64,000 nt of DNA from NCBI GenBank assembly GCA_016284315.1, contig JAEEOO010000004.1, positions 62,001-126,000 on the forward strand, read 5' to 3'. Shown here piece by piece: positions 1 through 64,000 of the stretch; the stretch's first letter is position 1, and every line of letters starts with the position of its first letter. Position numbers and translations under genes: made by a program. Origin of the DNA: Lachnospiraceae bacterium. Its GTDB lineage: Bacteria; Bacillota; Clostridia; Lachnospirales; Lachnospiraceae. Below the pieces are notes generated by a model that was not told the DNA's origin, ran no database searches, and worked only from the letters and a program-made list of their open reading frames with translations.

Positions 1-785
1 ATCTTTGCACCGATCCAGCTGATGAGAATGATGCACGCATATACAACAAGATTCATGATGGGGAATGCAACGGATATCTTCATCTCCGCCTTAACGAAAA
101 TATCGTAGATATTCTTTGCAGCCACATGGAGCTTGTTGATTTCCTGCTCTTCACGAACATACGCCTTTACTACACGGATTGCAGCAACGTTTTCCTGGAT
201 GGACTCATTCAAAGCATCGTACTTGGGGAATGCTTTGTTGAAGGTTCCTGTTGCGTTAAGCATGATAGTAATCATTACCACTGCAAGGAAAACAAGGGCA
301 ATCAGATAGATGGATGCAATCTTTTTATTGATGCTGAATGCCATAATAAGAGCGATTATCATACTAAGAGGCGCTCTAACAGCGATTCTCAGCATCATCT
401 GATATGCGTTCTGAATATTGGTGACATCCGTAGTAAGTCTTGTAACAAGTCCGGATGTCGAGAACTTGTCGATATTTGAGAATGAAAAGCTCTGTATACG
501 GTTGTACATGCTCTCACGCAGGTTTCTTGCAAGTCCCGCGCTGGCTTTCGCGCCGAATCTTCCTCCGAGCAATCCGCCAAGCAATCCAAAGAGTGCGGCT
601 ATTACCATGTAGCCGCCCACAACCAGGATATGCTTCATGTTTCCTGCCTCTACGCCCTTATCAATGATAGAGGCCATGAGATAAGGAATGGAGAGTTCCA
701 TGACTACTTCGAGGATCATGGAGACCGGGGTAATGATTGATGCGAAGGTATACTGCTTTACTTCTTTGAGGATTCTTCCTACCAT
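1..785 (-). CDS. ABC exporter, membrane-domain half (3' end cut by window)
   Basis: This is the N-terminal part (about 261 residues) of an ABC exporter subunit of the multidrug/peptide type. Reading from the ATG at 783-785, the first 250 residues show the type-1 exporter membrane domain. A first membrane helix is followed by the intracellular-loop signature with Gly-Arg-Phe-Gly, then the Asn-Ile-Asp-Lys-Phe and Thr-Arg-Leu-Thr-Thr-Asp-Val motifs typical of this fold, and further helices. The nucleotide-binding domain must lie beyond position 1. AAAGGAA precedes the start at good distance. Two long hairpins fill the gap from argS. Such proteins often work as heterodimers, so a partner gene may follow outside the window. 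The substrate cannot be told from sequence. Confidence 0.88.
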   Translation of the reverse strand, partial: MVGRILKEVKQYTFASIITPVSMILEVVMELSIPYLMASIIDKGVEAGNMKHILVVGGYMVIAALFGLLGGLLGGRFGAKASAGLARNLRESMYNRIQSFSFSNIDKFSTSGLVTRLTTDVTNIQNAYQMMLRIAVRAPLSMIIALIMAFSINKKIASIYLIALVFLAVVMITIMLNATGTFNKAFPKYDALNESIQENVAAIRVVKAYVREEQEINKLHVAAKNIYDIFVKAEMKISVAFPIMNLVVYACIILISWIGAK

Positions 786-812
786 GTAATTCCTTTCTTT
801 TTCCGCTAAGCC

Positions 813-940
813 GCGACAAACGCTATTCATAGAATGCTCTGCATTCTATTTCATGTCGTTTGTCGCCAAATAATTTGCTTATCATACGCCGTCTTGTGAG
901 CACGCTCCCATCCGTCGTATGCTTTCGCAAATTGCTTGGC
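813..940 (-). repeat. Two adjoining long imperfect hairpins between argS and the ABC exporter
   Basis: Positions 813-866 form a hairpin with perfect 10-bp outer arms (GCGACAAACG at 813-822 and its complement at 857-866) and an inner 6-bp pair (831-836 with 842-847). Positions 865-940 form a second hairpin with arms of about 27 nt and a few mismatches (865-892 against 914-940). Neither is followed by a T-run on either strand, so neither looks like an intrinsic terminator. The first ends about 27 nt before the exporter start and would sit in its mRNA leader. Confidence 0.7.
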
Positions 941-951
941 TTGTTATTACG

Positions 952-2718
952 TCACATCCTCTCAGGTGCCTCAAATCCAAGCAAGTGAATGCTGGTCTCG
1001 AGGATGTCGCGGGTGAGTACGAGGAGGGCGATAAGGTTGTCCTTGCGTGCCTCGTCGGTCTCACCGAGGATCTGGGTTTCGTGATAAAACTTGTTGAATG
1101 CATTTGCTACGTCGTAGATGTAGCCGCAAATCTTGTGAGGAGCAATCTCGGTAACCGCGCTGTCCATGATCTGTCCGAACTGAGCAATCTCCATGTGAAG
1201 AGCCTTTTCAAACTCGTTCTTTGCTTCTCCAAGCTGTGCTTTATTGTAATCTCCGCCGTTCTCTACAAACTTAGCGAGGATTGATTTAATTCTTACGATG
1301 GTGTAAAGGATGTAGGGACCGGTGTCTCCCTCAAATGAGGTGAAGCGATCGATATCAAATACATAATCCTTTGACGCCTGGTTTGAGAGGTCGCCATACT
1401 TAAGAGCTGAGATTGCAACTACGTCTGCGATCTGCTTAGCTTCCTCATCGGAAACAGGGCGTCCTTCCTTGATCTTTTCATACATCTCAGCCTTGGTATC
1501 GTTAATGAGATTCTCGAGTCTCATAACGCCGCCGTCACGGGTCTTGAAAGGCTTTCCGTCAGCGCCGTTCATGGTACCGAAGCCAAGGAAATTAAGCTTA
1601 GTCTCGGGCTTAACAAGCTCGGTCTTTCTTGCGCAGCGGAATACCTGCTCAAAGTAGAGTTCCTGACGCTTGTCTACGATGTAAACGATACGGTCGGGAT
1701 TAAAGTCACGCATACGCTGCTGAATGGTTGCAAGGTCGGTGGTGTTGTAAAGAGAAGCTCCGTCGCTCTTTAAGATCATGCAGGGAGGAACCTTCTTGGT
1801 ATCGGTCTCTTCTGCAACATCTACAACAAGTGCACCCTCACTGATGTGAGCCCAGCCGCCCTTCTTCATGTAGTCAACCATTGCGGGGATCATGTCGTGA
1901 ACGCTGCTCTCACCATTCCAAAGATCGAAATCAACGTTAAGAGAGCTGTAGTTCTTCTTAAGGTCACCAATGGATACTTTCATGATATTGTGCCAAAGAG
2001 CTCTGTATCCGGGAACGCCGTCCTGGAGCTTCTTGGTAGCTTCCATTGCCTTTGCCTTGTACTCGGGATCTTCCTTTGACTTAGCGCTTGATGCGGGATA
2101 GATCTCTTCAAGTTCCCTGATGGTTACGGGGCACTCTTCGGGATATTCGCCGGTAAAGGACTCGTCAAAGTAAACAAGGTCGGGCTGTCTCTCTTTGATA
2201 CCGCAGATAACAAGGCCCATCTGAAGGCCCCAGTCTCCAAGGTGTGCATCGCCGATTACTTCGTTTCCTGCAAAACGGAAGATTCTCTTAACAGACTCTC
2301 CGATGTTTGCGGAACGGATGTGACCAACGTGAAGAGCCTTTGCTACGTTAGCTCCGCCGTAGTCGATAACAACCTTTTCCTTTGCCATTGAAGGCTCAAA
2401 GCCAAACTTCTCATCGGCTCTCATGCCCTTAAGGTACTCTGCAAGATAGCTCTCTGAAAGCTTAAGGTTAAGGAATCCGGGAGCTACCGCATTTACCTCT
2501 GAAAATACGGGCATCTCCTTTAAAACTTCTGCTACTTCATTGGCAATCATAATAGGTGCTTTGTGGTACTGCTTAGCGCCTGCCATAGCGCCGTTACACT
2601 GATATTCGCAAAGGTCGGGACGGTTTGAAACGGTAACCTTTCCAAGCTCCGCTCCGTATCCTGCCTTCTCAAAAGCCTTGCCCATCTCTTCTGTGAGCAA
2701 ATCAAGTAATTTTTTCAT
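952..2718 (-). CDS. argS: Arginine-tRNA ligase
   Basis: Class I aminoacyl-tRNA synthetase that charges tRNA-Arg with arginine in the cytoplasm. The 588-residue length is normal for the family. The N-terminal Arg-tRNA-synthetase additional domain covers about residues 1-100. The class I HIGH signature appears as HVGH at residues 130-133. The C-terminal anticodon-binding DALR domain covers about the last 120 residues and ends in the usual Pro-Glu-Arg-Met. Like most ArgRS, it lacks a canonical KMSKS lysine. AAGAGGATT precedes the ATG. A possible -10 (TAGAAT) lies at about 2755-2760 on the minus strand, so the gene is probably transcribed alone. There is no T-box leader upstream. Confidence 0.97.
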   Translation of the reverse strand: MKKLLDLLTEEMGKAFEKAGYGAELGKVTVSNRPDLCEYQCNGAMAGAKQYHKAPIMIANEVAEVLKEMPVFSEVNAVAPGFLNLKLSESYLAEYLKGMRADEKFGFEPSMAKEKVVIDYGGANVAKALHVGHIRSANIGESVKRIFRFAGNEVIGDAHLGDWGLQMGLVICGIKERQPDLVYFDESFTGEYPEECPVTIRELEEIYPASSAKSKEDPEYKAKAMEATKKLQDGVPGYRALWHNIMKVSIGDLKKNYSSLNVDFDLWNGESSVHDMIPAMVDYMKKGGWAHISEGALVVDVAEETDTKKVPPCMILKSDGASLYNTTDLATIQQRMRDFNPDRIVYIVDKRQELYFEQVFRCARKTELVKPETKLNFLGFGTMNGADGKPFKTRDGGVMRLENLINDTKAEMYEKIKEGRPVSDEEAKQIADVVAISALKYGDLSNQASKDYVFDIDRFTSFEGDTGPYILYTIVRIKSILAKFVENGGDYNKAQLGEAKNEFEKALHMEIAQFGQIMDSAVTEIAPHKICGYIYDVANAFNKFYHETQILGETDEARKDNLIALLVLTRDILETSIHLLGFEAPERM

Positions 2719-2799
2719 AAATCAATCCTCTTAAAATTATTCAACTCTGTTATTCTATCACTTGCTATTCCGCGTTCGAAATAGATTTATTCTAAAAAA

Positions 2800-3504
2800 T
2801 TAATAAATTTTTTGTGTAGTTCCGGTAACTAAAACTGCAGGCATTTCGCCTCTTCGGACTTTCTCTCTTTCTCTCTCCATTTTGGAATAGCCGCAACCGC
2901 AGTAATCCTGTCTGTAGAGATCGTATTTTTCCGAAAGTTCAATAGATCTTTTATAGCCTTCCTTTTTCTTAAAATCGGAAGGAAGCCATTTAACACCGTA
3001 CTTCTCAGCCATTCTCTCGCCGATCTCGTTTAATTTGTCGGCGTTCTTAAGAGGTGAAATGGTCAAAGTCGTGGTGAAATAATCGTATCCGTCTCCCATG
3101 GCTCTCGCGGTCTGTTCAAGGCGAAGTTCAAAACATTTAAAGCATCTCTCGCTTCCTTCTCCAAGATCTTCCAAACCTCTGATAGCTTCATAGAATCGTC
3201 GTGGATCGTAATTGCCCTCTCTGATGGCAATGGGATTGCCTTCTCTTTCTCCCCAAATGATCTCGGAATTAAAAGCCGCAATGAGTCTTTTCTCTTCGGC
3301 AACCCGCTTTCTGTATTCCGCCCCCGCAGTTATATTAGGATTGTAATAATAAACGGTCACTTTGAAATGCTTGCATAAATACTCGAGACAATGACTGCTG
3401 CACGGAGCACAGCAGGCATGAAGAAGAAGCGTCGGTGGCTCTTCGTGATTCGATCTTTTAATGATTTTTTCAAGTTCTGATTGGTAATTTCTCTTAGGTC
3501 CCAT
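2800..3504 (-). CDS. queH: Epoxyqueuosine reductase QueH
   Basis: Catalyses the last step of queuosine synthesis, reduction of epoxyqueuosine in tRNA. This is the non-cobalamin (DUF208) family that replaces QueG in many anaerobes. At 234 residues it is full length. Visible signatures are His29-Ala-Cys31-Cys32-Ala-Pro-Cys35 near the N-terminus, a Cys-Phe-Lys-Cys pair in the middle and a Cys-Gly-Cys-Gly-Tyr-Ser near the C-terminus, all expected metal/[4Fe-4S] ligands. The start is the only ATG that keeps the N-terminal helix, but its Shine-Dalgarno site is weak. It lies 81 nt upstream of argS on the same strand. Confidence 0.93.
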   Translation of the reverse strand: MGPKRNYQSELEKIIKRSNHEEPPTLLLHACCAPCSSHCLEYLCKHFKVTVYYYNPNITAGAEYRKRVAEEKRLIAAFNSEIIWGEREGNPIAIREGNYDPRRFYEAIRGLEDLGEGSERCFKCFELRLEQTARAMGDGYDYFTTTLTISPLKNADKLNEIGERMAEKYGVKWLPSDFKKKEGYKRSIELSEKYDLYRQDYCGCGYSKMEREREKVRRGEMPAVLVTGTTQKIY

Positions 3505-3577
3505 AACCCATTTATTTTAGCATATTATTCAGGAATTATAAAGGGGATGAGGCCCCCGAAACACTAGCAAAATAAAC

Positions 3578-3610
3578 AAAAAAACTCCCGACCAAAGTTG
3601 ATCGGGAGTT
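3578..3610 (-). terminator. Intrinsic terminator of the MFS gene
   Basis: An 8-bp stem (ACTCCCGA at 3584-3591 with TCGGGAGT at 3602-3609) is followed, in minus-strand sense, by a run of seven T (3578-3584). It lies just past the stop of the OFA carrier. Confidence 0.88.
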
Positions 3611-3633
3611 TGAAAATCGTAATTAATCACAAA

Positions 3634-5010
3634 TTACTTTGCAGCTTTCTTTGCAGCCTTAGCCTCGAGAGCCTTCTCTGAAGGTCTAACGAGGAAGAGT
3701 GAAAGAAGAAGTGCTACAACGTAAAGTGCGCAGGTAACATAGAGAACGGTCTGATAACCAACGGGGTTTACAGTGTAAGTATGTCCGTCGATAACAGTCT
3801 CGTATGCAGATGAAGCGCAAAGCTTGTTAACGATGAAGCTTGCCATCTGGTTTCCGGTAAGTCCTGCGATACCCCATGCTGAAAGGGTAAGACCATGGAT
3901 AGCTGAAATGTTGCTCATTCCGTAGTGGTCGGAAAGAAGGTTGGGTACGTTTGAGAATCCTCCGCCGTATCCTGCATTTACCATGAAGATAAGTGCAAGT
4001 ACAAGTACTACGAGGAGCATGTTCTTGTTACCGTCAACATTTGCATTTCCGATACCCTTGGTAAGGATAACGATAGCTGTAAGCACGATTGAAATAACGA
4101 AAATGATCTTGTAAACAGTGTTTCTGTCCTTCATTCCGTCAGCCATTGCTGAGAATCCAAGACGTCCGCCTGCATTGAAGATAGCGGAGATGGTGGACAT
4201 AACGCCTGCTAATCCCGCAAGGCCGATGCACTTTACGATCATCTTCTCCTGAGAGATAAGTGCAAGACCGCAGGTGATATTGATGTAGAACATAAGCCAA
4301 ATGCCGATGTAAGTTCCGATGGGCTTTGACTTGATAACCTGGAACATTGAAGGTCCCTTCTCTGCGCCGGTGGGCTCATGCCATCCTGCGGGCTTCTTAA
4401 GAAGAAGGTGTCCAATGAACATCATTACAAAGTATGCGCCTGCAAGTACAAGGAACATCTTCCAAATACCGTTTCCAACGCCATTGATCTCGCTTCCGGC
4501 AGTTGAAAGACCGGTAAGCATTGAAGTCATGATGGGTGAAGCAATTGCTTTAGCAGCACCGAAACCTGCAACCGCAAGTCCGGTAGCAAGACCTTTACGA
4601 TCCTGGAACCAAAGCATAAGAGTCTTAACGGGTGAAAGGTAACCGGTACCAAGACCTACACCCATGATGAAGCCGTAGCAAATGTAGATACCGATAAGAG
4701 CAACGATGCTACCCTGATGCTGTCCGCCGTACCAGATAAAGAATCCGGTTCCTGCCATACCACTTGCAAAGCAGATAGTTGCGATGAGTGATGACTTGTG
4801 AATATCCTTCTCGACGATATTTCCAAGGAATGCAGCTGACATACCAAGGAAGAAGATTGCGAATGAGAATGCCCACTCACAAGATGACTTGGACCATCCG
4901 ATATAGCTTGCAATCTCCTGTGAAAAGATTGACCAGCAGTAAACAGTACCGATACTCATGTGAAGGAGCAGGGCGGGAATTGCACCGCGAAGCCATTTGT
5001 TTTCTGACAT
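3634..5010 (-). CDS. OFA-family MFS carrier (oxalate/formate antiporter-like)
   Basis: A 458-residue inner-membrane major facilitator of the oxalate/formate antiporter (OFA) family. About 12 hydrophobic helices are visible. The first runs through a Leu-Leu-His-Met-Ser-Ile-Gly-Thr-Val-Tyr-Cys-Trp-Ser stretch typical of OFA proteins. A conserved Gly-rich helix pair (Gly-Val-Gly-Leu-Gly-Thr-Gly-Tyr) follows near residue 130. The start was placed at the Met of Met-Ser-Glu-Asn-Lys (5008-5010) rather than at an upstream in-frame Met, because the purine-rich AAGAAAGAGAG is properly placed there and the 19 upstream residues are not family-like. It has its own promoter (5071-5099) and terminator. OFA members carry oxalate, formate, lactate or other monocarboxylates; the substrate here is unknown. 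Confidence 0.9.
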   Translation of the reverse strand: MSENKWLRGAIPALLLHMSIGTVYCWSIFSQEIASYIGWSKSSCEWAFSFAIFFLGMSAAFLGNIVEKDIHKSSLIATICFASGMAGTGFFIWYGGQHQGSIVALIGIYICYGFIMGVGLGTGYLSPVKTLMLWFQDRKGLATGLAVAGFGAAKAIASPIMTSMLTGLSTAGSEINGVGNGIWKMFLVLAGAYFVMMFIGHLLLKKPAGWHEPTGAEKGPSMFQVIKSKPIGTYIGIWLMFYINITCGLALISQEKMIVKCIGLAGLAGVMSTISAIFNAGGRLGFSAMADGMKDRNTVYKIIFVISIVLTAIVILTKGIGNANVDGNKNMLLVVLVLALIFMVNAGYGGGFSNVPNLLSDHYGMSNISAIHGLTLSAWGIAGLTGNQMASFIVNKLCASSAYETVIDGHTYTVNPVGYQTVLYVTCALYVVALLLSLFLVRPSEKALEAKAAKKAAK

Positions 5011-5046
5011 AGTGTTTTCTCTCTTTCTTAAATAAATATGAGTTAT

Positions 5047-5099
5047 GCGCCTAGTAGCGCAACGCAACCAATTATATCAAACCGTTTCCCCAAAATCAA
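5047..5099 (-). promoter_or_regulatory. Sigma-A promoter of the MFS carrier, with leader inverted repeat
   Basis: In minus sense TTGATT (5094-5099), a 17-nt spacer and a perfect TATAAT (5071-5076). About 10 nt downstream is a small inverted repeat, TGCGC-6-GCGCA (about 5046-5061), that could be an operator or a 5' mRNA hairpin. Confidence 0.8.
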
Positions 5100-5109
5100 C
5101 CGATAAACC

Positions 5110-7479
5110 CTAATTTTCTGCGTCTTTCTCAGCATTTAAATACTTTTTGACAACTGCCTCCAGTTCTGCAGGTTTAACAGGTTTTGAAAGGTAATCGGAG
5201 AAGCCCTTTTCAAGGAACATTTCTTTCATACCCGAAATGGCATTTGCGGTAAGAGCAACAACGGGACAATCGATGAGTTTACGTTTTCTTAATTCCATCA
5301 GAGTCTCTATTCCATCCATATTAGGCATGAAATGATCCATTAAAATAATATCAAACTTCTCTTTCTTGCACATCTCGATACAGTCCAGTCCGCTTAGTGC
5401 GGTATATACCGAGACTTCGGTTTTCTTAAGAAGTCCTTTGACAACGTTTGCATTCATGGCAACGTCGTCAACAACAAGGATTTTCCTTCCGGGCGCCTTA
5501 AAGCTTTCGTGATAACTTTGGATGTTCTTTCCGTTCTCCTTAAGTTTCTCCTGAACATCACCTATAAGGGCGCTTCCCACGATTCCCTGAGGGATATAAA
5601 TAGTAAATGTCGAGCCTTTCCCGTAGACGCTGTCCACCTTGATCCAGCCCTTCATCAGCTTAACGATCCTGTCGGTTATGGCAAGTCCGAGGCCGCTGCC
5701 TTCAATATTTCTGTTTCTCTTAAGTTCAAATCTCTCGAAGTTGTTAAAGAGTTTCCCCTGATCCTCTTCCTTGATCCCGATACCCGTATCCGCAACGGCA
5801 AATCTCATGAGAATGCTGTCGGGGTTATCAATATTTCTTATAGGTTCGTAAGAAATGCTTAAGGTTACTCTTCCCTCTTCTGTATATTTAATGGCATTTC
5901 CAACGATATTAAAGATTGCCTGTCTTACTCTTGATTCATCGCCGTAAAGCCGAGCAGGACAGCTGGGATCCGCCTTGATCTTAAAGTCAAGGTTCTTGCT
6001 TTCCGCCCGGACTCTCATAACATTGTCCGTGTCCTTAACAAGGTTCGCAAGTTCGTATTCGTCCGCAACTATATCCATCTTTCCGGACTCAACCTTTGAG
6101 AAATCAAGGATATCATTGACGATATCAAGAAGGTTCTCACTGGCTCTTTTAATATCTGACGCATAGACCTTGATCTCGTCCTCGCCGGACTCTCTTAAGA
6201 TCATTTCGTTCATACCCATTATGGAGTTGATGGGTGTACGGATCTCGTGAGACATATTTGCAAGGAAGTCTGATTTTGCACTGTTTGCAAGGACTGCCTG
6301 ATGCTTTTCTTTACTCAGCTTTGCGATCTGACCGACGCTGTCCATGACCGCTCCGATGATCAGTACCACTGCTCCGATGTTCAGGAAAAAGGTGGTAAAT
6401 CTGAGGGAGTGGGCAAGCTGAGAAAAGATCTCGGCGATTCCGGTTATATACATGATCGTAACACCGATGAGCGGAACTCTTGTCTCTGCAAAATGACCCT
6501 GCTTGAAATCAAGCACCGCAGAGCAAACCACAGTAACCATTGTCACTGCACAGAGAGCATATGTCCTTGTCAGTGAATCCATAAGATCCTGAACATCTGT
6601 AAGCTGAAGCACAAGGTTCATGATCATGTTCAGGATACACAAAATGACCATAGGCCTATGAATCTTCTTATGTCTGCCCTTTTGAATAGCATCAACATAA
6701 AGGACCAGTGACGTCGGAACTACTCCTACGATAAAATATGAAACTGCCGCATCCACAGACATATTGGGTGTGTAGAACTGTCTTAATTTAGATTCTGCAA
6801 TTGCCTGAATTGAAGATGCGATCGCTGCCCATGCCGCGTATTTCATGGGGAAGACGAACTTGTATCTGTACTGCAAAAACACACCGATGGCTGAAGTAAC
6901 CAAACCAATGGTTAACAGATTCCATGCAAGGAAAAGCTGAAAACCATGCTGGATAACAAGCAGTCTGAGAGCTCCCGTAAAGGTACCGACATATACCTGA
7001 TTAAATGTACCGGAATAGTCATTGGGGCTCATCAAAGCCAAAGTAAGGACTTTTCCGCTGTCTTTTGTATCGATATCAACTATAACGTTTGTGGATTTAC
7101 TGGAAGAACCGAAAGGGCGTACGTCCGCAGTTGTATATACATCGCGAAGTGTACCGTCTATGAATACTTTAAGATCCTGCTGAGAACTTCGAAACATAAG
7201 GATCTGTCTGTCATTGGCTATTTCAGGTAGAACGCACTCAACCGTCATCCACTCCCCTTTGGGAATGTCTACATTGGTGGGCGGAGTGATCTCTGTTTTT
7301 GAACCATTGATCCCAACTACATACCATTGTGTTTCAAGCGGAACAACCGCTTCGTCAAACCCTCTTGCTTCGCGGGGAAGCAGGTCGTTTCCAAGCATCA
7401 GAAACAGTACTGCCAGAAGCATAAGGTTTACAACAACTATGGTATATATTTTTGTTTCATTAGAAATTTTTTCTCTCAT
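5110..7479 (-). CDS. Hybrid sensor histidine kinase with 7TM sensor and receiver
   Basis: A 789-residue membrane sensor kinase. A signal-anchor helix (about 12-30) is followed by an extracytoplasmic beta-rich domain (about 35-170, like 7TMR-DISM extracellular domains). Seven hydrophobic helices (about 180-385) come next, then HisKA with phospho-acceptor His411 in Ser-His-Glu-Ile-Arg-Thr-Pro. The HATPase domain shows the N box (Asn-Ile-Val-Gly-Asn-Ala), Asp-Thr-Gly-Ile-Gly and Gly-Ser-Gly-Leu-Gly-Leu motifs. A C-terminal receiver has an Asp-Asp pair, the acceptor Asp in Leu-Met-Asp-His-Phe-Met-Pro and the Lys of Ser-Lys-Pro. It lies alone between two transcription units. No good Shine-Dalgarno site precedes the ATG. 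Its output partner is not adjacent and its stimulus is unknown. Confidence 0.93.
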   Translation of the reverse strand: MREKISNETKIYTIVVVNLMLLAVLFLMLGNDLLPREARGFDEAVVPLETQWYVVGINGSKTEITPPTNVDIPKGEWMTVECVLPEIANDRQILMFRSSQQDLKVFIDGTLRDVYTTADVRPFGSSSKSTNVIVDIDTKDSGKVLTLALMSPNDYSGTFNQVYVGTFTGALRLLVIQHGFQLFLAWNLLTIGLVTSAIGVFLQYRYKFVFPMKYAAWAAIASSIQAIAESKLRQFYTPNMSVDAAVSYFIVGVVPTSLVLYVDAIQKGRHKKIHRPMVILCILNMIMNLVLQLTDVQDLMDSLTRTYALCAVTMVTVVCSAVLDFKQGHFAETRVPLIGVTIMYITGIAEIFSQLAHSLRFTTFFLNIGAVVLIIGAVMDSVGQIAKLSKEKHQAVLANSAKSDFLANMSHEIRTPINSIMGMNEMILRESGEDEIKVYASDIKRASENLLDIVNDILDFSKVESGKMDIVADEYELANLVKDTDNVMRVRAESKNLDFKIKADPSCPARLYGDESRVRQAIFNIVGNAIKYTEEGRVTLSISYEPIRNIDNPDSILMRFAVADTGIGIKEEDQGKLFNNFERFELKRNRNIEGSGLGLAITDRIVKLMKGWIKVDSVYGKGSTFTIYIPQGIVGSALIGDVQEKLKENGKNIQSYHESFKAPGRKILVVDDVAMNANVVKGLLKKTEVSVYTALSGLDCIEMCKKEKFDIILMDHFMPNMDGIETLMELRKRKLIDCPVVALTANAISGMKEMFLEKGFSDYLSKPVKPAELEAVVKKYLNAEKDAEN

Positions 7480-7512
7480 ATTTTTACCAATAGCAGAGCT
7501 TTAAAGTCTAAT

Positions 7513-7550
7513 AAAAAAAGTGATGCCTGACCTCTCAGTCACACATCACT
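7513..7550 (-). terminator. Intrinsic terminator of the YtrA-type operon
   Basis: The arms AGTGATG (7519-7525) and CATCACT (7544-7550), with an inner 4-bp helix, are followed in minus sense by seven T (7513-7519). It lies 19 nt after the CPBP gene stop. Confidence 0.88.
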
Positions 7551-7568
7551 ATTTTACCACTCATATTG

Positions 7569-8801
7569 CTATTTCACAATGACTTCGTACGTAAATGTCT
7601 TTCCCACAACGTCTTCGCCACCTGTGAAATAAAGCAAATAATGTCCGGGCTCCAAAGTCTTTGCTTCGCTTACAACAAGAAGGCTCTTGGAAGTCTTAGA
7701 AATTATTTTTTCTCCGTTTTCATCTTCCATTATGAAAGTGATTTCTCCACCCATAGCAGTTGAAGAAACTACTATCATATGAATACCTTCTTCATCAATA
7801 TCAATTCCTGCTTCTGCAAGATTCTTACCGTTAACGTTTTCTTCCGTAACCACATAAGAAGAATTCCAGGTAAGAAGAGAATCGCCCATTAGGCCACCTT
7901 TGGTTGCGGTTGAGATCAATGTCAAACAGATTCCGCTTGCAAAAAGGACTCCGGAAATGATACCTGCAACAAGGAATCTCTTAGCCTTATGATGCTCTCT
8001 GTCAAGGAACATTGCTCCAAGAACAAGAAGGATGGGGAACGAAAATCCCATTATCAGATATGTTCCAAGATTGGTAAGCGGGCTGGTTACTGAAGCTGCT
8101 TCCTGGGCTGCCATGACCATGTCGCTTCCGCCCATAGCCTTAACGCTGATAAATCCTGCAAGGGTTGAAACAGTATTGTTTATAAGGTGCATCAGTACAG
8201 GAAGAATGAAGTTATTCTTCTTGGTCATGATCCAGGCAAGGATCGCGCCGAGACATGCGGTGTTTAAAAATCTCAAGGGATCCAGATGAAGGATACCAAA
8301 CATAAGACCAATGATAAGGCAGATCACCCAATCGTGTTTAAGGCTTCTGAAACTTGAAAGGACTGAGCCTCTCATAAATGCCTCCTCACAGATCGCGGGA
8401 AGGACTGCAGCTATAAGGAAAAGTAAAACATACATTGAAGTGTTGCCGTAAAGGAACTCTGTAAGGGCCTCCATGCTCTCATTGGCGGTAGGAACCACCA
8501 AAGATGAAAAGCCTACGCAAACAAGGCTTAAAAGGAAACTTCCCATGAACATAAAGATAAGGCCAAGAATGTCTTTTCCTGTAACCTTTTTAATGGGGAA
8601 CACTTCCTTGAGGCTTACTCTAAAGATCACGCAGTATAAAACTGCGATGGCAAGGAATCCAAGTTCTGTAGTAACAAGTCCCACCATGCCCCAATTAAGC
8701 TGCATGTAAGAACCTGCAAAAATTAAGAATAAAAGACCAACCACAAAAAGTATTACGCCCATCCAGGGTTTTAGTCTTTTTTGATTTGATAACTGAACCA
8801 T
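7569..8801 (-). CDS. CPBP-family intramembrane metalloprotease with C-terminal external domain
   Basis: A 410-residue membrane protein of the CPBP (CAAX protease/bacteriocin-processing, Abi) family. The family's metal and catalytic motifs are all present: Glu139-Glu140-x3-Arg144, Phe168-x3-His172 and His205-x3-Asn209, within about eight helices. After the last helix (about residue 290) a soluble stretch of roughly 110 residues, beta-rich and acidic, extends to the end. This is not part of the usual CPBP core and probably faces outside. AAAGGAGAGGAG precedes the ATG. It is the last gene of the GntR/ABC operon, 36 nt after a permease gene, so a link to processing or immunity of a transported peptide is possible but unproven. 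Confidence 0.88.
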   Translation of the reverse strand: MVQLSNQKRLKPWMGVILFVVGLLFLIFAGSYMQLNWGMVGLVTTELGFLAIAVLYCVIFRVSLKEVFPIKKVTGKDILGLIFMFMGSFLLSLVCVGFSSLVVPTANESMEALTEFLYGNTSMYVLLFLIAAVLPAICEEAFMRGSVLSSFRSLKHDWVICLIIGLMFGILHLDPLRFLNTACLGAILAWIMTKKNNFILPVLMHLINNTVSTLAGFISVKAMGGSDMVMAAQEAASVTSPLTNLGTYLIMGFSFPILLVLGAMFLDREHHKAKRFLVAGIISGVLFASGICLTLISTATKGGLMGDSLLTWNSSYVVTEENVNGKNLAEAGIDIDEEGIHMIVVSSTAMGGEITFIMEDENGEKIISKTSKSLLVVSEAKTLEPGHYLLYFTGGEDVVGKTFTYEVIVK

Positions 8802-8837
8802 TTAAAAATCTCCTCTCCTTTATCTAACCATTTGTGT

Positions 8838-9533
8838 TTATTTTTGTCTTTCAAGAGCACGTTTCCAAATCCTCGTTGAAAGTGGCACTTTATAAAGAAT
8901 TCTTGAAAGAATATAAAACACAACTACATCGATTATAACAATTGCAAGTCCAGTTGCAAAGGTGTACCAATAATTATTGCAAATAGGAAGGTTCTTAAGG
9001 AATCCTGCAATACCGGTGTAGTTAAACGCTCTTCCTCCGGTAAAACCGGGAATGACTGAAATTATTATTATCGCAAGAAGGCCATATCCGGCGACGGGTA
9101 CCCTGTATACAAGCAAATTATATATTGTAATCATAAAGAAGAAGCATCCGAAGAACAAAAGTCCCGAAGTATACTGAGGAGTAACCTCTCCTGCCTGAGC
9201 ACAATACCAATATCTCAATCCGGCAAGAATACAGTATTCAACAAGCTGAATAATAGCAATCATTATGGTTGGAATATCAACCAGAAGAGCCCTTTTATAG
9301 TGAGAACTCTGAACCATCTCCGAGACTGCAACACCGTTTAAAAACTGAGAAACATAGAGTCCGATTATGGCCATAAAATATACGCCCATAATGTTTTCGC
9401 CTTTGGTAGTAAACTCCATAACGAAACCTATTACGGTAAATAGTGCAAGAAGGGCTGCATTGCTTTTAAACATTATTGTATTCTTTAGCATTCCCCAGCC
9501 CACTTTTAAATCTTTTCCCATTGAATCAGTCAT
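8838..9533 (-). CDS. Membrane protein, ABC-2-type permease partner (second)
   Basis: A 231-residue hydrophobic protein with about six predicted helices, probably one of two membrane subunits served by the ATPase at 10204-11124. I recognise no named motif; the call rests on topology and operon position. The start at 9531-9533 was chosen because AGGAAG precedes it at the right distance and it overlaps the stop of the previous gene by 8 nt (ATGACTGA), a sign of translational coupling. An upstream in-frame Met (9608) would require a 75-nt overlap. Confidence 0.75.
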   Translation of the reverse strand: MTDSMGKDLKVGWGMLKNTIMFKSNAALLALFTVIGFVMEFTTKGENIMGVYFMAIIGLYVSQFLNGVAVSEMVQSSHYKRALLVDIPTIMIAIIQLVEYCILAGLRYWYCAQAGEVTPQYTSGLLFFGCFFFMITIYNLLVYRVPVAGYGLLAIIIISVIPGFTGGRAFNYTGIAGFLKNLPICNNYWYTFATGLAIVIIDVVVFYILSRILYKVPLSTRIWKRALERQK

Positions 9534-10191
9534 AAAAATCTTCCTCCAGACCTTTAACGATAGATCTAATCGATAATAATGAAAAACCAATCGCAAACGC
9601 TGCAACAAATACAGTTAATCCAAGTATGACAAATCCGGGTACAGTCGGAAATGCGAAAACAGTAGCCAGTCCGATACCGAGCATTACGCACAACATCATC
9701 CAGAATGCCTGTAAAACCTGAAGCTTAATCTTTCTGTACACATATACTTCAAGAATGCTTGCCAACGAAGTAGCAACTCCGATTCCGAAAACAGCGCCCA
9801 AAGGAACAGTCGGATTATAAGTAAACTTTGCAATTACGCCTGCTACAAAAGGAAAAAGCAGATAAATAATGAGTTTTCTCAATGCATCTACAACCGCAAA
9901 TCTCTTTGCAAAAAGCCTACCTTTCGATGAAGATAAAACCAATTCGCCGAAACTGTTTTTCCTGCTGCAAAGAGCTCCGAGAGAAAACATTTCTCCGTAC
10001 ATTTCAAGCATTACTCCGGCAAAGGCATATCCGCCCATAGTCATTAATCTGGAGGATGTCATTGCTGTCTGGGCTCCGTCTATGTTCGCGGCAAGAAAAG
10101 CCAAGCCAAGCATCACCATTGTTCCGCCAATCAAAAAGACTATTTTATAAGACGTGGGATACATGGATAAATAAGTTCGTATACTTTTCAT
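9526..10191 (-). CDS. Membrane protein, ABC-2-type permease partner (first)
   Basis: A protein of about 221 residues with six likely membrane helices, the first membrane gene after the ATPase in the YtrA-type operon. Two ATGs are available. The one at 10189-10191 has GAGGG 7 nt upstream and is preferred over the one at 10195-10197, which sits directly on GAGGG. Its end overlaps the next gene by 8 nt. No specific family motif is recognised. The regulator-ATPase-two-membrane-protein layout resembles ytr-type operons of Bacillus, whose role is in cell-envelope or antibiotic stress; that parallel is inference. Confidence 0.75.
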   Translation of the reverse strand: MKSIRTYLSMYPTSYKIVFLIGGTMVMLGLAFLAANIDGAQTAMTSSRLMTMGGYAFAGVMLEMYGEMFSLGALCSRKNSFGELVLSSSKGRLFAKRFAVVDALRKLIIYLLFPFVAGVIAKFTYNPTVPLGAVFGIGVATSLASILEVYVYRKIKLQVLQAFWMMLCVMLGIGLATVFAFPTVPGFVILGLTVFVAAFAIGFSLLSIRSIVKGLEEDFYD

Positions 10192-10203
10192 TTCCATACC
10201 CTC

Positions 10204-11124
10204 TTATATTGCAAGACTCTCGGTTAACTTAAGCTTTGAATGTGCCTTCATGACGGCCACGCTTATATCTGTAAGAGTAGGTCTCTCGGTCTGGATATTC
10301 ATGCCCGCAAACTCATTTAATCTGTCAGCAAGGCAAACTCCGCTGAATCCGTAATTTGATTCTGAAATTGAGTAAAGAATGTTTCTTGCTTTTGCGGTAT
10401 CCTCACTCTCGCCCTTAACAATGATGTACTTCTCCTTAAGGTCCTCAACAAAACCTTCCTCAACGATTTTTCCCTGCTCCATGATCATGGCATAATCGGT
10501 AACGCTTTCCATATCTGCCACATTGTGTGTTGAGAAAAATGCGCTTCTCTCTCCGTTACCGTTCTTGAGGTACTCTCTGATAAGGTCGCAAAGTCTGTCT
10601 CTCATAAGGGGATCAAGGGGTGATGCAGGCTCGTCCATAATAAGCATTTCTGTTTTTCTTGCAAGAGCTCCGCAAAGCATAAGCTTAACTTTATTACCGT
10701 CTGAAAGTTCGCTTACCTTCTTAGGCATATTCATCTTGCCCTTCCAATCAAGAGCAAGTGCATCTGCGATTGCCTCGAACTTCTTCTTATCAAAGCTGTC
10801 GAAAAGGAGCGATGTTATCTCGCAAACCTGCTTAGTGGTCCAGTGAGGAAGATAATAATTTCCTGCACCGATATAACCGATGGCATCTTTTACGTAATTA
10901 TCGCTCTCAACTCCTTCGTATTTTCCGAAGTATGTGAGCTCTCCCTTTGCATCCAGACGAAGGCCTGTAAGAATATTCAAAAGTGTTGTCTTACCTGCTC
11001 CGTTTTCACCGATAAGAGCGGTTGCAAATCCCTTAGGTATATGAAGTTCCGGTACAGATAAAGTAAATTTACCGAAGCTCTTATGTATGTCTTTTCCTGT
11101 GATTACATCTTCATAATAGTTCAT
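10204..11124 (-). CDS. ABC transporter ATPase (YtrB/ABC-2 exporter type)
   Basis: A 306-residue nucleotide-binding subunit that would drive export through the two membrane proteins encoded downstream. Walker A is Gly-Glu-Asn-Gly-Ala-Gly-Lys-Thr-Thr (39-47). The signature motif is Leu-Ser-Asp-Gly-Asn rather than Leu-Ser-Gly-Gly-Gln, common in the ABC-2 subfamily. Walker B is Met-Leu-Ile-Met-Asp-Glu-Pro, and the switch His lies in Ser-Thr-His-Asn. About 80 C-terminal residues after the ATPase core are typical of this group. AAAGGAGAA precedes the ATG. It is co-transcribed with the GntR gene 31 nt upstream. Confidence 0.92.
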   Translation of the reverse strand: MNYYEDVITGKDIHKSFGKFTLSVPELHIPKGFATALIGENGAGKTTLLNILTGLRLDAKGELTYFGKYEGVESDNYVKDAIGYIGAGNYYLPHWTTKQVCEITSLLFDSFDKKKFEAIADALALDWKGKMNMPKKVSELSDGNKVKLMLCGALARKTEMLIMDEPASPLDPLMRDRLCDLIREYLKNGNGERSAFFSTHNVADMESVTDYAMIMEQGKIVEEGFVEDLKEKYIIVKGESEDTAKARNILYSISESNYGFSGVCLADRLNEFAGMNIQTERPTLTDISVAVMKAHSKLKLTESLAI

Positions 11125-11155
11125 GATAGTTCTCCTTTAAACTCCCTGTAAAAAC

Positions 11156-11527
11156 CTATTGATCATCTTCCAGCAGAACTTCCAGCATGTTCTTAAGTTC
11201 TTCCGAACCGATTCCCGCCAGCTTTGCTGCTTTAATTGCATCCGTTAATCCATCCTCCACTCGCCTTAAATGCTGCTCTCGCATCATCTCCGTGTCCTGA
11301 GGATTTACCAGATAGCCTTTTCCCTGAACCGCGGTAACATATCCTTCCTCCGCCAGTTCATCGTAGGCCTTCATTGTTGTAATAACCGAAATTCTAAGAT
11401 CCTTTGCCAAACCTCTTATGGATGGAAGGTACTCATTCTGTTTTATCTTTCCGCTTATTATGTCCGCTTTCATCTGCTCCGCAATCTGCAAATAAATCGG
11501 AACCCCGGAATTCTGAAGTATCACCAT
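11156..11527 (-). CDS. GntR-family regulator, YtrA subfamily
   Basis: A short (123-residue) GntR regulator. The N-terminal winged helix-turn-helix covers residues 1-75, with the family's Pro-Ile-Tyr-Leu-Gln-Ile-Ala start and a Leu-Pro-Ser-Ile-Arg-x-Leu-Ala recognition region. About 45 residues of dimerising helix follow, with no ligand-binding FCD or UTRA domain; this size defines the YtrA group. Such repressors usually control their own operon of ABC genes. Here a strong promoter with an overlapping inverted repeat (11575-11625) lies directly upstream. GAGGG is well placed before the ATG. Confidence 0.92.
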   Translation of the reverse strand: MVILQNSGVPIYLQIAEQMKADIISGKIKQNEYLPSIRGLAKDLRISVITTMKAYDELAEEGYVTAVQGKGYLVNPQDTEMMREQHLRRVEDGLTDAIKAAKLAGIGSEELKNMLEVLLEDDQ

Positions 11528-11574
11528 AGGTTATCCCTCGTTTCTTGTTAATTACTTTCCTGTCGTGTCTAGGT

Positions 11575-11625
11575 GTTCATAACTGTTTATATGTTATATA
11601 TACAGTATGAACATCTGATTGTCAA
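11575..11625 (-). promoter_or_regulatory. Promoter and likely YtrA-type operator
   Basis: In minus sense a perfect TTGACA (11620-11625), a 17-nt spacer and TATATA (11597-11602). An inverted repeat overlaps it: GTTCATAACTGT at 11575-11586 and ACAGTATGAAC at 11602-11612, identical apart from one inserted base. The arms flank and cover the -10, as expected for a repressor site. Confidence 0.78.
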
Positions 11626-11640
11626 TAGGTTCAGAAAATA

Positions 11641-11670
11641 TTGTTAATTTATGTAAACATGTGGTAAAAT
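11641..11670 (+). promoter_or_regulatory. Promoter of the GGDEF gene
   Basis: TTGTTA (11641-11646), an 18-nt spacer and TAAAAT (11665-11670), with an extended -10 TG at 11662-11663. It is divergent from the GntR promoter and leaves a leader of about 85 nt. Confidence 0.6.
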
Positions 11671-11762
11671 AGGCTTTGTAGTCACATAAAGCATCTATTT
11701 TCACTAATTGACCCATCAACTAAAACAACTAATAAAATTTAAATTGTAAAAAGGTAAAAGTT

Positions 11763-12953
11763 ATGAAAATCGTACTGCTCTGGACCGCTACAAATACTAT
11801 CAATTACATTATGGCAGGCTATTGTGCCTCCCGTACTCTTACTAAAAAATTCAAAACTTTGACCACATGGTTCATCTGGCTTTTATCTGTCGCCTTTGCT
11901 TTTGGCGCCATGTTCGTAAACTATTCCATCAACCTTTACAACGACACTATTCCACAGGTTATTCAGGCAGTAGTCCTTTGTTTTACGCTCTGCCTTTTAT
12001 ACTGTGAAATATGGGAAAGCAAATTATTCCTGGGACTTACAGCCACTCTGTTTACCAGTGTTTTAACCTTTATGTTCTGCGGAACAACAGACCAGATATG
12101 GGGAACCAAACTTGAACTGTTCGATGAAGTTGCGGGGCCTTACACCGTAAGGAACATTATGTTCTTCGGCGCCGTAAAGATTGCTGTACAGTCCTTCTTC
12201 GCATTCATCTACATAAAAACCCTCTTACCCCAGACAAGGACATTGATCATTCAGTCCAAAAAAATGATGAGAAAGTACCTGATCTCTCCCATCGTTACAT
12301 TGATCGGATTTTCGGTAATAACCTATGTCACCAACGCCATCGGAATATTCCCGACTAACAAATATTTCCTTCCGCTGTATATCGTGATCTGTTCTATCTT
12401 CCTCGTAGAGTACGAGCAGATCTTTACATCTGTAAAATGGGCCATTGCAGCTAACAAGGAAAAGCGTCTGGGCCATATGGATGGTTTGACCGGCCTTTAT
12501 AATAGACTGGCCTTTGATGAGATTGAAGCAAAATGCAACAAAGCTATTGAAGAACATGACGCAGACTTTTCCATCGTAATGATCGATCTGAATTTTCTAA
12601 AGACCATTAACGATAAATATGGTCATGACAAAGGTGATATCGCATTAAAGAAGCTTTCGGATTATATAAATATTGTTTTCGCGGATTATGATTGTTTCAG
12701 GGTCGGCGGAGATGAATTTGTTGTTTATATACCCGACAAGAAGTTTTCTGAAGTTGAGAAGTTATCATTAGAGCTTAAAAAGCTTATCGACAATGACAAT
12801 CACAAAGAAGAATGGCTTCACATATCCGCAGCCATTGGTTATGCCCTATACGACAGGGACATAGATTCCGATTTCCAGAGCGTCTTCAAACGAGCGGATG
12901 ACCACATGTACGACAACAAAAACAAGATCAAAAAAATGATGGGTGCCGAATAA
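11763..12953 (+). CDS. Membrane diguanylate cyclase (GGDEF)
   Basis: A 396-residue c-di-GMP synthase. About six hydrophobic helices span residues 1-215 as a membrane sensor. The GGDEF domain follows, opening with Asp-Gly-Leu-Thr-Gly-Leu-Tyr-Asn-Arg and with an intact Gly-Gly-Asp-Glu-Phe at 315-319, so it should be active. The inhibitory I-site (Arg-x-x-Asp five residues before GGDEF) is absent, which suggests no product inhibition by that route. It is the only active-looking GGDEF domain in the window; candidate phosphodiesterases are at 28414-32100 (HD-GYP) and 60718-62688 (EAL). AAGGTAAAAG precedes the ATG. Confidence 0.93.
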   Translation: MKIVLLWTATNTINYIMAGYCASRTLTKKFKTLTTWFIWLLSVAFAFGAMFVNYSINLYNDTIPQVIQAVVLCFTLCLLYCEIWESKLFLGLTATLFTSVLTFMFCGTTDQIWGTKLELFDEVAGPYTVRNIMFFGAVKIAVQSFFAFIYIKTLLPQTRTLIIQSKKMMRKYLISPIVTLIGFSVITYVTNAIGIFPTNKYFLPLYIVICSIFLVEYEQIFTSVKWAIAANKEKRLGHMDGLTGLYNRLAFDEIEAKCNKAIEEHDADFSIVMIDLNFLKTINDKYGHDKGDIALKKLSDYINIVFADYDCFRVGGDEFVVYIPDKKFSEVEKLSLELKKLIDNDNHKEEWLHISAAIGYALYDRDIDSDFQSVFKRADDHMYDNKNKIKKMMGAE

Positions 12954-12972
12954 ACGGCACCCATTTATTTTT
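12941..12972 (+). terminator. Intrinsic terminator of the GGDEF gene
   Basis: An 8-bp stem (GGGTGCCG at 12941-12948 with CGGCACCC at 12955-12962) is followed by a T-rich tract to 12972. The stop codon lies in the loop. Confidence 0.9.
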
Positions 12973-13004
12973 GCTAAAATGTTAAACTAAACGTTACTTA
13001 CGAT

Positions 13005-13757
13005 TTATCTTAAAGCAAAGAACTCAGACAGTTTCTCAAGGAGTTCATCCTTCTTGACTGTCTTTAAGAAATATCCTTCAGGCTTAAGAGCTACAACCTG
13101 CATAACACTCTCCTTGTCACCCTTTCCGGTAAGGAAGATAACAGGAATCTTCTTGGTGTCGTCGTCGCTCCTAAGCATTTCAAGAACCTTGGGGCCCGAT
13201 GTAACAGGCATCTCATGGTCCAGAAGGATAAGGTCCACTGTGTTGTTTCCAAGCCACTTGATGGCCTGGAGTCCGGAATTTGCCATATTAACTTTGTAGT
13301 CTTCTTTAAGCCACTCTCTTATAACAGAAAGATATGTGGCATCATCGTCTACAACAAGAATGCTCTTCTTGAATTCCCCCTGTGCGATCTTTCCCACAAG
13401 ATCTGAGACATGATCTATAAACCTCTGGTTATCAAGAGGACGAGGGAAAATCTCATTTATATGTTCACTTGGAATTGAAGCAGCGAGATTATCGGTATCA
13501 TTGGGCTCTCCGATAAGCATGATGAGCTTATCACTATCCCTTAATTTATCGCCAAGAAATCTTGCAACATCATCGGGAACGATTTCCTGGGTCTCAAGAT
13601 AATAAACCACCAGACAATGGTTATCCCAGTTCTTGTTGATGTTGTTTATGGTTGCAGCAACGAAGTCAGTCTTGATGCCCGCATCGTTAAGCTTTTTTAC
13701 AAGTACACGAATAATAAAAGTTTCCTTTAAACCAAGTACCATTACACTTGTTTCCAA
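13005..13757 (-). CDS. Orphan response regulator with N-terminal pseudo-receiver-like domain
   Basis: About 250 residues. The C-terminal half is a full receiver domain: the Val-Val-Asp-Asp-Asp acidic cluster, acceptor Asp in Leu-Leu-Asp-His-Glu-Met-Pro, the Thr of Phe-Leu-Thr-Gly, and the Lys switch in Phe-Leu-Lys-Thr. The N-terminal 120 residues resemble a second receiver fold without the acidic residues. There is no DNA-binding or enzymatic output. The likely start is TTG (13755-13757), 8 nt after a perfect GGAGG. The ATG further in (13740-13742) lies too far from it, and the upstream ATG (13799) has no such site. No kinase is adjacent. Confidence 0.85.
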   Translation of the reverse strand: METSVMVLGLKETFIIRVLVKKLNDAGIKTDFVAATINNINKNWDNHCLVVYYLETQEIVPDDVARFLGDKLRDSDKLIMLIGEPNDTDNLAASIPSEHINEIFPRPLDNQRFIDHVSDLVGKIAQGEFKKSILVVDDDATYLSVIREWLKEDYKVNMANSGLQAIKWLGNNTVDLILLDHEMPVTSGPKVLEMLRSDDDTKKIPVIFLTGKGDKESVMQVVALKPEGYFLKTVKKDELLEKLSEFFALR

Positions 13758-13830
13758 GACAATGTCCTCCGATACTAGAAGAATTCTATTTCGATACAAA
13801 AAGGCAATACTACAACTTATAGAATAACAT

Positions 13831-13860
13831 AAAGCAGGCAGAAAAACAATTCTGCCTGCC
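13831..13860 (-). terminator. Hairpin terminator after carB
   Basis: A perfect 10-bp stem (GCAGGCAGAA at 13834-13843 with its complement at 13850-13859) lies downstream of carB in minus sense. The T-tract is short and interrupted (TTTATGTTATT), so termination strength is uncertain. Confidence 0.6.
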
Positions 13861-13882
13861 TTAATTTAAAATGTCCACTTAA

Positions 13883-13920
13883 ACCACGTCCCCGGGCCCA
13901 CTGACTCCGTCCCCGGTGGT
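13883..13920 (-). repeat. GGGGACGG-type intergenic repeat element
   Basis: Two direct copies of CGTCCCCGG lie 12 nt apart, inside flanking inverted arms ACCAC (13883-13887) and GTGGT (13916-13920). The element abuts the carB stop codon. Its G+C is well above the surroundings. Other GGGGAC/GTCCCC-cored palindromes occur at 39706-39736 and 49606-49627, where they act as terminators. Confidence 0.6.
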
Positions 13921-16900
13921 CAAATTGAGGCGATGTCGACGAGGGAGAGACTCTCCTGTGCCATTGCATTCTCGAGGGATTTTGCAAGGGCAACAGCTGT
14001 ATCCATTGCGGTGATGCAATAGATTCCGGTCTCGATGGAGGTACGGCGGATCTGGAATCCGTCACGTCCCTTGTCACGTCCCTGGGTAGGTGTATCGATA
14101 ACAAGATCGATCTTGTGGCCAAGGATAAGGTCCATAACCGTCGGTGATTCCTGTGAGATCTTGTTAACTTTTCTTGCCTTGACTCCTGCTTCGTTAAGAG
14201 CTGCTGCGGTTGATCTTGTTGCGTAGATGATGTATCCAAGCTTTTCAAATCTCTTTGCTACCTGTATTGCTTCACCCTTGTCCGCATCCTTAACAGTGAT
14301 GATCATCTGCTTATGCTTGGGAAGTTGTACGCCTGCGCCAAGGAATGCCTTGTAGAGCGCTTCGTGGTAACTCTTGGAGATACCTAAGCATTCACCGGTT
14401 GACTTCATCTCGGGTCCTAAGCTGATCTCGGCTCCACGGATCTTCTCGAAGGAGAATACGGGCATCTTGATAGCGTAGTAAGGTGACTCCGGCTGAAGAC
14501 CGGGCTCATAACCAAGCTCTCTGATGGTCTTTCCAAGGATAACCTCAGTAGCAAGATCAACGATGGGAATACCGGTAACCTTACTGATGTAAGGAACGGT
14601 TCTTGAAGACCTGGGGTTAACCTCAATAACATATACATCCTCATCGATGGCGATGAACTGGATGTTGATCATACCTTTAACATGAAGAGCCTTTGCAAGG
14701 CGTCTTGTGTACTCTGCGATCTTATCCTTGATAAGCTTTCCGATGGTGGGAGCAGGATATACGCTGATGGAGTCTCCGGAGTGGATACCGGTTCTCTCGA
14801 TATGCTCCATGATACCGGGAATAAGGATGTCGGTACCGTCGCAAACCGCGTCAACCTCGATTTCCTTACCCTGTAAGTACTTATCTACAAGGATGGGGTG
14901 ATCCTGTGCAATGCGGTTGATGATGTCCATGAAGACTTCGATCTCTTCGTCGCTGGTTGCAATCTGCATGCCCTGTCCGCCAAGTACGTATGAAGGACGA
15001 ACAAGTACGGGATATCCAAGTCTGTTTGCAACTGCCTTTGCTTCTTCTGCGGTATAAACCGTTCCGCCGGCTGCGCGGGGAATATTGGTCTCCTGAAGGA
15101 TCTTATCAAAGAGTTCTCTGTCCTCTGCGGCGTCAACGTCTTCTGCCTTGGTTCCGAGGATGGGAACACCGATCTTCATAAGGTGCTCGGTAAGTTTGAT
15201 GGCAGTCTGTCCGCCGAACTGAACAACTGCTCCATCGGGCTTCTCAATATCAACGATTGCCTCAACGTCCTCGTTAGTAAGAGGCTCGAAGTAGAGCTTG
15301 TCGGCAATATCGAAGTCGGTTGAAACGGTCTCAGGGTTATTATTTACGATGATAGTCTCGTAACCTGCCTTGGCAAATGCCCATGTAGCATGAACTGAGC
15401 AGTAGTCAAACTCAACACCCTGTCCGATACGGATGGGACCTGATCCAAGGACAAGAACCTTCTTCTTTCCTGAAGTCTCTCTTGCCTCATTCTCTCCGCC
15501 GTATACTGAATAATAATAAGGTGTCTCGGCATCGAACTCAGCGGCACATGTATCAACAATCTTGTAAACAGGTGTGATACCGTTCTCACGGCGGGTCTTA
15601 AGGATCTCATTCTCAGTCTTGCCGGTGAGGCGTGCGATAACATTGTCAGGGAACTCGATCCTCTTAGCCTCGGTAAGAAGCTGTCTATCAAGCGGTCTTG
15701 TACCGTTCTTAACTTCTTCAAGGGCTGCTTCCATCTCTACGATGATGGCAAGCTTATCGATAAACCACTCGTCGATCATGGTGATCTCGTGGATGGTCTT
15801 GTAATCAATACCCTTTCTTAAAGCCTCTGCAATAACCCAGATCCTCTGGTCATCAACGATCTTTAATCTCTCCTTTAATTCCTCTGCGGAAAGTTCGGAG
15901 AAATCATAGCTTCTAAGGCAATCAACATGCTGCTCAAGAGATCTTATAGCCTTCATGAGAGCGCCTTCGAAGTTATTGCAGATACTCATTACTTCACCGG
16001 TAGCCTTCATCTGAGTTGTGAGGGTACGCTTAGCGGTAATGAATTTATCAAAAGGAAGACGGGGCATCTTTACAACGCAGTAGTCAAGCGCAGGCTCGAA
16101 GGATGCGTATGTCTTCTTGGTAATTGCGTTCTTGATCTCATCAAGGGTAAAGCCCAGTGCGATCTTTGCAGCCACCTTAGCGATGGGGTATCCGGTTGCC
16201 TTTGAAGCAAGAGCGGATGATCTTGATACACGGGGATTAACCTCGATAACGCAGTACTCAAAGCTGGTGGGATGAAGTGCAAACTGTACGTTACAACCAC
16301 CGGTTATCTTAAGCTCTGAAATGATCTTAAGAGCTGAGGTACGGAGCATCTGGTACTCTTTATCCGAAAGAGTCTGGGAAGGAGCAACAACGATGGAGTC
16401 TCCGGTATGAACGCCGACGGGATCGATGTTTTCCATGTTGCAGACTGTGATAACGTTGCCTGCTGAGTCTCTCATTACCTCGTACTCGATCTCTTTCCAA
16501 CCTGCGATGCAGCGCTCTACAAGTACTTCACCGACTCTGGAAAGTCTTAATCCGTTTTCAAGGATCTCTTCGAGTTCAAGCTGGTTATGTGCGATTCCTC
16601 CGCCTGATCCGCCAAGGGTATATGCGGGGCGAAGTACAACAGGATAACCAATGATGTTAGTAAAATCAATACCGTCCTGAACGGTCTTAACAACTTTTGA
16701 AGCGGCAACGGGCTCGCCGATCCTCTCCATAAGGTCCTTGAACTCCTGACGTCCCTCTGCGTTTCTGATAGTCTCAGCAGTGGTTCCCAGAAGAGTTACA
16801 TTATGCTCCTTAAGGAATCCTGATTCCTCAAGTTCCATACCAAGGTTCAGTCCTGCCTGACCGCCAAGGGTGGGAAGGATTGAATCGGGCTTTTCTTTTT

Positions 16901-17135
16901 CAATGATCTGTTTAAGAACAGGTACGGTAAGGGGCTCGATATAAACCTTATCCGCAATATTTTTATCCGTCATGATGGTGGCGGGGTTTGAGTTTACGAG
17001 GATAACCTCAACGCCTTCTTCCTTGAGGGAACGGCAGGCCTGGGTGCCCGCATAGTCAAACTCTGCTGCCTGACCGATGACAATAGGACCTGAACCTATT
17101 ACCATTACGCGATGTACATTCTGATTCTTGGGCAT
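13920..17135 (-). CDS. carB: Carbamoyl-phosphate synthase large subunit
   Basis: The 1071-residue synthetase subunit that makes carbamoyl phosphate from ammonia (channelled from CarA), bicarbonate and two ATP, for pyrimidines and arginine. Two homologous ATP-grasp halves are visible. The first opens with Gly-Ser-Gly-Pro-Ile-Val-Ile-Gly-Gln-Ala-Ala-Glu-Phe-Asp-Tyr. The second, about residue 560, has Gly-Ser-Gly-Pro-Ile-Arg-Ile-Gly-Gln-Gly-Val-Glu-Phe-Asp. Both are followed by a Gly-Gly-Gln-x-x-x-x-Leu region. The C-terminal MGS-like regulatory domain covers about the last 140 residues. The start lies one base after the carA stop, so the two are translationally linked. Confidence 0.98.
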   Translation of the reverse strand: MPKNQNVHRVMVIGSGPIVIGQAAEFDYAGTQACRSLKEEGVEVILVNSNPATIMTDKNIADKVYIEPLTVPVLKQIIEKEKPDSILPTLGGQAGLNLGMELEESGFLKEHNVTLLGTTAETIRNAEGRQEFKDLMERIGEPVAASKVVKTVQDGIDFTNIIGYPVVLRPAYTLGGSGGGIAHNQLELEEILENGLRLSRVGEVLVERCIAGWKEIEYEVMRDSAGNVITVCNMENIDPVGVHTGDSIVVAPSQTLSDKEYQMLRTSALKIISELKITGGCNVQFALHPTSFEYCVIEVNPRVSRSSALASKATGYPIAKVAAKIALGFTLDEIKNAITKKTYASFEPALDYCVVKMPRLPFDKFITAKRTLTTQMKATGEVMSICNNFEGALMKAIRSLEQHVDCLRSYDFSELSAEELKERLKIVDDQRIWVIAEALRKGIDYKTIHEITMIDEWFIDKLAIIVEMEAALEEVKNGTRPLDRQLLTEAKRIEFPDNVIARLTGKTENEILKTRRENGITPVYKIVDTCAAEFDAETPYYYSVYGGENEARETSGKKKVLVLGSGPIRIGQGVEFDYCSVHATWAFAKAGYETIIVNNNPETVSTDFDIADKLYFEPLTNEDVEAIVDIEKPDGAVVQFGGQTAIKLTEHLMKIGVPILGTKAEDVDAAEDRELFDKILQETNIPRAAGGTVYTAEEAKAVANRLGYPVLVRPSYVLGGQGMQIATSDEEIEVFMDIINRIAQDHPILVDKYLQGKEIEVDAVCDGTDILIPGIMEHIERTGIHSGDSISVYPAPTIGKLIKDKIAEYTRRLAKALHVKGMINIQFIAIDEDVYVIEVNPRSSRTVPYISKVTGIPIVDLATEVILGKTIRELGYEPGLQPESPYYAIKMPVFSFEKIRGAEISLGPEMKSTGECLGISKSYHEALYKAFLGAGVQLPKHKQMIITVKDADKGEAIQVAKRFEKLGYIIYATRSTAAALNEAGVKARKVNKISQESPTVMDLILGHKIDLVIDTPTQGRDKGRDGFQIRRTSIETGIYCITAMDTAVALAKSLENAMAQESLSLVDIASI

Positions 17136-17136
17136 A

Positions 17137-18327
17137 TTAGATTTCCTCCTTTTTCATCATTTTGATGAATCTGTCAAAGAGATAACCTGAATCCTGAGGT
17201 CCGGGACATGCTTCCGGATGGAACTGTACTGTAAAGATGTTCTTTCCGGTGTACTTAAGTCCCTCGTTGGTTCCGTCGTTTACGTTAACAAACGCAGGAA
17301 CTGCGATCTTTTCGTCAAGCTTGTCGGTATCTACGACATATCCATGGTTCTGGGAGGATATATATACTCTTCCGTTTGCAAGGTCCTTTACGGGGTGGTT
17401 TCCACCTCTGTGACCGTATTTAAGCTTATGGGTATCTGCTCCGGTTGCAAGAGCCATGAGCTGGTGTCCGAGGCAGATTGCAAAGATAGGAACCTCACTG
17501 TCATAAAGTTTCTTAACTTCATCAATGATAGGACCGCAATCCTTGGGGTCTCCGGGGCCGTTTGAGAGCATGATTCCGTCGGGATTATCCTTAAGGATCT
17601 CCTCTGCCTTGGTCTCTGCGGGATAGATGGTCACATCACATCCTCTTGCAGCAAGGCTTGCTGCGATGTTCTTCTTTGCGCCGAAGTCCATGAGAGCAAC
17701 TTTAAGGCCTGCACCGTTAAGCTCGGTTACAAGTGAAGGTCTCATCTCTCTCTTGCCTGCTTCGTAATCAGCCTTATTGAATACTGCAAGACCTGATACG
17801 GGGCCGTTCTCAGAAAGGTCCTTTGCTCCCTTGATAGTGTATTTCTCAGGGCATGTTACCTTAAGAACAACCTTGCCGGTAGTATATGCTTTCATCTTGG
17901 GGATAAGCTCCTCAAGGCTATAATTTTCATTTGTTGTAATGCAGCCGTTCATGGTTCCCTTTTCACGAAGGATCCTTGTAAGCTGTCTTGTATCGATCCC
18001 TGCGATTCCGGGGATACCCTGCTCTATCATGAAATCCTGAAGTGAGCAGTCGCAGCGGAAGTTGCTGGGGATTCTGCTAAGTTCTCTTACGATAAATCCA
18101 TCGGGCCATGCCTGACGTGATTCCATATCCTCATAACATACGCCGTAGTTGCCGATGAGGGGATATGTCATGCAGACAGCCTGTCCTGCGTAGGAAGGAT
18201 CTGTAAGGACTTCGAGGTAACCTGCCATTGAAGTGTTGAACACGATCTCGCTGATGATTTCTTTGTCAGCGCCGAAGTGTGTTCCTTCAAAGACTGTTCC
18301 ATCCTCTAAGATTAAAAATGCTTTCAT
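17137..18327 (-). CDS. carA: Carbamoyl-phosphate synthase small subunit
   Basis: The 396-residue glutaminase subunit. The N-terminal CarA-specific domain covers residues 1-150. The C-terminal class I glutamine amidotransferase carries nucleophile Cys285 in Ala-Ile-Cys-Leu-Gly-His-Gln and the catalytic His-x-Glu in Phe-His-Pro-Glu-Ala near the end. Ammonia passes to CarB. GAGGAG precedes the ATG. A long hairpin with a T-run lies only 16 nt upstream (18343-18398), leaving no room for a promoter between it and the gene, so expression depends on readthrough or attenuation. Confidence 0.98.
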   Translation of the reverse strand: MKAFLILEDGTVFEGTHFGADKEIISEIVFNTSMAGYLEVLTDPSYAGQAVCMTYPLIGNYGVCYEDMESRQAWPDGFIVRELSRIPSNFRCDCSLQDFMIEQGIPGIAGIDTRQLTRILREKGTMNGCITTNENYSLEELIPKMKAYTTGKVVLKVTCPEKYTIKGAKDLSENGPVSGLAVFNKADYEAGKREMRPSLVTELNGAGLKVALMDFGAKKNIAASLAARGCDVTIYPAETKAEEILKDNPDGIMLSNGPGDPKDCGPIIDEVKKLYDSEVPIFAICLGHQLMALATGADTHKLKYGHRGGNHPVKDLANGRVYISSQNHGYVVDTDKLDEKIAVPAFVNVNDGTNEGLKYTGKNIFTVQFHPEACPGPQDSGYLFDRFIKMMKKEEI

Positions 18328-18337
18328 AGGCTAACTC

Positions 18338-18398
18338 CTCAAAAAATGCTCATTACAATCTATGCTACGTCTTTGTAGCGATTGTAATTGAGCATTTT
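18338..18398 (-). terminator. Long terminator-like hairpin between purL and carA
   Basis: In minus sense a stem of about 23 bp with two small bulges folds 18380-18398 against 18343-18360. A GCTAC/GTAGC tip closes a 6-nt loop, and six T follow immediately (about 18341-18346), then the carA ribosome-binding site. It serves as the purL terminator and, by position, may be an attenuator for carAB. Confidence 0.8.
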
Positions 18399-18419
18399 GT
18401 GATAATAAATTCTTTTAAA

Positions 18420-21400
18420 TTACAAGAAGTATTTAACTCCGGACTCGAAAATCTTGAGATCCTGCTCGCCGTAGATGTTGAGGGCGACGCCGTTGCCGCG
18501 GCGCTCTGCATGTGCCATCTTACCGAAGCATCTGCCGTCGGGTGAGGTGATACCCTCGATAGCCATGTAGGAACCGTTTACGTTCCACTCTTCATCCATT
18601 GATACGTTTCCGTTAATGTCAGCGTACTGGGTAGCTACCTGTCCGTTCTCAAAGAGCTTCTTGATAACGTCTGCGGGAGCTACGAAGCGTCCTTCACCAT
18701 GTGAAGCGGGGCTTGTGTAAGTAGCGCCAACTTCTGCGCCTGCAAGCCAGGGGCTCTTGTTTGAAACAACCTTTGTGTAAACCATCTTTGAGATGTGACG
18801 TCCGATGGTGTTAAAGGTAAGTGTAGGTGAATTTGCATCCTGTCCGGTGATAACGCCATTGGGAACAAGTCCGAGTTTGATAAGAGCCTGGAATCCGTTA
18901 CAGATACCAAGTGCAAGTCCGTCTCTCTCGTTAAGAAGCTTTGTTACAGCCTCCTTAACCTTTTCGTTTTGGAATGCTGTTGCGAAGAACTTAGCGCTTC
19001 CGTCGGGCTCGTCACCTGCAGAGAATCCGCCGGGGAACATGATGATCTGGGCTTCATTGATAGCCTTTACATATTCCTCAACAGACTCGGTGATCTGACT
19101 TCCGGTCATATTCTTGAATACCTTGGTAACAACATTTGCGCCGGCTCTTTCGAAGGCCTTTGCTGAGTCATACTCACAGTTGGTACCGGGGAATACAGGG
19201 ATAAATACGGTGGGCTTTGCCACTTTTTCTTTGCATACATAAATGCTGTCTGCCTTGTAAAGAGGGCTTTCTACAGCGTCCTTAGCCTTAACTGCCTTGG
19301 TGGGGAATACTTTCTCAAGAGTCTTGGTCCAAGCATTCTCAGCATTCTCAAGGCTAACCTTGTTTCCTGCAAACTCGAATGCTGCTTCCTCGGTAACAGT
19401 ACCGATAACGGTGTATTCCACCTCGCCAAGCTCTGCCATATTCTCTTCGGGAATCTCAACCATGATGTTTCCGATTCCGTTCTTGAAAAGATCCTCAAGC
19501 TCAAGCTCTGAGTCGAACTTAACTCCAAATCCGTTACCGAAAGCCATCTTAGCTGCAGCTGCTGCAACGCCCTTAGCGTCGATTGCGTAAGCTGCCTTTA
19601 CGATGCCCTTGCCCATAAGCGCATGGATCTGAGCATAAAGCTCAGCAACAGCCTCGTACATAGGAATATCAAAGTCATCCTTCTCGATCTCGAAAAGTAC
19701 GAGTTTATCGCCTGCTGTCTTAAGCTCGGGAGTAACAACATTTCCGGTCTTAGCGATGTCTACTGCGAAGGAAACAAGTGTGGGAGGTACATCAATGTCA
19801 TTGAAAGTACCGGACATGGAGTCCTTGCCGCCGATGGAAGGAAGACCAAATCCGATCTGTGCATCGTATGCGCCGAGGAGAGCTGCGAAAGGCTGGCTCC
19901 AACGTTCGGGATCTGAGGTCATTCTTCTGAAGTACTCCTGGAAGGTGAAGCGGATCTTTGATGCATCACCGCCGTTTGCCACGATCCTTGCCATAGACTC
20001 AACTACTGCGTAGATTGCTCCGTGATAAGGGCTCCAGCTTGAAAGGTAAGGATCGAAGCCGTAACTCATCATGGTAACGGTATCGGTCTTGCCCTCAAGA
20101 GTAGGAAGCTTGGCAACCATAGCCTGAGTCTCTGTCATCTGATACTTACCACCGTAAGGCATCAATACGCTGCCTGCTCCGATGGAAGCGTCAAACATTT
20201 CAACCAATCCCTTCTGTGAGCAAGTGTTGAGGTCGCGAAGAGTAGCAAGAAGTGCTTCTTCAAAGCTCTCTTTATCAATTGCCTCGCCAACTGCAGGGAT
20301 TGAGAATTTATTAAAGTAATTGTCTTCTTCTGAAGGAATATCAACCTTAACTGCGGTCTCCTGATGAGCACCGTTGGTGTCAAGAAATGCACGCTTAAGG
20401 TTAACGATTGACTTGCCTCTCCAGTTAAGAACAAGTCTGGGCTCTTCGGTAACAGTAGCAACCGCAACTGCCTCGAGGTTCTCCTCCTCAGCGTACTTAA
20501 GGAATGTATCAACATCCTTAGGATCAACTACAACTGCCATTCTCTCCTGTGACTCGGAGATAGCAAGCTCGGTTCCGTCAAGTCCCGCATATTTCTTAGG
20601 TACCTTGTCAAGGTCAACAACAAGTCCGTCTGCAAGCTCACCGATGGCTACGGATACACCGCCTGCACCGAAATCGTTACACTTCTTGATAAGTTTGGTA
20701 ACTTCTGCCCTTCTGAAAAGTCTCTGGATCTTTCTCTCGGTAGGCGCATTACCCTTCTGAACCTCTGCTCCGCAGGTCTCGATGGAGCTTGTGGTGTGTA
20801 CCTTTGAAGATCCGGTAGCTCCTCCGCATCCGTCACGTCCGGTACGTCCGCCAAGAAGGATGATGATATCTCCGGGATCGGAAGTCTCACGGATAACGTT
20901 CTTTCTGGGAGCTGCGCCCATAACCGCACCGATCTCCATACGCTTTGCTACGTAGTTGGGATGATATACTTCCTTGACATAGCCGGTAGCAAGACCGATC
21001 TGGTTACCATATGAGGAATAACCGCTGGCTGCGGTTCTAACGATCTTTTTCTGTGAAAGCTTACCCTTTAAAGTCTCTGAAACAGGAACTGTGGGGTCTG
21101 CTGCGCCGGTAACGCGCATTGCCTGGTAAACATATCCTCTTCCTGAAAGGGGATCTCTGATAGCACCGCCAAGGCAGGTAGCAGCGCCTCCGAAAGGCTC
21201 GATCTCTGTGGGATGGTTGTGAGTCTCGTTCTTGAAGAATACAAGCCACTCCTCAGTCTCTCTTCTGTCGCCGTAATCCATTTCTACAGGAACAACGATG
21301 GAGCAGGCATTGATCTCATCTGACTCTTCCTGATCTTCAAGTTTTCCGTCCTTCTTAAGCTTCTTGGCTGCAATGGTACCAAGGTCCATGAGACAGGAGA

Positions 21401-22211
21401 ACTTGTCGTCTCTTCCGGCAAAGAGTTCTTCTCTGGTATCGAGATAGCTCTGGTAAGTGGTCTCGATGGGAGAACGGTAATATCCATCGCCGAATTCAAC
21501 ATCCTTAAGCTCGGTAGAGAAGGTGGTGTGACGGCAGTGATCGGACCAGTATGTATCAAGTACGCGGATCTCTGTCATTGAGGGATCGCGATCTTCATCA
21601 TTCTTAAAATAGTTCTGTATGTGAAGAAAATCCTTGAAGGTCATTGCAAGACCAAGGCTTTCGTAAAGTGCCTTGAGTTCATGCTCTTCCATATCCTTGA
21701 AGCCGTCGAAGATCTTAACGTCTGCGGGCTCATCATATACAGTGATAAGGGTTTCGGGCTTCTGAAGTCCGGTCTCTCTTGAATCAACAGGGTTGATGCA
21801 ATATCCCTTGATCTTTTCAAATTCACCGTCGGTTATGTTGCCGACGATCATGTAAGTAACTGCAGTGCGGATAACAGGATTCTCCTTTTCATCAAGGAAC
21901 TGTACGCACTGTACAGCAGAGTCTGCTCTCTGGTCGAACTGACCGGGAAGGAACTCTACGGAAAATACTCTTGCCCCTGCGGGGATATCGATATTTTCCA
22001 GATAAAGATCGTCTACAGGAGGCTCTGAGAATACGCTCTTGCAGGCTCTCTCAAAAGTGGCATCTGAGATGTTCTCAACATCGTAGCGGATGAAGATCCT
22101 TACTTCTGCCACATCGATTCCAAGATAATTTTTAAGTTCTTCGTGTAATTCGTTTGCTTTGACAGCAAAAGGTTTTTTCTTTTCGACGTAAATGCGTCTT
22201 ACATTGCCCAT
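18420..22211 (-). CDS. purL: Phosphoribosylformylglycinamidine synthase, single-chain form
   Basis: The 1263-residue enzyme that converts FGAR to FGAM with glutamine and ATP in purine synthesis. It is the long form in which PurS-, PurL- and PurQ-equivalent parts are fused. The N-terminal PurS-like region covers about 1-170. The synthetase domains carry a His-Asn-His-Pro-Thr-Glu-Ile-Glu-Pro motif near residue 330 and Gly-Gly-Lys-Asp-Ser-Met later. The C-terminal glutaminase domain opens with Phe-Pro-Gly-Thr-Asn-Cys-Glu, with nucleophile Cys in Leu-Gly-Ile-Cys-Asn-Gly-Phe-Gln and a Ser-His-Gly-Glu-Gly-Arg-Phe loop. The ORF is intact. A strong hairpin terminator follows. No purine riboswitch is visible upstream. 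Confidence 0.97.
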   Translation of the reverse strand: MGNVRRIYVEKKKPFAVKANELHEELKNYLGIDVAEVRIFIRYDVENISDATFERACKSVFSEPPVDDLYLENIDIPAGARVFSVEFLPGQFDQRADSAVQCVQFLDEKENPVIRTAVTYMIVGNITDGEFEKIKGYCINPVDSRETGLQKPETLITVYDEPADVKIFDGFKDMEEHELKALYESLGLAMTFKDFLHIQNYFKNDEDRDPSMTEIRVLDTYWSDHCRHTTFSTELKDVEFGDGYYRSPIETTYQSYLDTREELFAGRDDKFSCLMDLGTIAAKKLKKDGKLEDQEESDEINACSIVVPVEMDYGDRRETEEWLVFFKNETHNHPTEIEPFGGAATCLGGAIRDPLSGRGYVYQAMRVTGAADPTVPVSETLKGKLSQKKIVRTAASGYSSYGNQIGLATGYVKEVYHPNYVAKRMEIGAVMGAAPRKNVIRETSDPGDIIILLGGRTGRDGCGGATGSSKVHTTSSIETCGAEVQKGNAPTERKIQRLFRRAEVTKLIKKCNDFGAGGVSVAIGELADGLVVDLDKVPKKYAGLDGTELAISESQERMAVVVDPKDVDTFLKYAEEENLEAVAVATVTEEPRLVLNWRGKSIVNLKRAFLDTNGAHQETAVKVDIPSEEDNYFNKFSIPAVGEAIDKESFEEALLATLRDLNTCSQKGLVEMFDASIGAGSVLMPYGGKYQMTETQAMVAKLPTLEGKTDTVTMMSYGFDPYLSSWSPYHGAIYAVVESMARIVANGGDASKIRFTFQEYFRRMTSDPERWSQPFAALLGAYDAQIGFGLPSIGGKDSMSGTFNDIDVPPTLVSFAVDIAKTGNVVTPELKTAGDKLVLFEIEKDDFDIPMYEAVAELYAQIHALMGKGIVKAAYAIDAKGVAAAAAKMAFGNGFGVKFDSELELEDLFKNGIGNIMVEIPEENMAELGEVEYTVIGTVTEEAAFEFAGNKVSLENAENAWTKTLEKVFPTKAVKAKDAVESPLYKADSIYVCKEKVAKPTVFIPVFPGTNCEYDSAKAFERAGANVVTKVFKNMTGSQITESVEEYVKAINEAQIIMFPGGFSAGDEPDGSAKFFATAFQNEKVKEAVTKLLNERDGLALGICNGFQALIKLGLVPNGVITGQDANSPTLTFNTIGRHISKMVYTKVVSNKSPWLAGAEVGATYTSPASHGEGRFVAPADVIKKLFENGQVATQYADINGNVSMDEEWNVNGSYMAIEGITSPDGRCFGKMAHAERRGNGVALNIYGEQDLKIFESGVKYFL

Positions 22212-22254
22212 GAAAAATAATTCCTCTTATGTTAACTAATTATCTTATCCCACA

Positions 22255-22287
22255 TAAAGGCCCCTCACATATTGTAAGGAGCCTTTA
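22255..22287 (-). terminator. Hairpin downstream of pnp
   Basis: An imperfect stem (TAAAGGC at 22255-22261 against GCCTTTA at 22281-22287, plus inner CCT/AGG) lies 7 nt past the pnp stop. Its T-tract is short, so it may be a weak terminator. Confidence 0.5.
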
Positions 22288-22293
22288 CTTTGA

Positions 22294-24390
22294 TTAATTC
22301 TGTGCTACGTCCTTCATAGAGAAGCTGATGCGGCCCATCTTGTCCTTACCGAGACAAACAACGGTAACGACATCACCAAGTGTTAAGTAATCCTCAACAT
22401 GCTCTACGCGCTCACGAGCAATCTTGGAAATGTGAACCATTCCCTCCTTGCCGGGAGCGAACTCGATGAATGCACCAAACTCTTTGATTGAAACGACTTT
22501 GCCCTTGAATACCTGGCCCTCTTCGAAATCGGTAACGATCATCTTGATCATCTCGATTGCGTCATCCATGCCCTTCTGGTCGGTTCCGCATACTGATACG
22601 CGTCCGTCATCGTCGATATCAATCTTAACGCCTGTACGTGCGATGATTTCATTAATGGTCTTGCCTCTCTGACCAACAACCTCACCGATCTTGTCGGGGT
22701 CGATCTGGATGGAGACAATCTTGGGTGCCCACTGGTTAACAGTAGGTCTGGGAGCTGAAATAGCAGGCTTCATACATGTATCCATGATGAAGAGTCTAGC
22801 CTCACGGCATCTTGCGATAGCGCCCTCAACGATAGGTCTGGTAAGACCGTGGATCTTGATATCCATCTGGATAGCAGTGATACCGTCGGTAGTACCGGTT
22901 ACCTTGAAGTCCATGTCTCCGAAGAAGTCTTCGAGACCCTGGATATCGGTAAGAAGTACGAAATCGTCATCGGTCTCACCGGTAACAAGTCCGCAGCTGA
23001 TACCTGCAACCATCTTCTTGATGGGAACACCTGCAGCCATAAGAGACATGCAAGATGCACATGTAGAAGCCATTGAAGTGGATCCGTTTGACTCAAAGGT
23101 CTCGGATACGGCACGGATTGCATAAGGGAACTCTTCTACGCTGGGAAGTACAGGAATAAGAGCACGCTCTGCAAGTGCACCGTGACCGATCTCACGACGT
23201 CCGGGTCCGCGGCTGGGCTTGGTCTCTCCTACTGAGTAGGAAGGGAAATTGTAGTGGTGAATGTATCTCTTCTCGGTAACGTTATCATCAAGTCCGTCAA
23301 CCTTCTGCATCTCTGAAAGAGGAGCGAGGGTAACAACGTCGCAGATCTGAGTCTGTCCACGGGTGAACATTGCTGAACCGTGAACTCTGGGAATAAGATC
23401 AACCTCTGCTGAAAGAGGACGAATCTGGGTGATCTCACGACCATCGGGACGCTTGTGATCCTTGAGGATCATCTTACGAACGGTCTTCTTCTCGTACTGA
23501 TATACTGCTTCGCCGAGGATTGCAAGCCACTCTTCGTTGTCTGCAAATGCCTCTTCGAACTTCTCTGTGATCTGGCGGATGTTCTCTTCACGAGTCTGCT
23601 TGTCATCAGAGAATACTGCAGTCTCCATCTCAGCGGGAGGAACGATCTGCTTCATAGCCTCGAAAAGCTCGGCAGGTACTGCACAGCTGGTGTACTCGTG
23701 CTTCTTCTTGCCACACTCGGCAACGATCTTGTCGATGAACTCGATAATGGTCTGGTTAACATCATGAGCCATGTAGATAGCCTCGAGCATCTTAGCTTCG
23801 GGGATCTCGTTAGCTCCTGCCTCGATCATGATAACCTTCTGCTTTGTTGAAGCAACGGTAAGCTTAAGGTCGCCGCTTGCCCACTGTTCCTGAGAAGGGT
23901 TAACGATGAGCTGGCCATCGATCATACCGATCTGAGTCATAGCGCAAGGTCCGTCAAAAGGAATGTCGGAAATGCAGGTTGAAATAGATGCACCGAGCAT
24001 TGCAACGAGCTCAGGTCTGGTCTCGGGATCAACGCTCATAACCATGGTGTTAAGGGTAACATCGTTACGATAATCCTTGGGGAAGAGGGGACGCATGGGG
24101 CGGTCGATAACACGGCTGGTAAGAATAGCGTTCTCACTTGCCTTACCCTCACGCTTGTTGAAGCCTCCGGGAATCTTTCCGACTGCATACATCTTTTCTT
24201 CGTACTCAACTGAAAGAGGGAAGAAATCAATGCCGTCACGGGGCTTTTCTGATGCGGTAGCGGTACAAAGAACGGTGGTGTCACCGTAGTGCATGAATGC
24301 ACATCCATTTGCCTGCTTACCAACACGATCAATGTCGACTCTGAGGGTTCTGCCTGCGAGAGTCATTTCGTAAGTCTTGTAGGTAGACAT
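22294..24390 (-). CDS. pnp: Polynucleotide phosphorylase
   Basis: A 698-residue phosphorolytic 3'-5' exoribonuclease that degrades mRNA. It has two RNase PH domains (about 1-220 and 320-555), the second with a phosphate-site Gly-Ser-Thr-Ser motif. A KH domain covers about 560-620, with Gly-Gln-Arg-Gly-Lys-Thr-Ile-Asn. An S1 domain lies at the C-terminus, with Gly-Ala-Phe-Ile-Glu-Phe. The start is the Met of Met-Ser-Thr-Tyr-Lys (24388-24390), with AAAGGAG 4 nt upstream. An in-frame Met 27 codons earlier lies inside a long leader hairpin and is rejected. The gene follows rpsO, as in many bacteria. Confidence 0.97.
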   Translation of the reverse strand: MSTYKTYEMTLAGRTLRVDIDRVGKQANGCAFMHYGDTTVLCTATASEKPRDGIDFFPLSVEYEEKMYAVGKIPGGFNKREGKASENAILTSRVIDRPMRPLFPKDYRNDVTLNTMVMSVDPETRPELVAMLGASISTCISDIPFDGPCAMTQIGMIDGQLIVNPSQEQWASGDLKLTVASTKQKVIMIEAGANEIPEAKMLEAIYMAHDVNQTIIEFIDKIVAECGKKKHEYTSCAVPAELFEAMKQIVPPAEMETAVFSDDKQTREENIRQITEKFEEAFADNEEWLAILGEAVYQYEKKTVRKMILKDHKRPDGREITQIRPLSAEVDLIPRVHGSAMFTRGQTQICDVVTLAPLSEMQKVDGLDDNVTEKRYIHHYNFPSYSVGETKPSRGPGRREIGHGALAERALIPVLPSVEEFPYAIRAVSETFESNGSTSMASTCASCMSLMAAGVPIKKMVAGISCGLVTGETDDDFVLLTDIQGLEDFFGDMDFKVTGTTDGITAIQMDIKIHGLTRPIVEGAIARCREARLFIMDTCMKPAISAPRPTVNQWAPKIVSIQIDPDKIGEVVGQRGKTINEIIARTGVKIDIDDDGRVSVCGTDQKGMDDAIEMIKMIVTDFEEGQVFKGKVVSIKEFGAFIEFAPGKEGMVHISKIARERVEHVEDYLTLGDVVTVVCLGKDKMGRISFSMKDVAQN

Positions 24391-24434
24391 ACTACTCCTT
24401 TCTGCTGATCGTCTCAGCATAAAAAATTTATATT

Positions 24435-24524
24435 TTGAAGCAGATGCTACCGAAACTACTGAAAAATCCATCGAATTATTTTCGATATGCTTTTCAGCGG
24501 TCTCGGAAACAGCTTCTGCTTCAA
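24435..24524 (-). promoter_or_regulatory. Long imperfect hairpin in the rpsO-pnp spacer (pnp leader)
   Basis: A 90-nt palindrome. The arms of about 42 nt pair from TTGAAGCAGA at the outside (24435-24444 with 24515-24524) to TTCGA/TCGAA at the tip, with a 5-nt loop and scattered mismatches. It ends about 45 nt before the pnp start. Its size and place resemble the RNase III-cleaved pnp leader hairpin of E. coli; sequence homology is not claimed. Confidence 0.75.
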
Positions 24525-24546
24525 GTTAGCTAATTAATGCAACAAT

Positions 24547-24575
24547 AGCGGAGAGCCCTTTCGGGCAACTCCGCT
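24547..24575 (-). terminator. Hairpin downstream of rpsO
   Basis: A stem of AGCGGAG (24547-24553) with CTCCGCT (24569-24575) and an inner GCCC/GGGC pair. The T-run is poor on the minus strand, better on the plus strand (GTTTTGTT). It may be a weak terminator or an mRNA end-stabilising hairpin between rpsO and pnp. Confidence 0.5.
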
Positions 24576-24593
24576 GTTTTGTTAAGACAAAAA

Positions 24594-24860
24594 TTATTTA
24601 CGAAGACCAAGTTTCTCGATAAGAGCACGATATCTCTCGATGTCCTTCTCCTGAAGGTACTTAAGAAGACCCTTTCTCTGACCGATCATCTTGAGCATTC
24701 CACGACGGGAATGATGATCCTTGGGGTTCTCCTTAAGGTGCTCGGTGAGCTCCTGGATTCTAGCTGAAAGAACTGCGATCTGTACCTCAGGTGAACCTGT
24801 GTCGCCGGGAGTTCTTGCATACTCGTTCATGATTGCTGTCTTTTTCTCTTTAGTGATCAT
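24594..24860 (-). CDS. rpsO: 30S ribosomal protein S15
   Basis: An 88-residue primary 16S rRNA-binding protein of the small subunit platform. The length and the whole sequence fit the family: a Gly-Asp-Thr-Gly-Ser-Pro-Glu-Val-Gln motif near residue 20, His-Ser-Arg-Arg-Gly-Met-Leu in the middle and Tyr-Leu-Gln-Glu-Lys-Asp near the end. AGGAGG lies 8 nt upstream of the ATG. It has its own promoter and a leader of about 90 nt, followed by pnp on the same strand. Confidence 0.98.
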
Positions 24861-24879
24861 TTCTGATTCCTCCTATAAA

Positions 24880-24984
24880 AAATTGTTAAACGCCATCCAC
24901 CAAGCTGCGGTCGGAGTGTCCGTCATCTGAGTGAAGGCTTACACATACGTCAAATAGTCTACCATAAGAATCGTAAAATGTAAA
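24880..24984 (-). promoter_or_regulatory. rpsO promoter and candidate S15 autoregulatory leader
   Basis: In minus sense TTTACA (24979-24984), a 17-nt spacer and TAGACT (24956-24961). The leader from about 24949 to 24880 can form a closing GCC/GGC helix around a small CGGA/TCCG hairpin. S15 genes are often autoregulated through such leaders; the structure here is a hand fold. Confidence 0.6.
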
Positions 24985-25011
24985 CCACTTTTTGTGTGCA
25001 ATTATTGAATT

Positions 25012-27072
25012 TTAAATCTTAAATCTATCGAGGTTCTGAGTAATGGTGTCAACCGCCTCGGAAACGGATGTTGCTGCCTGAGCAACAAGCTCTGAGGACT
25101 CGGCAACGCCCTTGGCTGCCTCGGTGACGTTCTCAACGTTATCGGCAATCTCCTGAGTGGATGCCGACTGCTCCTCGGAAACAGATGCCATGTTGGTGGC
25201 AACATCGTTAACCTTCTGCATCTCCTGAGCCATAGTTGCCAAAGTATTGTTGGCCTCTGAAAGCTCTGTGGTAATTTCCTTGAAGGTTGCGGCTGCGGTA
25301 TTAACCGCACCTGCGCTGCTGTTGATAAGTTCCGTATTGGACTCTGACTTCTGAGAAAGCTGCTGAACTCTTGCAGACATCTCTCTGATGATCTCCTGGA
25401 TCTGGTTTGTCGCACTTGCGGAGTTCTGAGCAAGGGCTCCGATCTCCGTAGCAACAACTGCGAATCCGCGTCCTGCCTCTCCTGCTCTTGCTGCCTCGAT
25501 GGAAGCATTGAGTGAAAGAAGGTTGGTCTGTGCGGAAATAGAATTGATGAGGTCGATGATCTCGGTGATCTTCTCGGCTGCTTCATCAACGCTTGTTACG
25601 GCGTCTGCCATATCCTTCATGGAATCCACGATATCGTTCATACCGTTTGCAACATTTTCCATATCCTGCTTTCCGCTGTCAGCCTTGGAAGCAAGGGCGT
25701 TCATGGTCTCTTCCACTTCTTCCTGGCGTTCGGTTACGCTGGCAACAGCCTGGGCAAGAACGGTAGCATTCTCCGCAACCTCTGTAACGGATTTTGCCAT
25801 GTTGTCGATATTCTCACGGATCTGGGTCATGCTTACAGACTGGTTGTTTGCGGCAGCCTCAAGATCTCCTGCGGTATTCTTGGAATTGGTAGCGTCATCA
25901 TTGAGCCTTGCCGAGACGTCCTTGATCTCTGCCAAAGACTGACGCATACCGGTAACAAATCCACTCATGGCCTTGTTCATATAAGCGATTTCATCATCGC
26001 CCTTAGCATTAATCTCAACGGTGAAATCACCATCGGATATCTTTTCGATATTATCCGTAAGGACGGTAACAGGCTTCTTGATCATGCTGTGAAGAACCCG
26101 AGTCATTACAATGATAACAATAATGACCGAATCAAGGGTTGCAGCGAGAAGGATGATAACGATCTTCTGGAGTGACCAAAGTACTTCAGCCTGCTTGGCA
26201 TATACAACAACATACCAGTCAGTACCGCTAACCTTGGAAGTTACCATGTACCACTTTTCACCGTTGACACGAACATCGTTAACAATATGTTCCCCCTTGT
26301 CCTTATCGATCTGTGCTTCCTTGGTCACAAAGTCATAAACTGAATTAAGAAAAGGTGTTCCCACGCCTTCGGCGGTAATATATTGTCCGCAAAGAGAACC
26401 GTCTTCCTTATAAGTAAGAATAAGTCCGGATTCATTTACCATCATAGCGCCGCCGGTCTTGTAAAGAGTAACGCCATCAAGAGTGGTCTGGACTTTTTCG
26501 AGCATAAAGTCTGCGGTAAAGCATCCTTCACGACCATCCTTTAAATGAACGTGGCGCACAACGGTTGCGCAAAGAGCACCGGTCACGTTGTCAAAATAAG
26601 GTTCATCATAAAAATAGAACCAGGAATTTTCGTAACTTATCGCCTGCTGATACCAGGCTGTCTGAGTTACGTTGTCCATTGTAAAAGAAGGATCTGCGGG
26701 ATAAAACAGGGTGTCATCTTCAAGTGCAAGATATGCACCGGTGGGAATAAGGGCGTACCTTCCGACGGTTCCCTTAAGATAATCCATGATCTGAGCATCA
26801 TTTTCAAAAGTATTCTGCTCAACGGCATCTGCAACTCCGTTTAAGTAATAGAATGATGCATTGAGTTCCTTATTGATCTCGGATGCATCTGCCGCAACTT
26901 TGTTTTCAAGTGAAGTGTGGATCAGGTCCTTCACCATTGAAAAGCCTAAAACATAAACCAAAGCTTCTGAAATCAAAATGCTGACAAGCAAAAGAGCCAC
27001 AAACAGAGTAAGGAGTTTTCTGCTGATTGGCCTTTTTGCTCCTGACTTTTTCTTGTCTTTTACGTTACTCAT
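25012..27072 (-). CDS. Methyl-accepting chemotaxis protein with Cache-like sensor
   Basis: A 686-residue transmembrane chemoreceptor. A first helix spans about residues 23-45. A periplasmic-type double-Cache-like sensing domain spans about 46-300, with Trp-Tyr-Gln-Gln and Trp-Tyr-x-Val-x-Tyr motifs, and a second helix lies at about 305-330. HAMP follows (about 330-385), then a long signalling coiled coil. The kinase-contact hairpin carries the conserved Glu-Ala-Ala-Arg-Ala-Gly-Glu-x-Gly-Arg-Gly-Phe-Ala-Val-Val-Ala core. The start was set at the Met with GGAGG 5 nt upstream (27070-27072), not the track's earlier Met. It lies 142 nt after the BMP-family gene and has its own extended -10 promoter. 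Confidence 0.94.
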
Positions 27073-27195
27073 AGAGACCTCCTTCGTTTCCGATTTATTA
27101 AAAAACAAATTATAAATGAAGATCAGTCTCCGCCCCCTGGGTAGTACACGTAGAACACATCTATTCAAGCAAAAGTTGTTATGCGGTTGACAAAT

Positions 27196-27204
27196 ATTAT
27201 ATCA
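27196..27204 (-). promoter_or_regulatory. Extended -10 promoter of the chemoreceptor gene
   Basis: In minus sense TGATATAAT, an extended -10, with a weak TTGTGG 18 nt upstream at the BMP gene end. The 12-mer TTGTGATATAAT is identical in the promoter of the HD-GYP gene (32170-32181). Confidence 0.6.
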
Positions 27205-27214
27205 CAAACCGGGC

Positions 27215-28417
27215 TTACTCCACAATAGTAATGACGTCTTTCAAAATATAATCAAATAAGGGATAAGAGCAGTGGTCATTCTCAAGGTAACCCTCTGTCA
27301 GATCAATGGTTTTGGAGCGGTCCTTTACGTTAACGCCCACATAATCGCCCTTGAACACTATGTCCACATTTCCGCGTTTAAACTGCTCTATTGCGCTATC
27401 CATTGCTTCCTGAGTACCGGGAGCGCAAACCTGAAGATTGAGGTCGATCATTTCTACCCAGCCTTTCTCAAAACCGGCAGACACATCGGTTCCGTGAAGA
27501 TTTCCCGAAATCATATGTTCAATCTTATTATTCGACATCACTGCTCCAACAGCTGAAAGTACATAGGGTTCCCAACATATTCTTGAGGTTACAAGAGATG
27601 TTCCGGGAGCAACCTCTGACATGCTCTGGTTGTAGCCTACGAAATATACTTCCTTTTCGGCATCTTCATTAATGGCTTCCTCGCAGGCAATAGCAGGGCC
27701 AATGGTGTCGGTATGCTGAGAAATAACAACACATCCGTCAGCAATAAGGCGCTCAGCCGCATCCTTTTCCTGTGCGTAACTACTCCATGTTTGTGTGTAG
27801 CATACCTCCATTACCGCAGTAGGAACAACAGAGCGCACACCAAGTATAAACGCGGTATATCCTGAAATAACTTCCGATGTGGGAAAAGCAGCAACAAAAC
27901 CTACCAAAGCCTGGTCCTCTGTAATGGTACCTTCCTCGATCATCTGCTTGATCTTCATTCCGGCAGCGATTCCGCTAACATATCTTCCCTGATATGCCTC
28001 GCCCTTAAAAGTGTGATAGTTTTCCGGAACGGGTACGTCTTCCATATCCATGTATGAAGTCTGGCAAAACTGAGTGTCGGGATACTTAGGTGCAAGCTTC
28101 ATAACAAGTTCACTGTATCCGTTAAAAAAGATGATATCGCATCCTGCTTCAGCCAGTTCCCTTAAAGGCTCTTCCATCTCATCATCGATAACGTTACTGC
28201 AAGTCAGGATATCTACTTTGTCTCCGTACTTCTTTTCAAGTGCATCCTTTGCAAGGGAGAAATTGTAGGTGTAAGGTGTGCTCTCATCGTTATCATAGAT
28301 AAAACCAACGGTTAGATGGTCCTTCACACCTGTAAGGTTCATGAGTTTAAGGATAAGAACGATGCCACCAAGTATGACTATGCAAGTAAGTATTACTGTT
28401 ATATATACTTTTCTCAT
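27215..28417 (-). CDS. Membrane-anchored BMP-family (PnrA-like) substrate-binding protein
   Basis: A 400-residue protein of the basic-membrane-protein (BMP/PnrA, Med) family, whose studied members bind nucleosides for ABC import. A single N-terminal helix (6-26) has no lipobox Cys, so it is tethered by a membrane anchor and not a lipid. The mature part starts with the family pattern Val-Gly-Phe-Ile-Tyr-Asp and has the Ile-Phe-Phe-Asn-Gly and Val-Gly-Phe-Val-Ala strands of a type I periplasmic-binding fold. No permease or ATPase is nearby. Its ATG overlaps the stop of the HD-GYP gene by 4 nt, so it may act as a sensor subunit, not a transporter subunit. This role is inference. Confidence 0.85.
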   Translation of the reverse strand: MRKVYITVILTCIVILGGIVLILKLMNLTGVKDHLTVGFIYDNDESTPYTYNFSLAKDALEKKYGDKVDILTCSNVIDDEMEEPLRELAEAGCDIIFFNGYSELVMKLAPKYPDTQFCQTSYMDMEDVPVPENYHTFKGEAYQGRYVSGIAAGMKIKQMIEEGTITEDQALVGFVAAFPTSEVISGYTAFILGVRSVVPTAVMEVCYTQTWSSYAQEKDAAERLIADGCVVISQHTDTIGPAIACEEAINEDAEKEVYFVGYNQSMSEVAPGTSLVTSRICWEPYVLSAVGAVMSNNKIEHMISGNLHGTDVSAGFEKGWVEMIDLNLQVCAPGTQEAMDSAIEQFKRGNVDIVFKGDYVGVNVKDRSKTIDLTEGYLENDHCSYPLFDYILKDVITIVE

Positions 28418-31400
28418 ATCATGGTATCCTCCTCATCATTGTCCTCGGATCTGTATTTTACATCTCTTAAATCTTCTTTATTTTCGCCCTTGTCGCCCAT
28501 CTCAGCGGCCTGGATCTTTTTATCTTCCTCCACTCGGCGCTTTAATTCTTCCTGAGCTTCCTGATCTGCCTGTTCAACCTCCGCACGTTTCTGAGCATAG
28601 AGTTCATCAAGGTTGATGATCTTTCTATCGATCAGCCTCATGAAAGCATCCAAGGCATCGGGATCAAACTGAGTACCTCTGCCTCGCTTCATCTCATTCA
28701 TTACATAATCCGTATCCATGTGGTTACGATATACACGGTTTGATGTCATTGCATCGAAAGTATCCGCAACGCTTATGATACGGGCATACAAAGGAATCTC
28801 CTCGCCTTTAAGTCCTTCCGGGTATCCCTTTCCGTCATATCTCTCATGATGGTATTTTGTTCCATCGGTTACGTGGTCAACCAACGTAAAATCTTTTAAG
28901 ATCTCAGATCCTCTGATAACATGGGACTTCATCTTTGCATACTCTTCATCATCAAGACGTCCCACCTTATTAAGTACGCTGTCCGGAATTGCAATCTTTC
29001 CGATATCGTGCATCTGTGCGATCTTTCCGATATTGGAAATCTCTTTTCTCTTCTTAAATCCCTTGAAGCAACCCATCTCTTTCGCGATCATCATTGAATA
29101 CTGGGCAACACGCATGGAGTGCTGATGTGTACGCACGTCCTTAGCATCGACTGCGTTTGCGATCGCAACAACTGTTTGATTGGCCATATCCAATTTGATC
29201 TGTTGCTGGTTAAGCTGTCTCTGAACGATCAGCCATGTAAACCAGATGAGCATCAACGAAAGGATCAGCAGCATATAGACTCTAAAGCCCGGTCTTTCGT
29301 ATAGCTCGCCTTCTTTAACTATGTCAAATTCCCTCTCCTCCAATATCCTTTCACCGGAACTGTCGATGATTGCAAGGTGGAAGGTATAACTTCCTGCAGG
29401 GAGATTGACGTAGATTATATTGTTCAAATTGCTCTGAGGTAAGATAGTCCACTGATTATCAAAGCCCTCAAGAAAATAACCTACATTGGGTTCCTGAATG
29501 GTATAGTTCAAGATCTCGGGGCCAAGTTCAACACGGTTAACACCCCTGCCAACGGTTATAGCTCCCATTCTCGCGATGGGCTGGTTTACACCATCAAGCC
29601 TTACGGAAGCAAGCTGCATTCTGTAGGAACGAACATCGGAGTTGTACTTTTCAACGTCGATGACATATACACCTGTATCGCAGGGAAGGAAGAGTTCTCC
29701 GATTCCGTTATAATAGTTCCATGAATTTGCGGTAAGGGATGTTCCGAGGCCTCTTCTTGCATCAAGAAGTTCCCAAGCCATATCGCTGTTGTCAGATACA
29801 AGTTCATCGCGCTCTACAACATAGATTCCGGCACTGGACATAACGAATAATGTATCGTCATCCTTTACCCAGATATCGTAGTTGTTAAAGTAAGGGAATT
29901 TATCGAGGGTACGGATGGTCTCATCTTCTTCCAAATAGCAAAGTCCGTTACTGGTTACAAGGAAAACGCCCTCTGATTTAGGATCCTTTACTGTTCGTAA
30001 GATTACATCACTGGAAAGTCCGTCATCACGGGTAAGCATTTTTTCTACTTTTCCGTCTTTAAGGACAGCGATTCCATCACCATCGGTTCCCGCAAGGATC
30101 GTGCCGTTTGAAAGTTCCGTAACGGTAAGGATCATGGAATTGATGGGTCCGTTAGCATTCTTAATTGAATTAACTATCTCATGGTCCCTGATAAAACTGA
30201 TTCCGGAATCTCCTGCTGCCAGGATGGTTCCGTCCGAAAGTTCAGTTACGATCCTCGCCTTGTTTCCGGCGCTTCCGGTGTCCTTATTGTAAGCCCAGGA
30301 CTCTCCGTTGGCGGCATATTCAAGAAGACCGCTTCCGTAGGTACAGATCCATAAATGATTATTTGAATCCACATACATGCAGCGGATCCTCTTTCCGTCC
30401 AATTCTTCAGTAAGGGAATTAAAGATCTGGTTGTGACATGCTTTATCAACGATCTCAAGACCGTTATCTGTTCCGAAGTAATATTGTCTTTCCCAATAAA
30501 CTATGGCATTGACAACGTGGCGCTCCATTCCGATAGAACCGAAAACATCCTTAAAGGGTGATTTTGCCATTCTAAGGAGTCCAAGTCTTGATGATGTGAA
30601 CCAAAGGTTACCCTGGTAGTCATAGAGCATGTTGTCGATGGAGTTGTTAAACTCGTTGGTGTTAATGATATGATAACCATCGGCATCAACATAAGAAACT
30701 CCGCTGTCCGTTGTGATAAACAGGGTTCCGTCGCTTAAGTATTTGATATTGTTAATACTTTTAACATCATCACAGGTCTCAGTCTTGATAAGGCTGATCT
30801 TTTCATTCGAAATGTCATAGCAATAAATATGATTAGTGGAAGTACCAACCATAAGATTTCCGTCAGGAGCAAATGCACAGCAGTTAAAGTCCTCCTCACC
30901 GTTTGTCAGTTTAAGTGAATCAAGGATCTTTCCGCCCTTGAGCAAGAACAGGGTACCGTCTGAGGCTATTGTTGCAACATGATCTTCTTCGTCGGATGAA
31001 ATGCTGTCTGCGTTTGTTACCTCGTCCAAAGTCGCAACAGCTTTTAAACCGTTATTCATCTCAAGGAGCTGCATACTTGATGCGGTTCCAACATAATAAT
31101 ACCCATCGGATGCACTGGTAATGCAGCGAACAGAGTTGGAAGGTAACCCCTCAGACTCATCAATTACATTTGCTACCTTTTCGCGGATAACAATAGAAAG
31201 GCCGTTATCGTTGGTACCGATCCAAAGACGTCCTTCCTCATCCACATAAAGGCAGTTAACATTCCTTACGGACTCATAATCATCGATCCAACGAAAGTCA
31301 CGGCCGTTGTAACGGTAAAGTCCCGCATAGGTTCCTATCCAAAGAACACCGTCGTTGGTCTGGGCAATGTCGTTGGCTTCTCCGCAAGGAAGTCCGTTGT

Positions 31401-32100
31401 TGCTGCTATATATACTTTGTACATAATCGTTATAATCGGGAGTTTCACGAGGAGTTGCGTTGGTAGCGTTAGAAGACATACTCCAGGTAAGACCTAAAGT
31501 AAGGCAAAGAATAATTACACTCAAAGTAGAGACGCTTTTTTCGGGAGAAGTTTCTTCAAACTTCTTAAAACGTCTTACCAGAATTAAGATATATACTGTT
31601 GCAATAGTAAGGATCTTGTCAACGAATTCAAGAGCCAACTGACCAAGGATCGTACATACTACAAGAGGGAAATTTTTATCGAGAAGATAATCGATTATGC
31701 CGTCGCCCCATCTGTTTCCGGTGTAACCTTTGTCCAAGATAAGATCAAGTGGAACAGAAACCACAAGAGCTGTAAGCATAGCGAGAGAAGCGGCTTTCAT
31801 AAAGCCGTAGAACTGATTGAACCATTTCTTTTTTGCGGCATAGCCTACGATAATGCCAATGGCTATACTGGTCAATGAATAAAACATTGACAGATGGTTT
31901 ATAACACTATAGGCGAGGTTACCCGTAACCCCGACTATAGCGCCGCAAATTGGACCACCTACATATGCGCATAGAACAGTTCCAAAGGAATCAGCCCATA
32001 AAGGCAGCTGAAATTTCACAGCAAGGAGTTTACCAATAATGTTAACTCCAACACAAACAGCAGTAAAAAGAATAATTCGCAGGACCTTCCACTCTCTCAT
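28414..32100 (-). CDS. ECF-S-like / beta-propeller / Y_Y_Y / HD-GYP signalling protein
   Basis: A 1228-residue multidomain protein. Residues about 1-190 form five to six helices with a Leu-Trp-Ala-Asp-Ser-Phe-Gly-Thr and Gly-Pro-x-x-Gly-Ala-x-Val-Gly pattern seen in ECF transporter S-components. An extracellular region (about 225-840) holds repeated Ile-Trp/Leu-Trp-Ile-Gly-Thr propeller blades of the two-component-regulator type, then a Y_Y_Y domain (about 860-945). After one helix (about 955-975), a cytoplasmic HD-GYP c-di-GMP phosphodiesterase follows, with His-Asp-Ile-Gly-Lys, the downstream His pairs and His-His-Glu-Arg-Tyr-Asp-Gly-x-Gly-Tyr-Pro. The C-tail is a charged coiled coil. The start has GAGGAG 9 nt upstream. 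It is coupled to the BMP gene by a 4-nt overlap. Confidence 0.9.
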   Translation of the reverse strand: MREWKVLRIILFTAVCVGVNIIGKLLAVKFQLPLWADSFGTVLCAYVGGPICGAIVGVTGNLAYSVINHLSMFYSLTSIAIGIIVGYAAKKKWFNQFYGFMKAASLAMLTALVVSVPLDLILDKGYTGNRWGDGIIDYLLDKNFPLVVCTILGQLALEFVDKILTIATVYILILVRRFKKFEETSPEKSVSTLSVIILCLTLGLTWSMSSNATNATPRETPDYNDYVQSIYSSNNGLPCGEANDIAQTNDGVLWIGTYAGLYRYNGRDFRWIDDYESVRNVNCLYVDEEGRLWIGTNDNGLSIVIREKVANVIDESEGLPSNSVRCITSASDGYYYVGTASSMQLLEMNNGLKAVATLDEVTNADSISSDEEDHVATIASDGTLFLLKGGKILDSLKLTNGEEDFNCCAFAPDGNLMVGTSTNHIYCYDISNEKISLIKTETCDDVKSINNIKYLSDGTLFITTDSGVSYVDADGYHIINTNEFNNSIDNMLYDYQGNLWFTSSRLGLLRMAKSPFKDVFGSIGMERHVVNAIVYWERQYYFGTDNGLEIVDKACHNQIFNSLTEELDGKRIRCMYVDSNNHLWICTYGSGLLEYAANGESWAYNKDTGSAGNKARIVTELSDGTILAAGDSGISFIRDHEIVNSIKNANGPINSMILTVTELSNGTILAGTDGDGIAVLKDGKVEKMLTRDDGLSSDVILRTVKDPKSEGVFLVTSNGLCYLEEDETIRTLDKFPYFNNYDIWVKDDDTLFVMSSAGIYVVERDELVSDNSDMAWELLDARRGLGTSLTANSWNYYNGIGELFLPCDTGVYVIDVEKYNSDVRSYRMQLASVRLDGVNQPIARMGAITVGRGVNRVELGPEILNYTIQEPNVGYFLEGFDNQWTILPQSNLNNIIYVNLPAGSYTFHLAIIDSSGERILEEREFDIVKEGELYERPGFRVYMLLILSLMLIWFTWLIVQRQLNQQQIKLDMANQTVVAIANAVDAKDVRTHQHSMRVAQYSMMIAKEMGCFKGFKKRKEISNIGKIAQMHDIGKIAIPDSVLNKVGRLDDEEYAKMKSHVIRGSEILKDFTLVDHVTDGTKYHHERYDGKGYPEGLKGEEIPLYARIISVADTFDAMTSNRVYRNHMDTDYVMNEMKRGRGTQFDPDALDAFMRLIDRKIINLDELYAQKRAEVEQADQEAQEELKRRVEEDKKIQAAEMGDKGENKEDLRDVKYRSEDNDEEDTMI

Positions 32101-32169
32101 AAGTACAATCTCCTCAGAAAAAACTCTTAGAACCAAACCATATGTAAAAATTTTAATGCCTTTGGCTCG

Positions 32170-32196
32170 ATTATATCACAATTTGAGAGTTGTAAA
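32170..32196 (-). promoter_or_regulatory. Promoter of the HD-GYP/BMP operon
   Basis: An extended -10 TGATATAAT (32170-32178, minus sense) with TTTACA (32191-32196) at a short 15-nt spacing. It shares TTGTGATATAAT with the chemoreceptor promoter at 27196. Confidence 0.6.
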
Positions 32197-32205
32197 AACA
32201 AGAAT

Positions 32206-32970
32206 TTATAACACTACCAAGTAATCCTTTCCGTCGTTTTCGTCCTTTAAGCGTTTTACCGATACACCAAATACTTCGTTAATTACACCGCTATTTATTA
32301 TCTCTTCGGGACTGCCTGTTTTTATAATTTGTCTGTCCTTCATAACTATGACCTCATCGGCAATTTCAAGGGCTTTAGCAATGTCATGAAGCACTAATAT
32401 AGCACCTTTTCCCTCGTCCCGAAGAGCGCTGTATATATCTAAAATTTTCCTCTGACTGGGTATATCAAGATAAGTAGTCGGTTCATCGGCTACCAAAAAG
32501 CCGCAATTTTGAGCAAGTTGCATTGCTATAAAGGCACGCTGTCTGATGCCTCCTGACAGCGTGTCAACGCCCTTGCCGGAAAGGTCCGCTACTTCAGCCT
32601 TTCCCATAGCTTCATTAACTATCTTTCTATCTTCGCTTCCCATACTTCTTGAAAAACCAAGATACGGGAACCTTCCGTGAGAAACCAAAGTCTTTACGCT
32701 TATGGAGGGAATTACATTATGCACCTGTGGCAGAAAAGAAAGATTACGTGCTCTTTCCTTGGGTTTAAGAGCAAGATAATCTTGTCCTTCTAAAAGAATC
32801 TCACCGCCTGTTACTTTGCTGACTCCGTTAAGAGCCTGAACAAGAGTGGTCTTGCCACATCCGTTGGGGCCGATGATCGCCGTAAGCTTTCCGTTTTTAA
32901 ATGTCACATTTGCTTTTTTTATAATCTCCTCTCCCGATACAGAGAGAGATACATTTCTATACTCAAGCAT
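32206..32970 (-). CDS. FecE-type ABC ATPase (last gene of the sulfur operon)
   Basis: A 254-residue ATPase of iron-siderophore/cobalamin/haem import systems. Walker A is Gly-Pro-Asn-Gly-Cys-Gly-Lys-Thr-Thr (about 34-42), the signature is Leu-Ser-Gly-Gly-Ile-Arg-Gln-Arg, Walker B is Phe-Leu-Val-Ala-Asp-Glu-Pro and the switch is Leu-His-Asp-Ile. It overlaps the permease gene by 8 nt. With FecC (32963-33979) and the binding protein (34622-35689) it forms a full importer inside the homocysteine operon, interrupted only by the precorrin-2 dehydrogenase gene. The substrate is unknown; iron or a tetrapyrrole for the siroheme enzyme is one reasonable guess. Confidence 0.9.
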   Translation of the reverse strand: MLEYRNVSLSVSGEEIIKKANVTFKNGKLTAIIGPNGCGKTTLVQALNGVSKVTGGEILLEGQDYLALKPKERARNLSFLPQVHNVIPSISVKTLVSHGRFPYLGFSRSMGSEDRKIVNEAMGKAEVADLSGKGVDTLSGGIRQRAFIAMQLAQNCGFLVADEPTTYLDIPSQRKILDIYSALRDEGKGAILVLHDIAKALEIADEVIVMKDRQIIKTGSPEEIINSGVINEVFGVSVKRLKDENDGKDYLVVL

Positions 32971-33979
32971 GTAATCTTCGACCTCCCTTCTTTCTGATAA
33001 CCAAATACATAAAGAAAGGTCCGCCTATAAAGGACATTATTATTCCCGTAGGAATCTCGTAGGGTGAAAAAATAACACGGCTTAATACATCGCATAGCAT
33101 GACAAAGCTACCGCCCAGAAGTGCGCTGCAGGGAATTAAGAGCCTTGCATCATTTCCAAAAATCTTTCTGCAGATATGAGGCACGATAAGTCCCGCAAAG
33201 CTTAAGAGTCCCGCATAGCTTACAACGCATCCTGCAAGAAAACTGGAGATTGCAAGAAGAAGGAATCTGTTTATTCCGACTCTCATCCCGAGTGAACCAG
33301 CCACCTCATCTCCAAGGCCAAGCATATTCAAGGGTCTTGCCATTATAATTGCAAAGATTAATCCTACTGCTATTCCCATAGCGGGCAGTTTTATATCTCC
33401 AAAGCTGACTCCCGATAAAGAGCCCATCAAAAAGGAATTGATATTAAGAGAAATATCAGTATCAAGAGTTTTCAGAAGGTTAATTCCCGCGGTCAAAAAA
33501 CTGGATACGGTAATACCTGCCAGGATAATCGTAATCCTTGATGCGTCTGCGAAATATGCAATGGCAAAGATAAGCAGCGTAGCTACCAGTGCACCTGCAA
33601 AGGCAAACACGGGCTGAAGAAAAACCTTTTTAGGAAAAAGCATAATAGAGAGCATAACAAAAAATCCCGCTCCCGATCCGACGCCGATGGTATTGGGGCT
33701 GGCCAAAGCATTGTTCATTACTCCCTGAAGAATTACTCCGGCCACGGATAAACCTGCGCCTGCAAGAAGCCCCGCCACAACTCTTGGAAGTCTTATGGTC
33801 CTAATGATGGCATTTGATGCTGCTCCTGCCTCAGGCGTAAAAAGAGCCTTAACAACCTTTACTGGAGAAACCGCAACACTTCCGAAGGCGAGGGATAATG
33901 TAAACACCACCGCAAGAAGAATTAAAAGAAATATGATGTATAAAACATTTTTGTTTATAGTATTTGTCTTGTTATCCAT
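32963..33979 (-). CDS. FecCD-type ABC permease
   Basis: A 338-residue inner-membrane permease of the FecCD/BtuC family with about nine to ten helices. The family signature Arg-Leu-Pro-Arg-Val-Val-Ala-Gly-Leu-Leu-Ala-Gly-Ala-Gly-Leu lies near residue 60, and the late Gly-Leu-Ile-Val-Pro-His-Ile-Cys-Arg coupling-helix region near residue 260. No clear Shine-Dalgarno site precedes the ATG; translation may be coupled to the gene ending at 34000. One permease gene is present, so it should work as a homodimer. Confidence 0.92.
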   Translation of the reverse strand: MDNKTNTINKNVLYIIFLLILLAVVFTLSLAFGSVAVSPVKVVKALFTPEAGAASNAIIRTIRLPRVVAGLLAGAGLSVAGVILQGVMNNALASPNTIGVGSGAGFFVMLSIMLFPKKVFLQPVFAFAGALVATLLIFAIAYFADASRITIILAGITVSSFLTAGINLLKTLDTDISLNINSFLMGSLSGVSFGDIKLPAMGIAVGLIFAIIMARPLNMLGLGDEVAGSLGMRVGINRFLLLAISSFLAGCVVSYAGLLSFAGLIVPHICRKIFGNDARLLIPCSALLGGSFVMLCDVLSRVIFSPYEIPTGIIMSFIGGPFFMYLVIRKKGGRRLHA

Positions 33980-33999
33980 TGGTTACGCATTAATACTTT

Positions 34000-34608
34000 C
34001 TATAATTCGTTTACTATTTCTTTTATCTCTTCTTTTGTTAATGCTCTTCCTTTTTCCAAAGCCACATCCGCTGCCAGTTTGAATACCTTATGTCTTTTCT
34101 TTGCATCCGGTACGCTTTTCTTAATATCTTCCCTTATGCTTCCAAGATAATCCAAAATATCCTCGATATTGTCAGGGATAAGATTTTCAAATTCTTTTCG
34201 TAATCTGATCGCTACCTGGGGGCTTGCTCCGGAGCTTGTTATTCCGGCTACCAGTTCTCCACGCTTAACAACCGAAGGAAAAATAAAATCGCATTTGTCC
34301 TTGTCATCAACAACATTTATTGGAATACGATTCTCTCTGCACAGTTCGCAGATTTCTTCGTTAACCTCTTCTATATCCGTAGCGGCTATTACAAAATCCG
34401 CGCCGAGGATGTCACCCGGCGCGTACTTTCTATTTTCGAAGCTTATATTTTCTATTTTTTTAATTTCGAGGAGGATATCCGGGGCAATTACGTGAATAAA
34501 AGCCCCAAAGTCCTTCAGTCGCTCCACTTTTTCAAGAGCAACTTTACCACCCCCGATAATGAGTATTTGCTTGTTTCTCAGTTCAAAGAAAAATGGAAAA
34601 TATGCCAT
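34000..34608 (-). CDS. Precorrin-2 dehydrogenase / sirohydrochlorin ferrochelatase (CysG N-domain type)
   Basis: A 202-residue enzyme oxidising precorrin-2 to sirohydrochlorin with NAD and, in bifunctional members, inserting iron to give sirohaem. An NAD-binding Gly-Gly-Gly-Lys-Val-Ala lies near residue 19. The family signature Asn-Val-Val-Asp-Asp-x-x-x-Cys-Asp-Phe-Ile-Phe-Pro lies near residue 110, followed by Thr-Ser-Gly-Ala-Ser-Pro. The methyltransferase half of CysG is absent, so uroporphyrinogen III methylation must come from elsewhere. The start is the Met at 34606-34608 with AAAGGA upstream; the upstream Met would overlap the previous gene. Its place fits supply of sirohaem to the sulfite reductase at 37432-38301. 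Confidence 0.9.
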   Translation of the reverse strand: MAYFPFFFELRNKQILIIGGGKVALEKVERLKDFGAFIHVIAPDILLEIKKIENISFENRKYAPGDILGADFVIAATDIEEVNEEICELCRENRIPINVVDDKDKCDFIFPSVVKRGELVAGITSSGASPQVAIRLRKEFENLIPDNIEDILDYLGSIREDIKKSVPDAKKRHKVFKLAADVALEKGRALTKEEIKEIVNEL

Positions 34609-34621
34609 ATCGAAAATCCTT

Positions 34622-35689
34622 TTAATTATCCCCGTACAAAATGTCTGCGAGAATCTTGTATGCCTCGCCCCATCTTGCATTGGGCTTTGAATTGTACAGA
34701 GATTTATCTATCTCATAATAATTGCCGTTCTTTACGGCGGTTAAGGAACTCCAGGCAGGATGATTCTTTAAAAGCTCCTCTACATTTGCAAGAGCAGCCT
34801 CAGTGTCCTCTCCCTGAGTTGTAACAAAGATATAATCGGGATCTTCCGCAACGATTGCCTCAAGGCTTAAATCCTCAAGAAGACCTTTCTCGGAATCTGC
34901 AATGTTTACAGTTCCCAAATCAGCAAGAATTTCTCCTCCGACAGTCCCTTTGCTTCCCTTAGCTTTTACGTTGCTTGCTGCGGCGCGAATAAAGAGAACG
35001 GTAGGCTGAGCTTCATTCTTTTCAAGAGCAGCTGCCGCTTTCTTCTTCTGTTCCTCAATTTCCTTTGCTATTTCGGTTCCGTACTTTTCGTAGTTTTCAG
35101 ACTTTCCTGTAATCTCTGTAAAAGTACCAAGGACGTTCAAGTACTCGTCAAAATTTGATACTTCGAAATAAGCTACGTTTATTCCTGCCCCTTCCAAAGA
35201 ATCCAAAAGTTCAACCTGCGCATCCGTTCCGGCACTGGCAATAACAAAGTCGGGCTCAAGAGCAATAATCTGCTCAAGATCGGGACTCATGATGCTTCCG
35301 ATATTAACAACATCCTCGGATAAATTAAGATCAAAAGCAGTCCATGAATCCTTTGCTGTTCCTACAACTCCCCCTCCCGCAAGAAGCCATAAATCACAAA
35401 AACTTCCAAGAAGAGTAACAACTCTTTCAGGCTTTGAAACAATTACTTCTCTGCCCAGAGCATCGGTGAAAGTCACTTCAGAAACCGTTACTTCAACATC
35501 GAGACTTTCGGTAACGACATTTTCGATGATTTCGTTGTTCTCTGCAGTTTCTGTTTTTTCAACCACCAGTGCGTCCTTTTGTATGTTCGCAACAGTTTTA
35601 TCTGCGCATCCGGTAAAAGATACTTCCGTCAATAACAATCCTGCTGCCACAAAACCGATGGTTATTCTCTTTAAAACATTATTCTTCAT
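34622..35689 (-). CDS. FecB/BtuF-type substrate-binding lipoprotein
   Basis: A 355-residue extracellular binding protein for the FecCE importer. The signal peptide has Lys/Arg at the N-terminus, a hydrophobic core and a lipobox-like Phe-Thr-Gly-Cys27. The mature part starts with an acidic linker rich in Glu/Val and then enters the type III binding fold with Thr-Asp-Ala-Leu-Gly-Arg-Glu-Val and Arg-Val-Val-Thr-Leu-Leu-Gly. These are typical of binding proteins for metal chelates and corrinoids. AAGGAGG lies upstream of the ATG. It sits between the JAMM protease gene and the sirohaem gene. Confidence 0.9.
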   Translation of the reverse strand: MKNNVLKRITIGFVAAGLLLTEVSFTGCADKTVANIQKDALVVEKTETAENNEIIENVVTESLDVEVTVSEVTFTDALGREVIVSKPERVVTLLGSFCDLWLLAGGGVVGTAKDSWTAFDLNLSEDVVNIGSIMSPDLEQIIALEPDFVIASAGTDAQVELLDSLEGAGINVAYFEVSNFDEYLNVLGTFTEITGKSENYEKYGTEIAKEIEEQKKKAAAALEKNEAQPTVLFIRAAASNVKAKGSKGTVGGEILADLGTVNIADSEKGLLEDLSLEAIVAEDPDYIFVTTQGEDTEAALANVEELLKNHPAWSSLTAVKNGNYYEIDKSLYNSKPNARWGEAYKILADILYGDN

Positions 35690-35713
35690 AATCTTCCTCC
35701 TTAAGAATCAAAA

Positions 35714-36145
35714 CTAGTAGTAATATTTCTCCGATATGATTCTTAAATCCTCTTTCGTAACTACTCCGTCCTCAACGTGGAATGAGTTGAGAACAGGATT
35801 CTCCGCCATTAAAGACAGGATAAAATAACTGGCATTCTTATCATAAGAAAGTCTTATATCTTCCTCAGAAGGTCTTGAGGGTGACTCCGGATGAGAATGC
35901 CAATTGCCAAGGGGCTTATAACCGTTGGCCCGCATATCCTTTATTGCCTCCAACTGTTCCTTGGGATCAAGAGTGAAGTGATCCTCCGCGTGATCCACGT
36001 TGGTCAGGAAATACACTTTCTTAACAAATCTTCCGGCCTCATTATCTTCTCCGGCTATCAGTCCGCAAGCCTCCTCAGGAAGATGCTCTCTTGCGTACTT
36101 TACGATGTCGTCGTAGAGGCTGTAATCAATTCTGACAATAGACAT
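35714..36145 (-). CDS. hcyD: JAMM metalloprotease, HcyD-like
   Basis: A 143-residue Mov34/MPN/PAD-1 zinc protease. The JAMM motif is complete: Glu25, then His83-x-His85-x7-Ser93-x2-Asp96. In known systems this small JAMM type removes extra C-terminal residues from ThiS-like sulfur carriers to expose Gly-Gly. The carrier at 36965-37171 has exactly such a residue. The start (36143-36145) has GGGGGA upstream and lies one base after the E1-like gene stop; an upstream Met (36193) would overlap that gene by 47 nt. In the homocysteine pathway the same protease is thought to act with MetY. The gene name is by pathway analogy. Confidence 0.88.
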   Translation of the reverse strand: MSIVRIDYSLYDDIVKYAREHLPEEACGLIAGEDNEAGRFVKKVYFLTNVDHAEDHFTLDPKEQLEAIKDMRANGYKPLGNWHSHPESPSRPSEEDIRLSYDKNASYFILSLMAENPVLNSFHVEDGVVTKEDLRIISEKYYY

Positions 36146-36146
36146 A

Positions 36147-36965
36147 TTAATGTCCCCCGGGTTTAAATTCGCATGCTGCCTGCTCGTAATCAATGGGCTC
36201 CAGGATAGTGGGATGGTCGCCGCAAACCGCGCAGTTATGTGTATCCTTTGGAAGCTTAATCTTGTGGAACTCCATGGTCAGAGCATCGTAAGTCAAAAGA
36301 TATCCGGTAAGAAGATCTCCCACACCCACAATATACTTAATAGCTTCCATTGCCTGGAGGCTTCCGATTACGCCGCCCATTGCTCCGATAACGCCTGCCT
36401 GCTTGCAGGTAGGAACTGCATCCTTCGGCGGAGGATTCTTGAATACGCAGCGGTAGCAAGGTCCCTGACCGGGAACATAGGTCATAAGCTGACCTTTAAA
36501 TCTAATTATTCCTGCGTGAGAAAAAGGCTTCTTCTCGATTACACATGCATCGTTGATAAGAAACTTTGCAGGGAAATTGTCGGTTCCGTCGATGATGAAA
36601 TCGTAATCTCTGATAAGTTCTCTGATGTTGGTTGAATCAACGAACTCTCTGTAGGTGTTTACAACAACATCGGGGTTCATTGCATTCATGGTTTCCTTTG
36701 CGGACTGAACCTTTGCTTTTCCAACATCCGCAGTGCCGTGAATGATCTGACGCTGAAGGTTTGAAAGGTCTACTTCATCTGCGTCAACAATGCCAATGGT
36801 TCCTACACCTGCTGCCGCAAGATACATTGCTGCGGGAGCTCCCAGTCCGCCGGCACCGATAATAAGCACCTTTGCGTTAAGAAGCTTCTTCTGTCCCTTG
36901 GCGCCAACCTCTTTTAAAATAATATGTCTTGAATAGCGCTCAAGCTGTTCATCGGTAAGAGCCAT
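36147..36965 (-). CDS. hcyF: E1-like adenylyltransferase (ThiF/MoeB family), HcyF-like
   Basis: A 272-residue enzyme that adenylates the C-terminal glycine of a ThiS-like protein so sulfide can form a thiocarboxylate. Gly37-Ala-Gly-Gly-Leu-Gly binds ATP, and the Arg finger and Asp of [36 protein letters not shown] are present. A structural zinc site is formed by Cys170/Cys173 and Cys245/Cys248. Cys187 lies where these proteins often have a reactive Cys. There is no rhodanese domain, unlike many MoeB/MoeZ proteins, which fits use of free sulfide from the adjacent sulfite reductase. It overlaps the carrier gene by one base. Confidence 0.9.
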   Translation of the reverse strand: MALTDEQLERYSRHIILKEVGAKGQKKLLNAKVLIIGAGGLGAPAAMYLAAAGVGTIGIVDADEVDLSNLQRQIIHGTADVGKAKVQSAKETMNAMNPDVVVNTYREFVDSTNIRELIRDYDFIIDGTDNFPAKFLINDACVIEKKPFSHAGIIRFKGQLMTYVPGQGPCYRCVFKNPPPKDAVPTCKQAGVIGAMGGVIGSLQAMEAIKYIVGVGDLLTGYLLTYDALTMEFHKIKLPKDTHNCAVCGDHPTILEPIDYEQAACEFKPGGH

Positions 36966-37171
36966 TACTGTCCACCTCCCATGAAGTAAAGGAATTCAAC
37001 GGTATCGCCATCCTTTAAAACGGTGGACTCCTTCTTGTCTGATTCAACGAACTCCTCATTTATTGATACAGTTACATACTCGGGCATCTCAACGTTCTCT
37101 GCCGCAATAAGCTCGGGTAATGTAAATCCGTCCTGATATTCTTTCTTTTCGCCTGCAACTGTGATAGTCAT
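36965..37171 (-). CDS. hcyS: ThiS/MoaD-like sulfur carrier with C-terminal extension, HcyS-like
   Basis: A 68-residue beta-grasp protein, the carrier of sulfur as a C-terminal thiocarboxylate. It ends Met-Gly-Gly-Gly-Gln, so one Gln follows the diglycine that must be exposed. ThiS and MoaD normally end in Gly-Gly. The extra residue demands proteolytic maturation, and a JAMM protease lies two genes downstream. This is the hallmark of the HcyS type, not of thiamine synthesis. No thiG or other thiamine genes are near. The stop codon shares a base with the hcyF start. Confidence 0.9.
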   Translation of the reverse strand: MTITVAGEKKEYQDGFTLPELIAAENVEMPEYVTVSINEEFVESDKKESTVLKDGDTVEFLYFMGGGQ

Positions 37172-37173
37172 TT

Positions 37174-37419
37174 TTATTCTCCTACTTTCTTTACAAATAA
37201 TGTGTAAGTACCGTCCTCATTGTCTGCCAGTTTGAGTATCTGATGTCCTTCGTCTTTTATAGAGCGGGGCACGTTCTGAACGGGCTCGCCGTCATTCATT
37301 CTAATAGCGATAATCTGTCCCTCATCGAGTTCATCGATTGCCACCTTTGCTTTTACAAATGTGAGAGGGCAAACCTTATCGGTAATGTCAACTTCTTCGT
37401 CTACTTTGATGTCTGCCAT
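37174..37419 (-). CDS. TusA/SirA-like sulfur-transfer protein
   Basis: An 81-residue protein with the TusA/SirA/YedF pattern: a Val-Cys-Pro-Leu-Thr-Phe-Val-Lys-Ala motif whose Cys17 would carry persulfide or a related sulfur species. The fold then alternates as expected, and the C-terminus ends in a short strand. It lies between the sulfite reductase (12 nt) and the carrier (2 nt), so it may relay sulfur or sulfite between them. The exact partner is unknown. AGGAG precedes the ATG. Confidence 0.87.
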   Translation of the reverse strand: MADIKVDEEVDITDKVCPLTFVKAKVAIDELDEGQIIAIRMNDGEPVQNVPRSIKDEGHQILKLADNEDGTYTLFVKKVGE

Positions 37420-37431
37420 GTTTAGTCTCCT

Positions 37432-38301
37432 TTACTTTCCTTCGTATGCCGCGCGGATTTCTTTTCTGAATTCTTCCTCACCGACTCTCTGGAGGGTAAG
37501 TCTGAATCTTTCTCCGGGCTTTGCATTCTTTTCAAAAAAGTTTATTGCCGCATCGGCTACTCTGAAGAGTGTTTCCTTGTCCTTGATAATGGGAACGATT
37601 TCTTCGCCCTTGTAAATCTTATTTCCGAAGAGTCCTCCAAAGGAAACAATGTAACCGGGCTCATAATTCCAGGAATCAGCAGGACATGCCTTTACGCAGC
37701 GTCCGCAGTGGTTACACTTGGATTCATCGATAACAACTTTGCCGTCCACAAGGCTAAGTGCTCCTTCGCGGCAAGCCTTGATGCAGACTCCGCAGGAAAT
37801 GCAGGCATCGGGCTTGTATTCGATTAAATATCCGCCCTTAACACCAAGGTCATTCTCCTCTGCCTTTAAGCAGTTGTTCATGCATCCCGTTACGCCAAAC
37901 TTAAACTTATGTGGAAGCTCTCTTCCGAAGTATCTCTCGTCGAATTCCTTGGCAAGTGTGTAGGAATCAATACATCCGCTGGGGCAAATTGCCGAGCCCT
38001 GACAGGCCGTAACGGTTCTTACACGCGGTCCGCAAACTCCGGGGCGAACGCCGCCCTTTGCAAGTTCTCCTCTTACCTCTTCAATATCATTGAAGTTGAT
38101 AAAAGGAATTTCAACGCCCTGACGGGAAGTCATGTGGACATATCCGTGTCCGTACTTTTCAGCAACCTCTGCGATAGTCTTAATGTTCTCGGCAGTGAGA
38201 TTTCCTCCTACAACTCCAAGTCTTAAGGAGAAGTAACCCTTCTGTTTCTGTCTCATGAATCCGCCTTTTTTAAGGGATGAGTAATCAATTGTTTCTGCCA
38301 T
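37432..38301 (-). CDS. Sirohaem-[4Fe-4S] sulfite reductase with two ferredoxin clusters
   Basis: A 289-residue nitrite/sulfite-reductase-like protein. The sirohaem/[4Fe-4S] ligand set is complete as Cys100-x5-Cys106 and Cys140-x3-Cys144. It is followed by two ferredoxin motifs, Cys167-x2-Cys170-x2-Cys173-x3-Cys177 and Cys196-x2-Cys199-x2-Cys202-x3-Cys206. This short, one-module, ferredoxin-bearing layout resembles AsrC and small archaeal/clostridial assimilatory-type enzymes and differs from the 550-residue CysI. It should reduce sulfite to sulfide with low-potential electrons. The ribosome-binding site lies inside the last codons of metY, one base before whose stop the spacing closes. Nitrite as substrate is possible but the context argues for sulfite. 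Confidence 0.9.
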   Translation of the reverse strand: MAETIDYSSLKKGGFMRQKQKGYFSLRLGVVGGNLTAENIKTIAEVAEKYGHGYVHMTSRQGVEIPFINFNDIEEVRGELAKGGVRPGVCGPRVRTVTACQGSAICPSGCIDSYTLAKEFDERYFGRELPHKFKFGVTGCMNNCLKAEENDLGVKGGYLIEYKPDACISCGVCIKACREGALSLVDGKVVIDESKCNHCGRCVKACPADSWNYEPGYIVSFGGLFGNKIYKGEEIVPIIKDKETLFRVADAAINFFEKNAKPGERFRLTLQRVGEEEFRKEIRAAYEGK

Positions 38302-38302
38302 C

Positions 38303-39547
38303 TTAGTTTCCTCCTGCGTTTAATTTTTCAAACGCTTTATCAAAATCTTCTTTAAGGTCCTCTATATCTTCTATTCCGACGCTTATTCGTATAAGATCAT
38401 CAAACACTCCCGCATCCTCTTTTTGTTTTTCAGTTGAGTGAAGACTGATTGTTGATGCCGGGTGAAGAACCAAGGTCTTGGTGTCTCCAATGTTTGAAAG
38501 TCTGTAGGCCAGCTGCAGTTCATTTAAAAGCTGAAAAGCTCTTTCCTTTGAACCGACTCTAATTGTTACGATTGCGCCGTAACCGCCTTTAAGAAGCTTC
38601 TTTCCTATTTCATGCCATTTACTGGACTTTAGTCCAGGATAGTTAACAATTACATCCGGGTACTTGTCCTCAAGATGCTGCGCCAGTAACGCAGCGTTCA
38701 TACATTGGCGCTCCATACGAAGCCCTAATGTCTCTAAACCGATCTGGTTTAAATATGCGGTCTGAGGTGTCATGCACGCTCCCGCATTTCTGTAAAGTCC
38801 TGCTCTTAATCTTGCCAGGTAAGCAAAAGGCCCGAGTTTTAAATAATCTTTAAGGACGGGGAACTTTTCCGCTGTCCATTTGAATTTTCCTTTGTCTGTC
38901 AGTATTCCGCCGATCGCGTTGCTGCTTCCGTTTATGTACTTTGAAGTTGAGTTGATAACTATATCCGCTCCGTGCTCAAGTACTTTTACGAGATAGGGGC
39001 TGGCCACGGTGTTGTCAATGATAAGAGGTATTCCGTGTCTGTGGGCCACTTCTGCGAGTCCATCCACATCCGTTACATCTAGGCAAGGGTTGCCAATGGT
39101 TTCGGCAAAGATTAATTTTGTATGTTCATTAATTGCATTCTCAAACTGTTCAAAATCGTTATTACAGACGTAATTGGTTTTGATTCCGAAAGCTTCAAGA
39201 TCTCTGAAGAGGTCTATTGTTCCTCCGTATAGGCTTGAGCTTGAAACTATCTCATCTCCGCTTTCAAGAATGTTTGTCAGTGCGTTAAAGATTGCTGCCA
39301 TTCCTGATGCCGCAGCCACACTTCCGATTCCGCCTTCAAGTTTAGTAATTCTGTTTTCAAATGTGCTGATGGTTGGATTTGCCACTCTCGTGTAACAGAA
39401 TCCCGGTACCTTGTTTTCAAAGATACCCGCCAGGTCCTCCGCGCTGGACTGGAAAAAAGCTGAGGTTTGGTATATAGGACTTAAGGTCGATCCAAACTTT
39501 TCTTTTTTGTCCACTCCCGCATGGAGAAGTGCAGTGTTAAAATTCAT
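38303..39547 (-). CDS. metY: O-acetylhomoserine sulfhydrylase
   Basis: A 414-residue PLP enzyme of the Cys/Met metabolism family that makes homocysteine from O-acetylhomoserine and a sulfur donor. The PLP lysine is Lys203 in Ser-Thr-Ser-Lys-Tyr, with Asp178 pairing to the pyridine nitrogen. The N-terminus begins Phe-Asn-Thr-x-x-Leu-His-Ala-Gly, as in MetY. It is the first gene of a ten-gene operon that also encodes sulfite reductase and the HcyS/F/D set, which in Wolinella provide thiocarboxylate sulfur for this reaction. It is preceded by its own promoter with a palindrome at the likely transcription start. Confidence 0.94.
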   Translation of the reverse strand: MNFNTALLHAGVDKKEKFGSTLSPIYQTSAFFQSSAEDLAGIFENKVPGFCYTRVANPTISTFENRITKLEGGIGSVAAASGMAAIFNALTNILESGDEIVSSSSLYGGTIDLFRDLEAFGIKTNYVCNNDFEQFENAINEHTKLIFAETIGNPCLDVTDVDGLAEVAHRHGIPLIIDNTVASPYLVKVLEHGADIVINSTSKYINGSSNAIGGILTDKGKFKWTAEKFPVLKDYLKLGPFAYLARLRAGLYRNAGACMTPQTAYLNQIGLETLGLRMERQCMNAALLAQHLEDKYPDVIVNYPGLKSSKWHEIGKKLLKGGYGAIVTIRVGSKERAFQLLNELQLAYRLSNIGDTKTLVLHPASTISLHSTEKQKEDAGVFDDLIRISVGIEDIEDLKEDFDKAFEKLNAGGN

Positions 39548-39588
39548 CTTTTCACGCTTTCTCTTCCTATGCAGAAAGTCTTTTTTTG

Positions 39589-39618
39589 TCGGTATCTGTA
39601 ACCGATGGTCTAATTATA
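39589..39618 (-). promoter_or_regulatory. metY operon promoter and operator-like palindrome
   Basis: In minus sense a perfect TATAAT (39613-39618) is followed, from about the transcription start, by TCGGT-7-ACCGA (39589-39605). The -35 is weak. The position suits a repressor site at +1. Confidence 0.65.
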
Positions 39619-39700
39619 GCTGAAAACTATTAGCAACAAAAAATACCTAAAACAAAGAGCCGGTTATAACTTTTATCTATATAGCTGTATAGTGAGACAA

Positions 39701-39736
39701 AAAAAATGTGACAAGGGGACGCACCCCTTGTCACAT
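39701..39736 (-). terminator. Strong intrinsic terminator between the two sulfur operons
   Basis: A perfect 13-bp stem (ATGTGACAAGGGG at 39706-39718 with its complement at 39724-39736) is followed in minus sense by seven T. It overlaps the stop of the ATPase gene and separates the desulfinase operon from the metY operon. Confidence 0.93.
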
Positions 39737-40428
39737 CAAAGCTTTTCTTCTTTAAGATTTCCCAAATCCATCCTGTAAATATAATCTGCGTACTGAATCG
39801 CTTCTCTATCGTGAGTTACGAGAATAACTGCTTTTCCCTGTTCTGTCAGTTCCCTGAATATTGAAAGAACATTTTTCGTATTCTCTTCATCCAGATCACC
39901 TGAAGGTTCGTCTGCAAAAATCACCTCCGGGTCATTAATCAGCGCTCTTGCAATGGCAAGCCTTCTTAATTCTCCACCGGATAATTCCCCCGCTTTATAA
40001 GAAGCATAATCTTTTAGTCCGACTTTATTAAGGAGTTCCTCTGCAAGCCTTTCATTTTCCTCTTCTTTATCCTCCGTCCCATACATTTCTTTTACAAGAA
40101 GAAGGTTTTCGATTACGGAAAGATTCTTGAAAACCATATGATCCTGAGGAATAATACCGAACTTTTTATTTCTCAGCTTACTTCTTTCATCATCTGAAAG
40201 TTCATATAGATCCTTCCCTTCGTAGTAAACCTTACCTGTATCAGGCTGTAATAAGCCTGATAGGATTGAAACAAAAGTACTTTTTCCTCCACCGGACCTC
40301 CCGATAATTTCCGTGACAGTTCCTTTGTTTATCTCAAAAGAAGTTTCTTTAAGCACTTCAAAACGCTTTTTACTTTTGCCTTTTCTGGTAAATTCTTTAC
40401 TTATTTTTTCAGCTGTAATCAGTGACAT
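39736..40428 (-). CDS. ABC ATPase (LolD/MacB type)
   Basis: A 230-residue ATPase of the FtsX-partner class. Walker A is Gly-Arg-Ser-Gly-Gly-Gly-Lys-Ser-Thr (about 42-50), the signature Leu-Ser-Gly-Gly-Glu, Walker B Val-Ile-Phe-Ala-Asp-Glu-Pro and the switch Val-Thr-His-Asp. The usual Ala-Gly-x-Glu motif of FtsE/LolD is loosely kept. Its ATG directly follows the permease stop. It ends the operon. It should power the FtsX-like protein encoded upstream; the cargo is unknown. Confidence 0.9.
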   Translation of the reverse strand: MSLITAEKISKEFTRKGKSKKRFEVLKETSFEINKGTVTEIIGRSGGGKSTFVSILSGLLQPDTGKVYYEGKDLYELSDDERSKLRNKKFGIIPQDHMVFKNLSVIENLLLVKEMYGTEDKEEENERLAEELLNKVGLKDYASYKAGELSGGELRRLAIARALINDPEVIFADEPSGDLDEENTKNVLSIFRELTEQGKAVILVTHDREAIQYADYIYRMDLGNLKEEKL

Positions 40429-41634
40429 TTAAACACCTTCTTTTGATAAAAGTCCCGTATCCCTTGCGGCAATTCGAAGGACACATAAACTCCATGTCAC
40501 TCCGCAAATAATAATTGAAAGGATTATTGTAATGAACCCGGTCAAGATCATAAAGCCTGCACCGGGCTGAAGCACCGGAAGTTCAAGACTTCTTTTTATT
40601 GTGTCCGCAAAAGGAAAGTAAACAATGGATATAGCGGCTATACCGCTAACAGATCCTATAAGCGCTATGAGAAATGCTTCCCACAACAATGCTCCGGTAA
40701 TTATCTTTTTTGATGCACCGGTTATTCTCAGAATTGCAAGCTCTCTTACTCGTTCGCCCGCAATTAATGAGAACAACGCAATCAGGATGATAATTGACAA
40801 CACCCAAACAAGTCCTGTGATAATTCCGATTATTCCGGAAACATTTTTAAGGCCTTGTGCGATTCCGTATATCATCTTCTGTGATGTTACAGCGTTAACC
40901 CCTTCAATAGGAATATTTATGTTTCCTGCAGTTTTGTATACATCGTATCCTTTTTCATTTCTAACCATTACTGCAGATATAACTGAATCAGGGTCAACAT
41001 CTTTAAAGTCTTCAAAACCAAGTGAGTCAGCACTTCTTATAAGAGACTTTATTGTTTCAATGTTTCCAAACACTGCGTTATCCAACCCGGTTCCTGTCTT
41101 TTCCAGTTTTGCGGCAACATTAAGCGTTACATTATAAAACCTTAGCTGCCTGTTAGGTGGAATAACAATATTGCTTCCGACAATTAAATCTCCATCGGTT
41201 ATCTCTCCTTCATATGCTTCTCTGATCCACGGCTGAATGGAAAAATCCGTTTCGGGATCAAATCCGATTATCTGGACCGGACTGTCACAGCAGCCTGCAT
41301 TGGCAGAAGCAAGGAAGAATTGATATGAAGCGATTTCAACGCCTTCCGTCTCCTTTACTTTCTCAAGGACACTTCGGTCCATGTAGAAAGTATCAGGGAT
41401 TCCTTGAAGAAGTATTCCGTCAAAAGAACCTTCTTCCTTTACCTCTTCCGGAATAACGATGATATCCGCTCCCAGTCTCTTTTCATAACTGTGAAGACCG
41501 TTTTGAATACTCCTTATAAATACTGAGCCCCCGAAAACGGAGGCTGCAAGTATCGCACATATGATAATAAGCAAAGAGGATCTGCCTGCTCTTGCCTTTA
41601 TGTTTTTAAGTGCTAAATTAAATCTGAATCTCAT
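40429..41634 (-). CDS. FtsX-like (MacB-type) ABC permease
   Basis: A 401-residue membrane protein. One N-terminal helix (about 20-40) is followed by an extracytoplasmic domain of about 230 residues. Three C-terminal helices carry the FtsX-like Arg-Glu-Leu-Ala-Ile-Leu-Arg-Ile-Thr-Gly-Ala-Ser motif in the cytoplasmic loop. This is the mechanotransmission type of ABC protein, not a classic importer. The start is the Met at 41632-41634, overlapping the preceding stop by 4 nt (ATGA). An earlier in-frame Met lies inside the DUF4418-like gene and is rejected. Confidence 0.87.
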   Translation of the reverse strand: MRFRFNLALKNIKARAGRSSLLIIICAILAASVFGGSVFIRSIQNGLHSYEKRLGADIIVIPEEVKEEGSFDGILLQGIPDTFYMDRSVLEKVKETEGVEIASYQFFLASANAGCCDSPVQIIGFDPETDFSIQPWIREAYEGEITDGDLIVGSNIVIPPNRQLRFYNVTLNVAAKLEKTGTGLDNAVFGNIETIKSLIRSADSLGFEDFKDVDPDSVISAVMVRNEKGYDVYKTAGNINIPIEGVNAVTSQKMIYGIAQGLKNVSGIIGIITGLVWVLSIIILIALFSLIAGERVRELAILRITGASKKIITGALLWEAFLIALIGSVSGIAAISIVYFPFADTIKRSLELPVLQPGAGFMILTGFITIILSIIICGVTWSLCVLRIAARDTGLLSKEGV

Positions 41635-42047
41635 TTTTTCTTCTTGATCACCGAAACTATGATATCTGCCACAGCCGCAATAGCTGTAATTATTCCCAAT
41701 ACGGTATTTCCGGGCTGGGTAAGTGTTCTGCACTCCATTGTCGCCATTCCGCAAAGAGGAATGATGGTACCCGCAAGAAAAATATTTGCTACGCTTACGG
41801 TAAAGATTGCGATTGCCAAGCCAAGCTTGATATTCTTATCGGGAATAGCCAAATGTATAACTGCATTAACCGCAATAACTATTGAAGTAGTAACTACCGC
41901 TCTCCAGGCCCACTGGCATTTCATAAAGCTTCCGTCATCCTTTGGTCCGCATGCTTTGAAGACCGTTAACAGAAGAACTACGTAAGCTAATGAAACCACC
42001 AGTAAAACAATGTCGGTAACTCTTATATTTACTTTTTTATTTTCCAT
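41631..42047 (-). CDS. DUF4418-like four-helix membrane protein
   Basis: A protein of about 138 residues with four hydrophobic helices. A conserved-looking Cys pattern lies on the loops: Ala-Cys-Gly-Pro, Met-Lys-Cys-Gln-Trp-Ala-Trp, Leu-Cys-Gly-Met and Met-Glu-Cys-Arg. From memory this resembles DUF4418, a family that accompanies FtsX/ATPase pairs; no function is established. The start was taken at the Met with AGAGAAGAGAG upstream (42045-42047); 42074 is an alternative. It is tightly coupled to the FtsX gene (4-nt overlap). The Cys cluster suggests metal or redox chemistry at the membrane surface, but this is inference. Confidence 0.75.
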   Translation of the reverse strand: MENKKVNIRVTDIVLLVVSLAYVVLLLTVFKACGPKDDGSFMKCQWAWRAVVTTSIVIAVNAVIHLAIPDKNIKLGLAIAIFTVSVANIFLAGTIIPLCGMATMECRTLTQPGNTVLGIITAIAAVADIIVSVIKKKK

Positions 42048-42087
42048 CTCAATAATCTCTCTTCTCTCCATCATATCCGATGGTTAA

Positions 42088-42852
42088 TTAGATAGCATAC
42101 TCAACTATACTCTGATTGAATATGTTAATAATCTTATTTCTGTAGAAGGCAAAATCGGCGCTGCTTCTAAGTCTTGGTCTCGGAAGTTCAATGTTAATAA
42201 TTTCATCCACTTCGGCAGGACGCGGTCTCATTACAATAACTCTGTCCCCTAAGTAAATTGCCTCATCTATATCGTGAGTAACCATTAGCATTGTGGTCTT
42301 TTCTTCTTCCCAGATTTTACTGATTTCCACCTGCATGTTCATTTTGGTGAGTGCATCAAGAGCTCCCAAAGGCTCGTCCAAAAGAAGTATCCTGGGATGT
42401 CTCATCAGTGCTCTTGCAATTGATACACGCTGAGCCATACCGCCTGAAAGCTGACCGGGATAAACCTTTTCAAAGTTTTCAAGATCTACTTTCTTTAAGT
42501 ACTCCTGCACCTGATCGTGAAGTTCCTTTTTTGTTCCTTCCAATCCAAGAGTAAGATTTTCTTCAACTGTAAGCCAAGGAAGAAGTCTGTGATCTTGGAA
42601 GATTACTCCTCTGTCAAGTCCGGCCTTCTCTACTCTCTTGCCATCCAAAAGAATGTCTCCGCCATAATCTTTTTCAAGACCTGCTATAAGTCTAAGGAGT
42701 GTTGTCTTACCGCAGCCGCTGGCTCCGATAATCGAAATAAACTCTCCTTCTTTTATATTCAGATCTACTTTTCTTATGGCTTCCACGTCTTTATCTTTGG
42801 TGTGAAAAACCTTTGATACATTATTAATTTCCAGGATATTATTTTGACTCAT
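42088..42852 (-). CDS. ssuB: SsuB/TauB/NrtD-type ABC ATPase
   Basis: A 254-residue ATPase of the nitrate/sulfonate/taurine import family. Walker A is Gly-Ala-Ser-Gly-Cys-Gly-Lys-Thr-Thr (43-51), with Phe-Gln-Asp-His-Arg-Leu-Leu-Pro-Trp at the Q loop, a signature of this subfamily. Leu-Ser-Gly-Gly-Met-Ala-Gln-Arg and Leu-Leu-Leu-Asp-Glu-Pro follow. The ATG at 42850-42852 has AGGTGA upstream; a GTG 9 nt earlier is an alternative. It serves the permease and binding protein encoded just upstream. Confidence 0.92.
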   Translation of the reverse strand: MSQNNILEINNVSKVFHTKDKDVEAIRKVDLNIKEGEFISIIGASGCGKTTLLRLIAGLEKDYGGDILLDGKRVEKAGLDRGVIFQDHRLLPWLTVEENLTLGLEGTKKELHDQVQEYLKKVDLENFEKVYPGQLSGGMAQRVSIARALMRHPRILLLDEPLGALDALTKMNMQVEISKIWEEEKTTMLMVTHDIDEAIYLGDRVIVMRPRPAEVDEIINIELPRPRLRSSADFAFYRNKIINIFNQSIVEYAI

Positions 42853-42861
42853 GCCGCTCAC

Positions 42862-43728
42862 CTATTTTGCTGTCTTTTTCTTCCATCTCAGAGTGTTCTC
42901 TTCAATCTTTCGAAGAATCACATCGATTATCACTCCTATAACACCGATAACAACCATCAGTGCAATCAACTTGTCTGACCAAAGAAATTCTCTTGATTTC
43001 ATAAGAGCATATCCAAGTCCTGTAAGTCCTCCCAGCATCTCTGCCGCAACTACCGCCATCCAAGCATTTCCTGCTCCAAGTCTGAGACCTGTGAAAATGG
43101 AAGATATTGCTGAAGGAAGTACCACTTTTCTAAGGAAAACACTTTTCTTGAGTTCTAGAACCTGTGCAAGCTCAAAGTATTCTGCCTGCACTCCCTTAAT
43201 TCCCTGAAGCGTATTAAGGAAGATGGGAATAAGAACTCCTCTTGCGATGATGATTTCCTTTGAAACTTCTCCGATTCCAAACCAGAGAATAATAAGAGGC
43301 ATCCACGCATATAAAGGTATCTGACGAATGACGTTGATTATAGGTGAAACAACCCTTTCTACCACTTTATTCAGTCCGCTTAAGACTCCGAGTATCAAAG
43401 CTATTCCGGCTCCCCAGAGATAACCAATGATTACTCTTTTTCCGCTGACCGCAAGGTCAGTTCCGAGGGTACCGTCCTTTACCATTTCTACAAACGCTTT
43501 TACCACCTTCAAGGGTGATGGAAGAATTACATCCAACAAGAGCCCCGAGCCGGATAATACTTGCCAAAGTATAAGCAGAAGAACCGGAACCGCTATTGTA
43601 TTTATAAGTGCTAAAAATCTCGGACCAAATTTACTGCTGCCTATATCCCCTGACAACTTTTTAAATGAATTTAATTTATCTTGTTTGCTCACTGCCTGAG
43701 CTCCTGTTGAAGTAATTGTGTTAGCCAT
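42862..43728 (-). CDS. ssuC: SsuC/TauC-type ABC permease
   Basis: A 288-residue permease with six helices and a Glu-Ala-Ala-like coupling region (Ala-Glu-Tyr-Phe-Glu-Leu-Ala-Gln-Val-Leu) after helix 4. The hallmark Pro-Leu-Tyr-Ala-Trp-Met-Pro-Leu-Ile-Ile-Leu-Trp-Phe-Gly-Ile-Gly of the sulfonate/nitrate permease group is present. An unusually polar N-terminal extension of about 35 residues precedes the first helix. It lies 14 nt after the binding-protein gene. Confidence 0.93.
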   Translation of the reverse strand: MANTITSTGAQAVSKQDKLNSFKKLSGDIGSSKFGPRFLALINTIAVPVLLLILWQVLSGSGLLLDVILPSPLKVVKAFVEMVKDGTLGTDLAVSGKRVIIGYLWGAGIALILGVLSGLNKVVERVVSPIINVIRQIPLYAWMPLIILWFGIGEVSKEIIIARGVLIPIFLNTLQGIKGVQAEYFELAQVLELKKSVFLRKVVLPSAISSIFTGLRLGAGNAWMAVVAAEMLGGLTGLGYALMKSREFLWSDKLIALMVVIGVIGVIIDVILRKIEENTLRWKKKTAK

Positions 43729-43742
43729 TTTATTGTTCCTTA

Positions 43743-44921
43743 TCAGTTAAAGAAATTTGTATCAAAGAAAGTCTCTTTGTCGACTCTACCCTCTTCAGTG
43801 AACTCTTCTGTATTCTTAATAAGCCAATCCTGATATTTGTCGGTATCATCGATAAGCTGAGAAAGAGGCGCTGATGCGGAGAATGATGTTTCCTTACTTC
43901 TCTGAAGGTACCAAATCGTGTTCTCTGCAGGTTCTCTTGTTATAGTTTCAAGGACAGCTGCTGTGCTTTCCTGATTTCCAACTATATAGGCATTGATAAG
44001 CTGACGGAGTTTTAAGACAGCCTTAAAAATGTTCACATGCTCATCTGCAAACTGAGTAGGTGCAAAGCTTACGGATGCTCCACCATAATTGGTATACACT
44101 CCGTTTTCCTTTGCATTTCCGATTTCACGGAAGTTTCCATTGATAATCTCACTGTTAATGTTTGCAAAGGGATGAACTGAAATCGCATCAATTTCACCTG
44201 CATCAAGAGCAGTCTTTATGTCGCTGTTTGAAACATTCGCATAGGTCCAATCAGTGCCCTCAACCCATCCGAGATCATTGGTCTGCTCTATCAAAGCAAC
44301 ATACTGGCAGCCTGCTTTCCAACTTGCGATTGTCTTTCCCTTAAGGTCTGCAAGAGTCTGATAATCTGAATCAGCTCTTACGAGGAAAGTAACAATACCG
44401 GGCTGGGGATCTTCTGAAAGTTCAACTGCGGTAATGTCACCGCCCTGTGACTTGTATAGAAGATAAGGATAAAGCATTCTGTTGGTCAGATGAAGTTCGC
44501 CTCTATCCATAAGCTGAACCTCATTTCCTACAGTTCCTTCAACAAGTGAAACCTTAGTTCCGTTATCTCCCAAAAGCTTATCAAACCATCCGTTCTTATC
44601 AGCAAGATATGCCCAGCTGGTAGCTCCAATCTTTAATTCCTTAAGTTCCTCAAAAGTGTACTGCTCCTTAAGTTTGTCGATAGCTGCTTCGATAATCTCC
44701 TCTGTGACTACATCCTCAGGAGTAACGTTTCTACCAATCAATTCTTCTGCTTTGCTGATTGCCTCTGCAGATACTTCTGTGCCGGCTGTTTCAGCCTTTA
44801 CCTCGGATGCTTTTCCTGTATTGGTATTAGTATTTCCTCCGTTTGCTCCGCATGCAGTTAATCCAAGTGATGCCGCAAGTCCTATAGCGATTACATTTTT
44901 AATAAGTGCTGTCTTTTTCAT
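43743..44921 (-). CDS. SsuA-like sulfonate/sulfinate-binding lipoprotein
   Basis: A 392-residue extracellular binding protein. The signal peptide ends in a clear lipobox Leu-Thr-Ala-Cys24. A Gly/Asn/Thr linker follows, then about 55 acidic residues before the binding fold starts at Leu-Lys-Ile-Gly-Ala-Thr-Ser. The middle has Phe-Leu-Val-Arg-Ala-Asp-Ser-Asp and Asp-Leu-Lys-Gly-Lys-Thr-Ile, shared with the neighbouring desulfinase-like protein, so the two are paralogous folds. This one has the export signals and no catalytic Cys/His/Arg set, so it is the true receptor. It lies 23 nt downstream of the desulfinase-like gene. The ligand is not identifiable from sequence. Confidence 0.9.
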   Translation of the reverse strand: MKKTALIKNVIAIGLAASLGLTACGANGGNTNTNTGKASEVKAETAGTEVSAEAISKAEELIGRNVTPEDVVTEEIIEAAIDKLKEQYTFEELKELKIGATSWAYLADKNGWFDKLLGDNGTKVSLVEGTVGNEVQLMDRGELHLTNRMLYPYLLYKSQGGDITAVELSEDPQPGIVTFLVRADSDYQTLADLKGKTIASWKAGCQYVALIEQTNDLGWVEGTDWTYANVSNSDIKTALDAGEIDAISVHPFANINSEIINGNFREIGNAKENGVYTNYGGASVSFAPTQFADEHVNIFKAVLKLRQLINAYIVGNQESTAAVLETITREPAENTIWYLQRSKETSFSASAPLSQLIDDTDKYQDWLIKNTEEFTEEGRVDKETFFDTNFFN

Positions 44922-44944
44922 AATTTTCTCCTATTGCTATATAT

Positions 44945-45955
44945 TTATGCTTCTTGTGCAAGTTCTGATAACGCTCTCTCAAGGAAGCTCTTATCAGCCC
45001 ACTTAGAAACATCAACTACTGATTTGGTAAATCCGTGATCATAAAGGAACTGTGCTCTTGTCTGAAGTGCCTTTAATCCATCTTCCGAGAAGTTAGGCTC
45101 GAGATGCTTGTAGAAGTCTGCAGGATAAGCTCTCCTGTACTGCTCAACACTTCCGTGTGTCTGCTCTGCAAGAAGTTCCTCTGCCTCCTCCTTGTGATCA
45201 GCAGCCCATCTTGCTGCCTTAACAACTGCCTTTACATAAGCTACAACTACTTCAGGCTCTTCTTCAGCCAGCTTTCTGCTTACAGTAAATACATTGGGAT
45301 ACTCGTTGTTTACGGGATCCACATCGTTCTGGTCAGTTACGATGTTAAGGATTCTGCGATATTTGCCGGAATCAAGAACTCTCTCTGATGCTGAAAGCTT
45401 AATGAATACTGCATCAACCTTTCCTTCATCGAGTGCTGTAAAATCAAGTCCGGTTTTAAATGTCCAGTTGGGAGTTTGTGAAGGGTAATCGGGAGTTTCA
45501 TCAACCAAGTAAACCCATTCAACATCATCATTCTTCAGACCAGCTGACTTAAGTGCATTTTCAAATCCTTCGATGGTTGAAGTCTTCTGATGATCGATAG
45601 TTGCGTTTACTCTGTCGGGAATTCCAATCTTTCTTCCCTTAAGATCTGATACCTTTTCAATATCAGAATCTGCTCTTACGAGGATTGCCTGCTCACCGGG
45701 GATAAGATTTATTCCGATAAGAACCGGTTCAGCACCGTTTGACTTCGCCCAAGTCGGAGGAGTGTTTCCACCTTCGCGGAAAAGTCTGTCGTTCTCGTAA
45801 GTAAAATGTTCTTTCCAGTGCTCCTTCTCCAATGTCTGGAGTTTGATAGGAGTGTATCCGATTTTATCCAGCTCATCCTTTAAGAAATTGGTGTTCGCTG
45901 CAATGTATGATGCGTTAGCTACGGGGCAAATTGTGTAATTAATTTCTTTAGACAT
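44945..45955 (-). CDS. DszB-like sulfinate desulfinase (cytoplasmic SsuA-fold enzyme)
   Basis: A 336-residue protein with the fold of sulfonate-binding proteins but no signal peptide: it starts directly at the first strand after AAGGAG and ATG. It matches what I recall of DszB, which splits 2'-hydroxybiphenyl-2-sulfinate into hydroxybiphenyl and sulfite. The nucleophile motif is Cys10-Pro-Val-x-Asn-Ala (DszB Cys27). His50-Phe-Thr-Tyr-x6-Arg60-x-Gly62-Gly63 keeps His60/Arg70 with identical spacing, followed by Pro-Pro. The C-terminal part also aligns, including Arg-Trp-Ala-x-Asp-His, Ala-Asp-Phe and Gln-Phe-Leu. It leads the operon before ssuA-ssuC-ssuB. The likely role is release of sulfite from an imported or intermediate sulfinate. 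A plain binding protein is the alternative, less likely given the conserved triad. Confidence 0.8.
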   Translation of the reverse strand: MSKEINYTICPVANASYIAANTNFLKDELDKIGYTPIKLQTLEKEHWKEHFTYENDRLFREGGNTPPTWAKSNGAEPVLIGINLIPGEQAILVRADSDIEKVSDLKGRKIGIPDRVNATIDHQKTSTIEGFENALKSAGLKNDDVEWVYLVDETPDYPSQTPNWTFKTGLDFTALDEGKVDAVFIKLSASERVLDSGKYRRILNIVTDQNDVDPVNNEYPNVFTVSRKLAEEEPEVVVAYVKAVVKAARWAADHKEEAEELLAEQTHGSVEQYRRAYPADFYKHLEPNFSEDGLKALQTRAQFLYDHGFTKSVVDVSKWADKSFLERALSELAQEA

Positions 45956-46108
45956 ATTGTTTCTCCTTAATACCTAATGTTTGTTAGTTTGTTGTGCCTT
46001 TACTTTGTTGTCCGCTAAGGTAAACAATATGGAATTCCTCCGGAGCTTTTATTGTAGTGTTTCATTCGTATTTACCGATTCCTTTTTTGCTGTTTTCAAG
46101 TTGTTAAC

Positions 46109-46164
46109 AGATTAACATCAGTTCTTATCATCGTCTAATACTAGCGCTCTATTGCTTGCTATAA
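46109..46164 (-). promoter_or_regulatory. 56-bp conserved upstream element, copy 1 (desulfinase operon)
   Basis: This block aligns without gaps to 46887-46942. The conserved parts, in minus sense, are TATA, CAATA, TAGTATTAGACGAT and TGTTAATCT, about 38 of 56 positions. It lies about 155 nt before the desulfinase-like start. The layout suits a LysR-type activator site, but no regulator gene is in the window. Confidence 0.65.
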
Positions 46165-46185
46165 CCAACGTCTATAGCGCCACTT

Positions 46186-46800
46186 TTATGCAATAGCTTC
46201 ATATATTGCATCCGCCAGTTTCCTGTGCCCCTCTTCGTTTAGATGCTCATCATCCACACTACTAGCTTCGACAAAATCAGATGCTGCAAGGAATTTTACT
46301 CCTCGTTTCTCTGCTATCTTTTTATAAACTTCTTTTAAGCCTTTACAGACATTAACGGAGTTTTTATCAAACTCGGGGTCCTTTTCCGGAGTCCATACTT
46401 CATCTCCCAGAAGGATGGGCGAAACCAGAAGGATGTTTTCCGGGGCAATAAACTTCTCAAGTTCATTGAGGCAAAGTTCTATGCCTTTTCCTATGGTGTA
46501 TGCTGACGCATGATAATAGGTTTTGCAGTCATTGGTGCCAAGCATAAGTATTGCACCGTCTACGGGATGATGGCTTTCAAGAAGAACAGGGAGAAGTTCA
46601 ACACCTCTGCGCCCCGGTCTTAGTTCATCTTCAAAAACCGTTGTTCTTCCGCAAAGACCTTCCTCAGCTATTCTTGTTTCTTTAAGCTTGTCTTCAAGGA
46701 TTCCTGTCCATCTTTTGTTTCTTGGATATCTGTTCTTTAAATCTTTTCCAGGTACAAGGCCCCAGGTATTTGAATCTCCGAATGCAAGAATTTCTCTCAT
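46186..46800 (-). CDS. SGNH/GDSL-family hydrolase
   Basis: A 204-residue serine esterase of the SGNH group. Block I is Phe-Gly-Asp9-Ser10-Asn-Thr-Trp-Gly, block III Gly-Thr-Asn90-Asp, and block V Asp183-x2-His186. The set Ser/Asp/His is complete, so it should hydrolyse an ester. There is no signal peptide, so it is cytoplasmic. It resembles arylesterase-type members. The substrate is unknown. It shares an upstream 56-bp element with the desulfinase operon, hinting at joint control and perhaps at a related organosulfur substrate. GGAG precedes the ATG. Confidence 0.9.
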   Translation of the reverse strand: MREILAFGDSNTWGLVPGKDLKNRYPRNKRWTGILEDKLKETRIAEEGLCGRTTVFEDELRPGRRGVELLPVLLESHHPVDGAILMLGTNDCKTYYHASAYTIGKGIELCLNELEKFIAPENILLVSPILLGDEVWTPEKDPEFDKNSVNVCKGLKEVYKKIAEKRGVKFLAASDFVEASSVDDEHLNEEGHRKLADAIYEAIA

Positions 46801-46823
46801 AGTTTTTTCTCCGCTATTTTATC

Positions 46824-46840
46824 CAATGGTTAATCCATTG
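46824..46840 (-). promoter_or_regulatory. Perfect palindrome in the SGNH hydrolase leader
   Basis: CAATGG-5-CCATTG, 6-bp arms, about 24 nt before the start. Part of it (ATTAACCATTGGAT in minus sense) recurs with one change at 42075-42088 next to the DUF4418-like gene. Confidence 0.5.
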
Positions 46841-46886
46841 TGTGCCTTACTTAGTCCGATAACATTGTTATATTGTTTATGCTTGA

Positions 46887-46942
46887 AGATTAACACAGCC
46901 TCGAGTTATCGTCTAATACTATGAATTTATTGTCTGGTATAG
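46887..46942 (-). promoter_or_regulatory. 56-bp conserved upstream element, copy 2 (SGNH hydrolase)
   Basis: The second copy of the element described at 46109-46164, about 87 nt before the SGNH hydrolase start. The 14-mer TAGTATTAGACGAT is identical in both. Confidence 0.65.
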
Positions 46943-46960
46943 TTTTCTCTTATATATCTG

Positions 46961-46993
46961 CACAAAAAAAGAACTGCGTCTCCGCAGTTCTTT
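46961..46993 (-). terminator. Intrinsic terminator of the SecD-like lipoprotein gene
   Basis: An 11-bp stem (AAAGAACTGCG at 46968-46978 with CGCAGTTCTTT at 46983-46993), 4-nt loop, and a following T-run in minus sense. Confidence 0.92.
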
Positions 46994-47025
46994 TCATTGA
47001 TCAACATATGCTTTTGTTCGGTAGA

Positions 47026-47715
47026 CTATCTTCTCTCCACCATTTCCCTAAAGGGATTGGTTCTAATCTTTGAACAGTCCACAACTTTGAGATTGTCAAA
47101 TAGGTTACAGCTTTTGATTTTTGCTGCAAGGCTGTCGGCATCTTCCATAGAAGCAAGCCCGTTTATAACAGTTGTGCCGTTGGTTACAGTATCTGCGACT
47201 CTTGGAGCACTTATTAGTTCACCGTCAAAGTAAATCTCAATTGCCTCTCTGCTTTCAACAGCTTTCGCAGTTGACTCAGCGAACTTTTTGGTGCCCTCTT
47301 CGTCAAAAGCTAATGAAACTGCATAATCATTATAAACTCCGTTGTTGTACATAATGCTTTGAACAGATACAACATTTTTGTCAGTCAAAATAAGGGACTG
47401 ATCAGACTCCATACGGAATTCCAGATTAGGCTTCTTTATTAGTTTCTCTGCAACTTCTTCACCAATAGTTAAATCAGAAAAAACTACCTCTATCTGCTTC
47501 CCGTCATAGATAAGATTTACGTCAGCTCTATAATCATAAACCCAAGCTCTGTTCTGAATCACTGAAACAAGTGCATCTAAGTCTTTGCTTTCAACCTTAG
47601 TTGAATCAATGATTACTTGAACTGCATCCGGTTCCTTTCCTGAATCACAGCCCACCATAACAAGTGCGCTTGCTGCGATCAAAAGTCCCGCAGTTATTCT
47701 CTTTAGTACTTTCAT
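47026..47715 (-). CDS. Lipoprotein with SecD P1-like domain
   Basis: A 229-residue lipoprotein. The signal peptide ends at Val-Met-Val-Gly-Cys. The body resembles the periplasmic P1 head of SecD: a Val-Ser-Leu-Ala-Phe-Asp-Glu-Glu-Gly-Thr-Lys-Lys-Phe-Ala strand-helix, then Ile-Tyr-Phe-Asp-Gly-Glu-Leu-Ile-Ser-Ala-Pro-Arg-Val and an Ile-Asn-Gly-Leu loop before a final helix. No SecD membrane part is present, so it is a stand-alone head domain. The start is the ATG at 47713-47715; a GTG 12 nt earlier is possible. It is monocistronic between two terminators or promoters. Function unknown. Confidence 0.8.
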   Translation of the reverse strand: MKVLKRITAGLLIAASALVMVGCDSGKEPDAVQVIIDSTKVESKDLDALVSVIQNRAWVYDYRADVNLIYDGKQIEVVFSDLTIGEEVAEKLIKKPNLEFRMESDQSLILTDKNVVSVQSIMYNNGVYNDYAVSLAFDEEGTKKFAESTAKAVESREAIEIYFDGELISAPRVADTVTNGTTVINGLASMEDADSLAAKIKSCNLFDNLKVVDCSKIRTNPFREMVERR

Positions 47716-47793
47716 TTCAAATACCACTCTTTTAGTTTTATTGAATAAAATTATATCATATTAACGAATTCTCTTCCAAATCTTAAAAAAACA

Positions 47794-47822
47794 TTTTGAA
47801 ATTCTCCAACATCCAATATAAT
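47794..47822 (+). promoter_or_regulatory. Promoter abutting a start codon (possible leaderless mRNA)
   Basis: TTTTGA (47794-47799), a 17-nt spacer and a perfect TATAAT (47817-47822). The ATG of the next gene is at 47830, where transcription should start. No Shine-Dalgarno site lies between. Confidence 0.65.
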
Positions 47823-47829
47823 AGTTCCT

Positions 47830-49560
47830 ATGGGAAACAAAAACTTGGATATAAATACAATAAATGCTGCCGCCAACATGAACCTTTTTGATTTTGTTAA
47901 GAGCGGCGCACAGTACAAAGATCAAGACACCGTCTTTTCTTTTTTTGGAAAAAATTTCAGCTACGGATTTTTCAAAGAAAAGGTAGATAAGATCTCCAGG
48001 ATCCTCCTTGCGGATAAAGAGCTGAAAAAAGGTGACCGCGTGGTGATAAGTCTTCTGTCTTCACCGGAAGCCGTCTGCCTTGTTTATGCCTGCAACTATA
48101 TCGGCCTTGTCCCGGTAATGGCTGATATCCGTCTTTCACCCGGAGAAATGAGACGCGTGATTGAAGAGACCGATGCAAAATACGCTTTCATGACAGACAT
48201 TATCTCCGCCCGTCTTTCCGTGATCTGTAAGGCAGAGTGTCTTCGTAAGCTCTTTGTAGTTCCTATTATCCAGAGCCTGGGTTATCCCGCTTTGTTTTTC
48301 AGAAAGTTTTCCAGTTTCTTTACAGGAAATCCTTATATGTTTACTTCTCTTGTCCTTCCCAAGGCCTTTATGTGGAAGCACTTTGAGAACACTCCCGGGA
48401 TCCCCGATGATGAAAAGATCGTTCCGGCGGGCAGTGACGGCGAGATCATCTTTACCACCAGCGGTACCACCGGTGAAAAGAAATATGTCCGTCATACCGC
48501 AAAGAATCTAAACTTAAATGTTTTGTTAAATGAATATTACTTTGATCTTCGAAGCCCCGAGTGTGGCTCCATCCTTGCATACCTTCCGCTTTTTGTTTGC
48601 TTCGGATTTGCAGGCTCAATCCACACTCCCCTCTATTATAGCATGAAGATCCATGTTCATATGATCTACGACCTTAGGAAGATCCCGGATATCTTTATGA
48701 AGGTCCGTCCCAATGTGTTCTTCAGTTCTCTCGGACACTGGGAAAGGATCATAAGGTCCGAAAAGTTTTTGGAGGGTGATCTCTCCTTCCTAAAATTTGC
48801 TCTTTGCAGCGGTGAAAAATGTGATCCCGAAAAGATCAAAAATATTAATAACCTCCTTGAAAAGAGAGGATGTACCACCAAGATCCTTCAGGCATACGGC
48901 ATGACTGAGCTTACAGTCATCTCTGTTCAGCAGCCGGAGGACGACCTTTACGGAAATGTGGGAAAACCCTTCCCTCCCATTAAGATTAAAATAACCGATC
49001 CCGAAACCGGTAAAGAAATGAATCCCGGAGAGGAAGGCGAAATCTGTATCAATTCACCTTGCAGAACCCTTGGTTATTTAAACAACAAAGAAGAAACAGA
49101 TAAGTTTCTTCGTGTCCATGAAGACAATAAAGTTTGGGCTCACTCAGGTGACATCGGTTACATTGACCTGCGAGGTTATCTCTATGTCAAAGACAGGATC
49201 AAAAACATGCTTGTCTCTGTCAGCGGAACCAAGATCTATCTTCCAACCATTGATGAAGCAGTCTCAAAGCTGCCCTGCGTAGAGAGAGCTATTGCTGTAT
49301 CCATTAATGATGGGGACACCAAAGTTATAAAGGCTATCATTCTTTTTGTAGAACCGGCCGCAGGTAATTCCGCTTCCGGCGTAAAAAAAGAAGTAAAAAG
49401 CTTTGTTTTATCCGATCTTCCGAGATACCTTGTACCTGATAAGATTGAGATAATAGATGAGCTTCCTCTCCTGCCCTCGGGAAAGATTGACAGACGCGCT
49501 CTTGAAAAAAGAGCCGAAGATCTTGGTGCAAAAAAGGAATCCGTGGTAAGTCTCAAATAA
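47830..49560 (+). CDS. Class I adenylate-forming enzyme (acyl-CoA synthetase-like)
   Basis: A 576-residue member of the acyl-CoA synthetase/NRPS adenylation superfamily. The P-loop is Thr-Thr-Ser-Gly-Thr-Thr-Gly-Glu-Lys-Lys (about residue 212), the A5 motif Tyr-Gly-Met-Thr-Glu, the hinge region Ser-Gly-Asp-Ile-Gly-Tyr, and the C-terminal catalytic lysine lies in Pro-Ser-Gly-Lys-Ile-Asp-Arg-Arg. All are intact, so it should activate a carboxylic acid as an acyl-AMP. Nearby there is no carrier protein, synthase or CoA-metabolism gene to reveal the substrate. The ATG has no ribosome-binding site and lies at the predicted transcription start. Confidence 0.88.
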   Translation: MGNKNLDINTINAAANMNLFDFVKSGAQYKDQDTVFSFFGKNFSYGFFKEKVDKISRILLADKELKKGDRVVISLLSSPEAVCLVYACNYIGLVPVMADIRLSPGEMRRVIEETDAKYAFMTDIISARLSVICKAECLRKLFVVPIIQSLGYPALFFRKFSSFFTGNPYMFTSLVLPKAFMWKHFENTPGIPDDEKIVPAGSDGEIIFTTSGTTGEKKYVRHTAKNLNLNVLLNEYYFDLRSPECGSILAYLPLFVCFGFAGSIHTPLYYSMKIHVHMIYDLRKIPDIFMKVRPNVFFSSLGHWERIIRSEKFLEGDLSFLKFALCSGEKCDPEKIKNINNLLEKRGCTTKILQAYGMTELTVISVQQPEDDLYGNVGKPFPPIKIKITDPETGKEMNPGEEGEICINSPCRTLGYLNNKEETDKFLRVHEDNKVWAHSGDIGYIDLRGYLYVKDRIKNMLVSVSGTKIYLPTIDEAVSKLPCVERAIAVSINDGDTKVIKAIILFVEPAAGNSASGVKKEVKSFVLSDLPRYLVPDKIEIIDELPLLPSGKIDRRALEKRAEDLGAKKESVVSLK

Positions 49561-49605
49561 TAAACAGTACCACGGATGATACATCCAAAAACACATAAAA
49601 ATATG

Positions 49606-49634
49606 GGCTTGGGGCTGTCCCCAAGCCTTATTTT
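49606..49634 (+). terminator. Intrinsic terminator of the adenylate-forming enzyme gene
   Basis: A 9-bp stem (GGCTTGGGG at 49606-49614 with CCCCAAGCC at 49619-49627) and a TTATTTT tract. It has a GGGG/CCCC core like other repeat-like terminators in the window. Confidence 0.9.
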
Positions 49635-49651
49635 GTAGTAGAATAGACAGC

Positions 49652-50554
49652 ATGGAAATAATAGCAGATACATTGGATTTTTATATAGAAAAAGATACGG
49701 CGGTAGCCATCGGTAAATTCGACGGAGTCCACTTAGGTCACAGAAGGCTTCTTGACGAGATCATCGAGTGGAAATCAAAAGGGCTTGCGGCATGCGTGTT
49801 CACCTTTGATAAGCCTCCTGCTGCACTTTTTGGCGGTGACTCAAGAGTCCTTACCACCAATCGGGAAAAGCACATGCTCTTTGAAAGGATCGGTGTGGAC
49901 TTTTTAGTGGAGTTCCCTATGAATGAATATACCGCTGCCACCCCTCCCAATACCTTTATCCTCGATTACCTTGTCAGTCAGATGAATATGCGCTTTATCG
50001 CAGCCGGTACCGACCTTTCCTTCGGAAGCCGCGGAGAAGGTAACCCCGCACTCTTAAAGGCTATGTCTGAAAAAGGAGGATATGAATACAGGCTTGTTGA
50101 TAAAGTATGTACTCCCGATGGGGTCGAAATCAGTTCTTCTCTTGTTCGCGAATATGTTGAAAAAGGTGAAATGGGAATCGCCGCTCAGCTTTTGGGATGC
50201 CCTTATTTCATCTTGGGAGATGTAGTCAAAGGAAATCACATCGGTCACACCTTAGGCTTCCCCACTATTAACATTTATCCCGATGAGAACAAGCTCCTTC
50301 CTCCTTTTGGTGTATATGCAGGCCATACCACCGTTGAAGGCAAGGAATACAGATCCATCAGTAATGTTGGATGCAAGCCCACCGTTGGCGGTGAGGTTCG
50401 TCCCAGTGTTGAAACCTATCTCTATGATTTTGACGGCGATCTTTACGGCAAAGAAGCAATGGTTACAATGGAAGCCTTTCGCAGACCTGAACAGAAATTT
50501 GATTCACTGGAAGATCTGAAAAAACAATTACAGTTAGATATCGCGAGATACTAA
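49652..50554 (+). CDS. ribF: Bifunctional riboflavin kinase / FAD synthetase
   Basis: A 300-residue enzyme making FMN and then FAD from riboflavin and ATP. The N-terminal nucleotidyltransferase domain has Ala-Ile-Gly-Lys-Phe-Asp-Gly-Val-His-Leu-Gly-His (about 19-30). The C-terminal riboflavin kinase domain has Gly-Asp-Val-Val-x-Gly-Asn-His and Gly-Phe-Pro-Thr-Ile-Asn near residue 190-210. Length is normal. In many Firmicutes ribF follows truB in the infB operon; here it faces that operon on the opposite strand. A TAGAAT -10-like hexamer ends 7 nt before the ATG, and no Shine-Dalgarno site is present. Confidence 0.96.
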   Translation: MEIIADTLDFYIEKDTAVAIGKFDGVHLGHRRLLDEIIEWKSKGLAACVFTFDKPPAALFGGDSRVLTTNREKHMLFERIGVDFLVEFPMNEYTAATPPNTFILDYLVSQMNMRFIAAGTDLSFGSRGEGNPALLKAMSEKGGYEYRLVDKVCTPDGVEISSSLVREYVEKGEMGIAAQLLGCPYFILGDVVKGNHIGHTLGFPTINIYPDENKLLPPFGVYAGHTTVEGKEYRSISNVGCKPTVGGEVRPSVETYLYDFDGDLYGKEAMVTMEAFRRPEQKFDSLEDLKKQLQLDIARY

Positions 50555-50593
50555 TAGAATTCGAAACTTCAAATACAACTTCAACCAAACAAA

Positions 50594-50630
50594 AAAGTCG
50601 ATGAATATCCATTGGATACTCACCGGCTTT
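50594..50630 (-). terminator. Convergent terminator between nrnA and ribF
   Basis: A 17-bp stem with two G-U pairs and one mismatch (50594-50610 with 50614-50630), 3-nt loop, with T-runs on both strands. It can end the infB operon (-) and ribF (+). Confidence 0.88.
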
Positions 50631-50643
50631 TATATTGTCTAAA

Positions 50644-51612
50644 TTAATCCCCAAGCTGCTCTGCGATCTTATCGCTAAGATTGTTAACGCAGTCATGGAA
50701 TGTTCCATTCATGGTAAGGCCTGCGGCTCTTTCGTGTCCGCCACCCCCAAACTGCTGGGCGATCTTTGCAACATTGACCTTCTCGGAGGATCTAAGAGAA
50801 ACCTTAAACTCCTGAGCTGCTGTCTGGTACATGAAAATAGCAACGTCAACACCACGGATATTGTTAAGCTGGCTTACGATTCCTTCGTAATCCTTTGGCT
50901 TAACACCGTAGAACTCGGCAGTCTTAAGATCCACAAGGCTGACGATGCATCTTTCGTCCATAAAACGAACGCTTTCCATCATGCATCTTCCCATGATCTG
51001 GGACTGGAGATAGGTCTTTTCAAAGAAAACGCGCTTGATGAGTTTTGAAAAATCAAAACCGAAAGCAATAAGATCCGCTGCTCTTCTCATGGTGTCGGGT
51101 GATGTACAGGAATACTGGAAAACTCCGGTATCCGTAACCATTCCGGCATAGAGAGCTTTAGCGATCTCAACATCAAGCTTTTCTTTATCCATATATTTGC
51201 AAAGGACTTCTGCTGTCGCACTCACTTCGGGTTCAACAACATTAACATCTGCGCAACCGGTATTGGTCATGTGGTGATCGATATTAATGGTCTTCTTGGC
51301 CTTATCGAAATACTTCTGTGCTTCACCCAGTCTGTCATAATTACAGTCAAGGGCAAAGTACACATCATAAGGCTCCTCATCCTCCGGAAATTCCTGAACA
51401 ATATCATCATATCCCCAAAGGTCGTTAAAGATTGAAGGCGGGTACTCTAAGTTGACCACAACCTTCGCCTCGGGCATATTGTTCATAAGATATCTGCGGA
51501 GTGCAAGACAGGAGCTGACCGCATCTCCGTCGGGACGAATATGTCCGCTGATGCCGATCTTCTTGGCTCCTTCGCATTCTTTTAAAATGTCAAAACTATT
51601 CTTCTGATCCAT
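50644..51612 (-). CDS. nrnA: DHH-family phosphoesterase NrnA-like
   Basis: A 322-residue enzyme degrading short oligoribonucleotides and often pAp. The DHH domain shows His-Ile-Arg-Pro-Asp-Gly-Asp-Ala and the central Asn-Ile-Asp-His-His. The C-terminal DHHA1 domain has Gly-Gly-Gly-Gly-His-Glu-Arg-Ala-Ala-Gly. The start with GAGGGG 4 nt upstream (51610-51612) overlaps the rbfA end by 17 nt; a longer start (51669) lies deep in rbfA and is rejected. Last gene of the rimP operon. If it hydrolyses pAp, it would also support sulfate assimilation, but no such pathway is here. Confidence 0.94.
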   Translation of the reverse strand: MDQKNSFDILKECEGAKKIGISGHIRPDGDAVSSCLALRRYLMNNMPEAKVVVNLEYPPSIFNDLWGYDDIVQEFPEDEEPYDVYFALDCNYDRLGEAQKYFDKAKKTINIDHHMTNTGCADVNVVEPEVSATAEVLCKYMDKEKLDVEIAKALYAGMVTDTGVFQYSCTSPDTMRRAADLIAFGFDFSKLIKRVFFEKTYLQSQIMGRCMMESVRFMDERCIVSLVDLKTAEFYGVKPKDYEGIVSQLNNIRGVDVAIFMYQTAAQEFKVSLRSSEKVNVAKIAQQFGGGGHERAAGLTMNGTFHDCVNNLSDKIAEQLGD

Positions 51613-52021
51613 CTGACCCCTCAAAATCCTGTTCCTCGAAATCTCCGCGATCCCTTGCAGCATCCTCATCCTTGGCGATAACTTCGTCGATCTTGTGAGT
51701 CATGGAAACACCATACTCGATGGACTGATCCATAACGAAGTTGATCTCGGGAGTATTACGCAGGTTGAGTCTGTGAGCAAGCTCTCTTCTGATGTAGGGA
51801 GCAGCACTCTTGAGACCTTTTCCTGTATTAACACGTTCCTCTTCACTGCCAAGGACCGAAATCCAGACCTTACAAGTCTTAAGGTCCGGAGCAACCTGTA
51901 CATCAACCACGCTGGTCCATGGACTAATGCGGGGATCCTTTATCTCGTCCCTGATGATAACGGAGAGTTCCTTCTGGACCTCCCCGTTAACACGGGTATT
52001 TTTAATACTGTTTTTACGCAT
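51596..52021 (-). CDS. rbfA: Ribosome-binding factor A
   Basis: A 141-residue 30S maturation factor with a KH-like fold. Ile-Lys-Asp-Pro-Arg-Ile-Ser near residue 27 and Asp-Leu-Lys-x-Cys-Lys-Val-Trp-Ile-Ser-Val are typical. The last 25 residues are very acidic. The ATG comes one base after the infB stop, and its own end overlaps nrnA. Confidence 0.96.
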   Translation of the reverse strand: MRKNSIKNTRVNGEVQKELSVIIRDEIKDPRISPWTSVVDVQVAPDLKTCKVWISVLGSEEERVNTGKGLKSAAPYIRRELAHRLNLRNTPEINFVMDQSIEYGVSMTHKIDEVIAKDEDAARDRGDFEEQDFEGSDGSEE

Positions 52022-52022
52022 A

Positions 52023-54899
52023 TTACCTGGGTACCTCTACCATAATGTAAGCTTCTACCTGGTCAAATTCCTGTACCTTGTCGAAGCCGTCAAATACGAG
52101 ACCGCACTCAAATCCGGCCTTAACCTCTTTGACATCATCCTTAAATCTCTTGAGGGAAGCAAGATCACCTTCAAAGATCTGCTCACCTTCACGGGTAATA
52201 CGAACTTTACATCCTCTCTGGATCTCACCGTCAAGTACATAAGAACCTGAGATGTTTCCGATAGCGGATGCCTTGAAGATCTGACGGATCTCTGCATGAC
52301 CGATAACCTTCTCCTCGAATACGGGATCAAGCATACCCTTCATAGCAAGCTCGATATCTTCAATTGCCTTGTAGATGACATCGTAAAGTCTAAGGTCTAC
52401 ATTCTCTTCTTCTGCAGTCTGCTTTGCAGTAGCATCGGGACGTACGTTGAATCCGATGATGATAGCGTTTGACGCACTTGCAAGTGATACGTCAGACTCA
52501 TTGATCGCACCTACGCCGCCGTGGATACATTTAACAACAACTTCCTCGTTGGAAAGCTTGGTAAGTGATTCTTTAACTGCTTCAACCGAACCCTGTACGT
52601 CAGCCTTAACGATGATGTTAAGCTCTTTGAGGTTGCCCTCCTTGATCTTGGAGAACAGATCTTCAAGGCTCATGCGGCCCTTGATCTCCTCAAGTTTCTT
52701 AGCTTTATTTTCAGCCTGATAGGTCTCTGCAAACTGTCTTGCTGACTTATCATTCTCGTGAGCGATGAATACTTCACCTGCTTCAGGTACAGCAGAAAGA
52801 CCAAGGATCTCTACAGGAGTAGAAGGAGTAGCTTCCTTAACTCTGCGTCCCTTGTCGTCGATCATAGCACGTACCTTACCGTATGCAGCACCTGCTGAAA
52901 TGAAGTCTCCTACATGGAGAGTTCCCTTCTGAACAAGTACGGTTGCAACGGGTCCGCGTCCCTTGTCAAGCTCTGCCTCGATAACAAGACCTCTTGCGGT
53001 TCTGTCGGGGTTAGCCTTGAGTTCAAGAACGTCTGCGGTAAGAAGGATCATATCGAGAAGGTTCTCGATTCCTTCGCCGGTCTTTGCTGATACGGGAGCG
53101 AATACAGTGCTTCCGCCCCAATCCTCTGAGATAAGCTCATACTCTGAAAGTTCCTGCTTAACTCTGTCAATATTTGCTGAAGGCTTATCGATCTTGTTTA
53201 CTGCAACGATGATCTCTACGCCTGCTGCCTTTGCATGGTTAATAGCTTCTACAGTCTGTGGCATAACACCGTCGTCTGCAGCAACTACAAGGATAGCGAT
53301 ATCGGTTGAGTTAGCACCACGCATACGCATTGCGGTGAATGCTTCGTGTCCGGGAGTATCAAGGAAAGTAATGGTTCTTCCCTGTACGTTTACGGTATAA
53401 GCACCGATAGCCTGGGTAATACCGCCGGCCTCGCGATCGGTAACCTTTGTCTTTCTAATCGCATCAAGAAGTGAAGTCTTACCATGGTCAACGTGACCCA
53501 TTACGCAGACAACGGGAGGTCTCTCCTGAAGTTTGGAAGCATCTTCCTCATCTTCCTTAAGGAGCTCTTCGATAATGTCTACTTTAACTTCATGCTCGCA
53601 AAGGATCTCGTACTCCATGGCGATGGTCTCTGCATCCTCGAATGAAAGCTCATCGTTAAGAGTGCACATCTTACCTGCAAGGAAGAGCTTCTTGATGATA
53701 TCAGCGGGACGCTGTTTCATCTTTTCTGCAAGATCCTTGATGGTGATAGTATCGGGAAGGGTGATGACCTTGATAACTTCTTCCTGAACTTCAGGCTTCT
53801 TCTCAGGCTTGATGAATCTGCCTGCGCGCTTGAACTCGGTCTCCTCCTCGTATGCTATATCCTTTCTTCTGTCACGGTCTTTTCCTTTGTCTCTTCTGCC
53901 GTTTCTGTTTTTATCCCCAGCTTCCGGAGCAGGTGCGCCGCCCCCGAAGTTCTTTTGATTCCTAGCTTCTCCAAATCCAGCTCCCTGTCTTTCATTAGAT
54001 CTGCCATCTCGACTATTATTATTAAAGCCACGGCCAGGACCTGCACTGCCATTGCCGCCCCTGTTATCCCTCGGAGCGCCTTCTTGCCCTTGCCTGCCAA
54101 ACCTTTGACCTTCTGCCTTGTTCTTGCCATTTGGAGCACCTCCTCTGTTCTGGAACTGGTTGCCCTGAGGACGTCCCTGGAAATTCTGACGATCTCCTCT
54201 GGCAGCGCCTGCGTTTCCGTTACCCTCTCTCATTCTTCCGGCTGACTGGTTCTGCTGAGACTGTTCTCTTACGGGAGCTGCCTGCTGAGCCTCTTCCCTA
54301 ACGGGAGCCTGAGTCTTGGGTGTGGTTACTTCCTTGTTCTGAACAACCTTCTCTTCGGGCTTCTTGGAAACAGTCTTGTTCTCAGATACCATCTGTACAC
54401 TGGGAGTAGGTGAAGGAGGAGTAAGGGGCTTGATCCTTCCTACAGGCTGTGTGGGACGATTGTTGTTATTTCCATAACCGCCCTGGTTCTGGTTGTTACG
54501 GTTTCCGCCGTTGTTATAGCCCTGTCCGCCCTGTCTGTTGTTGTTTCCGCTTCCGGGACGAGCCTTGTCGTTGAGGACGATACTGATCCTCTTTTTCTTG
54601 GGCTGTTCTGCCTGATTGTTGTTCTGCTGTGCGGGCTTAGCTGCTTCGGGAGTTTTTGCTTTCTCTGCAGGCTTAGCTTCAGACTTTACTTCAGGCTTAA
54701 CTTCCTTTTTATCCTCTGCCTTGGGAGCACTTTTCTTTTCTCCCTTGGCAAGAGCTTTTCTGATCTCATCTGCCTGACTCTCGTCAAGACCGCTGGATGC
54801 GCTTGTTGCATTAAAGCCTTTTTCCATAGCTACTGCAAGGACATCCTTGTTCTCAACTCCGAGTTCTTTTGATAAATCATATATTCTGATTTTTGCCAT
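52023..54899 (-). CDS. infB: Translation initiation factor IF-2
   Basis: The 958-residue GTPase that places initiator tRNA. The N-terminal IF2-N subdomain (residues 1-50) is followed by a long disordered linker (about 55-370), first Lys/Glu/Ala/Pro-rich, then packed with Asn, Gln, Gly and Arg. The G domain has Gly-His-Val-Asp-His-Gly-Lys-Thr near residue 468, Asp-Thr-Pro-Gly-His-Glu and Asn-Lys-Ile-Asp. Domains II-IV complete the C-terminus. The repeat-rich linker explains an alternative-frame ORF at 53855-54139. It lies 18 nt after the L7Ae-family gene. Confidence 0.98.
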
Positions 54900-54917
54900 A
54901 TTTTAACGTCCTTTCGA

Positions 54918-55226
54918 TCATTCTTCCATTAAAGTAACAAGTTTCTCGGCAAATCCCTTTTCGGTGATCGCTACTGAAGCTCGCATTTCCTTGCCTATCG
55001 CATGTCCCAGCTGCTCTCTGGTTCCCCAGGTTCTTATCGGGACTTCATAGTAAGTACACTTGTCGTTGAAAAGCTTTTTGGTATTGTCGGAAGCATCCTT
55101 CGCAACCACTACCAGAAACGCTTTCCCGCTTCTTATTGCATCAAGGACCTGATCTTCGCCGCTTGTAAGATTTCTTCCTCTTACTGCCAGACCCATCAAG
55201 GAGAGGGCTTTTGATACATTATCCAT
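54918..55226 (-). CDS. L7Ae/L30e-family ribosomal-like protein (YlxQ)
   Basis: A 102-residue RNA-binding protein of the L7Ae/L30e/S12e/Gadd45 fold, usually found between ylxR and infB. Gly-Leu-Ala-Val-Arg-Gly-Arg-Asn-Leu-Thr-Ser-Gly near residue 12 and a Val-Val-Ala-Lys-Asp-Ala-Ser-Asp-Asn strand fit. It overlaps ylxR by 8 nt. Kink-turn RNA binding is likely, the target unknown. Confidence 0.92.
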   Translation of the reverse strand: MDNVSKALSLMGLAVRGRNLTSGEDQVLDAIRSGKAFLVVVAKDASDNTKKLFNDKCTYYEVPIRTWGTREQLGHAIGKEMRASVAITEKGFAEKLVTLMEE

Positions 55227-55482
55227 TTATCAGCTCCCCTTTCAGTTTCTCCATCGTCTCGGCGGGAACAGCTTCTTTAAAGGACCTTTCCAGTCCTTTT
55301 TTCCTGAACGCTTTTTCAAGACATTCGGGATTCTTGCAAAGGTATGCACCTCTGCCGTTCTTTCTTCCGGTAAGGTCGATCTCGTAATCACCTTCCGAAA
55401 CCCTAACGATGCGGATCAATTCAGTTTTCTCTTTTTTCTCACCACAGCCTATGCACTGTCTGGTAGGAATAGTTTTTGCCAT
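55219..55482 (-). CDS. YlxR-family RNA-binding protein (RnpM)
   Basis: An 87-residue protein with the YlxR motif Arg-Gln-Cys-Ile-Gly-Cys-Gly near residue 8 and Gly-Arg-Gly-Ala-Tyr-Leu-Cys near residue 44. Members bind RNA and, in Bacillus, modulate RNase P. Conserved place between nusA and the L7Ae-family gene. Confidence 0.94.
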   Translation of the reverse strand: MAKTIPTRQCIGCGEKKEKTELIRIVRVSEGDYEIDLTGRKNGRGAYLCKNPECLEKAFRKKGLERSFKEAVPAETMEKLKGELING

Positions 55483-55500
55483 TTAAATCCTCTTACTTTA

Positions 55501-56631
55501 TTATTCCTCGGAGCCTTCCTCGGTATATTCCTCATCATACTCCTCGTCCTCATCATAGAGGTAATCCTCATAACGGAATCCGGGAGCATCCTGAGCCTGT
55601 GACTCTGACTTGATATCGATCTTGTAATTTGTAAGCTTTGCAGCAAGTCTTGCGTTCTGACCTTCCTTACCGATTGCAAGTGAAAGCTGATCGTCGGGAA
55701 CAACGACCTTAGCTGACTTCTCGTCGGGATCTGCAAATACTGCTACTACGGTAGCGGGAGAAAGTGCATTCTGCACAAGTCTTCCGGGATCCTCATCCCA
55801 GTTAACGATGTCGATCTTCTCTCCACCGAGCTCATCTACGATTGAATTAACTCTGGTACCGTTCATACCTACGCAAGCACCAACGGGATCAACGTTCTCA
55901 TTGTTGCTCCATACAGCGATCTTGGTACGGCTTCCTGCCTCACGAGCGATGCTCTTGATCTCAACGGTGCCGTCTGCGATCTCGGTAACTTCCTCTTCAA
56001 AGAGTCTCTTAACGAGTTCCGGATGAGTGCGGCTAACATTGATGCGGGGTCCCTTGGTTGAGCTCTTAACGTCAAGAACATAAACCTTTACTCTCTGACC
56101 GATGCGGAAGGTCTCGCCTTCTGCCATCTCGCCCTCAGCAAGGATAGCGTCTGCCTTTCCAAGGTTAAGAGATACATTCTTGCCGATGATTCTCTGTACG
56201 ATACCGGTAACAACGTTCTTTTCCTTCTCAAAGTACTGATTGAAGATAACGTTTCTCTCTTCTTCTCTGATCTTCTGTACGATAACCTGCTTAGCGTTCT
56301 GAGCTGCGATACGTCCGAACTCCTTGGACTTGATCTCACAGTTGATAACGTCGCCAACCTTTGCCTTCTTAGAGATCTTCTTTGCATCTGCAAGGCTGAT
56401 CTGAAGTGCTTTATTCTCAACATCTGACTCGTTCTCAACTACTTCCTTCTCGGCATAAACAAGATAATCGCAAGTCTCGCGGTCGATCTCTACCTTAACG
56501 TTTTCATTGGAACCAAAGTTCTTCTCGCATGCCTGCATGAGGGAATTCTCGATAGCGTCGAGAAGTACTTCGCGGCTAATGCCTTTTTCTCTCTCAAGCA
56601 AGTTAAGTGCTTCCATCAGTTCGTTGTTCAT
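55501..56631 (-). CDS. nusA: Transcription termination/antitermination factor NusA
   Basis: A 376-residue RNA-polymerase-bound factor. The N-terminal polymerase-binding domain covers about 1-125. S1 covers about 135-200, and two KH domains about 200-345, with Pro-Val-Gly-Ala-Cys-Val-Gly-Met-Asn-Gly and Ala-Ile-Gly-Lys-Glu-Gly-Gln-Asn-Ala-Arg. The C-terminal acidic repeats of proteobacteria are absent, replaced by a short Asp/Glu/Tyr-rich tail. NusA stimulates hairpin termination, and a terminator lies in the leader of this same operon (57179-57205), so autoregulation is plausible. Confidence 0.97.
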   Translation of the reverse strand: MNNELMEALNLLEREKGISREVLLDAIENSLMQACEKNFGSNENVKVEIDRETCDYLVYAEKEVVENESDVENKALQISLADAKKISKKAKVGDVINCEIKSKEFGRIAAQNAKQVIVQKIREEERNVIFNQYFEKEKNVVTGIVQRIIGKNVSLNLGKADAILAEGEMAEGETFRIGQRVKVYVLDVKSSTKGPRINVSRTHPELVKRLFEEEVTEIADGTVEIKSIAREAGSRTKIAVWSNNENVDPVGACVGMNGTRVNSIVDELGGEKIDIVNWDEDPGRLVQNALSPATVVAVFADPDEKSAKVVVPDDQLSLAIGKEGQNARLAAKLTNYKIDIKSESQAQDAPGFRYEDYLYDEDEEYDEEYTEEGSEE

Positions 56632-56671
56632 AATTTTTTCTTTTGTCCTCCATAAATATATATTCAGTTTT

Positions 56672-57136
56672 TTAGAAGTCTAATTTAAGTCTTATTATTG
56701 CAATATCCTTACGGATAAATGATTTATCTGTTTCACCAATGGTGACAACTATTTCATCCTTATCAAACGATTTCAGAATTCCTTCGAAATCCTTGGTGCC
56801 GTCCTGGGGCTTGTAGAGTTTGATCTCCACCTCTTCACCGAGAGAATACTCAAGGTGACGGTCTTTTTTAAGGGTACGTCCGAGGCCGGGGCTTGAAACT
56901 TCCATGACGTAAGCTTCATCGATGAAGTCTTCCTTATCAAGCACATCGGAAAGGGCTCTGCTTACATTCTCGCAGTCCTCGATGTTGACTCCGCCTTCCT
57001 TGTCGATATATGAGCGAAGGTAAAAGTCGCTTCCTTCTTTGACATACTCGACATCGTAGATCTTAACTCCGAACTGCTCTGCAATGGGCTTCAGGAGTTC
57101 TTCGGTTTTTGATTCGTAATCACTTGCCTTACTCAT
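56672..57136 (-). CDS. rimP: Ribosome maturation factor RimP
   Basis: A 154-residue factor for 30S assembly. The N-terminal domain has Val-Glu-Tyr-Val-Lys-Glu-Gly and Leu-Arg-Ser-Tyr-Ile-Asp-Lys-Glu-Gly-Gly-Val-x-Ile-Asp-Asp/Glu-Cys. The core has Met-Glu-Val-Ser-Ser-Pro-Gly-Leu-Gly-Arg. The C-terminal SH3-like domain completes it. GAGGAAAG precedes the ATG. First gene of the operon. Confidence 0.96.
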   Translation of the reverse strand: MSKASDYESKTEELLKPIAEQFGVKIYDVEYVKEGSDFYLRSYIDKEGGVNIEDCENVSRALSDVLDKEDFIDEAYVMEVSSPGLGRTLKKDRHLEYSLGEEVEIKLYKPQDGTKDFEGILKSFDKDEIVVTIGETDKSFIRKDIAIIRLKLDF

Positions 57137-57178
57137 CTTTCCTCACTTTCAGAAATACGTGCTTTTGGCTTCTGCGCT

Positions 57179-57205
57179 AAAAAAGAGTGGCTCGCAAGCC
57201 ACTCT
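57179..57205 (-). terminator. Intrinsic terminator inside the rimP-nusA leader (attenuator)
   Basis: A perfect 9-bp stem (AGAGTGGCT at 57184-57192 with AGCCACTCT at 57197-57205), 4-nt loop, then six T in minus sense. It lies downstream of the operon promoter (57237-57265) and 43 nt before the rimP start, so full-length transcripts must read through it. Confidence 0.88.
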
Positions 57206-57236
57206 CAATAGTTACCATAATTAATTTACATAAGTT

Positions 57237-57265
57237 ATGATACGCGCAAAAGCGCTGAAAGTCAA
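57237..57265 (-). promoter_or_regulatory. rimP-nusA-infB operon promoter
   Basis: In minus sense TTGACT (57260-57265), a 17-nt spacer and TATCAT (57237-57242). The spacer carries a GCGC-TTTT-GCGC inverted repeat. Confidence 0.8.
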
Positions 57266-57293
57266 CATTTTTTTGAAAATATCTTCAAAAAAG

Positions 57294-58160
57294 TCACTGT
57301 TTATAAGACTTTCCTTTAATGTTTTTGCCGTTAACGCTGATAGCACCGAGATCTACTTCGATATCGATCTTTGCATCCGCGTTTTTGCTCTCTACCGCTA
57401 CTCTTCCTAGAGAGCAGTCTGCAGAAAGTTTATTGAAGGTTCCTTCGATCTCAACGTTGCCCATGGAAGACTCAAACTCGCCTTTGTCAAAAGCGCTGTC
57501 AACAAGTTTGATCTGGCCCATATCGGTAACGATATCCATTTCAAGGGCTTCGGTACCTCTGATCTCTACATTTCCTGCAGAAGTCTTGATAGAGGTATTT
57601 CCAACCTTAGACTCTCTTACTTCGATGTTTCCGGCATCTGCCTCAAGCTCGGTCTTTTCGCAATTGATGTTTCTTAACTCGATATTTGCGGCATCTCCGT
57701 CAACGGTCAACTTTTCAAAAGTCTTGTCACGAAGATCGATATCTCCTGCATCTACATCCACCTTGACCTCTCCAAGGCTTGTTCCTGCAGGAACAAAAAC
57801 TGTAAACTTAAAATTGTCGGAGTTAACTTTACCACCAATGGTTATCTTGTTTGTTTCTCTTACTCTTACCTTAAGAGTATCATCGTCCACCTCAAATTCA
57901 GGTGTTAATTCCTCGGGATAAGTATATACAACCTTATATCCTTCGCCCTCAGCGATATCAAAAGACATGATGCTTGCATCGATCTGAATGTCCTTAAAAC
58001 TGTCAACGTTCTTCTCTACAGTTATGCCTTCTCCGGTGGTTACGGAATTAAATGCTCTTGCTATGTCAAAGTTATGGAATTTAAACCACAGTACCGCTCC
58101 GATGATAATTGCGGTGAGCGCGAATATTACAATTATATAAATGCTTTTTAATGCTTTCAT
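57294..58160 (-). CDS. DUF4097-like beta-helix membrane-anchored protein
   Basis: A 288-residue protein. One N-terminal helix (about 6-27) anchors it. The outside part is a run of short beta-repeats with alternating Asp-Ala-Gly-Asp/Asn-Ile and Gly-Asn-Val-Glu-Ile turns, as in DUF4097 (putative adhesin/beta-helix) proteins. It is the last gene of a padR operon that encodes a HAAS-type membrane protein in the middle. This trio is common in Firmicutes and is often linked to envelope stress, but the function here is unknown. Confidence 0.82.
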   Translation of the reverse strand: MKALKSIYIIVIFALTAIIIGAVLWFKFHNFDIARAFNSVTTGEGITVEKNVDSFKDIQIDASIMSFDIAEGEGYKVVYTYPEELTPEFEVDDDTLKVRVRETNKITIGGKVNSDNFKFTVFVPAGTSLGEVKVDVDAGDIDLRDKTFEKLTVDGDAANIELRNINCEKTELEADAGNIEVRESKVGNTSIKTSAGNVEIRGTEALEMDIVTDMGQIKLVDSAFDKGEFESSMGNVEIEGTFNKLSADCSLGRVAVESKNADAKIDIEVDLGAISVNGKNIKGKSYKQ

Positions 58161-58218
58161 TTTCTTTCTCCTTTATCTGATGTAAATCAGACTATATCTT
58201 TTTCTCTTCCTATTTCTC

Positions 58219-59277
58219 TTACTGCTTTTTTTCTCGAAGAGCCTTTTTCAAAGGTCCGTACAGGATTCCGGCAACAGGCCAGATGGCCCATGTTGCTTCC
58301 CAGTGGAAAGTCAGGAAACTTAAGATGAGGTAAAGGCATGTGAGGGTGGGCCAGTAAACACTCATGAAGAAATCTGCAACAGGGCTGATATATCTTACAT
58401 TCTTGTCATTCTCAGGCTCGTATGCAGCCTTAAGGGTTCCCTCGCCGTTTAACTTAAGAAGCTTGTCGTAACCATTCATACGCAGCGAACTATATACGAT
58501 AAGGAACACACCAAGTCCGGCTGTGATGAAAAGTCCGATGGCTGAAGCATCCTCGTACTTGGGAAGGATCTCTGAAAAGATCATTGTAGGGATCCAGCAG
58601 AGAACACAAAGTAGGATTCCGCCTGTAAGAAGAAGGTTGTGATTTCTTGAGTAAAGGGATCTTTCCTCGGCAACGTATTTTGTTGCATCCATGCTCAAGG
58701 TGTAGTTACCTTCGCTAAGCTTTTTCCAGCTCTTCTCTTCAAGGGCTCCGAAGATGATCATCAAAATACCGCCTGCGATCATTCCGATAAAGAGAATGAA
58801 TCCGACAAACTCAAAAGCGCCGTTAAATACGATTCCTCCAAGGATCTGCATCGATATGCTCATGATGCAAAGAGCGATTCCAAGGCTGATCCTGTTAGAA
58901 GAGAGTGATCTTTCTTTAAGCATCTCCTCTGCCTCTGAAGCAGTGATAAGATCCGGAGTATTAACTGTCGAGTTGAAAGTATTTGATGATTCTGAATCAA
59001 ATCCGGGCTGATTAATTACTTCGCTTTCGTTTGCTTTGTTTTCTCTGTTCTCGCTGATAACGATATCTTCAAGACCAAGAGCTTCTGCAAGATCGTTTAA
59101 GTTTCCGAACTCTGAGATAACGGTTCCAACCGCATCGTTCTCGGTTCTTCCTTCGCTTATGAGCTCTGTATATTTATCTTCCATCATCTGCCAAAGTTCA
59201 TCCTTCGCCTTTACAACAGCGGGCGTGTTTGGAAGATTGGCAAACATCGTATCCAGATAATTTTTAATAGTTTCCAT
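58219..59277 (-). CDS. HAAS/DUF1700-type membrane protein
   Basis: A 352-residue protein. The N-terminal helical HAAS-like domain (about 1-75) has a Leu-x-x-Met-x-x-Asn-Leu-Pro start and an Ile-Ser-Glu-Phe-Gly-Asn-Leu-Asn-Asp-Leu-Ala-Glu-Ala-Leu-Gly end. A polar linker and then six helices follow. Such proteins are encoded next to PadR regulators and are thought to interact with them. It overlaps padR by 14 nt, with GGAGAAA inside padR as its ribosome-binding site. Confidence 0.85.
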   Translation of the reverse strand: METIKNYLDTMFANLPNTPAVVKAKDELWQMMEDKYTELISEGRTENDAVGTVISEFGNLNDLAEALGLEDIVISENRENKANESEVINQPGFDSESSNTFNSTVNTPDLITASEAEEMLKERSLSSNRISLGIALCIMSISMQILGGIVFNGAFEFVGFILFIGMIAGGILMIIFGALEEKSWKKLSEGNYTLSMDATKYVAEERSLYSRNHNLLLTGGILLCVLCWIPTMIFSEILPKYEDASAIGLFITAGLGVFLIVYSSLRMNGYDKLLKLNGEGTLKAAYEPENDKNVRYISPVADFFMSVYWPTLTCLYLILSFLTFHWEATWAIWPVAGILYGPLKKALREKKQ

Positions 59278-59614
59278 TATATTTCTCCTCTATAAACCTC
59301 TCAATGACTTCTTTAGTCAGTTCCCATTCCTCGCATTTTTCGCTGTAGTACTTTCTTCCTGCATCTGTAATGCGGTAATAGGTTCTCTTCTTTCCGGTGT
59401 CTTCAGCCTCGCTGCTGAAGGACTCTACATATCCGTTTTTCTCCATCCGGGAAAATGCCGAATACAATGTGGTCTCCTTAATGATGTACTTGCTGTCGGA
59501 AAGTCCTTTGATCTGTTTGGATATCTCGTATCCGTATGAAGGCTCCTTCAGCAAAAGGTAAAGGATCATTGTATCGTTATATCCGCGGATAACATCGCTG
59601 CTGATCTCAGTCAT
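59264..59614 (-). CDS. PadR-family transcriptional regulator
   Basis: A 116-residue regulator with the PadR winged helix: Leu-Tyr-Leu-Leu-Lys-Glu-Pro-Ser-Tyr-Gly-Tyr-Glu-Ile-Ser near residue 17, Thr-Leu-Tyr-Ser-Ala-Phe-Ser-Arg-Met-Glu-Lys-Asn-Gly-Tyr and Lys-Arg-Thr-Tyr-Tyr-Arg-Ile-Thr-Asp-Ala-Gly. A short C-terminal helix dimerises it (subfamily 2). It likely represses its own operon. Its mRNA would begin with a long hairpin (59678-59736). Confidence 0.94.
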   Translation of the reverse strand: MTEISSDVIRGYNDTMILYLLLKEPSYGYEISKQIKGLSDSKYIIKETTLYSAFSRMEKNGYVESFSSEAEDTGKKRTYYRITDAGRKYYSEKCEEWELTKEVIERFIEEKYNGNY

Positions 59615-59677
59615 AACCTGTTCTCCTTTGCAAAACTGTTTTGTTATCCTTACTTTTCGATACTTTATCTGACGTTC

Positions 59678-59736
59678 CTACGACTGTCGTTACTTCGTCA
59701 CTCGTTGCTACGGCTGTCGTACTTCATCTGTCGTAG
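59678..59736 (-). repeat. Hairpin and tandem repeat at the 5' end of the padR transcript
   Basis: Two imperfect copies, about 28 nt each, of a CTACGACTGTCGT-ACTTC unit. Each holds a small palindrome (ACGAC-T-GTCGT and one-change variant). The outer 7-nt ends (59678-59684 and 59730-59736) pair perfectly. Confidence 0.65.
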
Positions 59737-59738
59737 TA

Positions 59739-59767
59739 AATGTAACACTTTTGTTTAGGACTGTCAA
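59739..59767 (-). promoter_or_regulatory. padR operon promoter
   Basis: In minus sense a perfect TTGACA (59762-59767), a 17-nt spacer and TACATT (59739-59744). Transcription should start at the edge of the repeat 59678-59736. Confidence 0.78.
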
Positions 59768-59861
59768 CAGGAAAATAAAAAAAATTAGTAAATATGTCTC
59801 TTATGCAGTATTTATGCTATCTGTTAAGATATCAGTGTTGCTTTAACTAAGACTTTTTGCC

Positions 59862-59870
59862 TGTTATAAT
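59862..59870 (+). promoter_or_regulatory. Extended -10 promoter of the HAD gene
   Basis: TGTTATAAT, an extended -10, 25 nt before the ATG at 59896, with a weak TTTAAC at 59842-59847. The rest of 59768-59861 is A+T-rich with no feature I can name. Confidence 0.65.
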
Positions 59871-59895
59871 TTGATCAATTTTGATTGGTGAATAA

Positions 59896-60687
59896 ATGAA
59901 GATAGCATTTTTTGATATAGACGGGACTCTTACATCTGAAATAGACGGGTCCGTTCCCGATAGCGCCAAGAAGGCCATTCGAAAAGCAAGAGCCGCCGGC
60001 AATCTCATGTTCCTTAACACGGGACGCTGCTTTCAAAATGTGGAACAAAGATTTCGTGAGGTTGGCTTTGATGGATTTGTAAACGGTTGCGGAACCCATA
60101 TCGTTATCGGAGACGAAACTCTCCTTTATGTATCCCAGCCCGCTGAAAGGATCCACGATATCATCAAGCTTTCAAGAGAGATTGACGTTGATACCCTTTA
60201 CGAGTGCAGATATTACGTTACCTTTGATCGTACCCTTTCTATAAAGCATCCCGCCGCAAAGAGACAGGCTGAAAGGTTTCTTGAGCGTGGATACGATATT
60301 GCAATGAATATCGATGATCCTAATTTTACCTGCGATAAGTTCGTTATCTGGTACCAAACCGAGGATCAGCTTGCAAAGATTAGGGAATACACAGATCAAT
60401 ATTTCGAGTGCATTGACAGAGGCGGAACCTTCAGGGAATTTGTACCCATCGGTTACAGCAAGGCCACGGGCATTCAGAAGGTCCTTGATCACTATAATCT
60501 TCCCCTCGAAAGCGCCTATGCCTTCGGAGACAGTAACAACGACGAGACAATGCTCTCCTATGTTAAGCACAGCGTTGCCATGGGAAATGCAGAGTCTGAA
60601 GATATAATCAAAAACGCCGCCCACGTGACCACTAAGGCCAGCGAAGACGGCATTGCGAATGCATTAAAAGAGCTTGGATTTTTCTGA
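59896..60687 (+). CDS. HAD-superfamily Cof-type phosphatase
   Basis: A 263-residue phosphatase of the Cof subfamily (class IIB cap). Motif I is Phe-Asp7-Ile-Asp9-Gly-Thr-Leu, motif II the Thr in Phe-Leu-Asn-Thr-Gly-Arg, and motif IV is Phe-Gly-Asp-Ser-Asn-Asn-Asp near residue 216. Substrates of this group are sugar phosphates, phosphorylated cofactors or flavin nucleotides; nothing here decides. It lies alone, divergent from padR. Confidence 0.93.
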   Translation: MKIAFFDIDGTLTSEIDGSVPDSAKKAIRKARAAGNLMFLNTGRCFQNVEQRFREVGFDGFVNGCGTHIVIGDETLLYVSQPAERIHDIIKLSREIDVDTLYECRYYVTFDRTLSIKHPAAKRQAERFLERGYDIAMNIDDPNFTCDKFVIWYQTEDQLAKIREYTDQYFECIDRGGTFREFVPIGYSKATGIQKVLDHYNLPLESAYAFGDSNNDETMLSYVKHSVAMGNAESEDIIKNAAHVTTKASEDGIANALKELGFF

Positions 60688-60705
60688 TCCAAGCTCTTGT
60701 TTTAT
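60668..60705 (+). terminator. Bidirectional terminator between HAD and EAL genes
   Basis: A perfect 12-bp stem (AAGAGCTTGGAT at 60668-60679 with ATCCAAGCTCTT at 60687-60698) with GTTTTATT after it on the plus strand and TTTTAA on the minus strand. The HAD stop lies in the loop. Confidence 0.9.
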
Positions 60706-60717
60706 TATCTTAGCTTT

Positions 60718-62688
60718 TTAGTTCCATGCTTCTTCAGAGACTTCATTATCCTGCTTATTGTGCTCCTTCAGGAACTCAACAAACTGCTTTGCGGGAAGAG
60801 GTTTTGAGAAGTAGAAGCCCTGGATAAAATCGCATCCCATGTTTCTTAAGGCTTCAAAATCTTCTTTAGTCTCAACACCTTCGATAACAAGTTCCTTATT
60901 GATGTCCTTCATCATACGAACGGTATTGTTCATAATTGAACGTCCGGAAGTTGTTCCCATGTTATCAACAAGGCTCTTGTCAATCTTTACGATCTTAAGA
61001 GGCAGCTTTGAAACTCGCTGAATATTTGAATATCCCACACCGTAGTCATCAAGTGAGAAGCTGTAGCCCTGCTCTGAAAGGATCTTGAGGTTTTCATCCA
61101 TTACCCTGCCGATGTTCTCATAGGAAGTCTCGGTGATCTCAAGGTTAACGGACTCGGGGCCTACGTTATATTTATCTCTCAATGCTCCGATCTTGTTCGG
61201 AAGTTCCTTCTCAAGGCACTGTGCCACGGAAAGGTTGATCTCAATATAGGAAAGACCAAGCTTTTCAATCTCGTTCTCTGAAGCAAATTTATGAACCTGT
61301 TCAAGAACAAAATCACCAATGGGTAGTATAAGTCCGCGTCTTTCCGCCTCGGGAATGAACTCAGCCGGTGAGATCTGGCCGAATCTGTCATCTTCAAGCC
61401 TTAAAAGTGCTTCGGCGGAAATAAACTTATGATCCCAGATGGAGTAAATAGGCTGGTAGTATACTTCAAACTTTTCACCCTCAATTGCTCTCTTGAGAAT
61501 GTCGTTCATATTGTTGATGATCTGGAATTCCTTTGTGTGGCATATTTCAGCCGCATCAATAAATACCTGATCATGGGGCATCAGTTCTGAAAAGTGATGT
61601 CCGATATGTTTGATCTCTCTGAAATCATCAAGCCCATCGGGATACTTTATAGAGCATACCTTGTACTCCAGCTTTGCTCCGGTGCCCTTAAGATCTTCCG
61701 TATACTTCTCCACGTTGGAAGAAAGAATAGGAATTGCTTTCCGGCTGTCAAAATCATGTTCATCAATGATGAGATAGAAATAACCGGGGTGCTCAAAGAA
61801 GAGTTCCATGTGAAGATGCTCTGCCGCTGCCAGCGCCTGGGTCTTGGTTGCCACAAGCTTAATATACTTAACGTATCTTTCCTCTCCGAGATAGGTTCTT
61901 ACTTCCTTCGCATTGGTAAATTTGATAACAAGGATCTGAACCGGTTGTTTTGTGATCATGATCTTGCGAACAGTATCAAGGTACGCATTCCAGCTCATAA
62001 GTCCGACAACTGAATCCAGAACCTCATCCGGCCTCTGAACAACCAGCTCGATAAGCAGGAAGGATATAGCCGAAGAAACAAGTTCTATCATATAGGGCTG
62101 GTGGAAATACTGGAAAATTACAGCCGCATAGGTAAACACATACATTGAAAACAGTGCCAACCACTTAGTGATGGTAAGGAATCGTTTACAGTAAACGAGG
62201 TGGGTAAGTCCGATGATCACATACAAAGATGCCAGAACGTAGAATCCATTCATCATTGTTCCACGCTGATATCCATCCACAGCAGTTACGGTAAAGCAAT
62301 TGTGCAGGAAGGGGTTGAAGCATAACAGTACGACAAATATCGCAAAGGGAATCGACATGATAAGCTGAACCACTTTTTTCCTCAGCTTGTACCAAGTATT
62401 TGTTATCGAATAAATAAAAAGGAAATAAATGAACGCAGTCATGTTATGGAACAGAAAATAACCGTACGCAAATACAGTGGCAAAAAACAATCTGCCACCC
62501 GTTACAGGCTTAACTCTGACAAGAGTTTCCAAACCAATATCACAAATTGTGGTAATGATGGAAATGAAAAGAATCCAGTTGAAAAGTCTGCTTGAACGTC
62601 CCTTTGTCATACCTCTGGCGAAAGAGGAGACCATGAGAATTATATATAGCGGTAACGCTATGTAATCAAAATACAAAATCGAATCCAT
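60718..62688 (-). CDS. Membrane c-di-GMP phosphodiesterase (degenerate GGDEF + EAL)
   Basis: A 656-residue protein. Seven to eight helices (about 1-225) form a membrane sensor. A GGDEF-fold region (about 230-385) lacks the GGDEF motif, so is not a cyclase. The C-terminal EAL domain (about 400-645) keeps Glu-Ala-Leu-Leu-Arg, the metal pair in Leu-Asp-Asp-Tyr-Gly-Val-Gly-Tyr-Ser-Asn, the Lys of Lys-Ile-Asp-Lys-Ser and Glu-Gly-Val-Glu-Thr, so it should cleave c-di-GMP. The start was set at the Met at 62686-62688 with AAGGGG upstream; the upstream 92 codons cross the promoter. Confidence 0.92.
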   Translation of the reverse strand: MDSILYFDYIALPLYIILMVSSFARGMTKGRSSRLFNWILFISIITTICDIGLETLVRVKPVTGGRLFFATVFAYGYFLFHNMTAFIYFLFIYSITNTWYKLRKKVVQLIMSIPFAIFVVLLCFNPFLHNCFTVTAVDGYQRGTMMNGFYVLASLYVIIGLTHLVYCKRFLTITKWLALFSMYVFTYAAVIFQYFHQPYMIELVSSAISFLLIELVVQRPDEVLDSVVGLMSWNAYLDTVRKIMITKQPVQILVIKFTNAKEVRTYLGEERYVKYIKLVATKTQALAAAEHLHMELFFEHPGYFYLIIDEHDFDSRKAIPILSSNVEKYTEDLKGTGAKLEYKVCSIKYPDGLDDFREIKHIGHHFSELMPHDQVFIDAAEICHTKEFQIINNMNDILKRAIEGEKFEVYYQPIYSIWDHKFISAEALLRLEDDRFGQISPAEFIPEAERRGLILPIGDFVLEQVHKFASENEIEKLGLSYIEINLSVAQCLEKELPNKIGALRDKYNVGPESVNLEITETSYENIGRVMDENLKILSEQGYSFSLDDYGVGYSNIQRVSKLPLKIVKIDKSLVDNMGTTSGRSIMNNTVRMMKDINKELVIEGVETKEDFEALRNMGCDFIQGFYFSKPLPAKQFVEFLKEHNKQDNEVSEEAWN

Positions 62689-62728
62689 AAAACCCCTTAA
62701 TCCCCCCAAGGTAGTCGCGAGCAAAATC

Positions 62729-62757
62729 AGTATAGCATAAGGGGTGTTATGCTTCAA
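62729..62757 (-). promoter_or_regulatory. Promoter of the EAL gene with a palindromic spacer
   Basis: In minus sense TTGAAG (62752-62757), a 17-nt spacer and TATACT (62729-62734). GCATAA-6-TTATGC (62735-62752), a perfect inverted repeat, fills the spacer and overlaps the -35 by one base. Confidence 0.75.
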
Positions 62758-62768
62758 GGAAAAAGGGA

Positions 62769-62798
62769 TAAAAAAACGGCGACAGTTTCCTGTCGCCG
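62769..62798 (-). terminator. groEL intrinsic terminator
   Basis: A perfect 9-bp stem (CGGCGACAG at 62777-62785 with CTGTCGCCG at 62790-62798), 4-nt loop and seven T in minus sense, 15 nt past the groEL stop. Confidence 0.93.
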
Positions 62799-62812
62799 CT
62801 GAATAATTTGGC

Positions 62813-64000
62813 TTAATACATACCGCCCATTCCGGGTGCTCCGCCTGCGGGCATAGGAGGTTCGGGCTCTTTGATGGTTGAAACAACACTCTCAGTGGTA
62901 AGAAGTGTGCTTGCAACTGAAGTAGCGTTCTGAAGAGCGCTTCTGGTAACCTTAGCGGGATCAAGGATTCCTGCCTCTACCATGTTAACGTACTCTTCCT
63001 TAAGAGCATCGAATCCAACACCGGGCTCTGACTCACGAACCTTGTTTACGATAACGCTTCCCTCAAGACCTGCGTTCTGTGCGATCTTGGTAAGAGGAGC
63101 CTCGAGAGCTTTGAGAACGATCTGTGCTCCTGTCTTTTCATCTCCCTCAAGAGAATCAGCAAGTACTGCAACCTTCTTAGATGCGTGGATATATGCGCTT
63201 CCACCACCGCTGATGATACCTTCTTCAACAGCAGCTCTGGTAGCAGCAAGAGCATCCTCAAGACGAAGCTTAGCTTCCTTCATCTCAGTCTCGGTAGCAG
63301 CGCCTACTCTGATAACAGCTACGCCGCCGGCGAGCTTTGCAAGGCGCTCCTGGAGCTTTTCTCTGTCGAAGTCTGAAGTGGTCTCTTCGATCTGCTTCTT
63401 GATCTGTGCAACACGGGCTGCGATAGCTTCCTTGTCGCCTTCACCGTCAACGATAACGGTATCATCTTTTCTAACCTTTACTGACTTAGCATGGCCAAGC
63501 TGATCCATGGTAGCATCCTTAAGCTCAAGTCCAAGCTCTGAACTGATAACGGTACCGCCGGTAAGAATAGCGATATCTTCAAGCATAGCCTTTCTTCTGT
63601 CTCCGTATCCGGGAGCCTTAACTGCAACTACATTGAAGGTTCCGCGAAGCTTGTTAACGATAAGAGTTGTAAGAGCCTCGCCCTCAACATCTTCAGCGAT
63701 TATAAGAAGCTTCTTACCTGACTGAACGATCTGCTCGAGAAGAGGAAGGATCTCCTGGATATTGGAAATCTTCTTGTCTGTAATAAGGATAAGGGGATCA
63801 TCAAGATTAGCTTCCATCTTATCCATATCGGTAGCCATATAAGCTGAAATATATCCACGATCAAACTGCATACCTTCTACAAGGTCAAGCTCGGTCTGCA
63901 TGGTCTTTGACTCTTCGATGGTGATAACGCCGTCACCTGAAACCTTCTCCATAGCGTCTGCTACAAGATTTCCGACTTCTTCATCACCTGCTGAGATAGC
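62813..64000 (-). CDS. groL: Chaperonin GroEL (5' end cut by window)
   Basis: The C-terminal 395 residues of the 60-kDa chaperonin. The frame stays open past the first Met in the window (63952) to position 64000, with family-like sequence (Ile-Ser-Ala-Gly-Asp-Glu), so the gene is cut, not short. The apical domain, Gly-Asp-Gly-Val-Ile-Thr, [10 protein letters not shown] and Gly-Gly-Gly-Ser-Ala-Tyr segments are all canonical. The tail ends in Gly-Gly-Met-Tyr, a short version of the Gly-Gly-Met repeat. groES would lie upstream, outside the window. Confidence 0.98.

Follow-up and report, generated by a model that had tools for sequence, protein, structure and literature searches.

The window, by which is meant the whole 64,000-nucleotide stretch of Lachnospiraceae DNA analysed here, carries on a single strand a dszB-like gene followed by genes for a substrate-binding protein (SBP), a permease, an ATPase, a DUF4418 protein, an FtsX-like protein and an ABC protein, then a hairpin, and then a cluster that includes genes for a MetY-like enzyme and a sulfite reductase (the metY-sir cluster). 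The features are as follows, with the basis of each in brackets.

44945..45955, minus strand: DszB-like cytoplasmic protein, proposed sulfinate desulfinase (open reading frame, phmmer, tree, predicted fold, triad)
43743..44921, minus strand: NMT1/SsuA-like binding lipoprotein belonging to the importer, with its lipobox Cys at residue 24 (profile search, lipobox scan)
42862..43728, minus strand: permease of the ABC importer, below cut-off for its nearest models, SaoP and SsuC (profile search)
42088..42861, minus strand: ATPase of the ABC importer, below cut-off for its nearest models (SaoA, nitrate type, SsuB) (profile search)
39736..42074, minus strand: DUF4418 protein, FtsX-like permease and ABC ATPase (accompany the dszB module in relatives)
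39705..39737, minus strand: terminator-like hairpin after the dszB operon, 14-bp stem and T tail (hairpin scan)
38303..39547, minus strand: MetY-like O-acetylhomoserine sulfhydrylase (TIGR01326, 445 bits; cut-off 495)
37432..38301, minus strand: sulfite reductase, NIR_SIR domains and 4Fe-4S, AsrC-like (AsrC model, 157 bits; cut-off 324)
37174..37419, minus strand: TusA-like sulfurtransferase (profile search)
36965..37171, minus strand: ThiS-like sulfur carrier, HcyS candidate, C-terminus GGGQ (sequence)
36147..36965, minus strand: ThiF/MoeB-like adenylyltransferase, HcyF candidate (profile search)
35714..36145, minus strand: JAB-domain protein, HcyD candidate (profile search)
34622..35689, minus strand: Peripla_BP_2 binding protein, member of the conserved cluster (profile search)
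34000..34680, minus strand: Met8-like protein, PF13241 (profile search)

The gene and its operon

The DszB-like gene encodes a protein of 336 aa (open reading frame 45955-44945, minus strand) from an ATG that is preceded by AAGGAG. A signal peptide upstream of the chosen ATG is impossible, since the whole open frame comprises 342 codons, six beyond the protein, and a crude hydropathy and lipobox scan, used in place of a signal-peptide predictor, detected neither a hydrophobic N-terminus nor a lipobox. The same type of scan found both in the neighbouring SBP (43743-44921), with the lipobox Cys at residue 24, and the difference between the two proteins described in an earlier, sequence-only reading of this DNA is therefore upheld. 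The predicted model of the SBP was poor (mean pLDDT 48.5, four sequences). Near the operon, at 47026-47727, there is a gene for a lone SecDF P1-head-domain protein with a lipoprotein-like start.

The sequence-only reading placed the DszB-like gene at the head of a transporter operon in an anaerobe. It is indeed the first gene ahead of an importer of SsuABC-like type; the lineage is Lachnospiraceae (the genus of MAGs L001 and L002) and, from its family membership, presumably a fermentative anaerobe. The operon, however, ends at the hairpin at 39737-39705, so that in the window metY-sir seems to form a transcription unit of its own. Seven terminator-like sites were found against 6.5 expected in shuffles, this hairpin having the longest stem of them, and the 16 promoter-like sites detected are no more than chance would give (15.5 expected). 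No Rfam family reached gathering score in window positions 30000-50000 or in L002, L035, L040, L041 and L043, and no dszA/dszC monooxygenase partners were seen among the scanned neighbours of the DszB-like gene. The DUF4418, FtsX-like permease and ABC ATPase trio accompanies the dszB module in the window (39736-42074) and in L001, L002, L040, L042 and L043.

The metY-sir cluster matches a sulfite-to-homocysteine pathway like that of HcyS in Wolinella. This protein-thiocarboxylate route to methionine was reportedly described by Krishnamoorthy and Begley in 2011, and the HcyS cluster is said to carry sulfate-to-sulfide genes. Common to the two systems are a carrier whose glycines are followed by a further residue, a JAB protein, a ThiF-like activator, a sulfite reductase and a MetY-like enzyme. 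In the window the other four all adjoin the carrier, the MetY and AsrC models scoring below cut-off, and the cluster instead has a DszB-like module with an importer upstream. All 13 of the carriers read end in GGGQ, GGGC or GGGR, and thus have an extra residue past the glycines. Passages of PMC5764234 and PMC6225789 cite the 2011 study of Krishnamoorthy and Begley on the HcyS pathway. The Met8-like protein (PF13241) could provide siroheme for the sulfite reductase.

Relationship to DszB and to binding proteins

It had been anticipated that automatic annotation would label the protein as a binding protein, and this is the case: the Pfam NMT1 model matches at 41.7 bits, above its cut-off of 20.5, and the NCBIfam SsuA model at 103.8 bits, below its cut-off of 163.5. 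Both matches are in keeping with an ordinary SBP of the importer that has lost its signal peptide, as is the existence of another binding-protein row without a signal (L049 9749-10624). Such an origin is highly improbable, given that a separate lipoprotein SBP comes next in the operon and that the triad and the tree placement described below also argue against it.

Among solved structures, DszB is the best relative of the window protein by both sequence and predicted fold, ahead of SsuA. In phmmer searches DszB (2de2) was matched with E = 1.2e-23 in two stretches, the second extending to DszB residue 362, in agreement with the suspected similarity towards the C-terminus, and SsuA (2x26) was matched more weakly (1.3e-4). 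The alignment pairs Cys10, His50, Arg60 and Gly62-Gly63 with Cys27, His60, Arg70 and Gly-Gly of DszB, as the sequence-only reading had proposed. Cys10 opens the motif Cys10-Pro-Val-Ala-Asn-Ala; Arg60 lies ten residues after His50 and is followed by Gly62-Gly63 (Arg60-Glu-Gly-Gly); HFTY is shared between window residues 50-53 and DszB residues 60-63; and Thr8 sits at the DszB Ser25 position. The predicted fold matches DszB over 314 residues at 27% identity, although the model is of lower confidence near the triad (ten-residue means of 71, 76 and 65 for residues 41-70).

In an unrooted tree, a branch with support of 100/99 split the window protein and 24 relatives from 11 binding proteins, with DszB as a long branch and other sequences nearer to the window protein. 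Cys10, His50, Arg60 and Gly62-Gly63 are invariant in 25/25 DszB-like rows, in which 15 positions are invariant altogether (start Met counted), and the triad occurs in 0/11 of the binding proteins. Thr or Ser occupies the position of DszB Ser25 throughout the 25 rows, and again in both copies of genome G1135, and none of the 25 has a lipobox or an SBP-like hydrophobic N-terminal stretch by hydropathy scan; these counts omit the gene fragments of G413 (L010, L015, L042) and plasmid records that were not fetched. E. coli SsuA and TauA, in contrast, have hydrophobic N-termini, lack the triad and lie on the other side of the branch. A plain binding protein was rejected on tree and triad. The missing signal is a weaker point and alone marks no enzyme, because the triad-less L049 9749-10624 also lacks one. 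This Streptomyces gene, labelled as a substrate-binding protein and located beside an LLM oxidoreductase, possibly encodes another cytoplasmic protein of DszB-like fold.

The assignment of the window protein to a cytoplasmic DszB family, rather than to the plain binding proteins, is thus supported by tree, predicted fold and invariant triad, and the protein is predicted, very probably, to be an enzyme. It could instead be a cytoplasmic sensor without catalytic function, descended from a binding protein and regulating the importer in the manner of the CmpC/NrtC regulatory domain, but this is considered quite unlikely. DszB orthology was rejected, the insert with Leu152/Trp155 being absent and there being no dsz operon. 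This insert is an alignment gap in the window protein and in the 10 other non-DszB rows printed; in its absence the window protein is unlikely to accommodate the DszB substrate, and its own substrate should therefore differ. In comparison with DszB (PDB 2de2, 2de3, 2de4), the window protein has in common the fold, the Cys/His/Arg-x-Gly-Gly residues, HFTY and a position opposite the binding proteins, but has Thr8 instead of Ser25, and its gene has importer and sulfite-reductase neighbours in a Lachnospiraceae genus without PF00296 monooxygenase.

The known desulfination by DszB belongs to a route that requires oxygen. The DszB mechanism is itself disputed: passages of PMC6100217 argue that Cys27 is a proton donor stabilised by His60, with Arg70 of the RXGG motif contacting the sulfinate, and argue against an earlier proposal of Cys27 as nucleophile, whereas in a passage of PMC12168087 the sulfinate reacts with Cys27. 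No DszB-like enzyme from an anaerobe appeared among the matches listed for open-licence full-text literature, by titles and abstract starts; a passage of PMC5114307 on a rumen-metagenome desulfinase concerns the cysteine desulfurase type.

Putative sulfite-source modules in the genus and beyond

The genus was sampled with 31 genomes of 68-99% completeness (the window's own, 81%), counting L001/G398 and L002/G415 once each. A DszB-like gene (E<=1e-15) was present in 8/31 and the sulfite reductase (E<=1e-40) in 14/31, and all eight were within the 14, an overlap with a chance probability of 3.8e-4 if kinship is ignored. The close DszB module lies upstream of metY/sir in seven genomes (G000, G398, G404, G410, G413, G414, G415). 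It directly adjoins metY in G410, G414 and G415, and in G410 the gap from ATPase stop to metY is just 11 bp, the module running into metY. Other genes separate the ATPase from metY in G000, G398, G404 and G413, the last also being cut by a contig end. An assembly artefact is unlikely: two MAGs, L001 from roe deer rumen and L002, carry the same cluster, as do further contigs from this genus. In the eighth genome, G396, a distant DszB-like gene (31%) lies upstream of metY/sir with an amidohydrolase and an SBP. This locus (L044 7271-10544) has the same triad, the amidohydrolase being recognised by Pfam and the SBP being of amino-acid type by eye. The reductase thus accompanies the DszB-like gene in 8/8 genomes, including the distant form in G396, which argues against another protonating lyase of the same fold, such as an aromatic-acid decarboxylase, with the sulfur genes as coincidental neighbours. 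The match behind a lyase of that kind is also weaker than the DszB match, and its probability is judged to be low.

Other modules occupy the upstream position elsewhere in the genus. In G392, G403, G407 and G408 an arylsulfotransferase-like protein, an SBP and ABC genes are found there, together with a thioredoxin in all but G403. Pfam analysis covered the G407 module, whose SBP gave no family match; the other three were identified by the similarity of their N-termini. The protein is of about 500 aa (PF05935, 93 bits, L037 only), has no signal peptide by eye, and occurs with a binding lipoprotein and ABC genes directly upstream of metY-sir at L034 12220-15144, L036 11378-15900, L037 11515-16463, L038 329-4167 and L040 6398-10914, thioredoxin being present in L034, L037 and L038. 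This module would also make sulfite, possibly from aryl sulfate through a thioredoxin S-sulfonate. In G397 the DszB module is replaced upstream of metY by ABC genes, an alkyl sulfatase, APS reductase, ferredoxin, CysD and CysN; APS reductase yields sulfite. None of these modules was seen in the fetched 16.5 kb of G409. Both kinds of module, DszB and arylsulfotransferase-like, are present in G404, with a PF01507 gene elsewhere among AprA-like and CysN-like genes (L047, by eye). A further distant DszB-like gene of G404 (L045 8400-9479) has the same triad and lies next to a dipeptide-type ABC importer by eye; no sulfite reductase was seen in the fetched 20 kb of L045. At each of two loci a single cluster holds two different sulfite reductase genes, with about 72 and 90% identity to the one in the window.

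L037 5920-6789 and 9224-10093: paired sulfite reductase genes
L038 5681-6550 and 9008-9877: paired sulfite reductase genes

Across the 31 genomes, PF01507 was found in two (G397, G404; control 14/14), and PF01747 and PF00296, the DszA-type flavin-monooxygenase family, in none (controls 5/14 and 10/14). At 68-99% completeness a single absence is weak, and the joint absence is stronger. These counts bear on whether the same triad could act on a sulfonate rather than a sulfinate, as an oxygen-independent desulfonase. Sulfonates are common in plant matter, and SsuC and SsuB are among the closest models for the importer, though below cut-off. A passage of PMC6100217 likens the DszB reaction to the protodesulfonation of arylsulfonic acids. 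A sulfonate would, however, be expected to give sulfate, with SO3 leaving, and the neighbouring reductase needs sulfite. PF01507 is missing in 7/8 genomes with a DszB-like gene and PF01747 in 31/31; a sulfonate substrate is less likely because its sulfate product could apparently not be activated in those seven, and a desulfonase seems rather unlikely.

The gene is rare, being found in 1/392 genomes drawn from the order (E 1e-30), 1/391 from the class (1e-25) and 2/398 from the phylum (1e-20), the window's own included. Outside the genus the close form occurs in Paenibacillus sp. S150 (L003) and G1135 (L064), in each as a tandem pair with SBP, permease and ATPase. The gene kinds and the triad are those of the window, at 44-49% identity to the window protein, but there are two copies rather than one. 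The HcyS/sulfite-reductase cluster was not found in the fetched stretches of either by blastp with window proteins, and no monooxygenase was recognised in their open reading frame lists, mostly by eye. A type I sulfatase gene (PF00884) lies upstream of the G1135 pair (L064 4668-6065). Tandem pairs are also found within the genus, with single copies in the window, G410 and G414.

L001 3802-5826: tandem DszB-like pair
L002 10001-12042: tandem DszB-like pair
L040 13968-16006: tandem DszB-like pair
L003 9965-12051: tandem DszB-like pair
L064 9314-11622: tandem DszB-like pair

In a second tree, which excludes eight plasmid rows and the binding proteins, both copies of each lineage group together (support 91/90, 99/98, 99/99), and the pairs have therefore either arisen by repeated duplication or been homogenised by concerted evolution.

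The sequence-only reading regarded DszB as known from aerobic thiophene desulfurisers. Its kin are not confined to these organisms, as the Paenibacillus pair and plasmid genes demonstrate. From 93 plasmid records 12 neighbourhoods were fetched, one of which (L060) is a plain binding protein, and the triad was present in 12 genes at 11 loci, largely from rhizobia and other proteobacteria and, where annotated, mostly labelled as ABC binding proteins. A search of plasmids with the L045 homologue gave 92 records, with many of the same rhizobial/burkholderial records among the matches listed. A flavin-type monooxygenase or LLM oxidoreductase is present in 5/9 annotated neighbourhoods (L048, L049, L050, L051, L061, of which L050 and L061 nearly duplicate each other) and in none of the other four (L053, L057, L058, L059), with L052 and L056 unannotated, so that monooxygenase partners are common but not universal in these plasmid-bearing aerobes. 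L058 has an acyl-CoA dehydrogenase family protein and L057 mostly hypothetical proteins. The Rhizobium DszB-like gene at L059 5956-7122 is located amid 2-hydroxyacyl-CoA dehydratase/activase and rhodanese-like genes and a sulfate permease.

A proposed route from sulfinate to homocysteine

Taken with the predicted fold, these comparisons suggest that the window protein is probably a cytoplasmic DszB-family enzyme that supplies sulfite for O2-free sulfur assimilation, the imported substrate most likely being a sulfinate from which, by analogy with DszB, sulfite is predicted to be released. The adjoining ABC importer would take up an organosulfur acid, most likely the sulfinate, which would be held between the two lobes of the enzyme with its S-oxygens gripped by Arg60 and the Gly-Gly loop. 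Cys10, tuned by His50 (Thr8 here occupying the DszB Ser25 position), could then protonate the sulfur-bearing carbon, whereupon SO2/sulfite would leave and the remainder of the molecule be released. Subsequent reduction of sulfite to sulfide by the neighbouring reductase, trimming of the last residue of HcyS by HcyD and loading of the sulfide as a thiocarboxylate by HcyF would allow MetY to hand the HcyS sulfur to O-acetylhomoserine, giving homocysteine. The predicted fold, the family, the conservation of the triad, the lack of a secretion signal, the gene neighbourhood and the other sulfite source in a relative form the evidence base, from which we infer catalysis, substrate class, sulfite product and flow through HcyS; the residue roles are carried over from DszB.

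Several observations count against this proposal. The common natural sulfinates, hypotaurine and cysteine sulfinate, are aliphatic, which sits ill with the aromatic ring on which the argued DszB mechanism relies, and no sulfinate other than the DszB substrate is known to us as plentiful in the gut. In addition, a terminator-like hairpin lies between the gene groups, and genes intervene in G398, G404, G413 and the window. Moreover, the gene is rare, 6/14 reductase genomes have no DszB-like gene, and none of the modules lies within the 16.5 kb fetched from G409.

A broader and more tentative suggestion is that a DszB-type C-S bond breaker, free of both O2 and monooxygenase, may give fermenters sulfite from organosulfur acids that they import, and that in this genus it would be one of several exchangeable source modules (desulfinase; arylsulfotransferase-like, often with thioredoxin; sulfatase with APS reductase) placed before a fixed sulfite-to-homocysteine cluster. 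It is an old physiological observation that some fermenters grow on organosulfonates as a sulfur source, and no study of such growth appeared among the matches listed in open-licence literature. If the suggestion is true, it would provide testable genes for this growth, and a genetic handle on the use of sulfinated and sulfonated compounds by fermenters. The "ABC binding proteins" of databases would then include an enzyme family, and, if sulfite is released, anaerobes would cut C-S bonds without a cofactor and feed the sulfur into methionine.
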